Source: Pseudomonas capeferrum (GTDB lineage: Bacteria; Pseudomonadota; Gammaproteobacteria; Pseudomonadales; Pseudomonadaceae). From it: DNA of 64,000 nucleotides. The notes under the pieces were generated by a model. It worked only from the letters and a program-made list of their open reading frames with translations, had not been told where the DNA came from and searched no databases. Shown piece by piece: positions 1-64,000 of this stretch. The DNA lies in contig NZ_JAAMQM010000019.1 of NCBI RefSeq assembly GCF_013523055.1, forward strand, positions 62,001-126,000. The letters run 5' to 3'. Made by a program: the position numbers and the translations under genes. The first letter of the stretch is position 1. Each line of letters begins with the position of its first letter.

Positions 1-303
1 CCCCCAGAGGCCGTCGCCAGCCAGGCGCGATGCAGCGCATTCGGCAAGGATCGCCAAGGCGTCGGTATGTCCCTCGTAGAGCTTGGCCAGGGCCAGATCG
101 CAACCGGCCACGCGAGCCAGTGTCTTCCAGCGTTGCAAGGTCTGTCCGTGGCCAGGCAGTGGCAGGAGGTCAAGCTCGTCGGCCTGAAGCGCCTTCATCA
201 GGACGGGGAGCTGGGTATCGAAATTCAACGGCTGGGGGCGATCCGAATAACTGCGTAGCAGACGGTCCAGGCTGCCCAGGTCGAAATCCTGGAAGATGCT
301 CAT
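1..303 (-). CDS. acyl-CoA dehydrogenase family protein, N-terminal part (runs off window)
   Basis: The minus strand is open from an ATG at 303 to the window edge (101 codons, no stop). The translation begins MSIFQDFDLGSLDRLL and contains QTLQRWKTLARVAGCDLALA and LYEGHTDALAILAE, which read like the N-terminal helical region of acyl-CoA dehydrogenase-like flavoproteins; that family oxidises an acyl thioester (or another substrate) with FAD. The start overlaps the stop of the upstream small membrane gene (TGATG), so the two are probably translationally coupled, downstream of ligD. Catalytic and flavin-binding parts lie outside the window, so the substrate cannot be judged. The family call is moderate; the reading frame itself is solid. 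Confidence 0.6.
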   Translation of the reverse strand, partial: MSIFQDFDLGSLDRLLRSYSDRPQPLNFDTQLPVLMKALQADELDLLPLPGHGQTLQRWKTLARVAGCDLALAKLYEGHTDALAILAECAASRLAGDGLWG

Positions 304-548
304 CAATGCGACTCCACCGTTGTGTTTTTCTTCCATCCCCGCAGATTCATCGCACACAGGCAGAACTGCAGGACTATCAGTGCCCAGGCCTGGATTTGCC
401 AGCCCCAGATGACCCAGAGCAGGTTGCTGCTGATAAAGCAGCAGAAACCGACGCGCCGTCTGGTCGAGCGGCGTGACCCGATGCACCAGGCGGCAACTAC
501 CGTCAGGAGCATGGCGGGCCATTGCAACAAATCGATGAATTGCTCCAT
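303..548 (-). CDS. small hydrophobic membrane protein downstream of ligD
   Basis: This gene encodes 81 residues starting MEQFIDLLQWPAMLLTVVAAW. The start at 548 was chosen because the ATG overlaps the ligD stop codon (TGATG); a longer reading from 617 would overlap ligD deeply. Two hydrophobic segments are visible, roughly residues 10-24 and 38-66, the second rich in W, C and L, with an Arg-rich loop (RRSTRRR) between, suggesting a two-helix inner-membrane hairpin. Its own stop overlaps the start of the acyl-CoA dehydrogenase gene. Function is unknown. I see no signal peptide cleavage site and no enzymatic motif. The overlap on both sides argues for a real gene. Confidence 0.6.
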   Translation of the reverse strand: MEQFIDLLQWPAMLLTVVAAWCIGSRRSTRRRVGFCCFISSNLLWVIWGWQIQAWALIVLQFCLCAMNLRGWKKNTTVESH

Positions 549-3040
549 CAGCTCAACCCCAGCTGCTTGCGCATCTTTACGGTGATGGATTGGCGAGTAG
601 AAGCAAGGTCTGCCCACGGATCATCGACCTCGCCCAGGCGCTCGCGCACGTTCGACAGATTCCATTGGTTGGCGCCCTTGAGCTGGGCAAGCTCCTCGCG
701 CCAGATCGGCACCGATACCGATAATCCTTCCCGCGCCCGCAGGGAATAGGGACTGACAGTGGTCGCGCCCTTGCCATTGCGCAGGTAGTCGATGAAGATC
801 CGCCCGATCCGGTTCTTGGGCCCGGACACCGCCGAGAGGCGGTCCGGAAACAGCCCAGCCAGGTGATCGACGATGGCGTGCGTAAAATCTTTCACCTCGT
901 CCCAACCGGCTCGCCGGGTCAAGGGGACAACCAGGTGCATGCCTTTGCCGCCGCTGGTCTTTAGAAACACCTTCAGGCCAAGCTCTTCGAGCAATGTCAG
1001 GGTCAGTTGGGTGGCTTCCAACATGGCCTTCCAGGGCAGCGCCGGGTCAGGGTCGAGATCCAGGACGAAGCGGTCGGGCTTGTCGAAGTCCTTGTCGGTC
1101 GCATTCCAGGTATGAAGTTCGAGCGTGTTCATCTGTACGGCGCCCAGCAGGGTGTCCGGGCCATTGACGATCATGACCGCCTGGCCGGCCTGCTCCTTGT
1201 CGTAGGTGACGATACCGGGGATATGCAGCTGGCCCGCGTTCTTCTGGAAGAACAGCTCGCCTGCCAGCCCCTCGGGCGCGCGTACCAGGGCCACGGGGCG
1301 TGCCTTGAGGTGGGGCAGGATCCACGGGGCCACGTCGGCGTAGTATTCGGCGACATCCCGCTTGGTGAGGCCACTGCTGGCGTCGATCACTCGGTCGGGG
1401 TGGGTCAGGCGCAGGTTGGCCAGCCCTTTGGTCTTGGGCACGGCTTTGGTGGGCATGGGACGCTCCAGGTCGATATCGGTAGCCGGCTTGTCATCGCGCA
1501 GGCCATGGAACACGGCGTGACGAACGAAGCCTTCACGGGTCATCTGGGCAAAGGAAACTTCGGCCAGCAACAGCGGTTTCAGCCAATGCACGCCGCGAAC
1601 CTCGCTGCCGGTGGGCGGTTTGGACAAGGCGGGACGGTCCGTTTCCAGTGGCTTGAGGCGTGCATGGATGCTGTGCAGCGTGATCGCGCTGAAACCGGTG
1701 CCGACCTTGCCTGCATAGCGCAGTTCACCGCTTTCCTTGTCATGCAGCGCCAGGAGCAGGGCACCGAAGCCGCTTCGACTGCCCTTGGGGTCGGTGTAGC
1801 CGACGAGCACGAACTCCTGGCGCTGCTTGCACTTGAGCTTGATCCAGTCGCTGCTGCGCCGTCCGCTGTAGGTGCTGTCCAGGCGCTTGCCGATCAGACC
1901 TTCGAGTTGCAGGCTACAGGCGCTGGCGAGCAGGGATTCCACCGGCTGGTCGAAGTCCGCGGAAAACTTCAGGACCTTGGATTGATGGTTGTCGAGCAAG
2001 GCCTTCAGTCGAGCGCGGCGTTCCTGCAGGGGATTGTCGCGCAGGTCCTCGCCATCGAGATAAAGCAGGTCGAAGAGAAAGTAACTGATCTGCTCGTCGC
2101 GCGCGGTATCGAAGGCATTCTGCAGGGCCTGGAAATCCGCCGCGCCCTCGTCATCGACCACGACCACTTCGCCGTCGAGCCAGGCGGAATTCACGTCGAG
2201 CCCGCTCAGGGCTTCCACCTGGCGCGGCATCTTGGCGCTCCAGTCGTGGCCGTTGCGGGTGAACAGGCGCGCTTTGCCGTTTTCGATCCGCGCGAGTATG
2301 CGATAGCCATCGAATTTCACTTCGTAGGACCAGTCGCCTGCCGGGGGGGATTCGACCAGGGTCGCCAGCTGCGGCTGCAGCATCTCGGGCAACGCTTGCT
2401 GGTCTGCCTTGGCACGCTTGGGAGAGGGCTTGATCGACTTTTTCTTGATGGCTTTGTCGGTGTCGACGGCGGCGGACCGAGGAACCAGGGTACGGTCACT
2501 CAGGACACTGTCAGGCAGGGCTTCGAGCACGTCGTATTCGGACTCGCTGCGCGCTTCTGCGTCGTTGGACTTGACCAGCATCCACTGTTCCTTCTTGCCG
2601 CCCAGGCGGGTACGGAACAGATTCCAGACGCCGGCGAGCTTTTCTCCCTGCAGACGAAAACGCAGCTTGCCCTTGGCATAAGCGTCCCTCGGATCGCCTT
2701 CAGGCTCCCAGACCCCCCGATCCCAGACGATCACGTCGCCCGCGCCATAATGTCCGTGGGGGATGCTGCCTTCGAACGTGGCGTAGTCCAGCGGGTGGTC
2801 TTCCACATGAACGGCAAGACGCCGGACCTTGGGATCCAGCGAAGGGCCCTTCGGGATCGCCCAGCTTTTCAGCGTGCCGTCCAGCTCCAGGCGGAAATCG
2901 TAATGGAGATGGCTGGCGTCGTGTTTCTGGATGCAGTACTGCAGCGCGTGCGCCTGCTTCGCCTGGCGACTTTCGCCCGTCGGCTCCGACGTGGCGTTGA
3001 AGTCGCGCTTGCGATGGTACTCCTGCAGGGGCTTGTCCAT
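548..3040 (-). CDS. ligD: DNA ligase D (phosphoesterase-ligase-polymerase)
   Basis: The 830-residue product is the multifunctional ATP-dependent ligase of bacterial non-homologous end joining. The N-terminal 3'-phosphoesterase domain (about 1-190) has HDASHLHYDFRLE and the HVEDHPLDYATFEG region. The central ligase domain (about 220-530) has the nucleotidyl-acceptor motif EVKFDGYR with the catalytic lysine, and DGEVVV. The C-terminal primase-polymerase domain (about 550-830) has FVLDLDPD, carrying metal-binding aspartates, and SGGKGMHLVVPL. Length and domain order match Pseudomonas LigD. No ku gene lies in the window. Two short genes follow with overlapping start and stop codons, so ligD probably heads a three-gene operon. 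Pathway role follows from the family; nothing looks truncated. Confidence 0.97.
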   Translation of the reverse strand: MDKPLQEYHRKRDFNATSEPTGESRQAKQAHALQYCIQKHDASHLHYDFRLELDGTLKSWAIPKGPSLDPKVRRLAVHVEDHPLDYATFEGSIPHGHYGAGDVIVWDRGVWEPEGDPRDAYAKGKLRFRLQGEKLAGVWNLFRTRLGGKKEQWMLVKSNDAEARSESEYDVLEALPDSVLSDRTLVPRSAAVDTDKAIKKKSIKPSPKRAKADQQALPEMLQPQLATLVESPPAGDWSYEVKFDGYRILARIENGKARLFTRNGHDWSAKMPRQVEALSGLDVNSAWLDGEVVVVDDEGAADFQALQNAFDTARDEQISYFLFDLLYLDGEDLRDNPLQERRARLKALLDNHQSKVLKFSADFDQPVESLLASACSLQLEGLIGKRLDSTYSGRRSSDWIKLKCKQRQEFVLVGYTDPKGSRSGFGALLLALHDKESGELRYAGKVGTGFSAITLHSIHARLKPLETDRPALSKPPTGSEVRGVHWLKPLLLAEVSFAQMTREGFVRHAVFHGLRDDKPATDIDLERPMPTKAVPKTKGLANLRLTHPDRVIDASSGLTKRDVAEYYADVAPWILPHLKARPVALVRAPEGLAGELFFQKNAGQLHIPGIVTYDKEQAGQAVMIVNGPDTLLGAVQMNTLELHTWNATDKDFDKPDRFVLDLDPDPALPWKAMLEATQLTLTLLEELGLKVFLKTSGGKGMHLVVPLTRRAGWDEVKDFTHAIVDHLAGLFPDRLSAVSGPKNRIGRIFIDYLRNGKGATTVSPYSLRAREGLSVSVPIWREELAQLKGANQWNLSNVRERLGEVDDPWADLASTRQSITVKMRKQLGLS

Positions 3041-3234
3041 GGCGGGCTCCAGGGGATTCGCGGGTCTCTAGATGGGAGGAAACGCGGTCAAGAGAGTTCA
3101 ATCTGTATGCGGGCCGGGACGAAACGGGCAGGGGCCGCAAGTGCCATGGGCGACCTGGCGTGATGTGCAAAAACTCTGAATCATTCGGCAGATGGCGGAG
3201 TCGACTGAATGAACACATTCGACGGAGAGCTTTT
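3041..3234. other. short intergenic region between divergent ligD and acidic-protein gene
   Basis: This 194-bp gap separates ligD (leftward) from the acidic-protein gene (rightward) and should hold both promoters. I could not assign a convincing -35/-10 pair or operator. A Shine-Dalgarno-like GGAGAG precedes the rightward gene. Confidence 0.4.
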
Positions 3235-3714
3235 ATGCCAAGGCCAGAAGACCCGAACGACCGCCTGACGCCTGAGATCGACACGATCGAGGACCGCATG
3301 GGCGATATGCGAGAGCTGGATTTCCGCGACAGCGACGAGCATCAAGGGCGCGCCGGCGATGAACGCCCGGCTCGCGAGCTCGAGCAGGAGTTTCCCCCGG
3401 AGCGCGTGGAGCGTAGCGGCATGACCGGCGGGGAAGCCTTGAGCGAGGGTATCCATGAGGACGGTGTGACGGACGATGACCTGAGTCCTGAGACGCTCTT
3501 CGACGAAACCGGTGCCCGTGATCCCCATGAGCCGGGTGGCGATGGACCTGCCGACCAGGACCTGAGTGAGGTTTCATCCCGCGAGATCGGGGCAGGGATC
3601 GGGCTCGACGAGGAAGAGATGGCACATGTGGACCCGCTGGACGGCGAGCCTTGGAATGATACGCTGCCGCCTGCCGATGGTGATAACGATAGCGATGTGA
3701 GGAACAAACGATGA
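3235..3714 (+). CDS. acidic hypothetical protein upstream of metallothionein
   Basis: The product has 159 residues and begins MPRPEDPNDRLTPEIDTIED. The ATG at 3235 was chosen because it follows a GGAGAG ribosome-binding site; a start at 3160 would add an unlikely leader. The protein is very rich in D, E, G and P, lacks hydrophobic segments and looks largely disordered. I recognise no catalytic motif. The gene ends inside the start of the metallothionein gene (4-bp overlap), so the two are co-translated. Similar acidic Pseudomonas proteins exist with vague annotations; I do not assign a function. A cytoplasmic stress-related role is inference from the neighbour only. Confidence 0.7.
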   Translation: MPRPEDPNDRLTPEIDTIEDRMGDMRELDFRDSDEHQGRAGDERPARELEQEFPPERVERSGMTGGEALSEGIHEDGVTDDDLSPETLFDETGARDPHEPGGDGPADQDLSEVSSREIGAGIGLDEEEMAHVDPLDGEPWNDTLPPADGDNDSDVRNKR

Positions 3715-3905
3715 ATGAGCAACGTTGTGCCTGCAGCCAGTGCTCTTGCACTGTAGATGCCAATGCCAAGGCCCAGGACGGTAATGCCTACTGCTGCAAG
3801 GCCTGCGCCAACGGCCACCGCAATGGTGAACATTGCCGCATGCCGGATTGCGATTGCGGTTCGACCGGGCAGCCCCACGATGATGAGAGCAATAGGGCGA
3901 TCTGA
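3711..3905 (+). CDS. bacterial metallothionein (Pseudomonas type)
   Basis: This 64-residue protein has nine cysteines and two histidines arranged as in bacterial metallothioneins: CACSQCSC near the N-terminus, YCCKACANGH in the middle and CRMPDCDCG near the end. Family members bind Zn, Cd and similar ions in a cysteine-thiolate cluster with a small zinc-finger-like fold, buffering metal in the cytoplasm. The acidic C-terminal tail (HDDESNRAI) is typical of Pseudomonas versions. The ATG overlaps the stop of the acidic-protein gene, so expression is coupled to it. No metal-responsive operator was recognised. Confidence 0.93.
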   Translation: MNEQRCACSQCSCTVDANAKAQDGNAYCCKACANGHRNGEHCRMPDCDCGSTGQPHDDESNRAI

Positions 3906-4038
3906 AAGGTAGCTCGACCGGTGCGCCAGCCTCACCGTGGCGTAGACCCGCCGTCCACCAGGGCACCCACCGCCAGGTGGGTCGCCCATAAGCCCGACCA
4001 GCCGTCAGGCGAGCACCACTGACCGAAGCCGTTGCGGC

Positions 4039-4467
4039 CTATTCCGTATCCCATTTCCCATCATTCTGCTCGCAGTCCGTACGCGCCTGTCCAAGATTCG
4101 CGGTGCCGTAGTAATACGTGATCACCCGCGCATCCTTGGACAGGGCCGGACGGGTCGAAGGCTCGCCACTGCCCGCCGACTTGGGATTGGCCAGCGATTC
4201 CTGGGTCAGCGTCGCCGTACACCGTCCTTGGCTCTTGTCCGGGCACTGCGCCACCTTGCGCTTTTCACTATTGAGCATCTCCTTGCTCTCGTTGCTGCAC
4301 GACCAGTTGATGGATTCGGCCGGCACGCCGGTGAATTCGTAGCAGGTATGCTCGTCCACGGACGCAATGGCCGCGCTGGAAGAGCGGGTAGAGACGTCGC
4401 AGGCCTCGGCCAGCACGCTACCGCTGGCCAGACCGCTGAGGAGCAGGAGCACTGCATGAGCACGCAT
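4039..4467 (-). CDS. exported hypothetical protein with signal peptide
   Basis: The product has 142 residues. It starts MRAHAVLLLLSGLASGSVLA followed by EACDVS, a clear Sec signal peptide with a probable AXA-like cleavage after residue 20. The mature part has six cysteines (CDVS, CYEF, NWSCSNE, AQCPDK, GRCTA, DCEQN), consistent with three disulfides in the periplasm. A GGAGGTGATCC element precedes the start. It lies 28 bp downstream of the YbhN-type gene on the same strand and might be the last gene of that operon. I do not recognise the family; no enzyme motif is visible. Confidence 0.75.
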   Translation of the reverse strand: MRAHAVLLLLSGLASGSVLAEACDVSTRSSSAAIASVDEHTCYEFTGVPAESINWSCSNESKEMLNSEKRKVAQCPDKSQGRCTATLTQESLANPKSAGSGEPSTRPALSKDARVITYYYGTANLGQARTDCEQNDGKWDTE

Positions 4468-4495
4468 GGATCACCTCCTGGGCACTGGGCCCGTT

Positions 4496-5455
4496 TCAGG
4501 ACTTGGGCAGCGCGGCCTTGCTTTCCTGGCGCATCGCCTTGGCGCGTTTTTCCAGTACCAGGTAGGCGGTAACCGCGATCAACAGGGGGATCAGGTAGTA
4601 GAACGTGCGATAACCCAGCAGCGCAGCGACCAGGCTGCCTTGGCTGATCTGCCCTTGCAGTAGCGCGAGGAAGACCGTTTCCAGCACCCCAAGCCCGGCG
4701 GGGATATGGGCCACCACACCCGCCACGCAGCTGATCAGCAATATCCCTAGAATAGAAGGGAAGAACAGGTCGTGCGGCAGCAGCCAGTAGATCAGCATCG
4801 CCATCAGCGTCCAGTTGCTCGCGCCCAGGCCCACCTGCGCCAGCGCCATGCGCAAGCTCGGCAAAGTGATCTCGTGCTCGCGCACGCGCCAGGTGCGGCG
4901 ACGGGCATAACCACAGGCAAGCACGTAGCCCACGGCCAGGGCCATCATCAACGCGCCGATCAGCTGCAGACCGGTGCCGCCCACGGCCCAGCTTTCCGGC
5001 AGTTTCACCAAGCGCAGGGCGAACACCGTCCCGGCCAAGGCCATATAGCCGATCCAGTTGGTGAGAATGCCTAGCGTGATGATCTTGGTGATCGTCGGCG
5101 TATCCAGGCCCAGGCGGCTATAGAGCCGGTAACGCAAGGCTACTCCGCCTACCCAGGTGGTAAAGTTCAGGTTGAAGGCGTAGCACACGAAGGCTACCGG
5201 CAGCACTTGCCGCGCCGGCAGCTTGTGACCGGTATAGGCGCGCCCTAGCAGGTCATAGCAGCTGAAGACGGCGTAGCTGCACAGTGCAAGCGCAAAGCCG
5301 AGCAGAAGCTTGCCAGGCCCATACGACTTCAATGACTGTCGCACCTCGTTCCAGTCCAGGTTGCGAGCCAGCATGTACAACAGAGCCGGGATCAGCAGCA
5401 GTAAAAGCACGGTGAACACCCGCTTGCCCCAGGTAAGCCAACGCTTTCGCTCCAT
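4496..5455 (-). CDS. YbhN/lysylphosphatidylglycerol-synthase-type integral membrane protein
   Basis: The product has 319 residues with about eight hydrophobic segments and fits the UPF0104/YbhN family, which shares the transmembrane flippase-like domain of lysylphosphatidylglycerol synthase without the tRNA-dependent synthase domain. Characteristic stretches are FNLNFTTWVGGVALRYRLYSRLG and VAHIPAGLGVLETVFLALL. It acts in the inner membrane; the exact substrate is not established. The start codon overlaps the cardiolipin synthase stop by one base (TGATG), and in enterobacteria ybhN, ybhO and ybhP also form a unit, which supports a phospholipid-related role. The C-terminus is basic (KRAKAMRQESK). 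Confidence 0.88.
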   Translation of the reverse strand: MERKRWLTWGKRVFTVLLLLLIPALLYMLARNLDWNEVRQSLKSYGPGKLLLGFALALCSYAVFSCYDLLGRAYTGHKLPARQVLPVAFVCYAFNLNFTTWVGGVALRYRLYSRLGLDTPTITKIITLGILTNWIGYMALAGTVFALRLVKLPESWAVGGTGLQLIGALMMALAVGYVLACGYARRRTWRVREHEITLPSLRMALAQVGLGASNWTLMAMLIYWLLPHDLFFPSILGILLISCVAGVVAHIPAGLGVLETVFLALLQGQISQGSLVAALLGYRTFYYLIPLLIAVTAYLVLEKRAKAMRQESKAALPKS

Positions 5456-6657
5456 CAGGTTTTGCCCTCGTGAAAATGCACATCTGCTTCAGTCGCCGGT
5501 TGCAGTGATTGAAGTCGTTTGCGATGGGCCGGGAACCATCCGGCGATGACCGGGAAATAACGAATGATGTGGAAGCACAGGAAGATCAAGGGCGCGCGCC
5601 ACCAGTAGCCGCGGATCATGCGCTCCATGGTGACGGCCTTGCATTGCTGGCTGCCCAGTTCGGTGAGGTGTTCGTAGAGCTGCTGGTTGAAGGCGCGATC
5701 GCGGATCAGCAGGTTGGCCTCGAGGTTGAACGACAGGCTCAATGGATCGAGGTTGCTCGAACCGACCGTGACCCATTCGTCATCCACCAGCGCGACCTTG
5801 CCGTGGAGTGGCCGCTGGCAGTACTCGTGGATCACCACGCCATCGCGCAACAGATAGTTGTAGAGCAGGCGCGACAGCGCGCGGACCCAACGCATGTCGG
5901 GCTGCCCCTGGAGGATGAGGGTGACTTCGACACCCCGCCGGGCAGCGTTGCGCAGCTCTCGCAACAGCCGGTAGCCCGGGAAGAAATAGGCATTGGCGAC
6001 GACGATACGCTCGCGCGCCGAGCGAAACGCCGCCAGGTACTCTTTCTCGATATCCGTGGTCCGCAGCAGGTTGTCGCGTTCGACCAGCACCGCGCTGATC
6101 GAGCCGGTCGGCTGCCTGGTCGGGCGTACCTGACTTGGAGGTTCCAGGACCGGCGCCATGAGTCGCCGACTGGAGGCGTGGATCTGCGTGACCACCGGGC
6201 CGGTGACCTCGACGGCGTAATCCTGCTTGGCCATGGGCCCGTAGTCCCCAAGGTGGTCGGCACTGTAGTTGATACCCCCCACGAAAGCCCGTTCGCCATC
6301 GATCACCACGATCTTGCGATGCAGTCGGCGGAACAGGTTCGTGCGCATTCCTATCAGGCGTGGCTGCGGGTCGAAGGAGTGGAAACGCACGCCCGCCTCG
6401 GTCATCGAGCCAATGAAGCTGTCCGGCAGATCCGCGGTGCCATACCCATCCGCGACCATTTCCACGCGCACGCCTCGCTGCGCAGCTTCGATCAGGACCT
6501 GACGCAGTTGTTGGCCGACCTTGTCATCGAAGATGATGAAGGTCTCCAGAAGAATCTCTTCCTTGGCCGCGGCCATGGCTTCGAAGACACGGGGATAGAA
6601 TTCTTCGCCATTGATCAGCAGCCTTACATCGTTACCGTCGACCCAAGGTCTGTTCAC
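5455..6657 (-). CDS. clsB: cardiolipin synthase ClsB-type (phospholipase D family)
   Basis: The product has 400 residues and two HKD phospholipase D motifs: LHRKIVVIDGERAFVGGINY in the first half and LHGKVALVDDEWVTVGSSNL in the second. Enzymes of this family join phosphatidyl groups to form cardiolipin at the inner membrane. It lacks the N-terminal transmembrane pair of ClsA, as expected for ClsB/YbhO; a single hydrophobic segment lies near the C-terminus (APLIFLCFHIIRYFPVIAGW). The gene overlaps the EEP nuclease gene upstream by 4 bp and the YbhN gene downstream by 1 bp, so all are probably translated together. The gene symbol rests on family and order (ybhP-ybhO-ybhN). Confidence 0.92.
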   Translation of the reverse strand: MNRPWVDGNDVRLLINGEEFYPRVFEAMAAAKEEILLETFIIFDDKVGQQLRQVLIEAAQRGVRVEMVADGYGTADLPDSFIGSMTEAGVRFHSFDPQPRLIGMRTNLFRRLHRKIVVIDGERAFVGGINYSADHLGDYGPMAKQDYAVEVTGPVVTQIHASSRRLMAPVLEPPSQVRPTRQPTGSISAVLVERDNLLRTTDIEKEYLAAFRSARERIVVANAYFFPGYRLLRELRNAARRGVEVTLILQGQPDMRWVRALSRLLYNYLLRDGVVIHEYCQRPLHGKVALVDDEWVTVGSSNLDPLSLSFNLEANLLIRDRAFNQQLYEHLTELGSQQCKAVTMERMIRGYWWRAPLIFLCFHIIRYFPVIAGWFPAHRKRLQSLQPATEADVHFHEGKT

Positions 6658-7439
6658 AGGCTCACCTCCGCGGCAAGGGGGGCATGGTCGGACAAATGCG
6701 TCCAGGGGTAGCTGGAGAGCACCTTGGCACTGCGCACGGTTGCATTGCGCAGGTAGATGCGATCCAGGCGCAACAGCGGCAGACGCGCCGGGAAGCTGCG
6801 CGCCGGGGCTCCCTGGGTGCGACCGAACGCTTCCTCGAGATGCTTGGCCAGTACTCCATCGGCCTTCAGGCGCCAGTCGTTGAAATCACCGGCAATGACC
6901 ACTGGCGCATCCGCAGGCAATGAGTCGAGCAGCTCGAGCAGCAAACGGACCTGCCGCTGCCGATGCGCCTCGCGCAGACCCAGGTGCACGCAGATGGCGT
7001 GGAATTGATCATGGCCGGGTACGTCCAGACGGCAATGCAGCAGACCACGTTGTTCGTTGCCCTGGATCGACACATCGAGATTGTGGTGCTCGAGTATGGG
7101 GAATTTCGACAGCAAGGCATTGCCATGGTCGCCGTGCGGATAGACCGCGTTGCGGCCATAGGCGAATTGCGGCCACATGCTGTCGGCGAGAAATTCGTAT
7201 TGCGGCGTCTCGGGCCAGGCGGCATGCCGTTCGGCATGCTGCTGATGGCTGCCGTGGACTTCCTGGAGGAAGACCAGATCGGCACCGGTGGCGCGTACCG
7301 CATCGCGCAGCTCGGGCAGGATGAAGCGCCTGTTGAAGAAGGTAAACCCCTTGTGCACGTTGATGGTCAGTAGGTTCAAGCGGCGCACGGCCGTGACCTT
7401 GTCGATGATGCAGGTGGGGGCTGGCATGGTTTTGTTCAC
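6654..7439 (-). CDS. endonuclease/exonuclease/phosphatase family protein (YbhP-like)
   Basis: The product has 261 residues with the EEP fold signatures: LTINVHKGF, LVFLQEVHGS (metal-binding Glu), VIAGDFNDWR (catalytic Asp and Asn) and LSDHAPLAAEV (catalytic Asp-His). The family hydrolyses phosphodiesters in DNA, RNA or lipids with Mg2+. Being between DUF72 and cardiolipin synthase, with 4-bp overlaps on both sides, it matches YbhP of the ybhPON group, where a phospholipid-linked role is suspected but unproven. There is no clear signal peptide, so it is probably cytoplasmic or peripheral. The start at 7439 overlaps the DUF72 stop (ATGA). Confidence 0.9.
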   Translation of the reverse strand: MNKTMPAPTCIIDKVTAVRRLNLLTINVHKGFTFFNRRFILPELRDAVRATGADLVFLQEVHGSHQQHAERHAAWPETPQYEFLADSMWPQFAYGRNAVYPHGDHGNALLSKFPILEHHNLDVSIQGNEQRGLLHCRLDVPGHDQFHAICVHLGLREAHRQRQVRLLLELLDSLPADAPVVIAGDFNDWRLKADGVLAKHLEEAFGRTQGAPARSFPARLPLLRLDRIYLRNATVRSAKVLSSYPWTHLSDHAPLAAEVSL

Positions 7440-8353
7440 GTTTCGACTCCTGGTTTCACGCCGGGCTCGGCCTCCAGCTCGTCTGCCAAGTGCAGACGCT
7501 CCAGGAGGCGGCGGGCATCGTAGGGGGCATGAACCTTTTGATCATTGTCGAAATAGCAGTAGATGTCCCGGGAGCTTCGCTTGCGCGGAGGCTGTTCGAC
7601 GATCGAATGGGCATCGTCGGGTTGGCCGCCGATACTCCAGGCTTCGATGCGTCGACCCCAGCGGCGCAAGGCCCTGGCGGTATAGCCGCTGCTGTACAGC
7701 TCGGTGTCACCGTGCAGGCGCAGGTAGACGAAGTCGGCCGTCACGTCCTCGACGTACGGCCACTTGCCCGCGCTGTCCGCGACCACCAGCGCGACATTGT
7801 GATCGCGCAGCAACTTGACGAACGCTTCGCACAGGAAACTCTCGTGGCGGACTTCCACGGCATGTCTCAAGGCTTTCTTGCCTGCGACGTCGGCGATTGC
7901 GTTTCCTTTCAACCGCTCTGCGCACTGCGTGGCCAGCCGACGGGCAGCCGCGCGGTCGATGGGCAGGGTTTCGAGAAAGCGTGAGACCACATTCGCATCG
8001 AATTGAAGGTTGGGCGGAAACTGCCAGAGGATCGGCCCGAGCTTGTCACCAAGCCATAGCGGGCCGGAGGCAAGGAAATTGGCCAGCGGTTCCTCGATAT
8101 CCTTCAGACGGCGCATATGGGTGATGAAACGGGGTCCTTTGAGGGCAAAGATGAAGTCGTTGGGCGTCTCGTCATGCCAGTGCCGGTAACGCTCGGGTGT
8201 CTGCAGGCTGTAGAACGAGCCGTTGATTTCGATGCTGTTCACCGTTCGCGAAGCGAACGCCAGTTCATCGTTCTGGCGCAGGCCTTCAGGGTAGAAATCC
8301 TTGCGCCATGGGCCGTAACGCCAACCGGAAATACCAATTCGAATATCGCTCAC
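7436..8353 (-). CDS. DUF72 (YecE-like) family protein
   Basis: The product has 305 residues and starts VSDIRIGISGWRYGPWRKDF from a GTG at 8353, which is preceded by a strong GAAGGAAGG ribosome-binding site. An open frame continues upstream to 8524 but that leader is proline- and histidine-rich, lacks family resemblance and has no good ribosome-binding site. DUF72 hallmarks present are SIEINGSFYSLQ, ILWQFPPNLQ and YCYFDNDQ, fitting a TIM-barrel-like fold. The biochemical function of the family is unknown. The gene heads the DUF72-EEP-clsB-ybhN unit and overlaps the next gene by 4 bp. Confidence 0.88.
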   Translation of the reverse strand: MSDIRIGISGWRYGPWRKDFYPEGLRQNDELAFASRTVNSIEINGSFYSLQTPERYRHWHDETPNDFIFALKGPRFITHMRRLKDIEEPLANFLASGPLWLGDKLGPILWQFPPNLQFDANVVSRFLETLPIDRAAARRLATQCAERLKGNAIADVAGKKALRHAVEVRHESFLCEAFVKLLRDHNVALVVADSAGKWPYVEDVTADFVYLRLHGDTELYSSGYTARALRRWGRRIEAWSIGGQPDDAHSIVEQPPRKRSSRDIYCYFDNDQKVHAPYDARRLLERLHLADELEAEPGVKPGVET

Positions 8354-8775
8354 GGTGCCTTCCTTCGCATGGGCGTGTCGATGGATGACGGGTCCTTGGG
8401 GGGCAGTGGCACTGCGGTCGTGCGGCGTCTTGCGCCCAACCCAGGGAAAACCACTGCTCTCATTGCTGTCTCCTGGCGTGTCGGGAATGGAAAAGGGTGC
8501 TGTCATGCGCTGCAGCGCTTGCAATAACGACCCGAAAATGACCGCAAGGGTTCAGGAAAAATGACAGCAGTGCCGAGGAGGGCGGACAAGTTGAACTTCA
8601 TCTGGCGCGGCGTTTCCACTCCTGTAGGTGTGGCAGCACGACACGGGGCCTCAGCTTGCTGTAAGACGCGCCCCGGAAGGTAGTCGCTTTGCGCAGGCCC
8701 TTGGCGGCCGAAGCGGGGGCGCATCTTTTGGAGTCTGCCTCGTCACTGGAATGACTCGCCTGCACTGGAGGAACC
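8354..8775. other. intergenic region between DUF72 operon and ClpP-like gene
   Basis: These 422 bp separate divergent genes and must hold promoters for both. Several short open frames cross it, but none has a plausible ribosome-binding site or a recognisable product. No operator, riboswitch or terminator could be assigned. A GGAGGAACC ribosome-binding site for the rightward gene lies just before 8776. Confidence 0.4.
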
Positions 8776-9327
8776 ATGGCCAGACACATCATCCATTACA
8801 CAGGTCCGATCAACTCTTCGACCTGCGGCAACTTGATCAATACCTGTTCGCGCGCGCTTCAGCAGGGGGCGGATGTCATACAGCTGAACATCGCGACCAT
8901 GGGCGGCGAATGCAGCTACGGCTTTACCTTGTACAACTTTCTTCTCTCGTTGCCGGTTGCGGTGCATACGCATAATCTCGGCACGGTGGAATCGATGGGC
9001 AATATCCTGTTTCTAGCAGGGGAGCATCGTACTGCCTGCGTGTACAGCAAGTTCCTGTTCCACCCGTTTCACTGGACCTTGCATGGTTCTGTGGACCACT
9101 CGCGCATGGCCGAATATGCCATGAGCCTGGATTACGACCTGCGCCTGTACGCGGACATCGTCGCGGAACGGACGGAGGGTGGGGCGGACAGGCTGGACGT
9201 GCCCCGTTACCTGATGGCCGCGCCGCGCATTCTGGGGCCTCGAGAGGCTCTGGAAAGCGGAATGATCCATGCGATAGACGATCTGCCGATCGCGGCGGAT
9301 GCCGTTCAGTGGAGTGTCCATGCATGA
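8776..9327 (+). CDS. ClpP/crotonase-fold serine protease-like protein
   Basis: The product has 183 residues and resembles the ATP-dependent Clp protease subunit. GTVESMGNILFLAG carries the nucleophile (Ser73) in the ClpP ESMG/ASMG context, SKFLFHPFHW carries the presumed catalytic His96, and LNIATMGGECSYGF is the oxyanion-hole type glycine region. The usual N-terminal axial-loop region is very short, and no clpX or clpA neighbour is present, so it may be a stand-alone ClpP-like enzyme or act on a specific target. It is monocistronic: promoter region upstream, convergent NUDIX gene downstream. The family is clear; activity and partner are unknown. Confidence 0.8.
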   Translation: MARHIIHYTGPINSSTCGNLINTCSRALQQGADVIQLNIATMGGECSYGFTLYNFLLSLPVAVHTHNLGTVESMGNILFLAGEHRTACVYSKFLFHPFHWTLHGSVDHSRMAEYAMSLDYDLRLYADIVAERTEGGADRLDVPRYLMAAPRILGPREALESGMIHAIDDLPIAADAVQWSVHA

Positions 9328-9370
9328 GAACGAGCAAGGGATTGCAGCGGGTGTCGTCGAGCGTGGTGAC

Positions 9371-9772
9371 TCACTCAGGCCGCGGAACGGTGTTTTCGGT
9401 CTGCTGGGCAAGCAGTGACTCGATCAGCAGACGGATTTCGCTTTTGAGTGAACGGGCCCTTTTCAGGCGCATGAAGCGGCAGTCGGCGATCTCATTACCC
9501 GCAGCGGGCGCCGGCTTGTCGGCGAAGGCCGCTTCGAAAACATAGTGCACCCGTTGCGGGGATTCGTAACGCATGAGGAAACGAAGCACTTCGGGTTGCA
9601 GGCCGGTCTCTTCGAAAAGCTCACGCTCGGCCGCCTGTTGCGGAGTTTCGCCAGCCTCGATCTTGCCTCCGGGGAGTGTCCAGGAGGCTTTGGGTTTTCT
9701 GACGCACAGCCATTTCGCGCCTTCCTTGCCGTAACGACAGATGACAGTGGCTCGGTGCTTGGCTTGTTTCAT
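9371..9772 (-). CDS. NUDIX hydrolase
   Basis: The product has 133 residues and holds the complete Nudix box [20 protein letters not shown] followed by ETG (pattern G-x5-E-x7-REUxEExGU; here the later acidic pair reads EE in LFEETG). Enzymes of this family hydrolyse nucleoside diphosphate derivatives with Mg2+. The N-terminus [19 protein letters not shown] and length suit a small housecleaning or ADP-ribose/8-oxo-dGTP type enzyme, but the substrate cannot be read from the sequence. It is transcribed toward the ClpP-like gene (convergent) and away from the alcohol dehydrogenase gene. Confidence 0.9.
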
Positions 9773-9964
9773 GGAAACTCCTGGGCAGGCAATCTTTCGG
9801 TTCTTTGATCTTGGGCCACAATGAGAGCGAAGGGTTTAGTTTTTCTGGCGACTGCCGTTCGGTCGGCACTCTACCGTTGGTCAGTTCTGCTTCAAGCGAT
9901 TGACCTAACGGTGTCGTCAAGGTTCGGAACTACAGGGATGCCTTTACTCCGCGGAGGTTGAACC

Positions 9965-11155
9965 ATGCGTGCATTGACGTATCGAGGTGTTACCGATGTA
10001 AGGGTCGAGACCGTACCTGACCCCAAGCTCCAAGAGCCGGACGACATCGTTCTCAAGGTGACGGCGACGTCGATCTGCGGTTCCGACCTCCATCTGTACA
10101 GACGAAAGAATCCCGCAGTAAAGGTCGGCGACATCCTCGGTCATGAGTTCATGGGAGTTGTGGAAGAAGTCGGCTCGGCGGTCACCACGGTGAAGCGCGG
10201 CGACAGGGTAGTCATCCCTTTCGTGATTGCCTGCGGAGAGTGCTTCTTCTGTCAACAAAAGTTGTATGCGGCCTGTGCGACGACCAACACGGCCGTACAT
10301 GACATCACCGGCAGGATCACGGTGCCGCCGGGCGCTGCGCTATTCGGATATGGCAAGCTGCATGGCGGCATTCCCGGTGGCCAAGCGGAATATGTGCGCG
10401 TCCCCAAGGCCAATGTCGGCCCATTCAAGGTGCCTGACAGCCTGCATTGCGACCAAGCCTTGTTCCTCGCCGACACGCTGCCTACGGCGTGGCAGGCGGT
10501 GATCAACGCGGATGTGGGCAAGGGATCTTCGTTGGCCATTTTCGGCGCCGGGCCGGTTGGCCTCCTGGCCGCCGCCTGCGCACGGGTGCGGGGTGTCGAG
10601 CAGCTGTTCATCGTTGACGAGTTCGGTTACAGGTTGGATTTCGCCCAGCAGAAGTACGGTGCCATCCCTATCGACTTCAGCCACGATGAGGACCCGGCCG
10701 GCAGCATCATCCGGCAAACACCCGGCGGGCGTGGGGTCGACGCGGTGATCGACGCCGTTGGCCTCGAAGCCAGGGGTAGTACCGCCGAGGCTGTCCTGAC
10801 GATGCTCAAGCTCGAAGGTAGCAACGGCAAGGCTCTGCGCCAGTGCATAACCGCAGTGCGGCGAGGTGGGGTCATCAGTGTCCCGGGCGTGTATGCGGGG
10901 TCTACCCATGGGCTGCTGTTCGGCGATGCGTTCGATAAAGGTCTCAACTTCAGGATGGGCCAGACGCATGTGCATCGCTACTTGCCTGAGCTGCTGGAAC
11001 ACATCGAAGAGGGAAGACTGGAGCCTGGGAAAATCATCACTCACCATTTTTCGCTCGAGGATGCTACCCGAGCGTACGAAATGTTCGACGAGAAGCAGGG
11101 CCGTTGCATCAAGGTTGTGATCAATCCGGCCGGCACCTCTGACGACATCCATTGA
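9965..11155 (+). CDS. zinc-dependent alcohol dehydrogenase (formaldehyde dehydrogenase-like)
   Basis: The product has 396 residues of the medium-chain dehydrogenase family. The catalytic zinc motif [10 protein letters not shown] and [12 protein letters not shown] are near residues 37-65, the structural-zinc cysteines lie around [14 protein letters not shown], and the Rossmann fingerprint is [11 protein letters not shown]. The sequence resembles glutathione-independent formaldehyde dehydrogenase and threonine-dehydrogenase-like enzymes; the exact alcohol or aldehyde is unknown. A GGAGG ribosome-binding site precedes the start. It is followed 12 bp later by a small membrane-protein gene on the same strand, probably co-transcribed. 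Confidence 0.9.
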
Positions 11156-11167
11156 ACTGGAGTCTGC

Positions 11168-11704
11168 ATGCCCCGCATTATCACTTCGACCGACAGCGAG
11201 TCCCTGCATCCGGCAGACGAAAGCCTGATGTTCGGGACTCCCAAGGACCGCTTGGACTTCTATCGTCGCGAGATACAGTACGAAACCACGATTCTCGCGA
11301 ACCGCACCGACGCCTACTTGAGCGCCCAGTCGTTTCTGGTCATCGCTTTCGGGTCTTGCATGGCCAACCTCAACCCTAAGTGGGGCGCCTTGTTCACACT
11401 GGTAGTCCCCACCATGCTCGCCTTGTTGGGGGTCCTCAGCACGCTCAACGCGTGGCCTGGCATTCGCGCTTCCTACGGCATCATCGATCACTGGCATTTC
11501 AAGCAGAGCCAGCTGTTGCGCAGCGAACCACAGATGGGCCACTCCTTCGATGAATATCCCCTGTTCAGCGAAAGCGAGGCGAGTCATCGAGGTTATCGCA
11601 AGTCACTGCTGTTCTCCTTACGTACACCTTGGTTGTTCCTGGTGTTCTGGGTGGTGCTGGGCGGCTATTGCCTGTTCATTCAACTGGATCCGACAGGCAG
11701 CTGA
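11168..11704 (+). CDS. membrane protein of unknown function
   Basis: The product has 178 residues. Two hydrophobic segments around residues 55-100 (SFLVIAFGSCMANL, ALFTLVVPTMLALLGVLSTL) and one at the C-terminus (FLVFWVVLGGYCLFIQL) suggest a three-helix inner-membrane protein. The N-terminal 45 residues (DFYRREIQYETTILANRTDAYLSAQ) are helical and charged and resemble small SLATT-like or RipA-type membrane proteins, but I cannot assign a family. It is 12 bp downstream of the alcohol dehydrogenase gene. No enzymatic motif is seen. Confidence 0.7.
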   Translation: MPRIITSTDSESLHPADESLMFGTPKDRLDFYRREIQYETTILANRTDAYLSAQSFLVIAFGSCMANLNPKWGALFTLVVPTMLALLGVLSTLNAWPGIRASYGIIDHWHFKQSQLLRSEPQMGHSFDEYPLFSESEASHRGYRKSLLFSLRTPWLFLVFWVVLGGYCLFIQLDPTGS

Positions 11705-11818
11705 CCACCAAGCAAATGGCCACTACGCCGCTGAGCCATCCTGTTAGACAATCTTTTGAATTTTCACGAAAAAGCTCACTCCATCTCTTGTCATCCATGG
11801 AGAACAGGAGGCCCCACG

Positions 11819-12151
11819 ATGCCAGCCCCGCAACTGTACATAATCGATTACCGGCTGCACGGTAGCCACCGCACATTCATTATCCGGCTTGACCGTATGG
11901 ACAATGCCGAAGCCTGGCATTGGGCAAGCTGCGACGCCGGGGTCGGGATCATTCCAAAGTTCGGTCGCGAGAAGATTCGCAAGGTCAGTCGGCCGATGGC
12001 GGAGCGCTATGGTGTGACCGATGTCAGCTGGCGCTTGTCGGGCAGTGCTCCGAGCTTTGCGCCACCGGTGGTCGACAGTACCACTCAGGTTGGTTTGGCT
12101 CGGGCGCCTGGCGATCTTCCCGCCAGCGAAGAGACCACGGTTACAGCCTGA
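11819..12151 (+). CDS. DUF6555-like small Pseudomonas protein
   Basis: The product has 110 residues, MPAPQLYIIDYRLHGSHRTF onwards, with YIIDYRLHG and WHWASCDAGVGIIPKFGRE as its most distinctive parts. The ATG at 11819 is preceded by GGAGAACAGGAGG, a strong ribosome-binding site, so a longer start at 11756 is unlikely. It resembles a Pseudomonas-restricted family (DUF6555) with unknown function. The C-terminal 35 residues look disordered (SAPSFAPPVVDSTT). A clear terminator follows 15 bp after the stop. Confidence 0.75.
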   Translation: MPAPQLYIIDYRLHGSHRTFIIRLDRMDNAEAWHWASCDAGVGIIPKFGREKIRKVSRPMAERYGVTDVSWRLSGSAPSFAPPVVDSTTQVGLARAPGDLPASEETTVTA

Positions 12152-12166
12152 GAGATTGCACAACCA

Positions 12167-12192
12167 AACAGCCCGCATTTGCGGGCTGTTTT
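12167..12192 (+). terminator. rho-independent terminator after the DUF6555-like gene
   Basis: AACAGCCCGC pairs perfectly with GCGGGCTGTT (10 bp) around an ATTT loop, followed by TT and an AT-rich stretch. It ends the transcript of the gene stopping at 12151 and may also act on the opposite strand. Confidence 0.88.
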
Positions 12193-12216
12193 CATATGGG
12201 GCCCCGCGATATCGCT

Positions 12217-12381
12217 TCAGGCACCGGACTCGGGATCCGCCGCAGGAACGCCACGCTCTTCGTCATCCGTCAAATTTGGATCGGCATCTGGATCATCGAC
12301 TCGGCCATTGGGGTTGTCAGGATCGAGCTCTGGGTAATCGGTCTGCGCGTCGCCGCCGCCCATTCTCAATGTTTCAGTCAT
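12217..12381 (-). CDS. small acidic hypothetical protein
   Basis: The product has 54 residues, MTETLRMGGGDAQTDYPELD onwards. The ATG at 12381 was chosen because CCCAGGAGGTTGCT, a canonical ribosome-binding site, directly precedes it; the frame opens further upstream but without such a site. The peptide is rich in D, E, P and G (PDADPNLTDDEE), so it is probably disordered and cytoplasmic. Function is unknown. It sits alone between a terminator and the metE promoter region. Confidence 0.65.
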   Translation of the reverse strand: MTETLRMGGGDAQTDYPELDPDNPNGRVDDPDADPNLTDDEERGVPAADPESGA

Positions 12382-12664
12382 AGCAACCTCCTGGGTTTTT
12401 GGGGGTGTGGACAGCCTCGCTTCGGCAACCCTGGAAGGGTCTGGATGACCAGCTGTCTCAGTAGATTGGAGGGCCTTGGCGAGTCGGTTCTTCAAATGGA
12501 TTCATATCAAGCTGACCAGTGGTCTGCATAGAGATGCTGGCTAGAGCCACATCTGCGCACGCCTTGCATGAGAATTATTACTGATCAAGTCAAAAATAAT
12601 GAATTTGTCTCAGTTTGATGGATTCAAGACAATGGCGCCATCATTCATATGGAGCAGCACTGTC
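12382..12664. other. intergenic region upstream of metE
   Basis: This 283-bp region holds the promoter of metE and of the leftward small acidic gene. It contains AT-rich sequence around 12570-12600 (AATTATTACTGATCAAG). I searched by eye for a MetR-like TGAA-N5-TTCA site and for a cobalamin riboswitch and did not find a convincing one. A longer open frame from 12599 joins metE but lacks a ribosome-binding site. Confidence 0.4.
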
Positions 12665-14968
12665 ATGGCCTTGGCTCACTCCCTCGGATTTCCGCGCATC
12701 GGCCGCGACCGCGAATTGAAAAAAGCACTTGAAGCCTTCTGGAAGGGTGAACTTGGCGAGGCGGGTCTGCGTGAGGCAGGTCGCCAATTGCGAAGGGACC
12801 ATTGGGCTCTGCAGCAGCAGGCCGGGATCGAGTTGCTTCCCGTAGGCGACTTCGCCTGGTATGACCAGGTACTGACCCACTCGTTGATGTTCGGTGTCGT
12901 CCCGGAACGCTTTCGGCCCGTCGATGGCCAGGTCAGCCTGCAGACCTTGTTCGCCATGGCTCGCGGTACTTCAGGCGATGCACAGGCTGGCGCTTGTTGC
13001 GGTAGTCCCCATGCGCAGGAAATGACCAAGTGGTTCGATACCAATTATCACTATCTGGTCCCGGAGTTCTCTCACGACCAGCAGTTCGAGCTGGGCTGGG
13101 ACCAGCTGTTCGAGGAAGTGGAGGAGGCCACGGCGCTGGGGCACAAGATCAAGCCAGTGTTGATCGGGCCGTTGACTTACCTGTGGCTGGGCAAGGCCAA
13201 GGGCAAGGACTTCGACAAGCTGGACCTGCTGGATCGGCTACTGCCTGTTTACGGGCAGATTCTCCAGCGCCTGGCCGGGCAGGGCGTCGAGTGGGTGCAG
13301 ATCGACGAACCGATCCTGGCCCTGGACCTTGAGCAGGACTGGAAAAACGCGTTCGAGCGCGCCTACAACCATATCCAGCGTGATCCGCTCAAAAAACTGG
13401 TCGCTACCTACTTTGGCGGCTTGGAGGACAACCTGGGCCTGGCAGCCAATCTGCCGGTGGAGGGGCTGCACATCGACCTGGTGCGTGCGCCCGACCAGTA
13501 TCCGGTGATCCTCGATCGACTTCCGGCTTACAAGGTTCTGTCGTTGGGCCTGGTCAATGGCCGGAATGTCTGGCGCTGCGATCTGGACAAAGCCTTGGCG
13601 GTGCTCGAGCATGCCCATGAGCGTCTGGGAGACCGCCTCTGGGTCGCGCCGTCCTGCTCGTTGTTGCACAGTCCGATGGACCTGAGCCGTGAAGACGGAC
13701 TGGATGCCGAAGTGAAGGGCTGGCTGGCGTTTGCCGTACAGAAGTGCGAAGAGGTGGCCACGCTGGCACGCGCCATTAACGAGCCCGAAGCCCCGCAGGT
13801 TCTACGAGCCTTGACGAGCAGCCGTGCGGTACAGGCAAGCCGTGCAGCGTCCTCGCGCATACACAAGCCCGAGGTGCAGGCGCGTGTCGCGGCGATCACG
13901 CCTCGGGACAGCCAGCGTCAGGCGCCGTTTGCGCAGCGTATCGTTCGCCAACGGACAAGCCTGGACCTGCCATTGTTCCCGACCACCACCATCGGCTCGT
14001 TCCCGCAGACGCCGGCGATCCGTCTGGCTCGACAGGCGCGCAAGCACGGGCGCTTGAGCGAAGCCGAGTACACCGAGGCGATGCACAGTGAAATCCGCCA
14101 CGCGGTGCAGGTGCAGGAGCGCCTGGGGTTGGACGTCTTGGTGCATGGCGAGGCGGAGCGCAACGACATGGTCGAGTATTTCGCCGAACAGCTCGACGGC
14201 TATCTCTTCACTCGATTCGGCTGGGTACAGAGCTACGGTTCTCGCTGCGTGAAGCCGGCGGTCATCTATGGTGATCTGAGCAGGCCCAAGGCGATGACGA
14301 TAGAGTGGATTCGTTACGCCCAGAGCCTTACCGACAAGGTCATGAAGGGCATGCTGACCGGTCCCGTGACCATGCTGATGTGGTCGTTCCCGCGCGAGGA
14401 CGTCAGCCGGGAAATCCAGGCTCGCCAATTGGCCGTGGCCATCCGTGACGAGGTCGTGGACCTGGAAGCCGCCGGCATCCGTATCGTGCAGATCGACGAG
14501 GCGGCTTTCCGCGAGGGCTTGCCGTTGCGCCGGTCGCAGTGGCAGCGGTACCTGGACTGGGCGACCGAGGCTTTCCGTCTGTGTGCCAGTGGCGTAAGGG
14601 ACGAGACTCAGATCCACACCCATATGTGCTATAGCGAGTTCAATGACGTGATCGAATCCATCGCCGCCATGGATGCCGATGTGATCACCATCGAGACATC
14701 GCGCTCCGACATGGAGCTGCTCGACGCGTTCGAGGGCTTCGCGTATCCGAACGAGATCGGCCCCGGGGTCTATGACATCCATTCACCGCGTGTGCCCGAC
14801 GTGGAGGAGATGAGCAATCTGTTGCGCAAGGCAGTGAGGCGAATTCCGGCACACAGGCTTTGGGTGAATCCGGATTGCGGGTTGAAGACGCGAGGGTGGC
14901 CTGAGACGGAGGCGGCTTTGGTGAACATGGTCAGCGCGGCGCGGCAACTGCGGCGGGAGCTGGCTTGA
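12665..14968 (+). CDS. metE: cobalamin-independent methionine synthase
   Basis: The product has 767 residues from the ATG at 12665 ([20 protein letters not shown]), which matches the usual MetE N-terminus. The N-terminal domain covers about 1-360 and the catalytic C-terminal domain about 420-767. The latter has [26 protein letters not shown], the zinc ligands in HTHMCYSEF (His, Cys), [11 protein letters not shown] (Glu) and NPDCGLKTR (second Cys). The enzyme transfers the methyl group of 5-methyltetrahydropteroyltri-glutamate to homocysteine in the cytoplasm. Length is normal and all zinc residues are present. It appears to be transcribed alone. Confidence 0.97.
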
Positions 14969-15145
14969 GTCGAGTCAGTTCGGGTGGTCGGCTTGGACCG
15001 TGGGATTAGCAGGTAAGCAGCGATATTTGTCCCGTCCATCGTTCGAGGCGCAATCGCATCAAACTTATGTGTGCTGGACCTTGTCAGGACATAGGTGAGC
15101 AATTGCTCAGATGGCAGCAGATCTATCATCACATGGAGAAAGAGA

Positions 15146-15571
15146 ATGAGCTTTTTCAGCAACATCCTCGAGAAACTGGGTATTGGCAAGCATGCTGCTC
15201 CCACTGCCGAAGCTTCCCCGCAAAATCCTGGCGCCGCGACTCCGGGTACCTCGGCGCCCGGCACTTCGGCGCCTGGTGCTACGCAGTCCACGGCTGCACC
15301 TCCTGCCATTAGTGAAGTAGACGTGGCGGCCAAGCTGGAAACCCTGGCAAGCCAGCACAGTGAGAAACTGAACTGGCGTACGTCGATCGTCGACCTGCTG
15401 AAATTGTTGAACATCGACAGCAGCCTATCCGCCCGTAAAGAACTTGCCGCCGAGCTTAATTACACTGGCTCCACGGATGATTCGGCAGCCATGAATACCT
15501 GGTTGCACAAAGCGGTGCTGAAGAAGTTGGCCGAGAATGGGGGCAAAGTGCCCGCCGAGCTTCTGGACTGA
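15146..15571 (+). CDS. DUF3597 domain protein
   Basis: The product has 141 residues starting [20 protein letters not shown] from the ATG at 15146, preceded by GGAGAAAGAGA. Residues about 20-55 form an Ala/Pro/Thr/Ser linker with the repeated unit [11 protein letters not shown]. Residues about 60-141 match the DUF3597 domain ([40 protein letters not shown]). The domain resembles small LysM-independent helical bundles seen in LysM proteins, but its role is unknown. The gene is monocistronic and ends at a strong terminator. Confidence 0.9.
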
Positions 15572-15628
15572 CCATTGCCATGGGTCTGGCCGGGGCTGTG
15601 GTTGGCTCTGGTCAAGACCAGGTAAGCG

Positions 15629-15662
15629 AAAGTGGGCCTCTGATTTCAGGGCCCACTTTTTT
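15629..15662 (+). terminator. rho-independent terminator after the DUF3597 gene
   Basis: AAAGTGGGCC pairs with GGCCCACTTT (10 bp, loop about 11 nt), followed by a run of six T. A smaller hairpin, CTGGTC-AA-GACCAG, lies just upstream at 15608-15621. Confidence 0.9.
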
Positions 15663-15773
15663 ATGGGTTTCTTTTGTTCAAGTGCCGGTAGTACAGGGCG
15701 CCTGGGCATTCTAGCGACAGGCTCGGTTATTTTCACGACCCTGGATCAGCACCGCCTACACGTCAGCATTGCT

Positions 15774-16730
15774 TCACTCCAGCTGCTTGCGATATGTCGA
15801 CTGGATCTCTGCAGTCCCGTGGCCGTCTTGCTTCGCGGTAACACGAGCATCCGGCTTGGAGGGCACGAACAGGCGGCCTCCGGGGAGCGCAGGAATCCGC
15901 AGCTTGATATCAGGCCGCTGGGCCGAACGCGCCTCGCGGTCGAAATCCTTCAAACCTACGATCTTTGGAGGCTCTTTTCCCTCCAGTACGAAGAAGGGGA
16001 GGTTCACGTGCAACATGGCGTCGTAGCGGCTGCTTTTGGAGAACCACAGCATGCATCGTGGATGAGGCGCCACAGGTTTGGGCATGTCGAGGTAGTCATC
16101 GTCGGCCATGTTGACCAGCGCTCGTAGATCGAACCACTGGGGCGTCTGCTCGAGGGCCTCGCCGACCTGTTCGGCTCTCGACCGGGCCTCTTCCAACAAT
16201 CGTTCCCGAAGAGGGCCTATCTGGACCCGTTCCTTGCCAGAAGTGTGGCCAGCCCAGGTGAATGTGATCTGGCGTGGGGCAGCATCGAAATCCTGGAGGG
16301 TGCGCTTCAGCTGGTTGAGGGAAAAACGACTTCCCAGCGCCTGACGCATGATGTTCGAACGTCGACTGACTGCCACGTTGCGTAACAGGCGTTCGGCTTC
16401 GATCGCTTGTACCAGCTCGGCTTTACAACGATTTACGGCGCGGACTTCGTCCAGTACCGACTCACGAAGGATGAAATAGCCGGGCAGGCGCATGACCGTG
16501 CCAGGACTTTGGCCCACGTCCAGCTCGAACTCACGGAATGCCGATACGGCCGCGGCGATGGCCGAGGGACCTGTAACGCAGTCTACCGGGATCTGGGCGG
16601 GGGTCTTCTGTTCGGAAAGCAGCGGCAGCTTCCAAACCGTGCCGTCGATGACCAGGGAAGGCCACCTTGCGTTGAAGACAGCCATGGCATCAACCAGGCT
16701 TTCGTAAGCGGCAACGATCGAATGAGTCAT
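15774..16730 (-). CDS. DNA replication terminus site-binding protein (Tus-like)
   Basis: The product has 318 residues, close to E. coli Tus (309). Landmarks line up with Tus as I know it: RLPGYFILRE (81-90) with the Tus RLPG segment, ITFTWAGHT (155-163) with the Tus LRFGWANKH segment that lies in the DNA-binding core, and the C-terminal IKLRIPALPGGRLFVPS with the LRLIIPRLHLYVAD end of Tus. Such proteins bind Ter sites and block replication forks from one side. In Pseudomonas they are often on plasmids or islands. It lies just beside an IS element. No Ter site matching the E. coli consensus was recognised nearby. Confidence 0.72.
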   Translation of the reverse strand: MTHSIVAAYESLVDAMAVFNARWPSLVIDGTVWKLPLLSEQKTPAQIPVDCVTGPSAIAAAVSAFREFELDVGQSPGTVMRLPGYFILRESVLDEVRAVNRCKAELVQAIEAERLLRNVAVSRRSNIMRQALGSRFSLNQLKRTLQDFDAAPRQITFTWAGHTSGKERVQIGPLRERLLEEARSRAEQVGEALEQTPQWFDLRALVNMADDDYLDMPKPVAPHPRCMLWFSKSSRYDAMLHVNLPFFVLEGKEPPKIVGLKDFDREARSAQRPDIKLRIPALPGGRLFVPSKPDARVTAKQDGHGTAEIQSTYRKQLE

Positions 16731-17004
16731 GGATTAGGTCCTAAAATAATACCACCCCTTGATATGCAGTAATAGAATCACCTACCACCGCGCCAGACCT
16801 TGTTAACAGGATGGGAGGAGGGAGTCCATATTTTGATATGAAACAGGCCGTTGTCATCTGTCTACATTTGCTTTTGCCACGCATGGTGAGCATTGGGGAT
16901 GTTGGGGATGTTGGAAAAAGCGGGGAGGAGGGTAGTGATCTCAACAGGTGCGTCGACTACTGCGATCACCAGAGTCTGTATGTCTGTATGAAAACCTTTG
17001 AAAC
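16731..17004. other. intergenic region between tus-like gene and IS element
   Basis: This stretch of about 270 bp upstream of the Tus-like gene holds its promoter region. It contains CTTGTTAACAGG around 16798-16809, which loosely resembles part of a Ter core (GTTGTAAC) but does not match it. A 67-codon open frame at 16811-17014 lacks a recognisable product. Confidence 0.35.
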
Positions 17005-17935
17005 CCCGTTGTAGCTTCTTGAGTTCTGATTTTCCATAGAGTTCTCGCCATTTAGGCGAGGAAGGTTGCGATGCTCAATCGATACGAACTATCCGACGCG
17101 GACTGGGAAATAGTCGCGGATCTTTTCACTGCACAAAGGCGTACCGGACGCCCAAGGGTGGACGATCGTTTGATGCTCAACGGCGTGGTGTGGGTGCTTT
17201 GCTCCGGTGCAGCATGGCGGGACATGCCTGAGCGCTTCGGGCCCTGGTCCACGGTCTATCACCGATTTCGAGACTGGCGAAATCAGGGTACCTTCAACAG
17301 GATGCTCAAACGATTACAGGTCAAGCTCAACGCGCAAGGCCTGATCGATTTGAATACCTGGTGCATCGACTCAACGGCCGTGAAAGCAACTCGAGCATCT
17401 TCCGGTGCAGGTCAAAAAGGGGGGACGGAGAACCAACGGACCACGCCCTAGGACGAAGTTGGCGTGGGCTGACGACGAAAATTCATATGGTTTGCGACGT
17501 CCGAGGCATACCGCTTCACTTCACTCTTTCTGGTGGGCAGGCCAGCGATGTGTCTCACGCTCAGGCGCTGCTCGAGGGTGTCCACATTCCCTCTAGCCGA
17601 GGCAGGCCCCGCAAGCGATGCCGCTGGCTTCTTGCAGACAAGGGTTATGACGCTGACTCGTTGCGTCGGTACTGCGACCGATATCGAATGCAGCCGGTGA
17701 TTCCCTTGCGTGATATGAAACGCAAACCCAGACCGGGCTTGCCGCGTCACTTCGACAAGCCCAAGTATCGGCAGCGAAACGTGATCGAGCGGCTATTTGG
17801 CTGGCTCAAGGAGCACCGCCGTCTGGGAACACGCTACTGCAAGCTGGCGGAAAGTTTTGCGGCCATGGTCACATTGGCTTGTTGGCGGCGGTGTCTACGA
17901 CATTACTTTTCGTACAGTGCCTAGCTGCATCTACC
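17005..17935 (+). mobile_element. IS5-family insertion sequence (IS427-like)
   Basis: A single insertion sequence of roughly 930 bp surrounds a two-frame DDE transposase (17071-17924). The ends are tentative: GTTGTAGCT at 17008-17016 and the complement of AGCTGCATC at 17923-17931 match at 7 of 9 positions as inverted ends. No unambiguous target duplication was found. The frame arrangement with a -1 slip is typical of this IS5 subgroup. Confidence 0.75.
17071..17924 (+). CDS. IS5-family transposase made by -1 frameshift (orfA/orfB)
   Basis: Frame A (17071-17451) encodes 126 residues: MLNRYELSDADWEIVADLF, then a DDE N-terminal domain with WCIDSTAVKAT, where the first catalytic Asp lies. Frame B (stop at 17924, open from before 17361) supplies the rest, with ADKGYDAD (second Asp) and YRQRNVIERLFGWLKEHRRL (catalytic Glu, with the Y-R-K/E motif). 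The two frames differ by -1 and overlap around CAAAAAGGGGGGAC near 17412-17424, a classical slippery run. Together they give about 284 residues, the normal length. Both halves are intact, so the element is potentially active. Confidence 0.9.
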
Positions 17936-18152
17936 CGTAAGCTCGCCTGGTATTTTTCAAAAGGGACGTGAGAGCAATGTACTGTGCTGGGTGCATGGAG
18001 GCCTTGGTAGAGCTACCAAGGTTTTTGGAACAAATATCGGGTATTCGGTGGATATGGTGGGCTTGATACTGAAAATTAGAAAAACTATTTTTACTACACT
18101 AAATAGACATTTAGTTGAGTTATAATTTAATCCTCGTATAAGACTACGGGCA
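17936..18152. other. AT-rich intergenic region after the IS element
   Basis: This gap lies between the IS and the LysR gene end. It holds CTAAAT-AGAC-ATTTAG at 18099-18114, an inverted repeat that could end the leftward LysR transcript. No gene is supported. The base composition is clearly more AT-rich than the surrounding chromosome. Confidence 0.4.
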
Positions 18153-19076
18153 TCATCCTAAACAGAAGGGTGCAGGACGCTCAACAGCCGCCCGCGGAAA
18201 GGACTCCCTCAGGCTACGCCCCAGCCAATCAATAAAACATAGCGCACCCTCACTGGGGACCTGCGGTGTCAGTGCCTGGTAGCTTTCCAGCGCAACGGCT
18301 TGATCGACACACTTCACCAGACTGCCTTTCTGCAATTCACGCTGCACCAGCACTTCGGTTGCCAACGCCACGCCATGGCCACGCTGCGCAAGGTTGAGCA
18401 CAATGTCGTTACTCATGTGCGACGTGTCCGCCTTGACTCTCACCTTCAGGCCATTGGCAGCGAACCAGCTGTTCCACCAAGTGCCGTCATCGACATGTAT
18501 CAGCTTGAACGATGGCAAGTCCGCCAGCGTGAGATGGCCTGGGAGCTGCGCACGATAGTCAGGCGAACAGACCGCGAACACCTCAGGCCTGATCAGCACC
18601 TCTCGCACCCCGGACAGCTCACCCGGCAAGCCATAGGCAATGCCCAAGTCAGCCTGCCGATGATCCACGCTGGTAAATGATGCATTCGGTTCGATGGCAA
18701 TCTTCAGGTCCGGACGTAATGCACGGAATACCTCAATGCGCGGTGTCAGCCAGCGCGAAGCAAAGGCCGGCACACACAGAATCCGTAGCCAGTGCTCAGC
18801 ATCACGACAAGCCAGTCGCGCACCCGCGTCAGCTAGAATCTGCAACGACTTGGAGGCTGCCTGGTAGTAGTGCGCACCTTGCAGTGTCAGCGTTACACCA
18901 CGCGATGTTCGTTCAAGCAAGCGCACGCCAAGCCAGTCCTCCAGATTTTTTACATGACGACCGATCGCAGGCTGCGTCACGTGTAAAGCCTGAGACGCAG
19001 CCACATAGCTACCCAACCGCGCGGCGGCTTCGAATGCGCGGACAGCGTTGAGTGGGGGGAGCCGATCGACCGCCAT
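18153..19076 (-). CDS. LysR-family transcriptional regulator (GcvA/AmpR-type)
   Basis: The product has 307 residues from the ATG at 19076 (MAVDRLPPLNAVRAFEAAAR), preceded by GAGG. An open frame extends to 19439 but would cross the divergent promoter. The N-terminal winged helix is typical: RAFEAAARLGSYVAASQALH, then VTQPAIGRHVKNLEDWLGV. The effector domain follows from about residue 90 (LRILCVPAFASRWLTPRIEVF). It resembles GcvA/AmpR-like LysR proteins. It is divergent from the serine hydrolase gene with a 142-bp gap, so it most likely controls that gene, as AmpR does with ampC; this is inference. Confidence 0.9.
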   Translation of the reverse strand: MAVDRLPPLNAVRAFEAAARLGSYVAASQALHVTQPAIGRHVKNLEDWLGVRLLERTSRGVTLTLQGAHYYQAASKSLQILADAGARLACRDAEHWLRILCVPAFASRWLTPRIEVFRALRPDLKIAIEPNASFTSVDHRQADLGIAYGLPGELSGVREVLIRPEVFAVCSPDYRAQLPGHLTLADLPSFKLIHVDDGTWWNSWFAANGLKVRVKADTSHMSNDIVLNLAQRGHGVALATEVLVQRELQKGSLVKCVDQAVALESYQALTPQVPSEGALCFIDWLGRSLRESFPRAAVERPAPFCLG

Positions 19077-19218
19077 GGAAACCTCACAGATGTTAATTTT
19101 TGTAATAGTGATGACAAATTTATTATTCTTTTCCGGTTGGCTCAAGTTGGTAAGACTCGTCTGGGGAGCGGGTATGGCCCGTGAAGTTTCCCAGATAGTA
19201 ATAAATGAGGAATCACCG

Positions 19219-20556
19219 ATGCGGCCTACACCAAAAATAAAGACACCGTTCACTGTTTTCTCCCTCCTGACACTGACCCTGGCGGCTACCGCCGGTGCGG
19301 TCCAGGCTGCCGATACCAAGGGGGATTGCGGCGTACCTAACCTGCAGCCATGTCCACAGCCGTTCGACAAAGTGTTACCAGCAGCCAAAAACATGCTCAC
19401 CTGGGACCAGGGCGCCCGCGTGATTGGCTTTCGTAACACGTATCGTCTCTACGCAGGCGATGTATTCGCCACCCGCGGTGCCAAGCCATATCCATTGCCT
19501 GAAGCGGATCGCAAGCTCAGCGACGTGCAGTACAGCTTGGCCGGCAAGCACCAAGGCCTTGCCGATTACCTAAAAAACCAGAGCGTGACCGGGTTACTGG
19601 TGCTGAAAGACGGAAAAATCGCCTACGAATACTACGGAAAAGACAATACAGCGCAGACCCTGTGGACTTCACGCTCGGTGGCCAAATCCGTGGTTAGCGT
19701 GCTGGTGGGCGTGGCTGTAAAAGAAGGCAAGATCAAGTCGGTAGACGACAAGATTACGGCCTATATACCGGAACTCAAGGGCACCGCCTGGTCCGACGTG
19801 ACCTTGCACCAACTGATGCAACACACTTCAGGTGTCGCCTGGGATGAGAACTACGCATTGCCAGACTCCGATTTTTCGTACATGACCCAATGTGAGGCCA
19901 AGCCAGATCCTTATGACTGCGTGTTGAACCTGGTCAGGTCGGTCAAGCGCAAGCCTGGGATAATGCCTGGTGAAGTCTGGTCCTATAACACCGGCGGCGC
20001 CTGGCTGGTCGGCCGAGTGCTGGAAAACGCCACTGGCGAAACCATCGCCAAGTACCTGGAAAGCCATATCTGGAGCCGTTACGGTATGCGCCAGGACGGA
20101 GTCTGGCACGCACTGGTGCCTGGCAAGGTGGATATGGGGGGCCATGGTTTCAACGCTACGCTGCAGGATTGGGGTCGGTTTGGTCAGTTCGTGCTTAGCG
20201 GAGGGCAGTTGCCTGACGGTGAAAAGCTGTTACCCAACGACTGGATTGCACGCTCGACGCATTGGACCCTGGCCAAAGGCTCAGTAACCGCAGCGGCACC
20301 TAAGGGTCAGTATGGTTATCAATGGTGGTACAACGCGCCAGCGCCGGATACAGATGTAGAACCGAAGAAGACTGCCACCAGTGATCAGACTTTTTGGGCG
20401 CTGGGGATTTACGGACAGACGATCGCGATCAATCCGACTGAGCACCTAGTGATGGTGCAGTGGTCGACCTGGAAGAATGCCGAGACACCGAGTTCGCTGT
20501 ATGACGAACAGGCGGTGTTCGTGAACGCTGTGGCCGAGGCGCTGAATCAGAAGTAG
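19219..20556 (+). CDS. exported serine hydrolase of the beta-lactamase class C fold
   Basis: The product has 445 residues. The ATG at 19219 follows a GAGGAATC site and gives a signal peptide (PFTVFSLLTLTLAATAGAVQ, then AADT), so it acts in the periplasm. The catalytic SxxK reads SVAK in TSRSVAKSVVS and the YxN motif is YNTGG, both expected for class C beta-lactamase-like and 6-aminohexanoate-dimer-hydrolase-like enzymes. Family members act on beta-lactams, D-Ala peptides, esters or nylon oligomers; the sequence alone does not say which. It is divergent from the LysR gene. Nothing appears truncated. Confidence 0.85.
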   Translation: MRPTPKIKTPFTVFSLLTLTLAATAGAVQAADTKGDCGVPNLQPCPQPFDKVLPAAKNMLTWDQGARVIGFRNTYRLYAGDVFATRGAKPYPLPEADRKLSDVQYSLAGKHQGLADYLKNQSVTGLLVLKDGKIAYEYYGKDNTAQTLWTSRSVAKSVVSVLVGVAVKEGKIKSVDDKITAYIPELKGTAWSDVTLHQLMQHTSGVAWDENYALPDSDFSYMTQCEAKPDPYDCVLNLVRSVKRKPGIMPGEVWSYNTGGAWLVGRVLENATGETIAKYLESHIWSRYGMRQDGVWHALVPGKVDMGGHGFNATLQDWGRFGQFVLSGGQLPDGEKLLPNDWIARSTHWTLAKGSVTAAAPKGQYGYQWWYNAPAPDTDVEPKKTATSDQTFWALGIYGQTIAINPTEHLVMVQWSTWKNAETPSSLYDEQAVFVNAVAEALNQK

Positions 20557-20656
20557 GAACAATGACTGAGGCGTGGCTTTGAGTCTGGGGTTCTGGCGAA
20601 CCCCAGGCCACGGCACAATACTGAGTTGCGGATAATGTGTATTATGTTAAACGACA

Positions 20657-20678
20657 GGCCATGTCAAGGATGTTCATG
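20657..20678 (+). repeat. attachment-like core copy 1 (left)
   Basis: GGCCATGT, spacer CAAGGA, TGTTCATG. The same two arms occur at 20734 and 37612 in the same orientation with different 6-bp spacers. Extended arms CAGNNCATG and CATGNNCTG form an imperfect inverted repeat. The flank to the right (ATGAGCTG, then CCACTAA) also resembles the flank right of copy 3. Confidence 0.75.
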
Positions 20679-20733
20679 AGCTGCCTAAGCCACTAATTCG
20701 ACAAATCCTCGTCTGGTGTCCACTCTCTCAACG

Positions 20734-20755
20734 GGCCATGTTCCTCTTGTTCATG
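20734..20755 (+). repeat. attachment-like core copy 2, just upstream of intA
   Basis: GGCCATGT, spacer TCCTCT, TGTTCATG. The arms are identical to copy 1 and the spacer is completely different. It lies 27 bp before the intA start, so it is the more likely true left end of the present element, with copy 1 left from an earlier event. Confidence 0.72.
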
Positions 20756-20782
20756 GCAAGTCCTTGAATGAGGTGACTGACG

Positions 20783-22036
20783 ATGAAGCTGATTCAGTGC
20801 CGTTTCTCTTCAGGTCAACGTGTACCGTTGCTTGTACAGACCGGAGATGCGGCGCCGTTGCCCATACTCGTTCCGCTCATCTACGTTCAATTCAAACTCA
20901 GTCATCGCGCTTACAATACTGCTGCGGCACATCTGCGGGCGATACAGGCTTTCTATAGCTATGCCAAAAGCCGAGGTCTGGATATCGATGAGGCCATCAT
21001 GGCCTGCCACTTCGAGGCGATTCTGGCTTTGTTGGACGGTTACGCCATCTGGCTCCAAAGCGGCCGTCAAGCCGACAACCTGGTCGCCCGAATCGGCAAA
21101 GCTGAAACGGCACCTTTTCCGCACATCGATTCGCGTATCCGTGACCAGTACCTGCGGTTGCTGAAGCAGTACCTGTCTTGGTGCGTCACCCGTTACATTC
21201 CACGCGCACGTCAGAACTCAACCACCCCGGCTAACATCGAAGTTGTATTTGCAGATGTCGCCGACGTCATTGAGCGGCGCTTTGAGAGCCATATCATCAA
21301 TGTCCGTCCAGACCGCACTCGTTACCGCAGCCTGACAGATAGGCAACTCCAGATCCTTCGCACATTGATTGTCCCGGGAGCTGCGGAAAATCCGTTTCCG
21401 GAACGCCTGCAGTTGCGCAATTGGCTAATGATTGAAGTGCTGCTGGAGACTGGTATCCGCCGCGGAGAGCTTCTGAAGCTCTACACAACCGATATCAATC
21501 AGGGTTCTCAGCATGCTTATCTCAGCATCAATGACCGCGAACATGACCCAGGAGATCCGCGCGCTGAAGAGCCTGCACTGAAAACACACGGCCGGACCGT
21601 AGGTATCTCGACACAGCTGTATGAGGTATACGAGCGCTATATTCAGAGCGAGCGACGCCCAATCCGTGACGGAAAACCTATGAAATTGCTGTACCGCTAT
21701 CTGTTCATCTCGGATCGAGGCCGCCCGCTGTCGATCCGCGCTTTGTCGAACGTCCTAGCTCGGCTGTTTCTGACCATTGAACTGGCTCATCCGGGGTTGT
21801 TGCCTACACTTTCCGCACATGACTTTCGGCACACCTTTGCCGACCAGTTTTTGGCTTATCTCGTCGAGAAGCGTGGGTATGACCTCGAGCGGGCCACGGA
21901 CGAACTCCGTCGAGTCTGCGGTTGGTCTGACACTTCAACGATGCCGCGCCGTTATGCAAGTCGTTATCTAGCCGAGGCGGCCAACCTCCACAATGCCCAG
22001 CGTGCCTCGGCAGCCTGGAGCCGACTTGACAGTTAA
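20783..22036 (+). CDS. intA: tyrosine recombinase IntA of the element
   Basis: The product has 417 residues. The catalytic domain carries ETGIRRGELLKL (Arg226), HDFRHTF (His346, Arg349), CGWSDTS (Trp381) and PRRYASRY (nucleophile Tyr391 or Tyr395), so the active site is complete. The N-terminal part (about 30-140) looks like a SAM-like core-binding domain (NTAAAHLRAIQAFYSYAKS). In related elements IntA cuts and joins strands at the ends together with IntB. The ATG at 20783 follows GAGGTGAC, and 11 bp separate it from tfp, so the genes form one operon. The call of intA depends on gene order and size. Confidence 0.88.
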   Translation: MKLIQCRFSSGQRVPLLVQTGDAAPLPILVPLIYVQFKLSHRAYNTAAAHLRAIQAFYSYAKSRGLDIDEAIMACHFEAILALLDGYAIWLQSGRQADNLVARIGKAETAPFPHIDSRIRDQYLRLLKQYLSWCVTRYIPRARQNSTTPANIEVVFADVADVIERRFESHIINVRPDRTRYRSLTDRQLQILRTLIVPGAAENPFPERLQLRNWLMIEVLLETGIRRGELLKLYTTDINQGSQHAYLSINDREHDPGDPRAEEPALKTHGRTVGISTQLYEVYERYIQSERRPIRDGKPMKLLYRYLFISDRGRPLSIRALSNVLARLFLTIELAHPGLLPTLSAHDFRHTFADQFLAYLVEKRGYDLERATDELRRVCGWSDTSTMPRRYASRYLAEAANLHNAQRASAAWSRLDS

Positions 22037-22047
22037 GGAGGTTCGCC

Positions 22048-23567
22048 GTGACTAAATCAGCCGATAAAGAACACGCTTTCCCCTCCTCCTCTTTGCCAGC
22101 CTACGTGTTCGAGGGTCCGGCTCAGGTTGCGATTCGAACGCGCACCAATGACCAACCACGATACGTCGATACTCGATCAAGTGTTTGGACGTGGTACGAC
22201 GGAGGGACGGCTATGAAAATAGATTGGACTGCACTTCAATTTGGCCCTGAACTCATGGCAGTTAGCAAAAGCTTTATGGCTTATGCGCTTGAAAAATATG
22301 CACCAAGAACTGCGCAAATGTTTGCAGATTCCCTTCAGGCTTTATCTAGGACCAAACTAGCAAATGGTCTTCCTTGGGATAAGAATCTTCTTATTACAGT
22401 TCTTGATGGCTTAAAAAACTCAAGACGCGATCTTGTAGGGTTTCGTAGGTTTTATCGTTGGGCGGTTGACAGAGACATTAAAGGTTTTGATTTAAATACC
22501 TACCTTATAATCAAAGATGCAAAGTCAGCCCGGGTGGATCCGTATGCACGAATTTTTCTCTGCCAATCTGGCTTGGAACTTGATGAGGAAATTCGGTTGC
22601 TAAAGCGCATTGAACGAGGGTTTTTATCTGGCCATTGGGAGGAAACCCAGCTTAATATATTACTTCATTTAGGTTTCGAGCTCGCACCACGCGCGATTCA
22701 ATTTCATTCGTTGGACATTGCGGATTTTGAGTCCATTGAAAGCGCTAATCATGAAAGGTACTACACCCTCTGGCTACCCATGGCCAAAAAGGTTGGTCAA
22801 CGTAGACCTGAGCGACGGCCCCGCAAAATAACCACCCGGCTGGGGGAGAAAATCTCGCAGCATATTTCGGAAATGCGACACCGCTTTGGCCGTGACTGCG
22901 AACCATTGTTTGTAAGTCCTAACGGAAGACGCATGTCTGTTACCGAGATCGGTGTGGGCCTCAAACACGAGCTGTGTGAGGCAGGAATAGACAAGCCGAA
23001 CCAGGTAACCATGTTGCTGCGTCATCACCTCGGGCAAGGTTTGGCTGACCAAGGAACTCCGGCAGACATGATTGCCGAGCTGCTTGGCCACAACAGCACA
23101 GTTGCGGCTCGGGCTTACGTCACGGCAACCCCAACATCGCCCGGATCAAAGAGAAAGCACTCGGCAAAAGCCCCGCATATCAGCGCATTATGCGTAGTCT
23201 CTTGACCGGGGAAGTCGTACAACGCCGCGATACTGCTGCCCAAAGAGCGATACGGGGCGTGATCGACACACAATACATCGGGGACATTGGTGCATGCGCC
23301 CTCCCGGTTCATACGCACTGCCCCTACAATCCTGTCTACGCCTGCTACACCTGCAAGAAGTTTCATCCCTTTGCTGACGGCCACCATGAGCAGGTGAAGG
23401 AGGCGCTGCAACGGGAGGCCCAACGGTTCATTGATATCGCAGAACAAGCCGGAGACCTCATTCGCAACCGGCCCCTCGCCCAGCACCAGACAACTATCTT
23501 GGCGGTAAGCGCTACGATCGAGCGCTGCCGGCAACACAAGGAGGATGCCGAAGATGACACCGTCTAG
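22048..23567 (+). pseudogene. tfp: tfp-type tyrosine-recombinase-fold protein, broken by a 1-bp frameshift
   Basis: The first frame (22048-23205) gives 385 residues with recombinase-fold landmarks LGFELAPRAIQFHSL, LLRHHLGQGLA and ELLGHNSTVAARAYVTAT, then degenerates to TSPGSKRKHSAKAP. Shifting frame at the C-run near 23130 restores a natural continuation (NIARIKEKALGKSPAYQRIM) that runs to 23567 with a Cys-rich motif CPYNPVYACYTCKKFHPF, as expected at the C-terminus of these proteins. The intact gene would be about 506 codons and would overlap intB by 23 bp. Loss of one C fits. It may be a real inactivating mutation or a sequencing error. The sequence from 22200 to 22750 is more AT-rich than its neighbours. 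Confidence 0.82.
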
Positions 23568-25680
23568 GGCAAGGCAAAGTCTCGAAGGCTTTATCACACA
23601 GGAACAAGCTATTTTTCAGTCATTACCGATTACATCGTCGTGGGGGGCAACGCTGTGGTCGGTCGAGCGCTGGTTGCCTCAGCGCCTAAAGCAACAGACC
23701 ATAACCTTTGAAACACACCGACAATCGCTTGAGAAAAATGGCTATTCTGTTCCTCCTAAAGCTGCCCTCCCCTTGGATTTCCAAGATTTTTGTAAGGCAT
23801 TGATCGTCTATCTGCAGCGCACCCGGAATCTGAGGTTTTCGATGGTCGCTGCATACAACATTGCTGTCCGGCGGCTGTACAACCCGTTATTTGAACGCGG
23901 CGTATCCGACCCCTTACAGTTGACGCGAGGCGATTTTGAACGCGTCGTAGGATTTCTCCGCGAGAGTGGCTACAAGAACCTTTACGACGCGATCTCTCAT
24001 CTTCAGGTAATAGCGAGTACGATTGATAAACTGCATCTAACCGAGATCTCGATCCACTTTGATCACGATGTCAAACCAGAAAACCGTCGCCACGACTACA
24101 TTTCATTGCACGATCCTGATCGTGCAGTAAAGCAGCGTAAATCTGATGATAGATTGCCCTCTCGCGAGGCGATGGAGGCCTACGCTTTATGTTCGAACAA
24201 CCCGCTCAGTGAAGGCGAAGAAATTTTACTGCGCGTGATTGATTTATTGATCGCGACTGGACAAAGAGGTAATGAAATAGCAGTAATTCCCTATGAATGT
24301 TGGGTCGAAAGACCAATCAAAGGGGCGTTAGGAGAAGTAGTTGTAGACGCCCACGGTGAGCCTCTGGTCGAATGTGGGATTAGGTACTTTGCAGAAAAGC
24401 AATTTCAGTCCCGTGTTCATTGGTTGGCCGAAAGCGATATGCCTTTAGCCAGGCGAGCGGTAGAGCGATTAAAAACGCTAACAGAAGAGCAGCGAGAGGT
24501 TGCTAAGTGGCAAGAAGCCCATCCAGGACGCATTTGGAGCAACCCACCTCAGTCGATAATATCCGAAGCAATGGTTTTGGATTGGCTAGGTTTTAGCGAA
24601 GCACGCAGTGCAAGTAGGAACCTATACCTTTTCCTCTCGCGCAATGGTGTACATCCGTTCGACGAGGAGCCGGTTCAGCGACGAGGAAAGTCGTTAAAGC
24701 GACGCTACGTCGCTGGTGAGATCGAAAGACTGATCGTCCCGAAGCTCCGTGGACATGCTGCACTAACAGAAAATGTCGCGGGAGACCTTCGTATCCTACT
24801 AAGAATCAGTGAAACTCTTGCCATCGCTTTCGACGGCCAATTTCGTTTCGGTGGACGCGAGGCAAATGTGTTTCGTGCAGTCCCGCGTCGGGTCACCATT
24901 GTGGATATCAATCACGCGTTGGGTGACGATGAGAAATATGCGTCCATTTTTTCGCGTCGTTCATTAACCGAATCCGACGGCACGCCGATTCGGCTAACAA
25001 GCCACCAACCTCGACACTGGCGGAACACCATTTACCACTTGACCGGTATGAGCGATGTTCAGCAAGCGCTGGCCCTGGGGCGAAAACGTCTCGACCAGAA
25101 TGTCTATTACCAGCACACAACTATTAAAGAAGACACCGCTCAACATCAGGAGTTCTTGGTGTTCAATAGTCATCACGAGCGTATCGACTTTCTACATACG
25201 GGAATAAGAGATAAGCGCATTCAGGGCGCTTTGACCGACAGTTACCATGCTTTGCTGTCAGATAAAGGCACGACCACAGCAGAAGCATTCCTTGCAGTAC
25301 ACGCCACGGCACTGCATGTGACACCCTTCGGAGGTTGCATTCACGATTTCTCCCAAGCGCCGTGCCCTAAGCATCTTCAGTGCTGGAACGGCTGCTCGCA
25401 TCTCCATCTGATGGGCACTCCATCCGAGCGCGCCAACCTTGAGAGACAAGCCGAGAATTTGACTACCGCAATTACCATCATGCGCGATGCCGGCGCCGGA
25501 GAGGCAGGCAGCGATGTATGGCTGGCGGACCAAGAGGACAAGCTCAACAATCTAAAGACCGTCCTCGCACGCGATACCAATGCAGGTGTGCAGCGCGTGT
25601 TTCCAAATGGGCGTCCGATGACGGTTGTGGACACGTACAAACGACACAGTTCGGTTTCAGATGATGAGGGGCGACCATGA
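23545..25680 (+). CDS. intB: large tyrosine recombinase IntB of the element
   Basis: The product has 711 residues. The catalytic Arg241 lies in ATGQRGNEIAVIPYE, His487-x-x-Arg490 in SHQPRHWRNT and the nucleophile is Tyr521 or Tyr522 in DQNVYYQHTT. A Cys-rich tail begins at Cys598 (CIHDFSQAPCPKHLQCWNGC), probably a zinc-binding element. The size and tail match the TnpB-like or IntB recombinases of these elements. Its start lies inside the end of the restored tfp frame, and its stop overlaps the cds4 start (ATGA), so the four genes are translationally linked. It appears intact. Confidence 0.88.
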   Translation: MPKMTPSRARQSLEGFITQEQAIFQSLPITSSWGATLWSVERWLPQRLKQQTITFETHRQSLEKNGYSVPPKAALPLDFQDFCKALIVYLQRTRNLRFSMVAAYNIAVRRLYNPLFERGVSDPLQLTRGDFERVVGFLRESGYKNLYDAISHLQVIASTIDKLHLTEISIHFDHDVKPENRRHDYISLHDPDRAVKQRKSDDRLPSREAMEAYALCSNNPLSEGEEILLRVIDLLIATGQRGNEIAVIPYECWVERPIKGALGEVVVDAHGEPLVECGIRYFAEKQFQSRVHWLAESDMPLARRAVERLKTLTEEQREVAKWQEAHPGRIWSNPPQSIISEAMVLDWLGFSEARSASRNLYLFLSRNGVHPFDEEPVQRRGKSLKRRYVAGEIERLIVPKLRGHAALTENVAGDLRILLRISETLAIAFDGQFRFGGREANVFRAVPRRVTIVDINHALGDDEKYASIFSRRSLTESDGTPIRLTSHQPRHWRNTIYHLTGMSDVQQALALGRKRLDQNVYYQHTTIKEDTAQHQEFLVFNSHHERIDFLHTGIRDKRIQGALTDSYHALLSDKGTTTAEAFLAVHATALHVTPFGGCIHDFSQAPCPKHLQCWNGCSHLHLMGTPSERANLERQAENLTTAITIMRDAGAGEAGSDVWLADQEDKLNNLKTVLARDTNAGVQRVFPNGRPMTVVDTYKRHSSVSDDEGRP

Positions 25681-26072
25681 CGCGACGACATACGTTGAGG
25701 GGCGGCACGTTGGACGAGGCAATCGACACCCTCCTCGCCCAAATGGTTAGCTTGGGATTGGAGCTCGCGCCGATCTCACGCCCCGAAGTGCAGCGTCGAT
25801 TGGGCCTGACGAGCCGTGCTACCTTGGTGGGAGAACGAGGTCAGCGGATCGAGTCTGCCCGTATCGCACAATTGAGGGAAAGCGGAAGAGATCCGGGCGG
25901 CGCCCGGCGGCGAAGAAGCTTCGAAGAGCGCATTGCTCATCTACAGGCGGAAAATGCCGCCTTGATTACAGAGCGCGATAGGCTCTACGAAGCCTTATTC
26001 GAGATCGCGCACAGGTGCTTGTTAAAAGGCGTTGATTTGGAAGACATGATGGACTGCTTACGTAAACGATAA
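25677..26072 (+). CDS. cds4: small coiled-coil accessory protein (Cds4/TnpC-like)
   Basis: The product has 131 residues. The central region is very basic (GARRRRSFEERI) and residues about 78-112 form a coiled coil (ERIAHLQAENAALITERDRL). The start overlaps the intB stop by 4 bp. In strand-biased circularizing elements a small fourth protein follows intB and influences circularization, and Tn554 TnpC has a comparable place and size. The function here is inferred from position. No catalytic motif is visible. Confidence 0.75.
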   Translation: MTRRHTLRGGTLDEAIDTLLAQMVSLGLELAPISRPEVQRRLGLTSRATLVGERGQRIESARIAQLRESGRDPGGARRRRSFEERIAHLQAENAALITERDRLYEALFEIAHRCLLKGVDLEDMMDCLRKR

Positions 26073-26146
26073 CCACAGGTTTCACCGCGTTCCCAGCTAG
26101 GTTCTGACGTAGACATGGGTACCGCCTCAGACCGTTGAAGATTGTG

Positions 26147-26416
26147 TTACCTGAGATCGCTACGGACCCGCTCAAAGATTTCTTCTAGGTTGATGTCTGG
26201 CTCTTTCTCAAGATAGCAGGCGACAATCAGGGAAACTGGGTGGACACCTATGGTGCTGGCAAGCACGTCGACCTTCTCCACCGTCGCGCCTTTGATACCA
26301 CGTTCCAGCGAGCTCAAAAACGTACGGCTGCTGACCAATGAAAAATCCTCCTGGGTCATCCCCCTGCTAATGCGCAAGGCGCGAAGTGCTGAGCCAAAGG
26401 CTTTTTTGACTTCCAT
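26147..26416 (-). CDS. HTH (XRE-family) transcriptional regulator
   Basis: The product has 89 residues from the ATG at 26416; a TTG at 26431 would add five residues but has no better ribosome-binding site. The helix-turn-helix is LRALRISRGMTQEDFSLVSS followed by RTFLSSLERG, a classical XRE/Cro fold, and the C-terminal part is helical and acidic. It is divergent from the 143-codon gene at 26500 with an 83-bp gap, so it may control that gene and itself. It sits between the recombination module and the cargo, a common place for an element regulator. Confidence 0.85.
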   Translation of the reverse strand: MEVKKAFGSALRALRISRGMTQEDFSLVSSRTFLSSLERGIKGATVEKVDVLASTIGVHPVSLIVACYLEKEPDINLEEIFERVRSDLR

Positions 26417-26499
26417 TTGCTCTACTCGCAAATGAAAAGATAAGGCCTTTTTTGCACCCTATAGGGCTACGATCTATAGTGTTCATTTGGAGGATTTTT

Positions 26500-26931
26500 A
26501 TGTTCAGAACGTACCAGCGAGATGCGATGCTGCTGTCGTCGGAGCTAGAGCCGGACCTTCACCTGTGGCCACGGGTGGAGCAGATAATCCTGCTGCCTTG
26601 GTTTTATGTCACAGCTTTGAGACTTGGCGATCCGTGCTCGCGGCACATGCTGATGATTTCCGACGTGCAGACGTTAGAGGATCTCAGCTTGGCCGGACCG
26701 GAGGGTGTGCAAATCGAGTCCATCCTGTTGGCGACGCCGCCCGCGATGAATGGCGAGAACAGATGGCTGATGGAGCAACTCCGAGAGATAGCATACGTGC
26801 CAAAAACCAAAAGTAGCGCTCGCCACTACCGTTTCCGGGTTGCAGAACAGGCTGTATATGCCAGTTTTTGGGACGTTGGCCTAGAAATTGAACAAGGTAA
26901 CGTCAGTCGAATTGTCTTCTCTGCGGGCTGA
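26500..26931 (+). CDS. hypothetical protein next to the XRE regulator
   Basis: The product has 143 residues, MFRTYQRDAMLLSSELEPDL onwards. The ATG at 26500 was chosen because TTGGAGGA precedes it. There is no transmembrane segment and no recognised motif; the N-terminal half is mixed alpha/beta (VEQIILLPWFYVTALRLGDP) and the C-terminal part has RHYRFRVAEQAVYASFWDVG. It is divergent from the XRE gene, an arrangement seen in element-borne regulator and toxin-like pairs, but I do not assign such a role. A short hairpin and an eight-T run follow the stop. Confidence 0.65.
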   Translation: MFRTYQRDAMLLSSELEPDLHLWPRVEQIILLPWFYVTALRLGDPCSRHMLMISDVQTLEDLSLAGPEGVQIESILLATPPAMNGENRWLMEQLREIAYVPKTKSSARHYRFRVAEQAVYASFWDVGLEIEQGNVSRIVFSAG

Positions 26932-26932
26932 T

Positions 26933-26955
26933 TCCGCTGTTCGGATCTTTTTTTT
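26933..26955 (+). terminator. probable weak terminator after the 143-codon gene
   Basis: TCCG-CTGTT-CGGA forms a 4-bp hairpin followed within two bases by eight T (26948-26955). The stem is short, so termination may be partial. It separates the XRE/hypothetical pair from the retron. Confidence 0.45.
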
Positions 26956-27019
26956 CATGCGCACCGACCGCTGACTGATCCCATCTGCCTTTCCAGTACA
27001 TACGCGATCGTGAAAGCCA

Positions 27020-27048
27020 TTGATAGGGAGCGTCAACGTAGATACCAT
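27020..27048 (+). promoter_or_regulatory. predicted sigma70 promoter of the retron RNA
   Basis: TTGATA (27020-27025) and TACCAT (27043-27048) are separated by exactly 17 bp. Transcription would begin near 27055, three to five bases before the a1 repeat of the predicted retron RNA, which is where a retron promoter should place it. Confidence 0.5.
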
Positions 27049-27054
27049 ATGCTT

Positions 27055-27172
27055 TGGGGCTCAGGACCCGCATTTCTGAGATGCATACGTCTCAGCTTGT
27101 AGTGCTTTTACCTTTGACGCTAACGCGTTTTGCCGCCATGTAGTTCTCGCGGTTGTTGGGGTCCTGAGTTAC
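27055..27172 (+). ncRNA. predicted retron msr-msd RNA
   Basis: CTCAGGACCC (27060-27069) pairs perfectly with GGGTCCTGAG (27159-27168), extendable by two G-U pairs. This is the a1/a2 repeat that brackets retron RNAs, and it lies 36 bp upstream of the RT gene as expected. Inside is CTGAGA-8 nt-TCTCAG (27076-27095) followed by an AGC that could hold the branching guanosine, then a CCGC/GCGG hairpin (27133-27152). The total of about 115 nt is compact; Ec67 has about 58 nt of RNA and 67 nt of DNA in its mature form. The branch site and the msd end are not fixed by this reading. Confidence 0.62.
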
Positions 27173-27203
27173 CCACTATATTCTGTAGGAGCATGAACCT
27201 GCA

Positions 27204-28910
27204 ATGGATGCTTTTTTTCCTTTTGAAACTTCGCTCAAATACAAAATTGCTAGTAATAAAGAGCTGGCTGCTTTGTTAGGAGTGAGTACAGCCAAGCTGA
27301 CTTACTATGCTTACTATTTAGCCGATAGCGAGAAATACCGAGCATTTACTATTAAAAAGCGCTCTGGTGGAGATCGACTGATTGAGGCCCCAAACAAAGG
27401 ACTTAAAGATCTACAAAAAAGATTTGCAGATCTTGTGGAGCAAAATTACAAGCCGCGGGCATGCGTATTCGCTTATGTGAAGGATAAAGGTATTGTAGAA
27501 CATGCAACAACCCATGTCGGGCAACGCTGGTTGCTGCGCTTAGATCTTAAAGACTTCTTTCACACGATTAGCATTGTCCGTGTTTCTGGCGTACTTCGCC
27601 GTGCCCCATACAACTTTGCAGAGTCGCCTGCGAATACTGCTGCTCGTTTGTGTACACTCGGTAGGCGATTACCTCAAGGATCACCCGCTAGCCCTGTACT
27701 GAGCAATATTCTGTGCAGGGGGTTGGACTACAAACTTAAAGAGATCGCCGCAACGAACAAGTGCTATTACACGCGGTACGCCGACGATATATTTATCTCT
27801 ACCAACGGTAGTGCTTTTCCATCTTCTATTGCAGTCCGAAGCGAAGATGGGTCTGCAGAGCTAAGCGACACAATTAAAAAAATTATTACCGAAGCCGGGT
27901 TTAATATAAATCTTGATAAAACTATTTTGCGCAAAAGATCTGAGCGGCAATTGGTTACTGGTGTAGTGGTAAATAGAAAGCTGAGCGTACCGAAAGAATA
28001 TATCAAATCAATCCGTGCAGCACTTTACGCTTGGGAGCAGCATGGGCTCGAGGCCGCGGAAGACTACTGGAAGCGAAAAATAAACAAAAGCAACAGATTT
28101 GATGGCGAATCACCACAAATGAAACTGGTGCTTCGCGGAAAAGTAACGCATGTGGGTCATGTTAAAGGCTATTCAGACGGGACCTTTTTATCACTAGTAA
28201 AACGCCTGCAAGCTTTGGATGCCGATTACCATATAGATGAGCAAAAGGTTTTACGTACGATTACTGGCGAGATACATATCTATACAGAGGGTGTCACTGA
28301 TACGAAGCACTTTATGGCGGCTCTTCGAGCATTTCAAAGGCGTGGGGAGTTTGTCGGGCTAAATTTAATTTTTAGAAACTCAAAGAAAACAGGAAGCTCA
28401 GGCCTCAAAGCCCTATGCGAAAACCTCAGTGAAACGCTTCAAAGGCATCTTACCATCTGTATTTTTGATCGAGATGAACGCCCTATTATCAACGAGATGA
28501 GCGGATCTCCAGGAAGCTACAGAGACCATACAAATAATGTCTTTAGCTTGATAATACCCATCCCTGATTTCAGAGATCCAGGCGACCTAATCTGCATTGA
28601 GCATCTTTACCACGACGCACAAATATATACCAGCGACAGTCAAGGGCGGCGATTGTACTCTAAAGACGAATTCGATTCTTTAGGCTGCCATAAAAATAAC
28701 CCACACTTATTTTGCAGGGTTAGCAAGCAATCTTTAATATATGACGACCAGGTCATCAACCTTCATGAAAAAAGAAATGTAGCATTGCCAAAAAATAAGT
28801 TTGCCGACTATATTTATAATGGAGCCCCACCTTTTAGTAATATCGACTTCAGTGGCTTCCGAGGTACCTTCGCTCAGATCGTGGCAATAGCGGCTTCGTA
28901 CGGTCGATGA
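27204..28910 (+). CDS. retron reverse transcriptase fused to a TOPRIM domain (Ec67-like)
   Basis: The product has 568 residues. The RT domain (about 1-290) has LDLKDFF (113-119), LPQGSPASP (156-164), YADD (192-195) and the retron-type VTG (251-253). The C-terminal half has a TOPRIM domain: HIYTEGVTDTKHF with the metal-binding Glu362 and FDRDE with Asp422 and Asp424. This fusion and length match the Ec67 (Eco5) retron, a known anti-phage retron whose effector is the TOPRIM part. The enzyme would make msDNA from the RNA encoded just upstream. All catalytic residues are present. The gene is AT-rich compared with the chromosome, which supports transfer. Confidence 0.9.
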   Translation: MDAFFPFETSLKYKIASNKELAALLGVSTAKLTYYAYYLADSEKYRAFTIKKRSGGDRLIEAPNKGLKDLQKRFADLVEQNYKPRACVFAYVKDKGIVEHATTHVGQRWLLRLDLKDFFHTISIVRVSGVLRRAPYNFAESPANTAARLCTLGRRLPQGSPASPVLSNILCRGLDYKLKEIAATNKCYYTRYADDIFISTNGSAFPSSIAVRSEDGSAELSDTIKKIITEAGFNINLDKTILRKRSERQLVTGVVVNRKLSVPKEYIKSIRAALYAWEQHGLEAAEDYWKRKINKSNRFDGESPQMKLVLRGKVTHVGHVKGYSDGTFLSLVKRLQALDADYHIDEQKVLRTITGEIHIYTEGVTDTKHFMAALRAFQRRGEFVGLNLIFRNSKKTGSSGLKALCENLSETLQRHLTICIFDRDERPIINEMSGSPGSYRDHTNNVFSLIIPIPDFRDPGDLICIEHLYHDAQIYTSDSQGRRLYSKDEFDSLGCHKNNPHLFCRVSKQSLIYDDQVINLHEKRNVALPKNKFADYIYNGAPPFSNIDFSGFRGTFAQIVAIAASYGR

Positions 28911-28926
28911 TATCGGGCGCCCTAAC

Positions 28927-28973
28927 GAATTATAAATATTTTCCCTCGGGACAAAGCATGAATATTATAATTC
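28927..28973. repeat. AT-rich hairpin downstream of the retron
   Basis: GAATTATAAATATT (28927-28940) pairs with AATATTATAATTC (28961-28973) with one bulge, around a 20-nt loop. No T-run follows, so it is not a classical terminator. It may still end or protect the retron transcript. Confidence 0.55.
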
Positions 28974-29033
28974 CTGCTTTTATGGGCTAGGGCCGTAAGG
29001 GTAGCCATGGTAGCTGCATTCATCATATGCACA

Positions 29034-30179
29034 CTAAGTTGAAAAGCCCCTATACGGATTCTTTATTGGCTTATGGCAACTGAACAATGCACTGATTCCG
29101 AACGAATACCTACTAGAGTAGAGCCAGTCAAGAAATATGCTTGAACAAAAATCCAGTAGGCGAGTTTGTAGGTTATCAACAACTTGGTCAGCCGTTCGAA
29201 AATAGTTCTCTGGTCGCACTTTGATCAGCTCAGAAACACCGTCACCTAGTAAAGATCTCAGCTCTTCAGCCAAACCAGCCCTTCGGATATTGACCACTGT
29301 TTCGGGAGGAACATTTCCGAGCCACTCCAGATTTTTATCTGCTTCAGCGCTCAACGCGCGCATTACATGCATGCTTTTTCTAGCATCGGATGGACTCTCT
29401 AACGCTCCACCTTGGTAATCCAGCATCCAGTTGAAGTACTTTCACGACGTCTCTGCGCCTATAAATGGGGTCCCACCAAAATGATTAGCGCACTGCTGCG
29501 AGGCCAATGCTTGGGGCATGCGCCCTAAACATGCGTGCAACACATGATTTCCTGCTATTGCAGGATCCAAGCCCGGAGTGGCTCCTTCTTGCAGAGCCCT
29601 GGTCAGCTGCGCACGAGCATCTCCGCCCCACTCTGTGCTGATGACCAGTCGGTCAGCACCTTTAAGTTCGGCAAGCAAGGCGTCGATAGAATGCAGCGCT
29701 CCGCAGAAATCCGCTAAGTGTTCAACGGACTCGAAATCACGGCCAAAGAGGTATCCGCCATGACCACAGGATAGAGGCCGGCTCTGCTCAACTAGCAGCG
29801 CTCTATCTTCATCATTCATATCCCTTGGATTGGGTGAAATAACCACCAATGGAGGATGTACTTCAGCTAGTGCGATATCCCTATATGTCATCGCATTCAA
29901 AACGTGCTTGATAAATAGCTCAATGACCTGCTTAGCTGGCAATGCATCAAAAAGCGGAGCGATCTTGAGAATCGGGCAAGGGAGCACGATAGTGTCGATG
30001 TACAGACCAGCAGTTGATACAACGTTTTCCCAATGTGCGGGGAACAGATCACCAGAAAAGGTAGCTTTGAACTGGCGGCCATCTTGAATGTGGAATGCTG
30101 CGGGGTCGGACACCGACGACCAGAATTCCCTAATACCCTCTGCGAGTTCGGGCAAGGCTTTCGCGCAATGCTTTACCAA
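29034..30179 (-). pseudogene. hypothetical gene split by an in-frame TGA
   Basis: Two open stretches on the minus strand, 30179-29442 (245 codons) and 29426-29034, are in the same frame and separated only by one TGA at 29442-29444: the sequence reads GAETS, stop, KYFNWMLDYQGG without a break in character. A CGA to TGA change would explain it. The combined product is about 381 residues, probably soluble, with no recognised domain (LFPAHWENVVSTAGLYIDTI, PLVVISPNPRDMNDEDRALL). The start is a TTG and there is no good ribosome-binding site, so the 5' end may also be damaged. It lies between retron and Thoeris on the opposite strand. Function unknown. Confidence 0.62.
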
Positions 30180-30382
30180 CTCGGCATCCCTTTGTGACCT
30201 TCGGTGGGTACGGCTGAGCTCGCATCGTCTACTACCTTAGTCGTAGGGAAGCCTATCAGTTGACATGAGACATCGGCGCCGACCCGCGGCCGGTGGGGAT
30301 TGCTCATAGGAAGCGACACTGGCCAGTGCGTAGTAGCGCGGTGTTGCCCCCTGCCCACGGCTTGAGTCACGGATTAAAAGAT
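30180..30382. other. intergenic region upstream of the Thoeris operon
   Basis: About 200 bp with no supported gene. It should contain the promoter for the Thoeris operon. I could not identify a good -35/-10 pair. Its 3' end runs into an inverted repeat that covers the first start codon. Confidence 0.4.
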
Positions 30383-30420
30383 GGCATTTTGCCCTGGTGA
30401 TGCTAGGAAGCCAAAATGCC
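30383..30420 (+). promoter_or_regulatory. inverted repeat covering the start codon of the first TIR gene
   Basis: GGCATTTTG (30383-30391) pairs with CAAAATGCC (30412-30420). The ATG (30416-30418) is inside the right arm and the AGGAAG ribosome-binding site lies in the loop. In RNA this 9-bp hairpin could limit translation of the first TIR gene. Confidence 0.5.
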
Positions 30421-30913
30421 GATTCGCCAGTCAGATTTGCTCAATTCAAGCGTTAATCGTTCATTCGCTGGGCAATCGCGCCCACGCGTGGGTCAACTAA
30501 CGGCTTTTCTAAGCCACAGCCACCAAGACGCATTGCTTGCCCTCGGGCTCCAGGAAATGCTGAAAAAAGCGGGCTGGGACGTTTATATCGACTGGCAGGA
30601 CACGACAATGCCCGCCACGCCCGACGGTGAGACAGCCTTTAACATCAAGGTCGCTATTGTCCGCGCAGACTGGTTTCTCTTTCTGGCGACCCAAAACTCT
30701 ATGGCATCGCGATGGTGTCCGTGGGAAATCGGCTTTGCCGATGGCAAAAAAGCTCATGATCGCATCGCCATCATTCCGACCGCGGACAATCAGGGCAATT
30801 TCTACGGGAATGAGTACCTCAACCTTTACAGTAGTATCGACGTTGCCCAACACGCCTCCGGCCTCGCACTGTTTGATACGCGGGGCAACGGCACGTGGGT
30901 ACACAACCTTTAA
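30416..30913 (+). CDS. TIR-domain protein, first gene of the Thoeris operon (ThsB-type sensor)
   Basis: The product has 165 residues. The TIR fold is clear: TAFLSHSHQDALLALGLQEM (first strand and helix), WDVYIDWQD, DWFLFLATQNS, and CPWEIGFADG with the catalytic Glu of NAD-cleaving TIR domains. ThsB-type proteins recognise phage components and make a cyclic ADP-ribose isomer from NAD. It is directly upstream of thsA (21 bp), so it is very likely one of its signal makers. It differs strongly from the 147-residue ThsB downstream, suggesting a different phage trigger. The start codon lies in a hairpin. Confidence 0.87.
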   Translation: MPIRQSDLLNSSVNRSFAGQSRPRVGQLTAFLSHSHQDALLALGLQEMLKKAGWDVYIDWQDTTMPATPDGETAFNIKVAIVRADWFLFLATQNSMASRWCPWEIGFADGKKAHDRIAIIPTADNQGNFYGNEYLNLYSSIDVAQHASGLALFDTRGNGTWVHNL

Positions 30914-30934
30914 TCCCATCGGTAGTGCAAGAGT

Positions 30935-32368
30935 ATGAAAAAGGATCATTTGCGGCTCGTTGACACGCTCACGAAGGAGATGGCCGAGGGGAATCTCGCG
31001 ATTTTCGCGGGCGCCGGCTTTTCGCAGGGCGCTGGCTTTGTGAACTGGAAAACGCTGCTCAAGCCCATTGCCGATGAGCTGGATCTGGACATCGACAAAG
31101 AGACGGATCTGGTTGCGTTGGCGCAGTACCATTCAAACGCTAATGGAGCCAACCGCTCTAAGCTTGATCAGATGCTGGTGACTGAATTTTCAACAAAAGT
31201 AAAAGTTACAGATAACCACAGGATCCTGGCCAGGTTGCCGATCCAGACCTACTGGACAACTAACTACGACAGGCTGATTGAGACGGCCCTTGAGGAAAAC
31301 GAAAAGGTCGCTGACGTCAAACACACGGTCAAGCAACTGGCTACGACCAAGCCCAAACGCGATGCTGTCGTGTACAAAATGCACGGTGACGTCGAACACG
31401 CTTCAGAGGCAGTGCTGATCCGCGATGACTACGAGCGTTATCACGTGAAGATGCAGCCGTACATCACCGCGCTCAGTGGCGATCTGATTTCCAAGACCTT
31501 TCTGTTTCTGGGCTTTAGCTTTACCGATCCGAACCTCGACTACATCCTGAGCCGGGTACGCATCCAATACGCCAAGCACCAGCGCCAGCACCACTGTATC
31601 TTGCGCAAGGTCAGCCAGGGGAAGGATGAAGATCAGGCCGATTTCGAGTACCGACTTCGAAAGGAAGAGTTGTTCAAACAGGAGCTTCTTCGCTTCGGGA
31701 TCAAAGCAGTCTACGTCGATGATTTCAAGGAGATCACTGCGATCCTAGAAGAAATTGAACATCGCCACAAACGCAAAACCATTTTCATCTCCGGGGCGGC
31801 TCATGACTACAGCCCTTGGTCACAGGGCGAATCCGAACACTTCGTTCACGACCTCAGCAAAGAGATCAGTAAGGCTGGGTTCCGCGTTATTTCAGGCTTT
31901 GGTTTGGGTATCGGCAGCGCAGTGATCTCAGGCGTCATTGAGCAGACCATCATGAACGGCCATCGACTGGACAGCGACCAACTGATCCTCAGGCCGTTCC
32001 CGCAAAGCCAATCGGGCGATCGACCCTTAAAGGAGCTGTGGACGGAATACCGGCGCGACATGTTGGCCCATGCGGGCATTGCCATCTTCCTCTTCGGAAA
32101 CAAGGTCAGCCCAGGCGGTGAAGTAGTGCTTTCAAATGGCATGCGTGAAGAGTTCGATCTGGCCGTCGCTGCTGGCGTCTTCGTTATTCCCATAGGTATC
32201 ACCGGCTCGATCTCGGCAGAGCTCTGGAAAGAGGTCATCGATTCCTACGACGAAACGAAATACGAACATGGTAAAAAAATCACCCCCCTGCTGCAGGAAT
32301 TGGGCACCGAAGGTACCGACCTTGGTCGTGCACACGACGTGATCCTGCGCCTGCTGCCACTCATTTAA
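30935..32368 (+). CDS. thsA: Thoeris effector ThsA (SIR2-SLOG NADase)
   Basis: The product has 477 residues, the same size as ThsA of Bacillus cereus MSX-D12 (476). The N-terminal SIR2 domain (about 1-280) has IFAGAGFSQGAGF (23-35), the catalytic Asn110 in YWTTNYDRL and His150 in YKMHGD, corresponding to the N112 and H152 known to be needed there. The C-terminal SLOG domain (about 281-477) has TIFISGAAHDYSP, VISGFGLGIGSAV and ELWTEYRRDML, which includes Arg373 and Arg374 where the signal-binding arginine is expected. On binding the TIR-made cyclic ADP-ribose it depletes NAD and kills the infected cell. The gene sits between two TIR genes with short gaps. Confidence 0.93.
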   Translation: MKKDHLRLVDTLTKEMAEGNLAIFAGAGFSQGAGFVNWKTLLKPIADELDLDIDKETDLVALAQYHSNANGANRSKLDQMLVTEFSTKVKVTDNHRILARLPIQTYWTTNYDRLIETALEENEKVADVKHTVKQLATTKPKRDAVVYKMHGDVEHASEAVLIRDDYERYHVKMQPYITALSGDLISKTFLFLGFSFTDPNLDYILSRVRIQYAKHQRQHHCILRKVSQGKDEDQADFEYRLRKEELFKQELLRFGIKAVYVDDFKEITAILEEIEHRHKRKTIFISGAAHDYSPWSQGESEHFVHDLSKEISKAGFRVISGFGLGIGSAVISGVIEQTIMNGHRLDSDQLILRPFPQSQSGDRPLKELWTEYRRDMLAHAGIAIFLFGNKVSPGGEVVLSNGMREEFDLAVAAGVFVIPIGITGSISAELWKEVIDSYDETKYEHGKKITPLLQELGTEGTDLGRAHDVILRLLPLI

Positions 32369-32380
32369 AGGACGAATATC

Positions 32381-32824
32381 ATGGCAAGAAAGGTGTTTTT
32401 CAGCTTCCAGTATGAGGATGTTCATCGCGCAATGAACGTGCGTAACAGCAATGTTATCGCTTCAGACCAGAAGGTCGGTTTCATAGACAAGGCTGACTTT
32501 GAAGAAGTCGAACGTCAAGGCGATGCGGCCATCAAGAAATGGATCAACGACCAGCTGCATGGCACCAGCGTGACTGTCGTTCTTGTGGGGGCAACTACCG
32601 ACAAGAGCAAGTGGGTGAAGTATGAAATCGAGCAAAGCGTTGCCCGGGGCAATGGCATCCTGACCGTCGACATCAGCAAAATCGCCAACCTGCAAGGCGA
32701 TACGACAAACTGCTGCAGTTTGCGTGTTTCAGGCGCGCCTCACTATCTGTGGAACACCAATAACGGCCGTGAAAACCTCGGAAAGTGGATCGAAGCAGCC
32801 GCAAAGGCCGCTGGCAAGCCGTAA
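32381..32824 (+). CDS. thsB: Thoeris protein ThsB (TIR-like)
   Basis: The product has 147 residues and resembles classical ThsB closely: it opens ARKVFFSFQYEDVHRAMNVR, as ThsB opens with VFFSFHYQDV, and holds VTVVLVGATTDKSKWVKYEI with a conserved Glu in the YEIEQS segment, followed by RGNGILTVDISKI. ThsB senses phage proteins and cyclises NAD to the signal read by ThsA. It follows thsA by 12 bp. The typical C-terminal region about the YLW motif (APHYLWNTNNGRE) is present. It appears intact. Confidence 0.92.
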   Translation: MARKVFFSFQYEDVHRAMNVRNSNVIASDQKVGFIDKADFEEVERQGDAAIKKWINDQLHGTSVTVVLVGATTDKSKWVKYEIEQSVARGNGILTVDISKIANLQGDTTNCCSLRVSGAPHYLWNTNNGRENLGKWIEAAAKAAGKP

Positions 32825-32833
32825 ACCCGGCTG

Positions 32834-32851
32834 GGGCGCCGCGCGGCGCCC
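32834..32851. terminator. GC-rich hairpin between thsB and the third TIR gene
   Basis: GGGCGCC-GCGC-GGCGCCC is a perfect 7-bp stem (18-bp palindrome) followed by TTTCTC. It may act as a partial terminator, so that the third TIR gene is transcribed less than thsA and thsB. Confidence 0.6.
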
Positions 32852-32875
32852 TTTCTCAGAACAAGGATTTAACTG

Positions 32876-33703
32876 ATGTACGTAGGCTTCGAAATCGAAC
32901 ATTACCAACCCATCCATCAACCCCATGATTTCCGTATCGACAGTTACATTCAAGATGCCCAGAGGCGGGTCGCTAACCTCGCCCAGTTCATTATCGGGTC
33001 GTATAACCAGCACAGTATCCTGGATGCCGAAGCCCTATCGGCGGCGATTTTCCCAGAAACCAAGTGCGACGTATTTCTTTCCCATTCTCATGCGGATCAG
33101 CGAAATGCTATCGATCTAGCGCTCGCGCTGCGCAAGCACGGCCTGAAAGTCTTCGTCGACTCCACGGTGTGGGGCTATTTCGGCGACCTGGTGGCCAAAA
33201 TCATCGCGGGAACTCGGCCATTGGATAAAGAAACGAAGGATGGGCACATTCATCGTGTCCATGCAGATGTCCACATGATGCTCGCTGGCGCCCTTCACCG
33301 CACCATTGCCCGAGCTGAAACCTTCGTATTCGTGCGTTCTGAAAAATCTGTGCCCGTGAGCTTTGGCGACAGGGCTAGAACATTTTCACCCTGGATCTAC
33401 TCAGAATTGCAGTTTAGCTTCCAGGTACAGCACGCCACGCCTAAACGAATTCGAGAGCGACTAACAGGCGCTACCCTCGACAGCGTCAAGGGGTTCAATA
33501 ACCTGAGCCTTGAGAGCATGCAGCATCTAATGGCCTTCAGGGCTTTCAACGATCACCTGCCGCCCGTACAAGGCGCTCAACTGCGAGAGTGGCTTGTTCA
33601 ACAGCCGTCCACCACCCGTGGAGAAGTCGTGCTGGATGCCCTCTACAGTCGATTCAATCTCCCTAGCAAATATCAACAGCAGCGCGCATCACTCACGATG
33701 TAG
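32876..33703 (+). CDS. TIR-domain protein with extra N-terminal and C-terminal regions
   Basis: The product has 275 residues. An N-terminal extension of about 60 residues (MYVGFEIEHYQPIHQPHDFR) precedes a TIR domain: KCDVFLSHSHADQRNAIDLA, GLKVFVDSTVWGYFGDLV, then RAETFVFVRSEKS and FSPWIYSELQFSF, where the Glu of SEL is the probable catalytic residue. The C-terminal 75 residues are helical. It is 52 bp after thsB behind a hairpin. It is likely a third sensor of the same Thoeris system, but it could be a separate TIR effector. Confidence 0.82.
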   Translation: MYVGFEIEHYQPIHQPHDFRIDSYIQDAQRRVANLAQFIIGSYNQHSILDAEALSAAIFPETKCDVFLSHSHADQRNAIDLALALRKHGLKVFVDSTVWGYFGDLVAKIIAGTRPLDKETKDGHIHRVHADVHMMLAGALHRTIARAETFVFVRSEKSVPVSFGDRARTFSPWIYSELQFSFQVQHATPKRIRERLTGATLDSVKGFNNLSLESMQHLMAFRAFNDHLPPVQGAQLREWLVQQPSTTRGEVVLDALYSRFNLPSKYQQQRASLTM

Positions 33704-34177
33704 GACAGCAACTGCCTCTGCTGCTGGCGTCAGGAGCCTGCCATCGGCGCGACGTGCAAAACCTGCACATTGCGCCCGTGGCCCAGGCAGCATGTCGCGC
33801 CCGCCAGCGCAATTTCTAAGCTCGGCTATCCTGACGTGTCCATGCCGCTTATGGAGCAGCCCCCGCTGCTGCAGGGCTGCAAGACGGCACACTGTTGAGT
33901 TTGTCCCTCACCAGACGATTCGTTGCGTGGATGGCATGAAATCTACGGTGGGCACAAGTGCCCAATCGGGTTTCCAGTGTGTCCGCGCGGTAAGGACTTG
34001 CGCTTGTCGGCTCGAGCGGGTGCTTATTTAACCCGCCTCGTGGTCTTCATCGGCGAGCTCGGCGTCGGCACTTTAGAGGTGACTGTGACTCATGGGCCGA
34101 AGGCTGCGCTCCGCGGCCAATAGCCATTCTTGCGCGCAAAATGGTTACCCGGCCGCTGGGGCAGGCACGCTCCAGGA
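33704..34177. other. non-coding stretch between third and fourth TIR genes
   Basis: These 474 bp hold several short open frames but none with a credible ribosome-binding site or recognisable product. The genes on both sides end here (convergent), so terminators are expected, yet I saw no clear hairpin with a T-run. It could be debris from an older gene or a recombination joint. Confidence 0.4.
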
Positions 34178-34774
34178 TTACAGGAAAATCTTGGGGCCGC
34201 CCAGATGCCCCGGAAACCTCGGATCTAACAAAGACCCCGATCCGTACGGGCTGCGGATCCCACGACCTGGGGCGGGCCTAGGAGAGCTGTTTGCAAGCTT
34301 TTCTTTAGTGATCACCGGATAGAGCCCCAGATACTCCTGGCCTTCAAACGGCGAGTCCGGCTTCTCCAACACCGGAAGAACCGCTACTGCGCCGTTCTTG
34401 AAGCCATCGAAATAGCCCAACTCCCAAGGCATCCATTTGGACTTCGGTGCGTTCTCAGTGGCGAGGTAGAGCAGTGAATTGGATTGGCGCATGCGCTTGC
34501 GCAAAAGGTCGGCAGTCTTCGCAGTAACGCGATCACGCTCGAGGGCCTGATCGTCGATCCAGTCTACGTAAACCTTTTGACCCTCCGCCTCAAGAAGGAC
34601 TTTGATTCCAAGGACGAGTTCGGCGTCAACCATGGCGTGAGAAAGGAAGGTGTCAAACCGATCAGCGTCTTTGTAATTTTTTTGGACTTCGTTGAGGGCT
34701 TCACGCGGGCTGCGGTTACCCCGAGTGGCTTGTTGCGCTGCCTTACGTGCTTCTGCCTGAGTAAAAAACGCCAT
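34178..34774 (-). CDS. TIR-domain protein on the opposite strand
   Basis: The product has 198 residues from the ATG at 34774, preceded by GGAGATCGG; a longer start at 34840 lacks a good site. A helical leader of about 50 residues (AEARKAAQQATRGNRSPREA) precedes a TIR domain: RFDTFLSHAMVDAELVLGIK, KVYVDWIDD, NSLLYLATENA and MPWELGYFDGF with the catalytic Glu. It resembles the 165-residue TIR protein more than classical ThsB. Being convergent to the Thoeris operon it has its own promoter. It may serve the same ThsA as a fourth sensor. Confidence 0.85.
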   Translation of the reverse strand: MAFFTQAEARKAAQQATRGNRSPREALNEVQKNYKDADRFDTFLSHAMVDAELVLGIKVLLEAEGQKVYVDWIDDQALERDRVTAKTADLLRKRMRQSNSLLYLATENAPKSKWMPWELGYFDGFKNGAVAVLPVLEKPDSPFEGQEYLGLYPVITKEKLANSSPRPAPGRGIRSPYGSGSLLDPRFPGHLGGPKIFL

Positions 34775-35005
34775 TCCGATCTCCAATGGGCTGTCCGGGA
34801 ACCCAAAAAACATGACCAATTGCCGCTCTACGTCGGGCATTGTACATTTCGTGTTTGTTGAAGGGCATCAATTGGGTGAAAACCCGTGGCATTGTAATCC
34901 GGATCGAAACGAACCGGGTGGCACGTCCGCCCACGTGGATCGCCGTTATGTATCATCATGGCATGTTGGGGCCGGCGACCCCGTTTTGGTAATCAGGAGC
35001 TGTCT

Positions 35006-36760
35006 ATGCTGCAGATCAACACCGCTAAGCTGTATGCAACAGGGATTGGAAGAACCAACCAGCTTCGCGGTGTGCTCTACACAAATTTAAAGCTGCCTTG
35101 GCGCGATGACATAGTCACGAAAGTCGGGACGCTGCGCAGCACCGATGGCAGGAAAGGTAGCCAGGCTCTTGTCTATGAGCTGGAAGAGCATATGGAACAG
35201 GGTGAGGATGCGCCGGGTATTTTGGTGTCCCACACCGTCCAGCCTTACATCCAGGATTTTTCAGCCGTGGCCTCCTTTGCGCTCGACGCGATCGTTACGC
35301 CGGATCCTGAGTTGACGGCTCAACTAACCAATGGATCGCCCGGGTTGAGCTCCTACCACCCTCCTTCGCAGTTCCTCAGACGTTGCTTCGACTCTGAGCT
35401 CTACATCAAGGAATCAGACGCTCAGGAGCTGATCGATTTTTGTGAACAACTGGTTGGCCTTGAGCGCCGCCTTTATCTGGGTGCTATGAGGGCTATCAAG
35501 ACCTATGTGTCCGGCATCCATCGCATTCGAGACGATCTGGGGCTTGCCTACACTTTGATGGTCTCCGCTATAGAATCGCTTGCGCAAGAATTCGATGGAT
35601 ACAGTTCAGCATGGGATGACGTCGACGAGCGAAAACGGGATGCCATTGATGCGGCACTTGAATCAGTAGAACCCGACGCCGCGCAAGCCGTCAGAGCTGC
35701 AGTTCTATCGGCGGAGCACCTTTCCCTAGGGCGCCGATACCGAGAGTTCGTGGTGAGCCATGTTGACGCAAGCTACTACCGAACGGGCGATGCTCTGGTA
35801 GGTCATCCCATTGCTCAATGCGAGCTTGTGGAAGCCTTGCGGCAGGCTTACTCAATGCGGTCAAAGTATGTCCACCAGATCCAGGCACTCCCAAACGAAC
35901 TGACCCTTCCTCACGGTCATTCCGAGGTCAGCTATGTCAACCGGCAGCCAACACTTACTTTCCAAGGGCTCGCTCGCCTGACTCGTCACGTCATCAGATC
36001 CTTCGTCCATCGAGGCCATAAGTTGGAACAGGAGATCTATGACTACAGCTTGGAACGATCGGGCGTCGTGGTGATGCAATTGGCACCCCAGTATTGGGTA
36101 GGACATCCTTTAAGCTCTCCCAAGGAGTCGCGTAGACGTCTGGAAGGCTTCCTTCAGCAGTTGGCAGCTGTGGAAGCCCGTAGCGCAGATGCTCAAATCA
36201 CGGATCTACGCCCGGTGCTGGCAGATATCGAACGCACCGTTGCGCAGGCGCCCAAGCGCGATCGTCCAGCAATGGTCGCTCTTCATATTCTGTTCAATAT
36301 CAACGTCCCTGAAAGGTTTCGATCGCCCAACTGCGAGGCGGTACATGAAGCGCTTGAACAATACACGCATACAATGTCAGCCGAAGCCCTTGTGCTGCTG
36401 TGCTACGTCATTGATTCAGCTGCTCTGTGGGATCTGCAGGTGCACCGCCAAGGCCACGACGACTTCTTCAGAAAGCGATCAAAGCCCAGCGGCTTACAGG
36501 TACCCAGATTTTTTGAAGCGGCTATCAGCCTCACTCTCGCCGAGCGCTACCGCAGCGTGGGCGATATCGAGCAAAGCCGGGCTTTACTCAGTTTCGCAGT
36601 TAGCAATTATCCTGGTCATGCAGGACTGCTGGCGGCCGAGAACTCGTTTACTGGGGACGAGGCTTTAACTTGGCGGAATATCCTCATTCCTAAAGCGGTC
36701 GATGCTCCAAATGAGGATACTCACGGAGGCCCGATCAACGGCGAAATTTCTCCACAATAA
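35006..36760 (+). CDS. large protein with HEPN-type R-x4-H motif
   Basis: The product has 584 residues from the ATG at 35006, which follows CAGGAGC. The region about 150-300 looks like an Apea-type HEPN domain: LGLAYTLMVSAIESLAQEFD, a long helical stretch, then LRQAYSMRSKYVHQIQ with Arg285 and His290 in the R-x4-H pattern of HEPN ribonucleases. The N-terminal 150 residues are mixed alpha/beta; the C-terminal 270 are helical (LLSFAVSNYPGHAGLLAAEN may be repeat-like). HEPN RNases act in many abortive-infection systems. The family name is not certain, and no antitoxin-like partner is visible. It is divergent from the TIR gene at 34774. Confidence 0.6.
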   Translation: MLQINTAKLYATGIGRTNQLRGVLYTNLKLPWRDDIVTKVGTLRSTDGRKGSQALVYELEEHMEQGEDAPGILVSHTVQPYIQDFSAVASFALDAIVTPDPELTAQLTNGSPGLSSYHPPSQFLRRCFDSELYIKESDAQELIDFCEQLVGLERRLYLGAMRAIKTYVSGIHRIRDDLGLAYTLMVSAIESLAQEFDGYSSAWDDVDERKRDAIDAALESVEPDAAQAVRAAVLSAEHLSLGRRYREFVVSHVDASYYRTGDALVGHPIAQCELVEALRQAYSMRSKYVHQIQALPNELTLPHGHSEVSYVNRQPTLTFQGLARLTRHVIRSFVHRGHKLEQEIYDYSLERSGVVVMQLAPQYWVGHPLSSPKESRRRLEGFLQQLAAVEARSADAQITDLRPVLADIERTVAQAPKRDRPAMVALHILFNINVPERFRSPNCEAVHEALEQYTHTMSAEALVLLCYVIDSAALWDLQVHRQGHDDFFRKRSKPSGLQVPRFFEAAISLTLAERYRSVGDIEQSRALLSFAVSNYPGHAGLLAAENSFTGDEALTWRNILIPKAVDAPNEDTHGGPINGEISPQ

Positions 36761-36810
36761 GCTCAGATGCTTGTCGCGAGTCCTTGATCACTGGGTAGAA
36801 AGGTCTGGGT

Positions 36811-37047
36811 TCACAAACCCAGATCCCGGAGAACCCAGCATCCCGCATAGCGCTCGTGGCATGGCCGCTTTCGATCAGCTTCTTTATCATCTAGACCTTG
36901 AGCATCTTTCTCGTCATCTGCCTCGAATTTGACCCAGTCATAAAGTGAAGGTGTATCAAGCCAGTCGCACAGTAGCTTGATCCCAACCAGTGTCTGGTAC
37001 ATGTACCCGCTGGCGGGTATAGCGCTACGTTTAATGCCCACGCTCAT
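36811..37047 (-). pseudogene. N-terminal remnant of a DUF4297/Cap4-like nuclease
   Basis: The minus strand reads MSVGIKRSAIPASGYMYQTL, then VGIKLLCDWLDTPSLYDWVKF and EADDEKDAQGLDD for about 55 residues before the sequence turns to KEADRKRPCHERYAGC and stops at 78 codons. The SGYxYQ opening and FEADDE-GLDD segment are what I expect at the start of DUF4297-type double-stranded DNA nuclease domains, which run to several hundred residues in Cap4 and Avs-type proteins. The rest is missing, so this is a remnant of a further defence gene. The family call is tentative. Confidence 0.45.
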
Positions 37048-37566
37048 GTCGAAAAGCTCATCTTATCCATGGCTCCTGCTGAATTTGACGCTTGTCTTAC
37101 AGTGTCCGGCAAACCCTTAGTGCTGGGGATAGTACGCCAAAGGGTGGCCTGCCGCGCGACAGCAGTAGCACAGGGCTCTTGATATTCATCCAATAACCTT
37201 GAATTGCTTCGTGTTCCGGGGGCACTACCCCTTATCGTAAGCGGGAAACGGTGTCCTGTCTTTCATGGGGCTCGTTCACGAAGATTGGGCGTGACTCTAC
37301 GATAGTGGCTGATTGATAGCACGCCTATGGGTTAATGGCTCACCGCTGTCGAGCCTTAATCGACATCACCGAAACCAATGCCACACAGCGAGATTCTGGA
37401 CGATAAATCTCACCACCCTCCTCGGCTTCATGACAACCCTTTGTAACTCTCCGGCTTGCCGATGGGCGGAAGTCGGCATCCGTTGCAGACGTATCAGAAC
37501 ATTTTCATGAACAGGATTCGATGAACCTAGACGTCGAGAGACAGCAGCAAAACGCCATAGGATCAA
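37048..37566. other. right terminal region of the element, no gene seen
   Basis: About 520 bp without a supported gene. It includes TTTTCATGAACAGGATTC around 37500, which contains a partial match to a core arm in the reverse direction, but the second arm is absent. The rest holds no clear repeat or RNA. Confidence 0.4.
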
Positions 37567-37616
37567 TGACCTTTACTTATGGTGAACAACGTACATCGCC
37601 CATAAGTTAAAGGTCA
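37567..37616. repeat. inverted repeat next to the right core copy
   Basis: TGACCTTTACTTATGG (37567-37582) pairs with CCATAAGTTAAAGGTCA (37600-37616) with one bulge around a 17-nt loop. The right arm runs into core copy 3, so the hairpin could expose or hide the recombination site in single-stranded form. Confidence 0.65.
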
Positions 37617-37633
37617 TGTCATAGATGTTCATG
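37612..37633 (+). repeat. attachment-like core copy 3 (right end)
   Basis: GGTCATGT, spacer CATAGA, TGTTCATG. It differs from the left copies at one arm base and in the spacer. It is followed by AGCTGTCC and CCACTAA, similar to the flank of copy 1. It marks the right end of the element. Confidence 0.75.
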
Positions 37634-37903
37634 AGCTGTCCACTTCCACTAACCCCCGGTCGGTTTTGCACAAAACCCCGTTTAGTAAAAAATCAGCAGC
37701 GCTGTAACCGGTTTCGATAGCACCTGTTAGCGTTGGCAGAGCTAGCCGACGGCACCCGCGCCGTCGCCGAGGCGTTCATTCCCGCCGGCACCGCGGCCAA
37801 CACCGTACGCAGTGGCCAAAGCGCTCTCGCCTACTGAGGTCGCGGTACAGTTCCATCGTCCACCACCTAGCCCGACCAGACGCGGGCGGACGCTGGAGCC
37901 ACC

Positions 37904-38361
37904 TGCTCTGCAGAGGGCCAGTTCAAACAGCAGCACTCACTCAATGGCTGGCATCGATTTGACGAGAACTGGTCAATGGGCGCCGAAATGGTCTACGGCC
38001 ATCAGGCAGGTGATGGCAAAACCTCGACGGTCGACATCGTGAGTGGCCCCGGGTTGACGGCGCACGCTGGTGGGGCGCCAATGTTGTTCTGACTTATCAG
38101 CAACGCAAGGATCTGTCGTTCTCCGTGCGCGCAGAGCATTTCGATGACCAAGACGGATTCATCCTGTTCCCCTCCTCTACGTCCCGCGGCGCGTTCAATG
38201 CGTTGACTGCCGGCGTGCGCTATGACTTCAACAAATACCTGACGCTACGCCCGGAGCTGCGTTATGACAGGTTCAACGGTCTCAACGACGCCCACCCGTT
38301 TGGCCAAGGTGATGCGCGCAATCAATTGACGGGGACTGTGGAAGCCTTGGTGTATTTCTGA
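37904..38361 (+). pseudogene. 3' fragment of an outer-membrane porin, frameshifted
   Basis: Two frames together resemble the last 145 residues of the intact porin at 38452-39804. The first frame gives QQHSLNGWHRFDENWSMGAE and VYGHQAGDGKTSTVDIVSGP; after a 1-bp shift near 38060 the second gives WWGANVVLTYQ, RAEHFDDQDGFILFPSSTS and the C-terminal TGTVEALVYF ending in Phe, as outer-membrane barrels do. The 5' two thirds are absent. It faces the intact copy, tail to tail, which suggests an old duplication and then loss. The piece 37721-37837 before it is an unrelated open fragment that I could not identify. Confidence 0.8.
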
Positions 38362-38372
38362 TAGCTCCTGGA

Positions 38373-38426
38373 CGCCATCACCGCCATCACCGCCATCACC
38401 GCCATCACCGCCATCACCGCCATGAC
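38373..38426. repeat. 9-bp tandem repeat (CGCCATCAC)n
   Basis: CGCCATCAC occurs five times perfectly and a sixth time as CGCCATGAC, back to back, between the stop codons of the porin fragment and the intact convergent porin gene. It lies outside both genes. Copy number may vary between strains. Confidence 0.9.
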
Positions 38427-38451
38427 CAGTGGCGATGGCGCCAGCGCCGGA

Positions 38452-39804
38452 TCAGAAGTAGTAGAGCGCTTCGACCATCGTGCTCAGTTGTGACCGATCG
38501 CGACCGTTGCCGAAAGGTCGATCATGTTCGCGGGCATCAAACCAGTCGTAACGCAACTCGGGGCGCAGCGACAGATGCTTGTTGACCTCATAACGAACAC
38601 CGGTGGTGACAGCGTTGAAGTCACCGGGGGAGGTACTCGTGGGAAACAGGATAAAACCGTCCGGATCGCTGAAGTGCTCGCCACGCAGGGACCACGTCAG
38701 ATCTTGCCGAACCTGGTAGGTGACGACAGCGTTGGCGCCCCACCAATGCGCCCCGCTGAAACCTGGACCTTGAACGATATCAACGGTCGACGCCTGGCCA
38801 TCACCGTCCTGACGGCCGTAGACCAGCTCAGCGCCCATCGACCAGTGTTGATCGAATTTGTGCCATCCGTTCAGCGAATGCTGCTGCTTGAGCTGATTGG
38901 ACGGCGAGACAATGCGCGAAGGCGGCCCTTGTACATCGGAGAAGTCATCATTCTGCTCATTGCCAACGATGAACTCGTAGTCGAGCCAGGTGTTCATGTC
39001 CGCCGTGCGCCAGCGCAACGCACCGGTCAGCGATTTATCCGAGTTGTTGTCCCGCAGGTTGCTCCAGCCCTGCACGACGCCCAACTCGACACCCAATATG
39101 CCCAAGTCCCCTTGGTAAACGCGTGTGCTCGCAAGCACACCTGCACCCGTACTGGGTTCGCTGATAAATGCGTAGGTTTTACTGGCGAACGGATTGCGCG
39201 CGAAGCGCACGTTTGGCGGGATTTCATAACCCATTGCCAAGCCGAAGACCCCCGCCATGACACTGACGCCTGGGCCGTAAGGCAAGTAGACGGTGGCAGC
39301 GCCATTGGGAATGGCGAGGAAGTAGTCTTTGTCTCGCTGGGCTTTGGCGTTGTCTTTTTCATTGATGTCCAAGCCCATGTCCCAACCGTAGGTTCGGGCG
39401 AACTGGGCGTTACGACCGTAGTTCAATTCCAGCGTAAATCCGAAGGTTGCTTGCTCTGGTTTCGGGCCGGGCAAAGGAGTGATTCGAGGTATGAATGTCC
39501 CCTTGAGTTGCTTGTCGACAAACAGGTGGAGGCTGCCCAGCTCCAGACCTTCGTCGGACATACCCGTAATGGGCAAATTGCTCAGACCGTCTTTGCGCTC
39601 ATCGTGTGTAGAACGGTTATTGCGTGAGTAACCAATGTCTAGAAGATTGGAAACGGTGATGCCGTAGTTCTGCTTCAGGCTTTCGCCGAACAGACTACGA
39701 AAGAGTGTGCCCTCTCCCGGTTGTTCTTTTTCATCGGCATGACAATTAACAATCGCGAGGGCGGCCAAAACCGCGCCAAACGCTTTCACCTTGACGTTAT
39801 TCAT
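38452..39804 (-). CDS. outer-membrane beta-barrel porin (BBP2/OmpL-like)
   Basis: The product has 450 residues with a signal peptide (KAFGAVLAALAIVNCHA) and many alternating beta-strand segments ending in VEALYYF, with the terminal Phe recognised by the BAM machinery. Stretches such as TFGFTLELNYGRNAQFARTY and LRGEHFSDPDGFILFPTSTS match the BBP2-type porin family. It is the last gene of the monooxygenase-dioxygenase operon, so it probably admits the growth substrate through the outer membrane. A broken paralogue lies next to it. The exact substrate is unknown. Confidence 0.87.
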   Translation of the reverse strand: MNNVKVKAFGAVLAALAIVNCHADEKEQPGEGTLFRSLFGESLKQNYGITVSNLLDIGYSRNNRSTHDERKDGLSNLPITGMSDEGLELGSLHLFVDKQLKGTFIPRITPLPGPKPEQATFGFTLELNYGRNAQFARTYGWDMGLDINEKDNAKAQRDKDYFLAIPNGAATVYLPYGPGVSVMAGVFGLAMGYEIPPNVRFARNPFASKTYAFISEPSTGAGVLASTRVYQGDLGILGVELGVVQGWSNLRDNNSDKSLTGALRWRTADMNTWLDYEFIVGNEQNDDFSDVQGPPSRIVSPSNQLKQQHSLNGWHKFDQHWSMGAELVYGRQDGDGQASTVDIVQGPGFSGAHWWGANAVVTYQVRQDLTWSLRGEHFSDPDGFILFPTSTSPGDFNAVTTGVRYEVNKHLSLRPELRYDWFDAREHDRPFGNGRDRSQLSTMVEALYYF

Positions 39805-39870
39805 CTTCTGTCTCTTGTTCTTATTGTCAGAAGCCCATCTCTGAGGATGGGCTGATTGGGCTGCCCGGCG

Positions 39871-40248
39871 TTAGAGATTGGTGGCCTGGAAGCTGATCTG
39901 GCGCCACGCGTCGTCACGGCGCAACCAGACTTGAGTGGTGATCACATCCATTTCGCGTCGCTCACCCGTGGCGCGAAACTCGATGCTTTGCACCAGACGT
40001 CCTGTGGCCACCGCCACATCGGCATGAACCTGCACCCGCATGTCCTGCCGCTCAACGCGCAGGAAACGGATACCGCCCTCGACCAGGCGTAGATATGCCG
40101 GCTTATCGTCAACCTGGCCGGTGGCGTGGATGTGCACCAATTGGTCATCGACCAGGTTGCCTAATGCAGTGAGGTCGCCCTCTACCAACGCATGACAACG
40201 CGCATTTTCCAACCGGGTTATGGTCTCTGTAATCGCTTGTTCGTTCAT
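39871..40248 (-). CDS. SnoaL-like/DUF4440 nuclear-transport-factor-2-fold protein
   Basis: The product has 125 residues starting MNEQAITETITRLENARCHA, followed by ALVEGDLTALGNLVDDQLVH, the typical cone-shaped NTF2-like fold of SnoaL/DUF4440 proteins; it ends WLRRDDAWRQISFQATNL. A GAGGAGAG site precedes the start. Members act as isomerases, dehydratases or small-molecule binders. Its place between the hydrolase and the porin suggests a supporting step or stress role in the same catabolic pathway. No catalytic triad can be named. Confidence 0.85.
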   Translation of the reverse strand: MNEQAITETITRLENARCHALVEGDLTALGNLVDDQLVHIHATGQVDDKPAYLRLVEGGIRFLRVERQDMRVQVHADVAVATGRLVQSIEFRATGERREMDVITTQVWLRRDDAWRQISFQATNL

Positions 40249-40317
40249 GGGTGTCTCTCCTCGAACGGGGTAGCAAGAGCAGTTCGTCGTTTGGCGACAG
40301 CTCTTGTGCGGAGGGTC

Positions 40318-41178
40318 TCAGGCTTCAATTCGGACCGGGTTTTCGATGGCATTGAGTCCGTCGATTTCGACGCGAACCAGATCCCCGTTACGCAGCCAGC
40401 TAGGCGGTTTTGTGGCTGCTCCGATGCCCCCGGGAGTACCGGTGAAGATCACATCGCCTGGCTCAAGCGTCATGACTTTGGAGAGGTGCTCGATCTGTTG
40501 GTAGCAATTGAAAATCAATTGGTTGGTGTTCGAATCCTGACGCTTTTTACCATTGACAAAACAGCGGATGCCCAACTGATGCGGATCTTCGATTTCGTCG
40601 ACCGTGACAATCCAAGGACCGAACGGCGCATGGGTATCGAATGACTTGCCGAGGGTGAATTGCGAGGTGCGAAGCTGCCAGTCACGAACGCTGACATCGT
40701 TACCCACGCAATAACCAAAGATTGCCTGTTTCGCCGTTTGCTCCGTCAGATGTCGGCAGCGTTGGCCAACGATGAACACCATCTCGGCTTCGTAATCGAG
40801 CGCTTCGGACACTTTCGGCAGATCCACTGGCGCATAGGGTCCGTTGGCGCTGGTTGGCATCTTGGCAAACCACAATTGATCGGCGGGCATCTCCATGCCG
40901 GACTCTTCGACATGGTCGGCGTAGTTCAGGCCGATGCCTAGAATCTTGCCGGGCCGAGGCACCGGCGCCAGCAACGTAACCTGGTGCAGTGCAATGCCGG
41001 CCGATCCGCTGGTTGCCAGTTGTTGCAAAGACTCGCGCCATTTGCTCCACAACGAGATCAACTCGATCATCGTGGTAGGCGCCGATTTGAGGTGCTCAGC
41101 AACAGGGATGACGCTCTCCCCTACTACGAGCCCGATGGCCGAGGCGTTGCTGCCAATTTGGAAGGTACACAATTTCAT
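40318..41178 (-). CDS. fumarylacetoacetate hydrolase family protein
   Basis: The product has 286 residues with the FAH fold: ILGIGLNYADHVEESG, then DYEAEMVFIVGQ with metal-binding acidic residues, GNDVSVRDWQ, KSFDTHAPFGPWIV and FTGTPGGIG. Such enzymes use Mg2+ to hydrolyse acylpyruvates or hydrate and decarboxylate ring-cleavage products. It lies 11 bp after the extradiol-type dioxygenase gene, so it probably acts on the ring-cleavage product and may release pyruvate. The start follows GAGGTAAG. The exact reaction cannot be read from the sequence. Confidence 0.92.
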   Translation of the reverse strand: MKLCTFQIGSNASAIGLVVGESVIPVAEHLKSAPTTMIELISLWSKWRESLQQLATSGSAGIALHQVTLLAPVPRPGKILGIGLNYADHVEESGMEMPADQLWFAKMPTSANGPYAPVDLPKVSEALDYEAEMVFIVGQRCRHLTEQTAKQAIFGYCVGNDVSVRDWQLRTSQFTLGKSFDTHAPFGPWIVTVDEIEDPHQLGIRCFVNGKKRQDSNTNQLIFNCYQQIEHLSKVMTLEPGDVIFTGTPGGIGAATKPPSWLRNGDLVRVEIDGLNAIENPVRIEA

Positions 41179-41189
41179 AGGGCTTACCT

Positions 41190-41783
41190 CTATTTCGGGC
41201 CGTTGGATTCACCCGTCGCGCACGTACCGATCGCGCACAGTTCTGCATCGCTGGCACCGTCGCGCCACATCGCTGAAAGTGCATCAGGGTCGAACTCGAC
41301 ACCGATCGGGTTGTTGGCAAACGCTTCGGTTTCAAAGTACGCGGCGGCGTCGCTTTGATCGGGGAAGTTGTCCACTTGCAACTCGATGTTGTTGCCTTCC
41401 GGATCGCAGTAATACAGCGAGGTCGTTGGCCCATGGTTGATGGTCCAGACCGGGAGAATGCCCAAGGGTTTGAGCCGCTCATAAGTGCTGAGCAGTTCGC
41501 CGATCACCCGATAGCTGTAGGCAATGTGGTGCAACCCGGCGATCTCAATGCTCTTGCCAGGCAAGTGCGGGCTATTGAAGAAGGCCAGACGATGGTGTTC
41601 GTCGTCGTACGCGAGGAAGGTCAGCACCTGATCCTCGAACACCAGTTCCGCCTGGAACAGTTGACGGTACCAATCGACCATCTTCTGGCGGTCAGTGCAT
41701 TGAAAGACCACGTGGGCCATTTTGAACGGGACGATCCGTTCCCTGGTGGAGGTCATGCTGTCTTCGCGTTGCAATGCAGTCAT
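41190..41783 (-). CDS. VOC-family (extradiol-type) dioxygenase
   Basis: The product has 197 residues from the ATG at 41783, preceded by AAGGAG. The metal ligands expected for extradiol dioxygenases are in place: His24 in KMAHVVFQCT, His85 or His86 in AGLHHIAYSY and Glu134 in GNNIELQVD. The single VOC repeat pair (about 20-140) is followed by a C-terminal tail with two cysteines. Enzymes of this type cleave catechols or hydroquinones with Fe(II). The gene follows monooxygenase and reductase genes and precedes the hydrolase, the usual order of such a pathway. The substrate is inferred. Confidence 0.83.
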   Translation of the reverse strand: MTALQREDSMTSTRERIVPFKMAHVVFQCTDRQKMVDWYRQLFQAELVFEDQVLTFLAYDDEHHRLAFFNSPHLPGKSIEIAGLHHIAYSYRVIGELLSTYERLKPLGILPVWTINHGPTTSLYYCDPEGNNIELQVDNFPDQSDAAAYFETEAFANNPIGVEFDPDALSAMWRDGASDAELCAIGTCATGESNGPK

Positions 41784-41814
41784 TTTCGTTCTCCTTGTTT
41801 TTGTAATAAACGAT

Positions 41815-43116
41815 TCAGATCGAGACACGGCGGAAGTCCGCTAGCAAACTCACCAGGTGGGCGAGGAATCTACCGGCCTCGGCTCCATCCACTGCGCGGT
41901 GATCCCATGAAAGCGACAACGGCAATTGCAGTCGCGGCTGGAACGTTGAACCGTCCCATGTCGGTTGCATTGAAGCTTTGCCGACACCCAGAATCGCCAC
42001 TTCCGGCGCGTTGATAATTGGTGTGAAATGCCCGCCGCCGATGCCACCCAGCGATGACACCGTGAAGCACCCTCCACGCATCTGATCTCCCGAGAGCTTG
42101 CCTTCACGGGCCAGGCGTGAGAGCTCGGCCATTTCAGCGGCGATCACAGCGATGCCTTTGCGATCGGCATCGCGAATCACTGGCACCACAAGACCATTGG
42201 GCGTATCAGCGGCAAAGCCGATATGGAAGTACTGTTTCTGCACGATTTCGTCTCCCTCCAGGCTGACGTTAAACTGCGGAAACCGTTGCAATGTCGCGAC
42301 GCACGCCTTGATCAGAAACGCAAGCAAGGTGATCTTTGCGTCTCCCGCCCGCGCCTCTTGATTGAGTTGCACGCGCAATGCTTCGAGGTCACTGATATCG
42401 CTCTGACTGTGATTGGTGACGTGCGGAATACTCACCCAGTTGCGATGCAGGTTGGCCGCCGAGAGGCGTTTGATCCGGGAAGCCTGACGACGCTCGATCG
42501 GCCCGAACTTGGCGAAGTCGACGTCCGGCCACGCCAGCAGGTTGAGCCCGGTACCAGAACCACTCACCGGCAGCGGATTAGCACGCTGCGCTTTGACAAA
42601 TGCCTTTACGTCATCTCGCTGAATACGTCCGCTGGGGTCACTGGCCTTCACTTCATCCAGATCAACACCCAACTCACGAGCAAGCTTGCGTACCGCTGGA
42701 CCTGCCAACGCCATTGAGCCTGCACGCGTTTTTTCGCTTTCAGGTGTGACGGTTTGAATCGAACTCGGTGCATGCGGTGATGGCGGTGCAGATATCGCCG
42801 GTACAGCAGCGCAAGCACTTGCCAGAGCCGGCGCGGTGACTTCCACAGACGTCGTTTTCACATCTGACAAAGCGACAGTGGCGTCGGCAAATTCAACATG
42901 CGCGATCACGCTGCCTTTGGAAACGCAATCGCCCGGTTTGATCAGCACCTCACGAATCGTGCAATCGCGTGTGCTGGGAACATCCATCACTGCCTTGTCG
43001 GATTCAAGGGTAATCAGTGCCTGCTCAACCGTGACCTTGTCACCCGGTTTGATCAGTACTTCGATCACGGGCAAATCATGAAAGTCGCCGATGTCGGGAA
43101 CCATGAGTTGTTGCAT
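41815..43116 (-). CDS. aceF: pyruvate dehydrogenase E2 (dihydrolipoamide acetyltransferase)
   Basis: The product has 433 residues with one lipoyl domain (about 1-75, ALITLESDKAVMDVPSTRD with the lipoyl-lysine), a peripheral-subunit-binding domain (AGPAVRKLARELGVDLDEVK) and the catalytic domain ending LSLSWDHRAVDGAEAGRF with the His-x3-Asp active site. The Pseudomonas housekeeping AceF usually has two or three lipoyl domains and is longer, so this is a second, catabolism-linked version. It is next to its own E1 in a degradative operon. No E3 gene is in the window, so E3 must come from elsewhere. Confidence 0.93.
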   Translation of the reverse strand: MQQLMVPDIGDFHDLPVIEVLIKPGDKVTVEQALITLESDKAVMDVPSTRDCTIREVLIKPGDCVSKGSVIAHVEFADATVALSDVKTTSVEVTAPALASACAAVPAISAPPSPHAPSSIQTVTPESEKTRAGSMALAGPAVRKLARELGVDLDEVKASDPSGRIQRDDVKAFVKAQRANPLPVSGSGTGLNLLAWPDVDFAKFGPIERRQASRIKRLSAANLHRNWVSIPHVTNHSQSDISDLEALRVQLNQEARAGDAKITLLAFLIKACVATLQRFPQFNVSLEGDEIVQKQYFHIGFAADTPNGLVVPVIRDADRKGIAVIAAEMAELSRLAREGKLSGDQMRGGCFTVSSLGGIGGGHFTPIINAPEVAILGVGKASMQPTWDGSTFQPRLQLPLSLSWDHRAVDGAEAGRFLAHLVSLLADFRRVSI

Positions 43117-43139
43117 AGTCAGTCTCCTTGTTCGCGGAA

Positions 43140-45803
43140 TCAGCAGTTCCAGGGGGCGTCATGGGCGACATCAATGCCGTAACGTGCACGGGCATCCGCT
43201 GCTTTTTGCGGGTCGATAGCAGCCAGCGCGGCGACGGCGATATGTTGGCGATCCATTTCAAAGAAGCGACGCAGGGCAGGACGCGTGTCGCTACGGCCGA
43301 AACCATCTGTACCCAGCGCGGTGTACGGGGCCTGGATGTACGGTGCGATCAATTGCGCGTAACTGCGAACGTAGTCAGTGGCGGCCACGACCGGCGTCTC
43401 CCCCGCCAGGCACTGTTGAACGTAACTCTGTTCGGCGGTTTGCCCGCCGAAAAGTGCGTTGCGCTCGACCTCCCGCGCTTCACGCGCCAGCTCGGAGAAA
43501 CTGGTAACACTCCAGATTTCACTGGTGACGCCCCAGTCCTCGGCAAGCAGTTCAGCGGCAGCAATGACCTCACGCGCAATCGAACCTGAACCCAGCAGTC
43601 GTACCGCTGGCGCTGCGTTCTCATCACCGTGATGGCCGAAGCGACGCATGCCTTTGATCACGGCCTCGTAGTCGATTTCGGTCAGTGGCGCCTGCACGTA
43701 GTTTTCATTGGTGACCGTCAGGTAATAGAACTCGTCCTGTTGCTCTTCGAGCATCCGTCGGCTGCCATGATCAATGATGACGGCCACCTCGCTGGCGAAC
43801 GCCGGGTCGTAAGCGCGGCAATTCGGAACCGTGGAGGCAATGAGTTGGCTGGTGCCGTCCTGGTGTTGCAAGCCCTCACCGGACAACGTTGTGCGACCCG
43901 CCGTTGCGCCTACCAGAAAGCCCCGTGCACGCTGATCGGCAGCGGCCCAGATCAGGTCGCCGATGCGTTGGAAGCCGAACATCGAGTAATAGATGTAGAA
44001 CGGCAGCATGGTGACGCCGTTGACGCTGTACGACGTTGCAGCGGCTACCCACGAAGAGATTGCTCCGGCTTCGGTGATCCCCTCTTCCAACAATTGTCCG
44101 TCTCGGGACTCCTTGTAATAGAGCATCGCCCCGGCATCTTCCGGTTCGTAAAGCTGGCCTGCCGGCGAGTAAATCCCGATCTGTCTGAACAGGTTGGCCA
44201 TGCCAAAAGTACGCGCCTCATCTGCAACAATCGGCACGATTCTGGGGCCCAGTTGTTTGTCTTTAAGCAGGTTGGTGAACAGCCGGACAACCGCTGTTGT
44301 GGTCGAGGTTTCGCGATCATCCGGCGTCAGGGCAAACTGCGCATAACTGGCTAGCGCGGGTACCAGCAATGGCTCTGCCCGAGATTGACGACGAGGCAGG
44401 TAACCGCCAAGCGCAGTTCGGCGGGCATGCAGATAACGCATTTCTGCACTGTTTTCAGCCGGTTTATAGAAGCGCATCTCTTCAAGCGCTTCATCGTCCA
44501 GTGGAATCGCAAAGCGATCACGGAACGCCTTAAGCGCTTCGACATCGAGTTTTTTCTGAACGTGAGAGGTGTTGCGCGACTCGCCAGCCAGTCCCATGCC
44601 GTAACCTTTTTTGGTTTTGGCGAGAATCACCGTTGGCTGACCGTTGTGTTGTTTGGCGGCTGCAAAGGCTGCGTAAAGCTTACGGAAATCGTGACCACCA
44701 CGGCGCAGCCCATCGATTTCCTGAGGGGGCATATGTGACACCAGCGCCTGCAATTCTGGATCGAGGTCGAAGAAGTGCTCCATGTTGTAAGCGCCGTCGT
44801 TGGCACCCAGAGTCTGGTATTGCCCGTCCACGGTGTGAGCGAAACGGCGCAGCAGCACGTGGTTGCGATCGCGAGCGAACAGCGCATCCCAGTCGGAACC
44901 CCAGACCACTTTGATTACGTTCCAGCCGGCACCTTTGAACAGCGATTCCAGCTCTTGAATAATCTGCCCGTTACCGCGAACCGGGCCATCGAGGCGCTGC
45001 AGGTTGCAGTTTACGATGAAGGTCAGGTTGTCGAGGTTTTCCCTGGCGGCAAGTGACAGCGCGGCGATGGATTCGGGTTCATCCATCTCGCCGTCGCCGA
45101 AGACACCCCATACATGGCGCTTCGAGGTGTCGGTGATCCCACGGTGTTCCAGGTATCGCAGGAAACGTGCCTGGTAGATCGAGCTGATCGGGCCGATGCC
45201 CATCGAGCCCGTCGGGAATTGCCAGAAGTCCGGCATCAGCCAAGGGTGCGGGTAGGAGCAGAGCCCACCGCCGTCCACTTCCTGGCGGTAACTTGCCAGC
45301 TGCGACTCTTCAAGATGGCCTTCAAGAAACGCCCGGGCGTAGACACCGGGCGCCGAGTGCGGCTGAAAGTAGACCAGGTCACCTTTGGCGTCGCCGTTGT
45401 CAGCCTGGAAAAAATGATTGAAGCCGATTTCGAAAATCTCGGCGGCCGAGGCGTAACTGGCGATATGGCCGCCCAACTCACCGTAAGCCTTGTTGGCACG
45501 GGCGACCATCGCCAGCGCGTTCCAGCGAATGATCGAGGTAATGCGTTCCTCCATCGCCAGATCACCCGGGAACGCCGGCTGCTTATCCAGACCGATGCTG
45601 TTCTGGTACTGCGAGTAGGGATGAGCGGCACGCCTCACGCCCAAGTGGCTGGCGTGTTCCTCCAGCCGCTGCAGAAGAAAATCAACCCGCTCACCGCCTG
45701 CGCTGCGGGCAATGCTTTCGAGCGCGTCGAGCCACTCGAGGGTTTCCTGTTTGTCGATGTCATTGTCCGTTTTCACAGGCAAATCGTGGGTGTTGGCGGT
45801 CAT
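43140..45803 (-). CDS. aceE: pyruvate dehydrogenase E1 component (homodimeric)
   Basis: The product has 887 residues, the usual AceE size. Landmarks are HLGVRRAAHPYSQYQNSIGL, WGVFGDGEMDEPES with the thiamine diphosphate motif GDG, FIVNCNLQRLDGPVRGN, and SYSVNGVTMLPFYIYYSMFG in the second half. It decarboxylates pyruvate and passes acetyl to the lipoyl group of E2. Being in an operon with a ring-cleavage dioxygenase and a hydrolase suggests it handles pyruvate or another 2-oxoacid released by that pathway. The start gene order is E1 then E2, 23 bp apart. Confidence 0.94.
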   Translation of the reverse strand: MTANTHDLPVKTDNDIDKQETLEWLDALESIARSAGGERVDFLLQRLEEHASHLGVRRAAHPYSQYQNSIGLDKQPAFPGDLAMEERITSIIRWNALAMVARANKAYGELGGHIASYASAAEIFEIGFNHFFQADNGDAKGDLVYFQPHSAPGVYARAFLEGHLEESQLASYRQEVDGGGLCSYPHPWLMPDFWQFPTGSMGIGPISSIYQARFLRYLEHRGITDTSKRHVWGVFGDGEMDEPESIAALSLAARENLDNLTFIVNCNLQRLDGPVRGNGQIIQELESLFKGAGWNVIKVVWGSDWDALFARDRNHVLLRRFAHTVDGQYQTLGANDGAYNMEHFFDLDPELQALVSHMPPQEIDGLRRGGHDFRKLYAAFAAAKQHNGQPTVILAKTKKGYGMGLAGESRNTSHVQKKLDVEALKAFRDRFAIPLDDEALEEMRFYKPAENSAEMRYLHARRTALGGYLPRRQSRAEPLLVPALASYAQFALTPDDRETSTTTAVVRLFTNLLKDKQLGPRIVPIVADEARTFGMANLFRQIGIYSPAGQLYEPEDAGAMLYYKESRDGQLLEEGITEAGAISSWVAAATSYSVNGVTMLPFYIYYSMFGFQRIGDLIWAAADQRARGFLVGATAGRTTLSGEGLQHQDGTSQLIASTVPNCRAYDPAFASEVAVIIDHGSRRMLEEQQDEFYYLTVTNENYVQAPLTEIDYEAVIKGMRRFGHHGDENAAPAVRLLGSGSIAREVIAAAELLAEDWGVTSEIWSVTSFSELAREAREVERNALFGGQTAEQSYVQQCLAGETPVVAATDYVRSYAQLIAPYIQAPYTALGTDGFGRSDTRPALRRFFEMDRQHIAVAALAAIDPQKAADARARYGIDVAHDAPWNC

Positions 45804-45911
45804 GGCAATTCACTCGGGTTACATTTATTCGGCATGAACGGGCCTTCAGGCATTTCGTCTGGGAAACGCCATACGGGCAGTTCAGGCATCAGTTCGATTC
45901 AGGCGGCGAGA

Positions 45912-46427
45912 TCACCAGCCGTCGACGCATCCACCACTCCACTCCACGCTGGGCGCGCGAGCGTGCATCTGGTGGTAGCGTCCGCCGAAGAACAGCAACG
46001 GCTTGCGTTGTGCGCCCACGCGAATGTGCTCGATTTCACCGATGTAGAGCAGGTGATCGCCCGCCGGGTGAACATCGACGGTGCGTGCCACCAGGTGCAC
46101 GAGGCTTCCGTCCAAAAGCGGTGTGTCCTCGTGATAGAGGTACGGCAGTGAGGCGCCCTCCTCCGGCTTTCCGCCGAAATGGCCGCTCAACCAGCGCTGG
46201 CTTTCCGCAAGAAAGTTGACGCCATAGCGCACGCCTTCTTTTACAAACTGGTTGAAGCTGGAGGCGTTGCGGATAGAAATCAGGATTAGCGGCGGTTCCA
46301 GCGAAACCGACATGAAGGCATTGGCGGTCATGCCTGCCGGCTGGCCGTCGGCGACGAAAGTCACAACCGTCACACCGGTGGCGAACTGGCCCATGACCGA
46401 GCGCAGAAGTTTGGTGTCCATAGACAT
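45912..46427 (-). CDS. flavin reductase (small component of a two-component monooxygenase)
   Basis: The product has 171 residues of the flavin_Reduct family: LRSVMGQFATGVTVVTF, GMTANAFMSVSLEPPLILIS, and SFNQFVKEGVRYGVNFLAES, with YLYHEDTPLLDGSLVHLVAR near the end. These proteins reduce FMN or FAD with NAD(P)H and hand it to a partner oxygenase. The partner is the gene directly upstream (24 bp). A TGAGGAAA site precedes the start at 46427. The C-terminal part has a His-rich stretch (RYHQMHARAP). Confidence 0.92.
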   Translation of the reverse strand: MSMDTKLLRSVMGQFATGVTVVTFVADGQPAGMTANAFMSVSLEPPLILISIRNASSFNQFVKEGVRYGVNFLAESQRWLSGHFGGKPEEGASLPYLYHEDTPLLDGSLVHLVARTVDVHPAGDHLLYIGEIEHIRVGAQRKPLLFFGGRYHQMHARAPSVEWSGGCVDGW

Positions 46428-46450
46428 TTTCCTCAGGTTCGCGGGAGTCG

Positions 46451-47677
46451 TTACACCAGGGGCGAAACAGTGTTTTCCACACCTAGTAGAGCCTTGCCGT
46501 ATAGCTCGTTACCGACGGCAGGCAGTGCCACCGCATGACGCGCGGCGGTGTTGGAATCGCGCCACCAGCGCTGCATCGGGCTGGCCTCGGAAAAGCTGCC
46601 GGCACCGTGCGCGGACAACAGAATGTTGATCGCATCGGTGATCAAGGTATTGACGTAGCCGACGTCGGCACGGATTCGCGCTCGTGTGAGCAGATCCAGT
46701 TTGATACCCTGCCGCGCGGCCTCGTCCATCTCGTCGGTGGAGCGGAAGGCGCGCAAGTGCGCGGTATCAATCTTCAACGCGGCTTCGGCGATCTGCGTCT
46801 GGAACACCACCGAGTCGGTTTGTTTTTCGAACGAGGTGTAGGCCACTGCCCGACGCGGTGCGTTGTCGATGACGTATTTCAGCGCTGCGCGCCCCAGACC
46901 CAGTTGCGGCCCGTTGAGGATCAACGACGCGAACGGCACGAACAGCCCGCGATACGCCACTTCGTCTTTGAACTCGGTCGCGTACTTGCCCTCGAGTGCA
47001 TCGCCCATGTGCAGCAACCGATGATTGGGCACGAAGACCTCATCGGCGACGATGCAGTTGCTGCCTGAAGCACGCATGCCAGCGGTGAACCAAGTGTCTT
47101 CAATGGTGTAATCGGATTTAGGCATGAGCGCCAGGTGCTGTGCGACAACAGTGCCGTTGGCATCACGCTCTTCAGCGCCGACGACAGCCCAATCGGCGTG
47201 AAGGCTGCCTGAAGATGAGTACCACTTACCCGAGACAATCAAACCGCGCTCGACACGACGAGTTGTTGGCGAGGCGTTGAAAACGCCAGCGACACGGGCG
47301 TCTGGGTCAGCACCGAACACTTCATTCTGAGCCTGTTCCGAAAACAGGCTGGTGAACCAGGCACAGACGTTGGTCAACGCCACGACCCAAGCGGTTCCGC
47401 CACAGGCTTCACCCAGTGCCGCCGAGATCTCAAGGTGCGAGCGCAGAGAGCCTTCATAACCGCCATAGCGCTTCGGCACCATCAGGCGGAACAGCCCGGC
47501 GTCACGGATCGCTTCAATGTTCTCATCGCAGGTGCGGCGGTCCTTTTCGCAAGCGACGGTGTTTTTCCGCAGCAATGGCTGCAGGGCCTCTGCACGCTTG
47601 ATCAGCTCTTGCAGGCTGGGCGTCGCGGCGATCGAAGTAACGGAACCGATGTTTTGGAGAGTCGCTTCTATGTTCAT
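46451..47677 (-). CDS. flavin-dependent monooxygenase of the acyl-CoA dehydrogenase fold (HsaA/HpaB-like)
   Basis: The product has 408 residues from the ATG at 47677, which follows GAGGTTGGT; an earlier start at 47713 looks less likely. It has the acyl-CoA dehydrogenase-like fold (GLFRLMVPKRYGGYEGSLRS, ACGGTAWVVALTNVCAWFTS, FNASPTTRRVERGLIVSGKW) but lacks the usual Glu-based dehydrogenase motif; such group D enzymes hydroxylate phenols with reduced flavin. The flavin reductase downstream would supply it. It is the first gene of the operon, right after the TetR operator region. The substrate is unknown, a phenolic compound by inference. Confidence 0.85.
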   Translation of the reverse strand: MNIEATLQNIGSVTSIAATPSLQELIKRAEALQPLLRKNTVACEKDRRTCDENIEAIRDAGLFRLMVPKRYGGYEGSLRSHLEISAALGEACGGTAWVVALTNVCAWFTSLFSEQAQNEVFGADPDARVAGVFNASPTTRRVERGLIVSGKWYSSSGSLHADWAVVGAEERDANGTVVAQHLALMPKSDYTIEDTWFTAGMRASGSNCIVADEVFVPNHRLLHMGDALEGKYATEFKDEVAYRGLFVPFASLILNGPQLGLGRAALKYVIDNAPRRAVAYTSFEKQTDSVVFQTQIAEAALKIDTAHLRAFRSTDEMDEAARQGIKLDLLTRARIRADVGYVNTLITDAINILLSAHGAGSFSEASPMQRWWRDSNTAARHAVALPAVGNELYGKALLGVENTVSPLV

Positions 47678-47948
47678 ACCAACCTCAAATATCAAAATGA
47701 ACTGAAATGTCATTTATAAATTTCGGATGAACGAATACCCCGGCGAGCAACACACGCTTGGCCGGCAGTCGTTCTGGACACCCGTTCGGGTTTACATCGT
47801 CAGAACTGGATGGGTTGCGAAGGAATACAGGGAATCAGCGACTCTTGAAAACGGTGGCGTGCCAGTTAGAGCGAGCGCAAGGGGATGTCGAATGAGGTCG
47901 AGCCGGGGGGAAGGAAGGCTTGGACATTTTCGTCTCCTATTATTTTTA

Positions 47949-48067
47949 TGACGATATTGTCATTACGACAATTGAGTCCAATGTAGGGCAGGTTTTTTTG
48001 AGGTGCAAGTCTTTTTAGACAAATTTGTCATTCTTAGAAAAAGCAGATAAGTTGTCATTCTGACGAC
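47949..48067. promoter_or_regulatory. repeated palindromic operator sites for the TetR regulator
   Basis: Related inverted repeats lie between the divergent monooxygenase and tetR genes: TTGTCATTACGACAA (47957-47971), GACAAATTTGTC (48018-48029, perfect) and GTTGTCATTCTGACGAC (48051-48067), with TGACGATATTGTCA (47949-47962) overlapping the first. All share TTGTC/GACAA half-sites. Their place and shape fit TetR-type operators controlling both directions. Confidence 0.65.
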
Positions 48068-48091
48068 CTGTCATTCGCCTGAGGCCCAGCA

Positions 48092-48847
48092 GTGCCAATA
48101 CAAGAAACCGCAGCTCCGGTGTCCGATCACCGCCCAGGAGTGGCCAAGAAAAAGCGTCAAGTCATGCGCAGCAAATTGCTTGATGCGGCGATGCGCGTAT
48201 TCGCCGCCCCCGGCGGTTCTCCTCCGGTCATTGACGATGTAATCCGTGAAGCCAATGTGTCACGTGGCACCTTCTACAACTATTTCGATTCGCTGGACCA
48301 GGTGCTCCTCGCCATTGGCCAGGAACTCAACAATCAGATGACCAGCGATATCCTTCCGGTCTATGACGTTCTGACCAAGCCTTGGCAGCGAGCGGCGGTG
48401 GCGTCCCGGCTTTTTCTCGTACGCGCCTTGCTCGATCCGAAATGGGCGGGCTTCGTTACTCGCGCGGATACGTGGCAGCACGACACGCTCGTTGCAGAAT
48501 ATATGGCCAAGGATCTCGAAAATGGTAAAGCGGCAGGCGACTTCAAGTTTGGTCGTACGGATGCCGCCACAGACTTCCTGATGGGGGCGTCAGCCCACGG
48601 CATCCAGGCTATTCAACAAGGCGTTGAGAAACCCCATCAATACATGGACTCATGCGTGCGCCTGACATTGGCAAGCCTGGGTTGCAGCCATGAAATGTGC
48701 GAAGACGGCGTGGCGTTTTCGATCACGTATTTGAAGTCCTGGATGAGCGGAGAATTGGCTGCTTCCCAGCCTGAATGGGCGCTCAATATGAGTGCCGAAG
48801 TTGCGCAGAGCTTCCTCAACTATTCGCCCGCTGAAAACAATGGCTGA
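48092..48847 (+). CDS. TetR-family transcriptional regulator
   Basis: The product has 251 residues from a GTG at 48092 with TGAGG upstream. The DNA-binding domain is at about 25-75: VMRSKLLDAAMRVFAAPGGS, then VIDDVIREANVSRGTFYNYF, a normal TetR helix-turn-helix. The ligand-binding half is helical (FVTRADTWQHDTLVAEYMAK). It is divergent from the monooxygenase operon and there are several palindromic sites in the gap, so it very likely represses that operon and itself until the substrate or an intermediate binds. The effector is unknown. Confidence 0.92.
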   Translation: MPIQETAAPVSDHRPGVAKKKRQVMRSKLLDAAMRVFAAPGGSPPVIDDVIREANVSRGTFYNYFDSLDQVLLAIGQELNNQMTSDILPVYDVLTKPWQRAAVASRLFLVRALLDPKWAGFVTRADTWQHDTLVAEYMAKDLENGKAAGDFKFGRTDAATDFLMGASAHGIQAIQQGVEKPHQYMDSCVRLTLASLGCSHEMCEDGVAFSITYLKSWMSGELAASQPEWALNMSAEVAQSFLNYSPAENNG

Positions 48848-48894
48848 AGGCCGTTGCCTGTGATTTTTGTTCCGAACCCTTTAGGAATGAGTAG

Positions 48895-49854
48895 ATGAAA
48901 GCAGCCGTAGTTCATGACTTCAACGCACCGCCTCGTTACGACGACTTCGCCACGCCGACGGCCGAAGCCGGCGAGACGCTCGTTCAAGTGCGCGCCGCAG
49001 CACTCAGTCAATTGGTCAAAGCCCAAGCATCAGGTCGCCATTACAGTAGTGGCAAGACGCTCCCTTTGGTACCGGGTGTCGACGGTGTGGGAACGTTGCC
49101 TGATGGTCGTCGCGTTTATTTTGCCTTCCCACGCACATTGTTCGGTTCCATGGCACAAACCAGTGTCGTCAAACTATCCAACTGCGTGGACATCCCCGAT
49201 GACGTTGACGATGTCACGGCAGCAGCCATCGGAAACCCGGGCATGTCTTCTTGGGCGGCGCTTCTGGATCGCGCGAAATTCATACCCGGCGAAAATGTGC
49301 TTATCAATGGCGCAACTGGTGCTTCCGGTCGCCTGGCGATTCAGATTGCAAAACACCTCGGCGCGTCGAAGGTGATTGCCACCGGTCGAAATGCGCAAAG
49401 TGTTCAGGGATTGAAGGCACTGGGGGCGGATGTAGTCATCCCTCTCAACACAAACGCCGAAGAGCTCAAAGCCACCTTCGAGCAAGCCTTTCATAAACAT
49501 AAGGTCAATGTGGTGCTCGACTATCTGTGGGGCCCATCGGCAGAGAGTCTGCTGCACGCAGCTGTCGGCCACGATCACGCTGCGGGTGAACCACGGATTC
49601 GATTCGTACAGATCGGTTCGCTGACAGGCAACAATATCAATCTGCCCGGGTCTCTGTTGCGCAGTTCTGGTCTGGAGCTGATGGGCACCGGCTTGGGCAG
49701 CGTGTCCCATGGCGGTCTTGTTGAAGCTGTAGGTGGGGTTTTGCGCGCGATCAGCAGCGCGGGGCTTTCGATTGCCACTGATGTGGTGCCGTTGATGCAA
49801 ATTGAAAGTGCGTGGCAGCGCGAAGGTGCATCGCGACTGGTGTTTACATTGTGA
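48895..49854 (+). CDS. quinone oxidoreductase-like alcohol dehydrogenase (MDR family)
   Basis: The product has 319 residues of the medium-chain dehydrogenase family without zinc-ligand cysteines, nearer to quinone oxidoreductases. LINGATGASGRLAIQIAKHL is the nucleotide-binding part and VIATGRNAQSVQGLKALGAD the loop that suits NADPH. The substrate-binding N-terminal part holds ALSQLVKAQASGRHYSSGKT. It follows the tetR gene by 47 bp and may form an operon with it. A role in reducing quinones or enones formed by the neighbouring aromatic pathway is likely but unproven. Confidence 0.87.
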   Translation: MKAAVVHDFNAPPRYDDFATPTAEAGETLVQVRAAALSQLVKAQASGRHYSSGKTLPLVPGVDGVGTLPDGRRVYFAFPRTLFGSMAQTSVVKLSNCVDIPDDVDDVTAAAIGNPGMSSWAALLDRAKFIPGENVLINGATGASGRLAIQIAKHLGASKVIATGRNAQSVQGLKALGADVVIPLNTNAEELKATFEQAFHKHKVNVVLDYLWGPSAESLLHAAVGHDHAAGEPRIRFVQIGSLTGNNINLPGSLLRSSGLELMGTGLGSVSHGGLVEAVGGVLRAISSAGLSIATDVVPLMQIESAWQREGASRLVFTL

Positions 49855-50023
49855 GGACGACACTTATCTCGCAACTGAAACTCATGCAGCAACAGCGGCA
49901 GTCTGGCCAAGTAATATTTCGAGGTGGGCTGTTTTGAAACTGGCGGCAGAAAATTTGGCCATGCGTTCCCCTCCTCCAATGCATGGGCAGATCGTTGTGA
50001 AGCTTCCGGCCGTGGTGAATCAA

Positions 50024-50203
50024 TCAGCTCTCGGGCACCAGAATTTTCTGAATGGCTGGACCGATGATCTTCACCAGTTCTTCATGGTCTGCAGCAACCA
50101 GGATCGGCACACCGATGACGCGTCGGCTGACCACCATACCAACGAGCAAGGATGACGCAAGGCCAGCCCGCAGCTTGGCAGCACTTCTTGGCAAACTCAG
50201 GAG
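50024..50203 (-). pseudogene. C-terminal fragment of a TetR-family regulator
   Basis: On the minus strand a frame without a start reads SAAKLRAGLASSLLVGMVVS, then RRVIGVPILVAADHEELVKI and IGPAIQKILVPES, stop at 50024. This is a typical end of a TetR-family regulator (alternating hydrophobic helix, VGVP and EELV-type segments). The N-terminal DNA-binding part is absent. It lies upstream of the CoA-transferase operon's 3' end and marks a deletion or rearrangement joint between the two catabolic clusters. Confidence 0.7.
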
Positions 50204-50241
50204 CTATAACCAGAACATCCAACTGCTCCGGGTATCAAAAA

Positions 50242-51480
50242 TCAGTCAGCGCCTAGCTGCTCGATCACCCCGCGGGATTTTAATTCGGTTAGCCGCTCAT
50301 CATCGAGCCCCAAGTGACGCTTGAGGACCTCGTCGGTATGCTCGCCCAACATGGGCGCCGGGCGCAGGTACTCCACCGGGGTGCCGGACAGTTTGATGGG
50401 ACTGCCGACCGTGACGAAGCTAGCTTTACGCGGATGAGGAATATTCACCAGCATGTCGCGCGCCTTCACCTGAGGCTCGTCCAGCGCCTGGGCGATGCTG
50501 TTGATCGCCCCGACCGGAACGCCTTGCGGATGAATCTGCCGCACCCAGGCATCGGCGCAATCACCGAGAAAATGTTGCGACAGGATGCCGACAAGCGCCT
50601 CGCGGTGGGCCACCCGATTCGTGTTGCGTGCGAAACGCGGGTCTTGGGGAAGGTCAGGTAGCCCAATGGCTTGGCAAAGGGCGATGAACTGGCTGTCGTT
50701 TCCGCAGGCGATGATGAAATCGCGATCATTGGCGCGGAACACCTGGTATGGAACGATATTCGCGTGGGCATTGCCATAGCGCCCCGGCGGCTTGCCAGTG
50801 GCCAGGTAGTTCTGGCTCTGGTTGCACAGGGTCGCGACCTGCACATCCAGCAGTGCCATGTCGATGTGCTGTCCCAGGCCGGTTTTTTCCCGGCTGAGCA
50901 GCGCGGCTTGAATGGCGACCGTCGAATACAACCCAGTCATCAGGTCGGAAAACGCCACACCGACTTTCTGCGGTCCGCCGCCGGGCAGATCATCGCGCTC
51001 ACCGGTAATGCTCATGAGCCCGCCCATGCCCTGGATGATGAAGTCGTAGCCCGGCTCGGCCGCACGCGGTCCGGTTTGTCCGAAACCCGTTACCGAACAG
51101 TAGACCAGGCGCGGATTGAGCTGCGACAGGCTGGCATAGTCCAGTCCGTATTTAGCCAACGAACCGGCCTTGTAGTTTTCGATCAGCACGTCACAGCTGG
51201 TGGCCAGGGCACGCACCATTTCCTGACCGTCGGGCGTGGCCAGGTTAAGTGCCACCGATAGCTTGCCGCGGTTGGTGGACTGGTAGTAGGACGCCTCCTG
51301 AGTCGGCTCGTCGGACTCGTCGTTCATCCAGGGCGGCCCCCAGCCGCGGGTGTCGTCTCCCACGCCAGGCCGTTCAATCTTGATCACTTCGGCTCCCAGA
51401 TCAGCCAACGTCTGGCCGCACCAAGGACCTGCCAGCACACGGCTCAGATCGAGCACGCGGTATCCAGTCAAAGCTCCCAT
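50242..51480 (-). CDS. CaiB/BaiF-type (family III) CoA transferase
   Basis: The product has 412 residues: GYRVLDLSRVLAGPWCGQTL, LGAEVIKIERPGVGDDTRGW, NRGKLSVALNLATPDGQEMV and a conserved Asp in the TALLD/MALLDVQVA region where the acyl intermediate forms. Family III enzymes swap CoA between organic acids. It starts with ATG at 51480 and is followed upstream by thiolase and hydratase genes in one operon. It probably activates a growth substrate or recovers CoA. The substrate is not visible. Confidence 0.92.
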   Translation of the reverse strand: MGALTGYRVLDLSRVLAGPWCGQTLADLGAEVIKIERPGVGDDTRGWGPPWMNDESDEPTQEASYYQSTNRGKLSVALNLATPDGQEMVRALATSCDVLIENYKAGSLAKYGLDYASLSQLNPRLVYCSVTGFGQTGPRAAEPGYDFIIQGMGGLMSITGERDDLPGGGPQKVGVAFSDLMTGLYSTVAIQAALLSREKTGLGQHIDMALLDVQVATLCNQSQNYLATGKPPGRYGNAHANIVPYQVFRANDRDFIIACGNDSQFIALCQAIGLPDLPQDPRFARNTNRVAHREALVGILSQHFLGDCADAWVRQIHPQGVPVGAINSIAQALDEPQVKARDMLVNIPHPRKASFVTVGSPIKLSGTPVEYLRPAPMLGEHTDEVLKRHLGLDDERLTELKSRGVIEQLGAD

Positions 51481-51504
51481 TTCACCTACCTTCGCTCAAT
51501 GCGC

Positions 51505-52707
51505 TCAAACGCGCTCGATCACCATTGCCAACCCTTGGCCGACACCAATGCACAGACTGACGACCGCGTAGCGCTTGCCGCTCTGTTGCAAGGCACGAGC
51601 GGTACTCAGCGCCAAGCGTGCGCCTGACGCTCCCAGAGGATGGCCGACCGCGATCGCGCCACCATTAGGGTTCACCCGCGGGTCATCGAAGGCGACGCCA
51701 AGGCCTTTCAAACAACCGAGCACCTGGCTGGCGAATGCTTCGTTGATTTCGATGATGTCCATGTCCGCAAGCTTGAGGCCGGCCCGATCCAAGGCTTTGT
51801 TGATCGCGTCCACCGGACCCACGCCCATGATACGTGGCGCTACGCCCGCGGCCGCGGCAGAAAGGATACGGGCCATCGGCACCAGGCCATGCTGTTCGCC
51901 GGCAGCCTTCGAACCGATCAGCAAGGCGGCGGCGCCGTCGTTGACACCCGAAGCGTTGCCAGCCGTGACTACACCACCTTCTGACAAGGGTTTGAGCCGC
52001 GCCAAAGCGGCCAGATCGGATTGCGGACGAGGATGTTCATCCTGTTCGAACCAATTGGGCGTTGTCTTGCGCCCTGTGGGCACAGAGACCGCAAGCAGCT
52101 CCTGCGCGAAAAAACCGGACTGACGCGCTGCTTCATACAGCGCCTGGGAGCGCGCCGCGAAAACGTCCGCTTGTTCGCGGTCGATGCCATATTCGTGGGC
52201 CACGTTGTCCCCAGTCTGCGGCATGCTGTCATTACCAAACTCAGCGACGATTTTCGGGTTGGGAAAACGCGCTCCGATGGTGCTGTCAAACACGCTCAGT
52301 TCGCGGCTGTAGGCCGCTTCGGCCTTTGCCATGACGAAGGGCGCGCGGGACATGCTCTCCACCCCTCCGGCGATAAGCAACTCACCTTCTTGGCAGGTGA
52401 CCGCACGGGCAGCATCGATCACTGCCGCCAGCCCGCTGGCGCATAGCCGATTGACGGTCTGACCGGGCACCGTGACAGGCAATCCGGCGAGCAGCGCGGC
52501 ATGGCGCGCGATGTTACGGCTATCCTCCCCCGCCTGATTGGTGTTGCCCAGGATCACGTCCTCGATGGCGTCACCGGCAATGGCATGACGGGCGAGCAGT
52601 TCGTGGATGACGTGAGCCACAAGATCATCCGGACGTACCGACGCCAGTGCGCCGCCGTGTCGACCGAAAGGGGTACGCAACCCCGCGAAGATATAGGCAT
52701 CAAGCAT
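51505..52707 (-). CDS. acetyl-CoA acyltransferase (thiolase)
   Basis: The product has 400 residues. Catalytic Cys is in NRLCASGLAAVIDAA, His in GGAIAVGHPLGASGARLA, and the second Cys in VSLCIGVGQGLAMVIE. It looks like the beta-ketoadipyl-CoA thiolase/PcaF branch (opening MLDAYIFAGLRTPFGRHGGA). It cleaves a 3-oxoacyl-CoA with CoA to acetyl-CoA and a shorter CoA ester. It lies between the CoA transferase and the dehydrogenase in the same operon. The chain length it prefers cannot be told. Confidence 0.93.
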   Translation of the reverse strand: MLDAYIFAGLRTPFGRHGGALASVRPDDLVAHVIHELLARHAIAGDAIEDVILGNTNQAGEDSRNIARHAALLAGLPVTVPGQTVNRLCASGLAAVIDAARAVTCQEGELLIAGGVESMSRAPFVMAKAEAAYSRELSVFDSTIGARFPNPKIVAEFGNDSMPQTGDNVAHEYGIDREQADVFAARSQALYEAARQSGFFAQELLAVSVPTGRKTTPNWFEQDEHPRPQSDLAALARLKPLSEGGVVTAGNASGVNDGAAALLIGSKAAGEQHGLVPMARILSAAAAGVAPRIMGVGPVDAINKALDRAGLKLADMDIIEINEAFASQVLGCLKGLGVAFDDPRVNPNGGAIAVGHPLGASGARLALSTARALQQSGKRYAVVSLCIGVGQGLAMVIERV

Positions 52708-52728
52708 GGAATATCCTGAATGTGGAGG

Positions 52729-54258
52729 TCAGTTGAAGGTGGGTTCACTGTGACGCAGCGACAGGCTAAGTATGCTTCGGCGGCGCAGCCAAGGGCCTGG
52801 CCGATAACGCGGATCCCCGGTCAGCTCGGTCATGCGTTCAAGAATGGTCAGCAGGCGTTCAGCACCTACACTGTCGCCCCAGGCCAAGGGACCTTGCGGA
52901 TAACCCAGGCCGCGGCGCACGCCTTCGTCCAGGTCATCGACGCTGGCGATACGTTGCTGGACGATGTCACACGCGAGGTTGACGATCATTGCCAGCACGC
53001 GCTGAGCGACGAAGCCCACGCTGTCATTGATCATGCTGACACCGACCCCATCACGCGCCAGCAACGCATGTGCGGCTTGGCGCATGTCATCTCGGGTAGC
53101 GGGCGTCGGCATCAGCGTGCGATGCCGACCGAGGTCCACCAGCAGATCAATACACACCGTACGCGCAGGATCGGTGGCGAATCGTCCAGCAGCCGTGGTG
53201 GCATCCAGGCCATAGGGGGCGAGCAAGCACAACGCTTCGCTGCTCGGCTGACTACCCTGCTCTACCCGCGCGCCAAGCGTTTCAAGCAACAGGTTCAGGT
53301 CAGCGCGGTCCTCTTCGCGCTCGGTACCGAGCCATACAGGGGGCAGTGCGTCGACCCGCGGCACCGCCTGTGCCGCCGGCGGGTCTATCATCTGCCCGTC
53401 GACGTATTGGTAGAAGCCGCGCCCCACCTTACGACCGATATACCCCGCCTCCAACATCTGCCGGGTAAGGGCTGCCGGGCGATAGCGCGGCTCCTGGTAG
53501 AATTGGTTATAGATCGACTCGATCACCGGATGAGAGACATCCAGCGCGGTCAGGTCGAACAGCTCCAGCGGTCCCATGCGAAAACCCAGCCCCTCGCGCA
53601 GGATGCGATCGACCTCGGCGGGTTCGGCGACGCCTTCCTTAAGTATCTGTAGCGCTTCGGTGCCATAGGCGCGTCCGGCGTGATTGATGATGAAACCTGG
53701 CGTGTCCTTGGCCCGAATTCCGCGATGGCCCATGCGAGTCGCCAACGCCTGCAGGCAGTCCCCGACCTTCGGATCGGTGGCCAGACCGTCGATCACTTCC
53801 ACCACCTTCATCAGCGGTACCGGATTGAAGAAGTGAAAGCCCGCCACGCGTTCGGGGTGCTGGCATCCACGAGCGATGCTGGTCACCGACAGCGACGAGG
53901 TATTGGTGGCCAATAGGCATTCCACGGCGACCACCGCCTCAAGCTGCGCCAGCAGTGCCTGCTTGGCATCCAGACGCTCGACGATCGCCTCGACCACCAG
54001 ATCGACCTCTTTGAGATCCATCAGCGAAGTGGCTACCCGCACCTGCTCAAGGGCGCTGTGTGCTTGGTCATGGGTCATCTTGCCCTTGCTCGCGAGCTTT
54101 TCCAGCGTCTTGTGCAAGTTATTCCGGGCCGCTTGGGCAGCGCCATCCCGATTGTCGAACAGTATCACTTGTATGCCCGCCTGGGCCGCAATCTGGGCGA
54201 TACCGGTCCCCATCACGCCCGCGCCGACAATCGCCATCTGGTTGATCACACGTGTCAT
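52729..54258 (-). CDS. 3-hydroxyacyl-CoA dehydrogenase (PaaH-like)
   Basis: The product has 509 residues. The NAD-binding motif is AIVGAGVMGTGIAQIAAQAG, the catalytic His is in VAGFHFFNPVPLMKVVEVID, and two C-terminal 3HCDH folds follow (about 190-290 and 400-500, with GVSMINDSVGFVAQRVLAMI). The length equals phenylacetate-pathway PaaH-type enzymes, not the short FadB2 form. It oxidises a 3-hydroxyacyl-CoA to 3-oxoacyl-CoA. The gene lies 3 bp downstream of the enoyl-CoA hydratase. Confidence 0.93.
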   Translation of the reverse strand: MTRVINQMAIVGAGVMGTGIAQIAAQAGIQVILFDNRDGAAQAARNNLHKTLEKLASKGKMTHDQAHSALEQVRVATSLMDLKEVDLVVEAIVERLDAKQALLAQLEAVVAVECLLATNTSSLSVTSIARGCQHPERVAGFHFFNPVPLMKVVEVIDGLATDPKVGDCLQALATRMGHRGIRAKDTPGFIINHAGRAYGTEALQILKEGVAEPAEVDRILREGLGFRMGPLELFDLTALDVSHPVIESIYNQFYQEPRYRPAALTRQMLEAGYIGRKVGRGFYQYVDGQMIDPPAAQAVPRVDALPPVWLGTEREEDRADLNLLLETLGARVEQGSQPSSEALCLLAPYGLDATTAAGRFATDPARTVCIDLLVDLGRHRTLMPTPATRDDMRQAAHALLARDGVGVSMINDSVGFVAQRVLAMIVNLACDIVQQRIASVDDLDEGVRRGLGYPQGPLAWGDSVGAERLLTILERMTELTGDPRYRPGPWLRRRSILSLSLRHSEPTFN

Positions 54259-54261
54259 GAG

Positions 54262-55047
54262 TCACTCCCCTGCAAAGCTGGCTTTACGTTTCTCCAGAAA
54301 GGCACGAGCGCCCTCCTTCTGATCCTTCGAATCGAACAACAGCTGAAACGCTTTGCGCTCAAGGGCCAGCGCGCTGTCCAGTGGCAGGTCGGCCCCCGCC
54401 AGCATGACTTCCTTGATCTGCGCGATCGCCAATGCCGGCAACGCGGCGATTTCCGCGGCCAGTTCAAGTGCGCGCGGCAACGTAAGATGATCGCTCACGA
54501 CCTCACTGACCATGCCAATGGCAAGCGCTTGAGGCGCCGGCACCAGACACCCCGTCAGTGCGATCCGCATCGCCTGGAACTTGCCAACCGCGCGGATGAG
54601 TCGTTGGGTCCCCCCGGCACCTGGCATCAAGCCCAGTTTCACCTCGGGTTGGCCGAAGCGCGCCGACTCGCCAGCAACGATGATGTCGCAGTGCATGGCC
54701 AATTCGCAGCCGCCCCCCAGGGCGAAACCGTTCACGGCGGCGATTACAGGCTTCGGGCAACGACTGATCGCTTCCCACAGGCATTCGGTATGTCGACGGT
54801 ACATCTCGATGGGGCTCGCCTCGGCGAACTCGCGGATATCGGCACCGGCGACGAAGCATTGCTCTGCGCCGGTCAGGACAATAGCCCGCACCCGGACCTC
54901 AGCGGCCAACGTCAGGAAGTGCATGGCCAGCTGCTCACGTACGGCCGTGTTAAGTGCATTTTTCGCTTCGGGACGCGAGATGCACACAATGGCAACGCCA
55001 TCATCACGAATATCCAACGTCACGACTGGCTCGGGTGGGGTGTCCAT
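54262..55047 (-). CDS. enoyl-CoA hydratase/isomerase
   Basis: The product has 261 residues of the crotonase family: NALNTAVREQLAMHFLTLAA, FVAGADIREFAEASPIEMYR (oxyanion-hole Gly), GGGCELAMHCDIIVAGESAR and the active-site glutamates near GQPEVKLGLMPGAGGTQRLI. It adds water to an enoyl-CoA. It is the first gene of the operon running to the CoA transferase and begins 17 bp after an IclR-type palindrome (55064-55080), so it is probably under direct IclR control. Confidence 0.93.
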   Translation of the reverse strand: MDTPPEPVVTLDIRDDGVAIVCISRPEAKNALNTAVREQLAMHFLTLAAEVRVRAIVLTGAEQCFVAGADIREFAEASPIEMYRRHTECLWEAISRCPKPVIAAVNGFALGGGCELAMHCDIIVAGESARFGQPEVKLGLMPGAGGTQRLIRAVGKFQAMRIALTGCLVPAPQALAIGMVSEVVSDHLTLPRALELAAEIAALPALAIAQIKEVMLAGADLPLDSALALERKAFQLLFDSKDQKEGARAFLEKRKASFAGE

Positions 55048-55063
55048 ATGTACTCCTAATATT

Positions 55064-55080
55064 GTTTCGCTATACGAAAC
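55064..55080. promoter_or_regulatory. IclR-type operator upstream of the enoyl-CoA hydratase operon
   Basis: GTTTCGCTATACGAAAC, a near-perfect palindrome. An identical 17-mer lies at 55226 before the iclR-family gene, and a similar one at 61843 before the CoA ligase gene. Confidence 0.8.
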
Positions 55081-55225
55081 TGCGTACCGAATCTATGTTC
55101 AATCATAGGTTCGCTCGAAAAGCCCTGTAAACAAGCAATCGATAAATTATTAATAAGTCCTTATAAATCAACGTATTAATAAAATTTATTGGTCTTGGTG
55201 GCTTTTAAGAGAGGCTTCATCTATA

Positions 55226-55242
55226 GTTTCGCTATACGAAAC
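55226..55242. promoter_or_regulatory. IclR-type operator upstream of the regulator gene
   Basis: GTTTCGCTATACGAAAC, identical to the site at 55064, 43 bp before the regulator start. It suggests autoregulation. The AT-rich 55130-55190 region between them holds the two promoters. Confidence 0.8.
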
Positions 55243-55284
55243 TATATTTTATTTTCTTGCATTTCTCAGAATCGAGGTTCTAAC

Positions 55285-56151
55285 ATGGAACGCAACAAGG
55301 CCATCCCAAGTGCGGCGGACACGCTGAGTGGTCCCGATGAAATAGGCCTGCTGAAAATGGGCATGCTCGATCCGGCAAACGCAATGAGCGAAGAGGAAAA
55401 CAGTGGCCAGTTCGTGACGGCACTGGCGCGTGGGCTTGAGCTGATGAGGTGTTTTACCCCGCGCGACAACGTATTGGGTAATCAGGAGTTGGCCAGGATG
55501 ACCGGCTTACCCAAGCCGACTGTCACCCGTCTGACCAACACATTGATGCGCCTTGGCTGCCTCAAGCGCGAAGTGCATTCAGGCAAGTATCAACTGGATG
55601 TCGGGGTGCTCGGCTTCGGCTACGCCATGCTGTCGAATCTGGCCATTCGCACGGTGGCCCACCCCTTGATGGAGGAGCTGGCGAATCACGCCAAGGCTGC
55701 CGTCGCCATGGCTGCCCGTGATCGCCTTCAAATGGTGTACCTGGATGTGGTCCAGGGCCAAGGCAACATGACCATGCGCAGACAGATCGGCAGCTACCTG
55801 CCGTTGGCGCAGAGCTCAGTGGGACGCGCCTGCCTTGCGGCGATGCCGGAAACCGAGCGGGAATTCCTGCTCGATCACATTCGTCAACGCGAATCGGAGC
55901 ACTGGCCTGCCATCCGCAAGGGTCTGGACCGGGCGTTCAGGGATTTTGCCGACTACGGCTTCTGCCTGTCGATCGGCGAGTGGCACCGCGACGTCAATTC
56001 CGTTGCCGTGCCGCTGCTTCACCCGCAGTACGGGTTGCTGACCTTCAACTGCGGTGGGCCGAGCTTTCAGCTGCCACGTGAAAACCTGGTGGACGATATC
56101 GGCCCGCGCCTGATCAACATGGTCAACAATATCGGCGTCGCGGCTCGCTGA
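55285..56151 (+). CDS. IclR-family transcriptional regulator
   Basis: The product has 288 residues from the ATG at 55285, preceded by GAGG; the frame is open upstream but would cover the operator. The winged helix is at about 55-115 (ALARGLELMRCFTPRDNVLG, NQELARMTGLPKPTVTRLTN), and the C-terminal effector domain runs from about 130 (VAHPLMEELANHAKAAVAMA). It is of the PcaR/CatR-like IclR group used in aromatic-acid catabolism. It is divergent from the hydratase operon and transcribed with the acyl-CoA dehydrogenase, and likely binds the three palindromes described. Confidence 0.93.
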   Translation: MERNKAIPSAADTLSGPDEIGLLKMGMLDPANAMSEEENSGQFVTALARGLELMRCFTPRDNVLGNQELARMTGLPKPTVTRLTNTLMRLGCLKREVHSGKYQLDVGVLGFGYAMLSNLAIRTVAHPLMEELANHAKAAVAMAARDRLQMVYLDVVQGQGNMTMRRQIGSYLPLAQSSVGRACLAAMPETEREFLLDHIRQRESEHWPAIRKGLDRAFRDFADYGFCLSIGEWHRDVNSVAVPLLHPQYGLLTFNCGGPSFQLPRENLVDDIGPRLINMVNNIGVAAR

Positions 56152-56210
56152 CACACGGCAGTCACGGCGCCCCAAAAAACCGGCTCGCTTGCGAGCCATG
56201 AGGAGCGCAC

Positions 56211-57365
56211 ATGATCCGTGACACCGAGACCCTTCAGCTTCTGCTCGACTCGCTGCATCAGTTTGTCGACGAGGTGCTGATTCCCCGTGAGAACGAAGTG
56301 GCCGAGACCGATTCGATTCCCCATGACATCGTCGAGCAGATGCGGGAGATGGGTCTGTTCGGCCTGACGCTTCCCGAGGAGTTCGGTGGTTTGGGCGTGA
56401 CCATGGAAGAAGAGGTCAACATCGCCTTTGAGCTCGGCCGCACATCGCCGGCGTTCCGCTCCTACATCGGGACCAACAATGGGATCGGCTCCATCGGTAT
56501 CCTGCTGGACGGCACTGACACGCAGAAGCAGTACTACCTGCCCAAACTGGCCAGCGGCGAACTGCTCAGTTCCTTCTGCCTGACCGAACCGGACGCAGGC
56601 TCGGATGCCGCCTCGCTCAAAACCAGCGCTGTGCGCGATGGCGACAGCTATATCCTCAATGGCACCAAGCGCTTCATCACCAATGCCCCGCATGCCGGTA
56701 TCTACACGGTGATGGCGCGCACCAATCCCGAAATCAAAGGCGCCGGTGGCATCAGTGCCTTTATTGTCGAGCGCGGCACACCGGGCGTTTCCCTAGGCAA
56801 GCCGGACCACAAGATGGGCCACAAAGGCGCGCATACCTGCGACGTGATTTTCGAAAACGTGAGGGTGCCCGCCAGTCAACTGATCGGTGGCGTCGAAGGC
56901 GTTGGCTTCAAGACTGCAATGAAAGTGCTCGACAAAGGTCGGTTGCATATCGCCGCCCTGAGCGTAGGCGCCGCCGAGCGCATGCTAGACGATGCCTTGC
57001 GCTATGCGCTGGAGCGCACGCAATTCGGCAAGCCCATTGCGCAATTCCAACTCATCCAGGCCATGCTGGCCGACAGCAAGGCTGAGATCTATGCGGCCCG
57101 CTGCATGGTGCTCGACGCCGCCCGCAAGCGTGACGACGGCCGCAATGTCAGCACCGAAGCGTCCTGCGCCAAGATGTTCTCCACCGAGATGTGCGGGCGG
57201 GTGGCCGATCGCTGCGTGCAGATCCATGGGGGCGCAGGGTACGTCAGTGAGTACGCGATCGAACGCTTCTATCGGGATGTCCGCCTGTTCCGCATCTACG
57301 AAGGCACCACCCAGATCCAGCAGGTGGTCATCGCCCGCAACATGATCCGCGACGCCCAAGGCTGA
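56211..57365 (+). CDS. acyl-CoA dehydrogenase
   Basis: The product has 384 residues, the standard length: LPEEFGGLGVTMEEEVNIAF, FCLTEPDAGSDAASLKTSAV (FAD-binding), FITNAPHAGIYTVMARTNPE, and IHGGAGYVSEYAIERFYRDV with the usual Arg-Asp-Arg segment; the active-site Glu is in IYEGTTQIQQVVIA. It makes a 2,3-enoyl-CoA, the first step of beta-oxidation. It follows the iclR-family gene by 59 bp and precedes the transporter. Substrate unclear; the enzyme is related to those acting on branched, aromatic or dicarboxylic CoA esters. Confidence 0.95.
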   Translation: MIRDTETLQLLLDSLHQFVDEVLIPRENEVAETDSIPHDIVEQMREMGLFGLTLPEEFGGLGVTMEEEVNIAFELGRTSPAFRSYIGTNNGIGSIGILLDGTDTQKQYYLPKLASGELLSSFCLTEPDAGSDAASLKTSAVRDGDSYILNGTKRFITNAPHAGIYTVMARTNPEIKGAGGISAFIVERGTPGVSLGKPDHKMGHKGAHTCDVIFENVRVPASQLIGGVEGVGFKTAMKVLDKGRLHIAALSVGAAERMLDDALRYALERTQFGKPIAQFQLIQAMLADSKAEIYAARCMVLDAARKRDDGRNVSTEASCAKMFSTEMCGRVADRCVQIHGGAGYVSEYAIERFYRDVRLFRIYEGTTQIQQVVIARNMIRDAQG

Positions 57366-57428
57366 GGTCTGGCACCTGCAGGTCAGCCGCCAATTCCTGT
57401 TTCCTATAAATACAATAAAGGTAATGCT

Positions 57429-58703
57429 ATGAATGTTGCTGCTAAGGCCGGTGCGCTTGCGCCAGCCAAAACCGGCACGTGGGTGCTGGTATTCATTTTC
57501 TGCTTCCTGGGATTGCTCATAGACGGCGCCGATCTGATGTTGCTGTCCTACAGCCTAAGCAGCCTCAAGGCTGAATTTGGCTTGACCAGCGTCGAGGCCG
57601 GTAGCCTTGGCAGCTTCACCTTGGCGGGCATGGCCATCGGCGGCATCTACGGTGGCTGGGCATGCGATCGTTTTGGTCGGGTGAAAACGGTGGTCTGGAG
57701 TATCGTGCTTTTTTCCGTTGGCACGGCGGTACTGGGCCTGACGCAGAGCTATTGGCAGTTCGCGATCACTCGTTTTGTCTCATCACTGGGGATTGGGGCC
57801 TTGTACGTGGCGTGTAACACCCTGATGGCCGAATACGTTCCCACCCGCTACCGCACAACGGTACTGGGCACCCTGCAAGCCGGTTGGTCAGTGGGCTATA
57901 TCGTCGCCACCCTGCTGGCCGGCTGGATCTTGCCGATCCATGGCTGGCGCTGGCTGTTCTACATCGCGATCGTCCCGGTGATCCTGGCGTTGGTGATGCA
58001 GCGTCTTGTTCCGGAGCCGCAAGCCTGGATCAATGCCCAGGCCGAGCGCGCCCGGAAAAAAGTCGATGGCTTCAAGCAGGCCACCGCTGAAAAACACGAA
58101 AGCAAATACAAGCTGATCTTCGCGGATCCGCAGGCCCGCGGCATGTTCATCGCCTGGGCCTTGACGGCCGGCTTCCTGCAATTTGGCTACTACGGTGTGA
58201 ACAACTGGTTGCCGTCCTACCTTGAAGGTGAACTGGGCCTGAACCTCAAGTCCATGACCAGCTACATGGTCGGCACCTACACCGCCATGATCCTCGGCAA
58301 GATTCTCGCCGGCCTTGCGGCTGACAAACTGGGACGTCGTACCGTGTTCGCCTTTGGGGCACTGGGTACCGCGGTCTTCCTGCCTGTCATCGTGCTCTTC
58401 CAAAGCCCGGAAAATATCCTCTGGATGCTGGTGGTGTTCGGATTCCTGTATGGCATTCCATATGGGGTGAATGCGACCTACATGACTGAAAGCTTCGAAG
58501 CCAAATTCCGCGGATCGGCTGTGGGCGGCGCCTACAACATTGGACGCCTGGGCGCCGCGATCGCTCCGGCAGCCATCGGTTTCCTCGCCTCCCACGGCTC
58601 GATCGGCGTTGGTTTCCTGGTGATGGGCGCGGCCTACTTCATCTGCGGTGTGATTCCCGCGCTGTTGATCCGAGACAAGCAATTCGATCCACAAAAGCAA
58701 TGA
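57429..58703 (+). CDS. MFS transporter, aromatic acid:H+ symporter type
   Basis: The product has 424 residues and 12 predicted membrane helices. The hallmark motif between helices 2 and 3 is GGWACDRFGRVKTVVWSIVL, and the first helix holds FLLIDGADLMLLS-like LGLLIDGADLMLLSYSLSSL, where the Asp pair is typical of the AAHS branch (PcaK, BenK, MhpT, DcaK). It would import an aromatic or dicarboxylic acid across the inner membrane. It comes after the acyl-CoA dehydrogenase gene, so it probably brings in the substrate of the cluster. Confidence 0.93.
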   Translation: MNVAAKAGALAPAKTGTWVLVFIFCFLGLLIDGADLMLLSYSLSSLKAEFGLTSVEAGSLGSFTLAGMAIGGIYGGWACDRFGRVKTVVWSIVLFSVGTAVLGLTQSYWQFAITRFVSSLGIGALYVACNTLMAEYVPTRYRTTVLGTLQAGWSVGYIVATLLAGWILPIHGWRWLFYIAIVPVILALVMQRLVPEPQAWINAQAERARKKVDGFKQATAEKHESKYKLIFADPQARGMFIAWALTAGFLQFGYYGVNNWLPSYLEGELGLNLKSMTSYMVGTYTAMILGKILAGLAADKLGRRTVFAFGALGTAVFLPVIVLFQSPENILWMLVVFGFLYGIPYGVNATYMTESFEAKFRGSAVGGAYNIGRLGAAIAPAAIGFLASHGSIGVGFLVMGAAYFICGVIPALLIRDKQFDPQKQ

Positions 58704-58842
58704 TCCGCACGCTGGAGAGGAACGACGTAGCCATGATCAACGGAGGCGTCGATCTCTAATCTGCAGCTGGCGGGAGTCTCTAGAGAACCTTCGTCGTCAG
58801 CCGGATTCTCTGGTCTTTATCATTCGATTCCTTGGAGCTTCC
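58704..58842. other. short gap between transporter and nitronate monooxygenase-like genes
   Basis: The 139-bp gap holds no gene or recognised terminator. The second gene may have its own promoter. No copy of the IclR-type palindrome is present here. Confidence 0.4.
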
Positions 58843-59862
58843 ATGTCTCTGCCTTCCCTGTTGAAAGACCGCCTGGCGCTTCCAGTCATGTGTTCGCCCA
58901 TGTTTATCATTTCCAACCCAGACCTTGTGATCGCGCAGTGCAAGGCGGGCGTAGTGGGTTCCTTCCCGGCCTTGAATGCCCGCCCAGCGCCTGTCTTGGA
59001 GCAATGGCTGGATCGAATCACGACAGAGCTGGCCGAATATGATGCCCTGCATCCCGATCGTCCGGCCGCTCCATTTGCGGTCAACCAGATAGTGCACAAA
59101 TCCAATGATCGCCTCGAACATGACCTGGCGCTTTGCGAGAAATACAAAGTGCCAATCATCATTACTTCATTAGGCGCCCGCGAAGACGTGAATGAAACCG
59201 TGCATGCGTACGGCGGCATCGTACTGCATGATGTCATCACCAATGCCTACGCGAAAAAAGCCATTGAAAAAGGTGCCGATGGCCTCATTGCAGTGGCGGC
59301 AGGCGCGGGTGGGCATGCGGGGAAGATTTCACCCTTCGCACTCCTCCATGAGATTCGTGAATGGTTTGATGGCCCGCTGTTGCTCTCAGGCGCTATATCG
59401 AACGGGAATGCCATTCTCGCTGCTCAAGCGGCCGGTGCTGACCTGGCCTACATCGGCTCGGCGTTCATAGGCACTGCCGAGGCCAATGCATTGGATGCCT
59501 ATAAGCAAATGATCGTCGAGAGCTCGGCCGCCGATATTGTCTATTCCAATCTCTTTACCGGCGTCCATGGCAACTACCTGAGACAAAGCATCGTCAACAG
59601 CGGCCTTGACCCAGAAGCATTGCCTGCCTCCGACCCATCTAAAATGAATTTCGGCTCCGGGACAGCGAAAGCCAAAGCGTGGAAGGATATCTGGGGCGCA
59701 GGCCAGGGCGTTGGCGCAGTCAAGGAGGTGGTGCCTGCGGCAGACCTGATCGAACGCTTCAAGCAAGAATATCAGGCCGCACGCCACCGACTGGGTATCA
59801 CCTCCGCCATCGCCAGGACGACGGCAAGTCCAGATGAACTTCGCTCCCCAGCGCATTACTAG
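58843..59862 (+). CDS. nitronate monooxygenase/2-nitropropane dioxygenase family protein
   Basis: The product has 339 residues of the FMN-dependent NMO family: LPVMCSPMFIISNPDLVIAQ, CKAGVVGSFPALNARPAPVL, GADGLIAVAAGAGGHAGKIS (flavin phosphate binding) and GADLAYIGSAFIGTAEANAL. The canonical histidine is in AGGHAG. Members oxidise nitronates, but others reduce or oxidise various compounds. Its part in the pathway is not clear. It is the last gene before a convergent LysR gene, with a strong hairpin between. Confidence 0.9.
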   Translation: MSLPSLLKDRLALPVMCSPMFIISNPDLVIAQCKAGVVGSFPALNARPAPVLEQWLDRITTELAEYDALHPDRPAAPFAVNQIVHKSNDRLEHDLALCEKYKVPIIITSLGAREDVNETVHAYGGIVLHDVITNAYAKKAIEKGADGLIAVAAGAGGHAGKISPFALLHEIREWFDGPLLLSGAISNGNAILAAQAAGADLAYIGSAFIGTAEANALDAYKQMIVESSAADIVYSNLFTGVHGNYLRQSIVNSGLDPEALPASDPSKMNFGSGTAKAKAWKDIWGAGQGVGAVKEVVPAADLIERFKQEYQAARHRLGITSAIARTTASPDELRSPAHY

Positions 59863-59869
59863 AGGGGCA

Positions 59870-59903
59870 GCACAGACCGCGCTTGGGCAAGTGCGGTCTG
59901 TGC
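59870..59903. terminator. hairpin between convergent genes
   Basis: GCACAGACCGC (59870-59880) pairs perfectly with GCGGTCTGTGC (59893-59903), 11 bp with a 12-nt loop, between the two stop codons at 59862 and 59929. There is no long T-run, but the place suits a bidirectional terminator. Confidence 0.75.
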
Positions 59904-59928
59904 ATGCTGAGGGAAGGGTCGAATCGGT

Positions 59929-60837
59929 TCAGCCGTTCGATCTTGCCTGGGCAAGGATGAAATCGATAAAGGTCGAAGTCGCTCGTGTGTGGTGATGGTT
60001 GGGCATATACAGCATGTACATGTTCGTGCCGAAAATACTCAACCGCCAGGCGCTCAGGGCGGTGATGAGCGTGCCATTACGCAGGTCATCCTGGACGACA
60101 TAATCAGGGACCACCCCCACCCCCAGGCCTGCCAGAACGGCCTGGCGCAAAAACGGGAAGTTCTCGGAAATCAGCGTCGGCTCAAGCGTCACTTCGTGGC
60201 GCTCTTCAGCCAGGTAGGCGGCTATCCGCAATTGCCGGCCTACTACAGCGGCTGTGATCAACGGCGCGGTACGCAGCTCGTCGAGTTGCCCAGGCAAACC
60301 GTTGGCCTGGGCATAGGCTGGGGTCACGCAGGCCACGTAGCGGACTGTTCCCAAATCACGCGCGACCAGGTTCTGCGGTGGCTCTGACATCACCCTGACC
60401 GCGATATCCACCTCATCGCGCATCAAGTCTTCGACGCGGTTTTCGAACATGACGTCGAGCACAATCCCTGGATAGAGCCGCTTGAAATCGAGCAACCAGC
60501 TCGACATCACCAATTGGCCATAGCCGCTCGGCACACTGATGCGCACCCTGCCCTGCAGGCTCTGGCCCAATGTCGAAATCGATTCCTGCGCCGCCAGCAA
60601 CTCGTTCTGAATGCTTCGACCATGTTCATACAGGCGCAAACCGATTTCGGTCGGCTCTATGCGGCGCGTGGTGCGCCGCACCAATTGCAACCCGATCGAT
60701 TGTTCCAGCCGGCTCAGGTGATAACTGACGTTGGCACGGCTGACCTTGAGCCGCCTCGCCGCTTCGCTAAGGTTGCCGGCATCGATGATTTCCACCAGCA
60801 GGGTGAGGGACTTCAGATCCATGGCGTGGTTTGTCAA
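59929..60837 (-). CDS. LysR-family transcriptional regulator
   Basis: The product has 302 residues; a second ATG at 60822 (MDLKSLTLLVEIIDAG) could be the true start. The winged helix is at about 10-65: TLLVEIIDAGNLSEAARRLK, VSRANVSYHLSRLEQSIGLQ, then LVRRTTRRIEPTEIGLRLYE. The effector domain resembles the AaeR/TrpI-type LysR group with RVRISVPSGYGQLVMSSWLL. It is divergent from the enoyl-CoA hydratase gene at 60976 with about 140 bp between, so it may control that gene. The AATTGTCAATAAAG region at 60868 is AT-rich. Confidence 0.92.
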   Translation of the reverse strand: MTNHAMDLKSLTLLVEIIDAGNLSEAARRLKVSRANVSYHLSRLEQSIGLQLVRRTTRRIEPTEIGLRLYEHGRSIQNELLAAQESISTLGQSLQGRVRISVPSGYGQLVMSSWLLDFKRLYPGIVLDVMFENRVEDLMRDEVDIAVRVMSEPPQNLVARDLGTVRYVACVTPAYAQANGLPGQLDELRTAPLITAAVVGRQLRIAAYLAEERHEVTLEPTLISENFPFLRQAVLAGLGVGVVPDYVVQDDLRNGTLITALSAWRLSIFGTNMYMLYMPNHHHTRATSTFIDFILAQARSNG

Positions 60838-60975
60838 AGGATTTTGAACAGGCTGTCAACGAGAAGTGTAATTGTCAATAAAGTTTTACCTCAGAATAAT
60901 TGGTAGCGATGCAGCCACTGGGCAATGAAGCCCTATCACCACCGGCGCAGCTGGCGCCGGCCTGGAGTTAAAGTG

Positions 60976-61788
60976 ATGAATGAACCGATTCTTGTGCACC
61001 GCGATGGTCCGGTGCTAGTGCTGTCAAACAACAATCCGGCTGCACGCAACGCCCTGACCCCCGACTTCTACACAGCGCTCCCCGAACGGCTGGCCTACGC
61101 CCAGGCCGACCCGGAGATTGGCGCAATCGTCTTGACCGGCATAGGGGGAACATTCTGCGCGGGAGGGGACCTGAACCGCCTGGCCTCGCGACGCACGATG
61201 ACGCCGCCAGCTCGCCGGAGGAACCTCGAAGCCCTGCATGACCTGATTCGCGCAATCCAGAACTGCAGCAAACCGGTGATTGCCGCGGTCGAGGGTGCGG
61301 CGGCCGGTGCCGGCCTGTCGATTGCGCTGGCCTGCGACATGTTGGTCGCCGCGCGTGACGCCTCGTTCTCGGTCGCATACGTAAAGGTTGGCCTCACGCC
61401 TGATGGCGGTGCAACCGCCTTCCTCTCTGAGTTTGTCTCCCGGCAGGTATTGACAGAGCTATGCCTGACGGGCGAACGCATCAGCGGCGAACGCCTGCAT
61501 TCCCTGGGCGCCATTAATTGCTTGGTCGACACCGGGGAGGCCTGTTCAGTGGCCATTGCCCTGGCGACCAGCACTGCCAACGGTCCACAACGGGCGATGG
61601 GGCGCATCAAAGAGCTCTGCCGTCATGCCAGCTGGGCGACGCTCGAGGAACAACTCGAGCTGGAAGCCCGGCACATGGTCCAGTCATTGGGCGACGACGA
61701 AGCAGCTGAAGGCATCAGTGCCTTCCTGGCTAAACGTCCGACTGACTTTTCACGCCTGCGTCAGAACGGCGCCAAGACCCGCTGTTGA
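60976..61788 (+). CDS. enoyl-CoA hydratase/isomerase (PaaG-like)
   Basis: The product has 270 residues from the ATG at 60976, preceded by GGAGTTAAAG. It is of the crotonase family: ARNALTPDFYTALPERLAYA, GGTFCAGGDLNRLASRRTMT, GAAAGAGLSIALACDMLVAA, and YVKVGLTPDGGATAFLSEFV, in which an Asp stands where many hydratases carry the second Glu, as in isomerase-like PaaG members. It may shift a double bond or act on a ring-type CoA ester. It precedes the CoA ligase gene, which has its own IclR-type operator. Confidence 0.9.
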   Translation: MNEPILVHRDGPVLVLSNNNPAARNALTPDFYTALPERLAYAQADPEIGAIVLTGIGGTFCAGGDLNRLASRRTMTPPARRRNLEALHDLIRAIQNCSKPVIAAVEGAAAGAGLSIALACDMLVAARDASFSVAYVKVGLTPDGGATAFLSEFVSRQVLTELCLTGERISGERLHSLGAINCLVDTGEACSVAIALATSTANGPQRAMGRIKELCRHASWATLEEQLELEARHMVQSLGDDEAAEGISAFLAKRPTDFSRLRQNGAKTRC

Positions 61789-61842
61789 GCCCACGCCCAG
61801 TTACCGACCTCAAGCTTGAGGTGTGTCACATATCAGAACACT

Positions 61843-61859
61843 GTTTCACTATGCGGAAC
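61843..61859. promoter_or_regulatory. third IclR-type operator, upstream of the CoA ligase gene
   Basis: GTTTCACTATGCGGAAC matches 14 of 17 positions of the identical pair at 55064 and 55226. It lies 116 bp before the CoA ligase start, which places this gene in the same regulon. Confidence 0.68.
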
Positions 61860-61974
61860 TACATTCCGATAATTTGACCTCTGCGAATCCAATATGCGAA
61901 TATCGCTGCTAAAGCGATAAAAAACCTCAGGCACATCGATTAACCCAAGTCCAAACACAATAAGGGTTCTTAGA

Positions 61975-63648
61975 ATGTTCAACCGTCATCTCCCTTACTG
62001 GCCCAAGGATTTACCCCACCACCTGACGCTTCCGGTCACCAGCCTCTTCCGCAACCTGGAGACGTCCGCCAGGCGCTACCCTGACAAGACGGCGATCATC
62101 TACTACGACACGCTCATCAGCTATTCCCAGTTGCTCGACGAAGTCGAACGCCTGGCAGGCTATTTCCAGTCCCAGGGAGTCAAGCGTGGAGACCGCGTGC
62201 TGCTGTGCATGCAGAACTCTCCACAGTTCATCATCACCTACTACGCTGTGCTGCGCGCCGACGCCATGGTGGTGCCGTTGAACCCCATGAGCCGCGCCGC
62301 CGAGCTGGAACACTATTTGGCGGACACCGAGGCGCGCATGATGGTGTGTGCCCAGGATCTCGCGCCCTTTATCACACCCATGATTGGCCGCTTCCAGCTT
62401 CAGCAAGTGGTCATCACGGCTTATTCCCAGTACCTGCGCAGCAGCACCGACCTACCCTTGGCACCAGAGCTGCGGGTCGAGGCGGCAATCGCACTAGCAC
62501 CCGGCGTAGTCGAGTGGCAGACCGCGCTCGATTGCGGGCAGCGCCCCGGTCCGCACCTCAGTGGTCCGGATGACCATTGCGCAATGGTTTACAGCTCCGG
62601 CACCACCGGTGTCCCCAAGGGTTGCGTTCATACTCACCGCTCGGTGATGGCGACTGCCGTTCAGCGTCAGACCTGGCTGCTGCTCAACTGCGAGGACGTA
62701 ATACTCGCCACTCTGCCGCTGTTCCACGTTGCCGGCATGCAATCATCAATGAACGGGCCGATTTTCATTGGCGCTTGCATGGTGATCATGACCCGCTGGA
62801 ACCGCGAGGTCGCAGCCGAGTTGATGCAGCGCTACCGCGTCAGCTGCTGGTCCAACATCGTCACCATGGCGGTGGATTTTCTGACTCAAGACAATCTCGA
62901 GCGCTTCGATCTTTCCAGTCTGAGGAATATTGGCGGTGGTGGCGCAGCCATGCCCGGCCCAGTCAAGGAAAGGCTCAAGCAGCTGTTCGGGCTGGACTAT
63001 ATCGAGGGTTACGGCTTGTCAGAAACCATGGCCGCTACGCATATGAATCCCAAAGCGCGCAGTAAATCGCAATGCCTGGGTATTCCGGCGTTCGACGTGG
63101 ATTCACGGGTGATCGACAGTACCACCGGTCAAGAGCTGCAGCCCAATGAGGTGGGAGAAATCGTCTGTCATGGGCCACAGGTGTTCAAGGGCTATTGGAA
63201 GCTCGCGGAGGAAACTGAAAAGGCCTTTATCGAGTTGAACGGCAAACGCTTTCTACGCACCGGTGACCTTGGCTACTACGACGAAGAGGGCTACTTCTTC
63301 ATGGTCGATCGGATCAAGCGAATGATCAATGCCTCTGGCTACAAGGTCTGGCCATCGGAGGTCGAGAGCCTGATGTACCGACACCCTGCGATCAGCCAGT
63401 GTTGCGTCATCTCTTCCCCCGATCAACGCCGGGGCGAAACCGTGAAGGCATTGGTGACCCTGCATCTCGGACACCAGGGCACTAGCGCCGCCGCCATCAT
63501 TGAGTGGTGCAAGGACAATATGGCGGCCTACAAGGTGCCCTCCTCCATCGAATTCCGCTCGCATCTGGCGCAGTCGGCTTCCGGCAAGCTGCTCTGGCGC
63601 CAGTTGCAGGACGAAGAGTGGTCCCGGTGCGCGGCAGTGAACTCATAG
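61975..63648 (+). CDS. AMP-dependent acyl-CoA ligase
   Basis: The product has 557 residues of the ANL superfamily. The P-loop is MVYSSGTTGVPKGCVHTHRS, then YIEGYGLSETMAATHMNPKA, the adenylate-binding TGDLGYYDEEGYFFMVDRIK and the C-terminal lysine in SASGKLLWRQLQDEE. It joins an organic acid to CoA with ATP. The start follows AAGGGTTCTTAG, a weak site. The gene lies before a thiolase and after the hydratase, under an IclR-type operator. The substrate is probably a fatty, aromatic or alicyclic acid; the pocket residues do not decide. Confidence 0.94.
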   Translation: MFNRHLPYWPKDLPHHLTLPVTSLFRNLETSARRYPDKTAIIYYDTLISYSQLLDEVERLAGYFQSQGVKRGDRVLLCMQNSPQFIITYYAVLRADAMVVPLNPMSRAAELEHYLADTEARMMVCAQDLAPFITPMIGRFQLQQVVITAYSQYLRSSTDLPLAPELRVEAAIALAPGVVEWQTALDCGQRPGPHLSGPDDHCAMVYSSGTTGVPKGCVHTHRSVMATAVQRQTWLLLNCEDVILATLPLFHVAGMQSSMNGPIFIGACMVIMTRWNREVAAELMQRYRVSCWSNIVTMAVDFLTQDNLERFDLSSLRNIGGGGAAMPGPVKERLKQLFGLDYIEGYGLSETMAATHMNPKARSKSQCLGIPAFDVDSRVIDSTTGQELQPNEVGEIVCHGPQVFKGYWKLAEETEKAFIELNGKRFLRTGDLGYYDEEGYFFMVDRIKRMINASGYKVWPSEVESLMYRHPAISQCCVISSPDQRRGETVKALVTLHLGHQGTSAAAIIEWCKDNMAAYKVPSSIEFRSHLAQSASGKLLWRQLQDEEWSRCAAVNS

Positions 63649-63696
63649 CGCTCGCAGAGCGATCATTCTCCTATTACCTGCACAGGAACCTGATTG

Positions 63697-64000
63697 ATGT
63701 CTGACGCAGTTATCGTCTCGACCGCACGCACGGCGTTGGGAAAATCCTACCGTGGCGCTCTGAACAACACCCACAGCATCGACCTGGCCGGACATGTGAT
63801 TCGCCATGCCGTGGCCCGGGCCGGCATTGATCCGCAGCTGGTTGAGGATGTGATTCTCGGCGCATCCTTCCATGAAGGCGCCCAGGGCAAAAACATGGCG
63901 CGCCTGGCGGCCATTCGTGGCGGCCTGAGCACCTCGACCGCGGGCCTGTCGATCAACCGGTTCTGCAGTTCGGGCCTGCAAGCCATCGCCCTGGCCGCCC
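63697..64000 (+). CDS. thiolase, N-terminal part (runs off window)
   Basis: The open frame starts at 63697 ([20 protein letters not shown]) with CAGGAACC upstream and runs past the end. It contains [20 protein letters not shown] and the active-site cysteine in [16 protein letters not shown]. The sequence is that of an acetyl-CoA acetyltransferase of the FadA/thiolase group. It follows the CoA ligase gene by 48 bp, so it probably belongs to the same operon and is a second thiolase beside the one at 51505. Confidence 0.92.

Follow-up and report, generated by a model that had tools for sequence, protein, structure and literature searches.

The gene at positions 35006-36760 (+) of a 64,000-nucleotide stretch of Pseudomonas capeferrum DNA, referred to below as the window, raises the question of whether its product is a stand-alone defence RNase, as a first-pass annotation had proposed from an R-x4-H pattern of the kind found in HEPN ribonucleases. 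The question has three parts, i.e., whether the protein has a HEPN fold, whether it works alone, and whether it serves defence. Our reading, held with a probability of about 0.6, is that the gene is probably a one-gene 'suicide' defence, that is, a single-protein abortive-infection system whose putative RNase belongs to a HEPN family absent from the libraries used.

Reading frame and selection

The frame 35006-36760 (+) is open over 584 codons, which agrees with the protein of 584 residues described by the first-pass annotation. A mechanical ORF call starts upstream, at the in-frame ATG 34958, and gives 600 amino acids. Position 35006 is preferred as the start because MLQ opens 16 of the 18 rows of alignment A1 at this position (rows L006 and L008 lack their first three residues through trimming). 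For the copies from Actinomycetota the start is less sure, because the open frame extends further upstream. No promoter-like site was found in 34700-37100.

Compared with the homologue of Pseudomonas sp. JUb42 (locus L001, 88% protein identity), the whole gene has a dN/dS of 0.135; by part, the ratio is 0.112 for residues 1-134, 0.080 for residues 135-345, the HEPN part and the lowest of the three, and 0.194 for residues 346-584. The gene is under purifying selection, and is thus maintained and protein-coding. The C-terminal region is the fastest-changing part (0.194 versus 0.080 in the HEPN part), as would be expected of contact with a changing phage partner, but weaker constraint alone would give the same result.

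Conservation of the motif

The R-x4-H pattern is present as LRQAYSMRSKYVH, with R285 and H290 numbered as in the first-pass annotation; this candidate RNase motif (R285-SKYV-H290, 35858..35875, +) lies at the end of helix 3 (271-291). The bare pattern was rejected as evidence, since at least one R-x4-H occurs in 82% of 2000 composition shuffles of the protein (mean 1.6 per shuffle). Conservation was therefore counted among 28 homologues, from which two identical sequences (L005, equal to L004, and L037, equal to L029) were removed, leaving 26 distinct rows with 20-88% identity to the window protein. R285 and H290 are conserved in all 26, as the first-pass annotation had required of its proposal, and the other R-x5-H or R-x6-H matches in the window protein are conserved in 8, 6 and 1 of the 26. 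Judged from this alignment, the conservation of R285 and H290 is beyond chance, unlike the bare pattern.

In total, 11 residues are invariant in the 26 rows: V186, E190, S191, W203, R244, Y282, R285, S286, H290, G321 and R327. The acidic residue E190 (35573..35575, +) lies in helix 2, and its context in the window protein is E-SLA-Q, i.e., x3-Q and not the common E-x3-[KR]. In the N-terminal region, Y25, N27 and G41 are conserved in 25 of the 26 rows. It should be noted that the count retained L003, whose last part diverges from the alignment. It left aside identical or near copies (L031 and L032, equal to L030, and L035, with the same identity values as L034), a frame split into two annotated ORFs (L018), a truncated copy (L022), an unconfirmed match (L016), and fragments (L014, L015 and L024, C-terminal; L027, HEPN region only; L039, 40 residues). 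The distant HEPN-only relative also contains R-x4-H: the frame L027:1444-2853 (-) encodes 470 amino acids with another plan and a HEPN-like region related to the family (E 2e-6), and has neither an aligned C-terminal TPR-like part nor a Pfam match.

Predicted fold and domain arrangement

The full-length model is of moderate quality (pLDDT 71.1, pTM 0.55), with a low-confidence N-terminal part. Whole-protein searches by Foldseek and VIA-align were dominated by the C-terminal region (for VIA-align, mostly residues 355-564); a separate model was therefore predicted for the HEPN region. This model of residues 78-345 (35237..36040, +; model m44105d395779), built from 18 sequences, is confident, with a pLDDT of 87.4 and a pTM of 0.82. 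It contains helices at residues 79-93, 101-108, 136-151, 154-172, 178-196, 208-217, 223-236, 239-252, 271-291, 297-300 and 319-336, and strands 308-311 and 314-317, which form a beta-hairpin after the R-x4-H motif (308-317).

The HEPN plan comprises two alpha-hairpins, an insert between helices 2 and 3, and a motif that ends helix 3, and in Csx1 a beta-hairpin follows the motif, according to the accessible text of PMC3710099. In the predicted model we read residues 154-172 and 178-196 as HEPN helices 1 and 2, with E190 in helix 2; residues 208-252, comprising the helices 208-217, 223-236 and 239-252, as the insert; residues 271-291, ending in R285-H290, as helix 3; and residues 319-336 as helix 4. 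The order of the helices, the insert, the position of the motif and the hairpin after it agree with that plan as far as PMC3710099 gives it. Structure prediction thus returned a HEPN-like four-helix bundle of the kind that the first-pass annotation had called for, with core helices 154-172, 178-196, 271-291 and 319-336, and we consider it very probable that the protein has a HEPN fold.

Two further regions flank this bundle. Residues 1-77 (35006..35236, +) are predicted to be beta-rich, with strands 14-26, 42-45 and 53-64, in pLDDT blocks of 40-75 of the full-length model, and are a possible sensor or restraint. Residues 350-564 (36053..36697, +) form an all-helical, TPR-like region in the model. 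TPR_14 of Pfam matches 7 of the 18 members (best E 0.0031), and VIA-align rows for this region reach Z 7.8, largely with helical-repeat chains, a weak likeness.

In Foldseek searches with the whole protein and with the HEPN-region model, neither PDB nor viral structures reached E <= 0.001; the first row from the viral structure library was a 222-aa protein (E 0.28, probability 0.93). VIA-align was run on the 388 chains ranked highest by Foldseek, and the best 25 of these 388 rows were considered. Row 1 is AbiV (9bj7_A; 135/165 residues, rmsd 4.1, 6% identity) at Z 7.2, a score that may reflect a common helical-bundle arrangement, as may any below about 13, best rows of 7-8 being typical where there is no clear match. 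Row 2 is LsoA (5hy3_A; Z 3.9, 125 residues), an RNase LS toxin, and the rows below it contain rhodopsins and others at Z <= 3.8. The weight of the AbiV row is raised by the gap below row 1 and by the invariant motif; we take it as moderate support for a HEPN fold. PMC3710099 counts both AbiV and RNase LS among the HEPN families. AbiV and LsoA were the only solved HEPN chains noticed in the best 25 of the 388 rows, which is no argument against other families.

Comparison with known HEPN families

The 18 members have no meaningful match in Pfam, PADLOC or PHROGs, and a search of the window protein against NCBIfam was likewise negative. HEPN models in Pfam match none of the 18 members at E <= 1. 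Among PDB sequences, the window protein has no match and the rows obtained with the alignment are insignificant (best E 0.34); hhalign comparison to small ApeA, DUF4145 and AbiV alignments gave a best E of 0.014 with a probability of 3%. Two hits of the window protein, HTH_RNase_II (E 0.19) and Cas11a (E 0.023), were rejected, each being matched by one of the 18 members.

The lack of a significant HEPN match by Foldseek and by the profile comparisons is what would be expected if the protein had no HEPN domain and were a helical protein in which Y282, R285, S286 and H290 play another role. We consider this quite unlikely, since the invariance of these residues, the helix order, the insert and the place of the motif fit HEPN, and both leading VIA-align rows among the best 25 of 388 are HEPN proteins.

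With a HEPN fold as the preferred reading, the protein can be set beside the named HEPN families. AbiV (HEPN_AbiV, PF18728; PDB 9bj7) provides the best structural row for the HEPN region and is itself an abortive-infection gene, of which a copy lies 4.7 kb from the homologue at L019. However, AbiV has about 200 aa, lacks the terminal regions of the window protein and shares 6% identity with it; moreover, no member matches the AbiV models (PF18728, PDLC02353) of Pfam and PADLOC at E <= 1. AbiV is typically without the histidine of R-x4-H (PMC3710099), so that the match informs on the fold and not on the chemistry.

ApeA has a role in defence, and the first-pass annotation had pointed to large HEPN proteins of this type. 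Like the window protein, ApeA (HEPN_Apea, PF18739) is a HEPN protein with a beta-rich N-terminal region (PMC3710099). Membership in ApeA was rejected, with none of the 18 members matching PF18739 at E <= 1 and an hhalign probability below 1% against the window family. The plans differ as well: in the two ApeA-type proteins compared (L050 and L051) the HEPN domain is C-terminal, whereas in the window family it is central and is followed by about 215 mostly helical residues. The ApeA plan of ApeA-NTD1, about 300 aa, plus a C-terminal HEPN domain is thus not that of the window protein, whose core spans about 154-336 and which is helical to residue 564. The protein is therefore filed neither as ApeA nor as AbiV, yet it may work like them.

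RNase LS (RnlA/LsoA) keeps R-x4-6-H, as does the window family, and is encoded in an operon with the antitoxin RnlB (PMC3710099), whereas the window gene has no such partner; a PDB sequence match of RNase LS to the window protein was not obtained. In the LA2681 family, HEPN is fused to TPR (PMC3710099, Table 1), which resembles the window plan; this comparison is by name only, and the name LA2681 is absent among the Pfam matches of the 18 members.

Mobility and the host element

Comparison of locus L001 (13.75 kb) with the 64-kb window gives a single blastn match at E <= 1e-8, at 34929..36880 (+) with 85.6% identity, which extends 77 bp upstream and 120 bp downstream of the gene. Because the shared DNA is limited to the gene, we regard the gene as a one-gene cassette. 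At 26 other homologue loci, no ORF within 3 kb matches a window neighbour (blastp, 1e-5). Both results uphold the term 'stand-alone' used in the first-pass annotation.

These data bear on the possibility that the gene is one half of a toxin-antitoxin pair, with a small unannotated ORF or an RNA as the antitoxin. Some homologues are indeed preceded by short ORFs; however, a conserved small upstream partner was rejected, as the four short upstream ORFs compared are mutually unlike. In addition, no Rfam family reached the threshold in 26000-38500, and no neighbour is conserved across clades. Such a pair is the least probable of the readings that we weighed. As a separate observation, a gene of 284-286 aa lies directly 3' of the homologue at two loci of the same genus (L040:10338-11198 and L041:10402-11256, 83% identical), and is absent downstream of the homologue in all other loci compared.

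The one-gene cassette lies inside a tyrosine-recombinase element of about 17 kb (20656-37640) with 30-bp imperfect direct repeats, to which L091:4787-17835 is related. The left repeat (20656..20685, +) equals the right one in 26 of 30 bases, and the right repeat (37611..37640, +) equals the left-end copy in L091 in 30 of 30. Between the repeats lie the genes for recombinases and for a reverse transcriptase, a Thoeris locus that includes four TIR genes, and the window gene, which is the last ORF >= 100 aa before the right repeat; its place at the defence-rich end of the element is thus as first described. The related element (L091, genome G029 of the same genus) shares the recombinase end (86-87% DNA identity) and also the right end (96% over window 36887-37227), and carries different cargo, i.e., ORFs of 721, 489 and 1464 aa, of which the last is weakly Avs1b-like (E 2.8e-11) and the two others have no PADLOC match. 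Because the ends are the same and the cargo differs, we place the window gene at the end of a bay whose cargo can be replaced; the stretch shared with G029 starts 7 bp beyond the end of that shared with L001.

The Thoeris locus (30416..34840; Pfam, PADLOC) consists of one ThsA gene (30935-32368) and four different TIR/ThsB-like genes, three on the forward strand (30416-30913, 32381-32824 and 32876-33703) and one on the opposite strand (34178-34840), which constitutes a multi-sensor arrangement. The divergent starts of the last TIR gene and of the window gene, 34840 and 35006, are separated by 165 bp in the same element, and the window gene could on this account be an accessory or second effector of Thoeris controlled by the TIR gene. 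We hold this to be very improbable: the 88% identical homologue at L001 shares the DNA of the gene alone with the window and is located near PifA, and the 26 other homologues have no match to a window neighbour within 3 kb. The Thoeris locus is not judged to be part of the system of the window gene.

Several other features of the element and its surroundings were observed. The reverse transcriptase (27204-28910, 568 aa) has RT-TIR_XII and RT-Toprim_I-C as its best PADLOC models, and RVT_1 as the sole Pfam match over the cut-off, with its C-terminal part unassigned. A 55-bp sequence at 37225-37279 recurs in other genomes of the genus, at several positions, and also close to the beginning of two contigs of the same genome; it may be a small repeat or the end of an insertion sequence. 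Just outside the element, 37919-38895 contains an inverted self-match with 67% identity, in which a fragment, ORF 38125-38361 (+), resembles the C-terminal part of the facing 450-aa ORF 38452-39804 (-), in our view porin-like.

Distribution of relatives

Relatives were found at 10 loci of genome contigs, in 9 plasmid records (5 of them covering >= 80%) and in one faecal phage record. Searches with subset alignments found 12 further relative loci in IMG/VR viral contigs, one of which amounts to 40 residues, and one more; four single-protein scans of viral contigs found no relative. Among 298 genomes of the window's genus, six match, namely the genome itself, two with full-length copies, two with C-terminal fragments and one unconfirmed. 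Among 398 genomes of the phylum, three match: the genome itself, one with a divergent full-length copy and one with the HEPN-only relative. A search of 5,426 E. coli genomes with the DNA of two members was negative. The family spans Pseudomonadota, Actinomycetota, Bacillota and viruses, and its occurrence is rare and patchy. The sister of the window protein in the tree is L001 (support 100/100), and this pair joins copies from Cupriavidus, Dyella and two genomes of the window's genus (93/94), a grouping that is as expected of a transferred gene; the deeper order is unsure because of long branches.

Among the IMG/VR contigs L028-L038, except L036, identity of the gene is 64-100% in the pairs listed, and flanking DNA is common to several viral contigs. 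In L033 and L038, the homologue is the one ORF >= 100 aa that lies on the strand opposite to its neighbours, and the long ORFs on either side look like phage structural genes. Added phage genes that serve the lysogen, known as 'morons', usually sit in such a place, and a moron-like placement suits a gene that excludes other phages.

Defence genes in the neighbourhood

In the stretches examined, recognised defence genes occur at 10 of 18 non-phage loci (the window, L001-L003, L005-L010, L017-L021, and the loci of G267, G283 and G533). In addition to Thoeris at the window locus, these are PifA at L001 (E 4e-94), a partial Avs3a-like gene at L003, a weak Dsr1-like match at L008 (E 5e-12), RmrA at L009 (G812:C7:63901-64971, which is ORF L009:8601-9695 if C7 is that contig), Gabija at L017, AbiE, by annotation, at L018, a CBASS cyclase and AbiV at L019, PD-T7-4 in G533 (L042), and, 1.8 kb from the homologue of G283, which starts at 87621, a reverse transcriptase of type RT_III-A (C8:84603-85781) whose matched stretch contains one stop codon. 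No recognised defence gene was found among the part of the neighbours scanned at the other eight loci (L002, L005, L006, L007, L010, L020, L021 and G267); an annotated restriction endonuclease at L021 was left out of the defence count. These counts back the candidacy for defence put forward by the first-pass annotation, with a putative anti-phage function.

The neighbours were compared to a control. The neighbour set consisted of 95 of 153 ORFs from 13 loci, including the viral contig L045, after exclusion of 53 ORFs from five annotated plasmid loci and of five from L009 and L045; the control set consisted of 95 ORFs out of 189 from 14 arbitrary, mostly chromosomal stretches of other genomes. 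PADLOC was searched at 1e-10. The neighbours matched 148 families (one member each), versus 12 for the control. At least 8 neighbour proteins matched, as counted from the best 25 of the 148 families, and the control matches involved up to 15 ORFs in all, with mad3 in 4 and mad8 in 3. Thus, neighbours and control are not set apart by how many proteins match, but by how strongly they match: at least 6 of the 95 neighbours, and none of the 95 control ORFs (best 1.4e-53, mad3), went beyond 1e-70. The strongest neighbour matches were a reverse transcriptase (6.8e-170), RmrA (2e-153) and Avs3a (1.5e-146), followed by PRTase (6e-105), PifA (4.4e-94) and PD-T7-4 (1.6e-74). Because the control is mostly chromosomal, the result indicates a defence-rich setting and not a link specific to the gene.

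The presence of several members on plasmids or in viral contigs would also be in line with a protein of HEPN fold that serves competition between mobile elements, processing of element RNA or non-catalytic RNA binding, the more so as HEPN families without the motif exist (PMC3710099). However, R285 and H290 are constant in the 26 rows, unlike in the families that have lost the motif, and many copies lie near defence genes; we therefore consider such a role unlikely.

Proposed mode of action and significance

Four elements of the abortive-infection reading are supported: the conserved HEPN-like set of active-site residues, the predicted bundle, the mobility as a single gene and the defence context. 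Under this reading, the protein would dimerise in the manner of HEPN RNases, and R285 and H290 from both subunits would form a metal-independent active site. Because no conserved antitoxin gene lies alongside, we infer that the terminal regions would keep the protein inactive in uninfected cells. Binding of a phage product or an infection signal to the N- or C-terminal region would then activate the protein, and the activated protein would cut tRNA, rRNA or mRNA, such that translation and phage growth stop. We would give even odds to the fuller proposal that this is a separate HEPN family with a plan of its own (including a helical hairpin inserted in the central HEPN domain), which senses infection itself and, by cutting RNA, stalls or kills the cell without an antitoxin or a second-messenger enzyme.

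HEPN abortive-infection RNases are a known kind; it is the family and its plan that are absent from the libraries used. For the validated HEPN systems of PMC13092281 and PMC9519451, the comparison by sequence covered those contained in PADLOC 2023, and the accessible text of PMC3710099, PMC13092281, PMC9519451, PMC9122126 and PMC10799925 does not describe the family. A literature search by accession found no paper naming the four annotated homologues. The HEPN, AbiV and anti-phage literature within the scope of the search contained no report of activity; supplements, most subscription papers and bioRxiv lay outside this scope, so that publication is possible.

HEPN RNases recur across bacterial immunity, and they are recognised mostly via family models; those of the libraries used miss this family. 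Screens based on E. coli would probably miss it as well, given that the 5,426 E. coli genomes contain no match to the DNA of the two members. The family is easy to test, because it consists of a single gene and occurs in three phyla, and its terminal regions would show directly how a lone RNase stays silent without an antitoxin.
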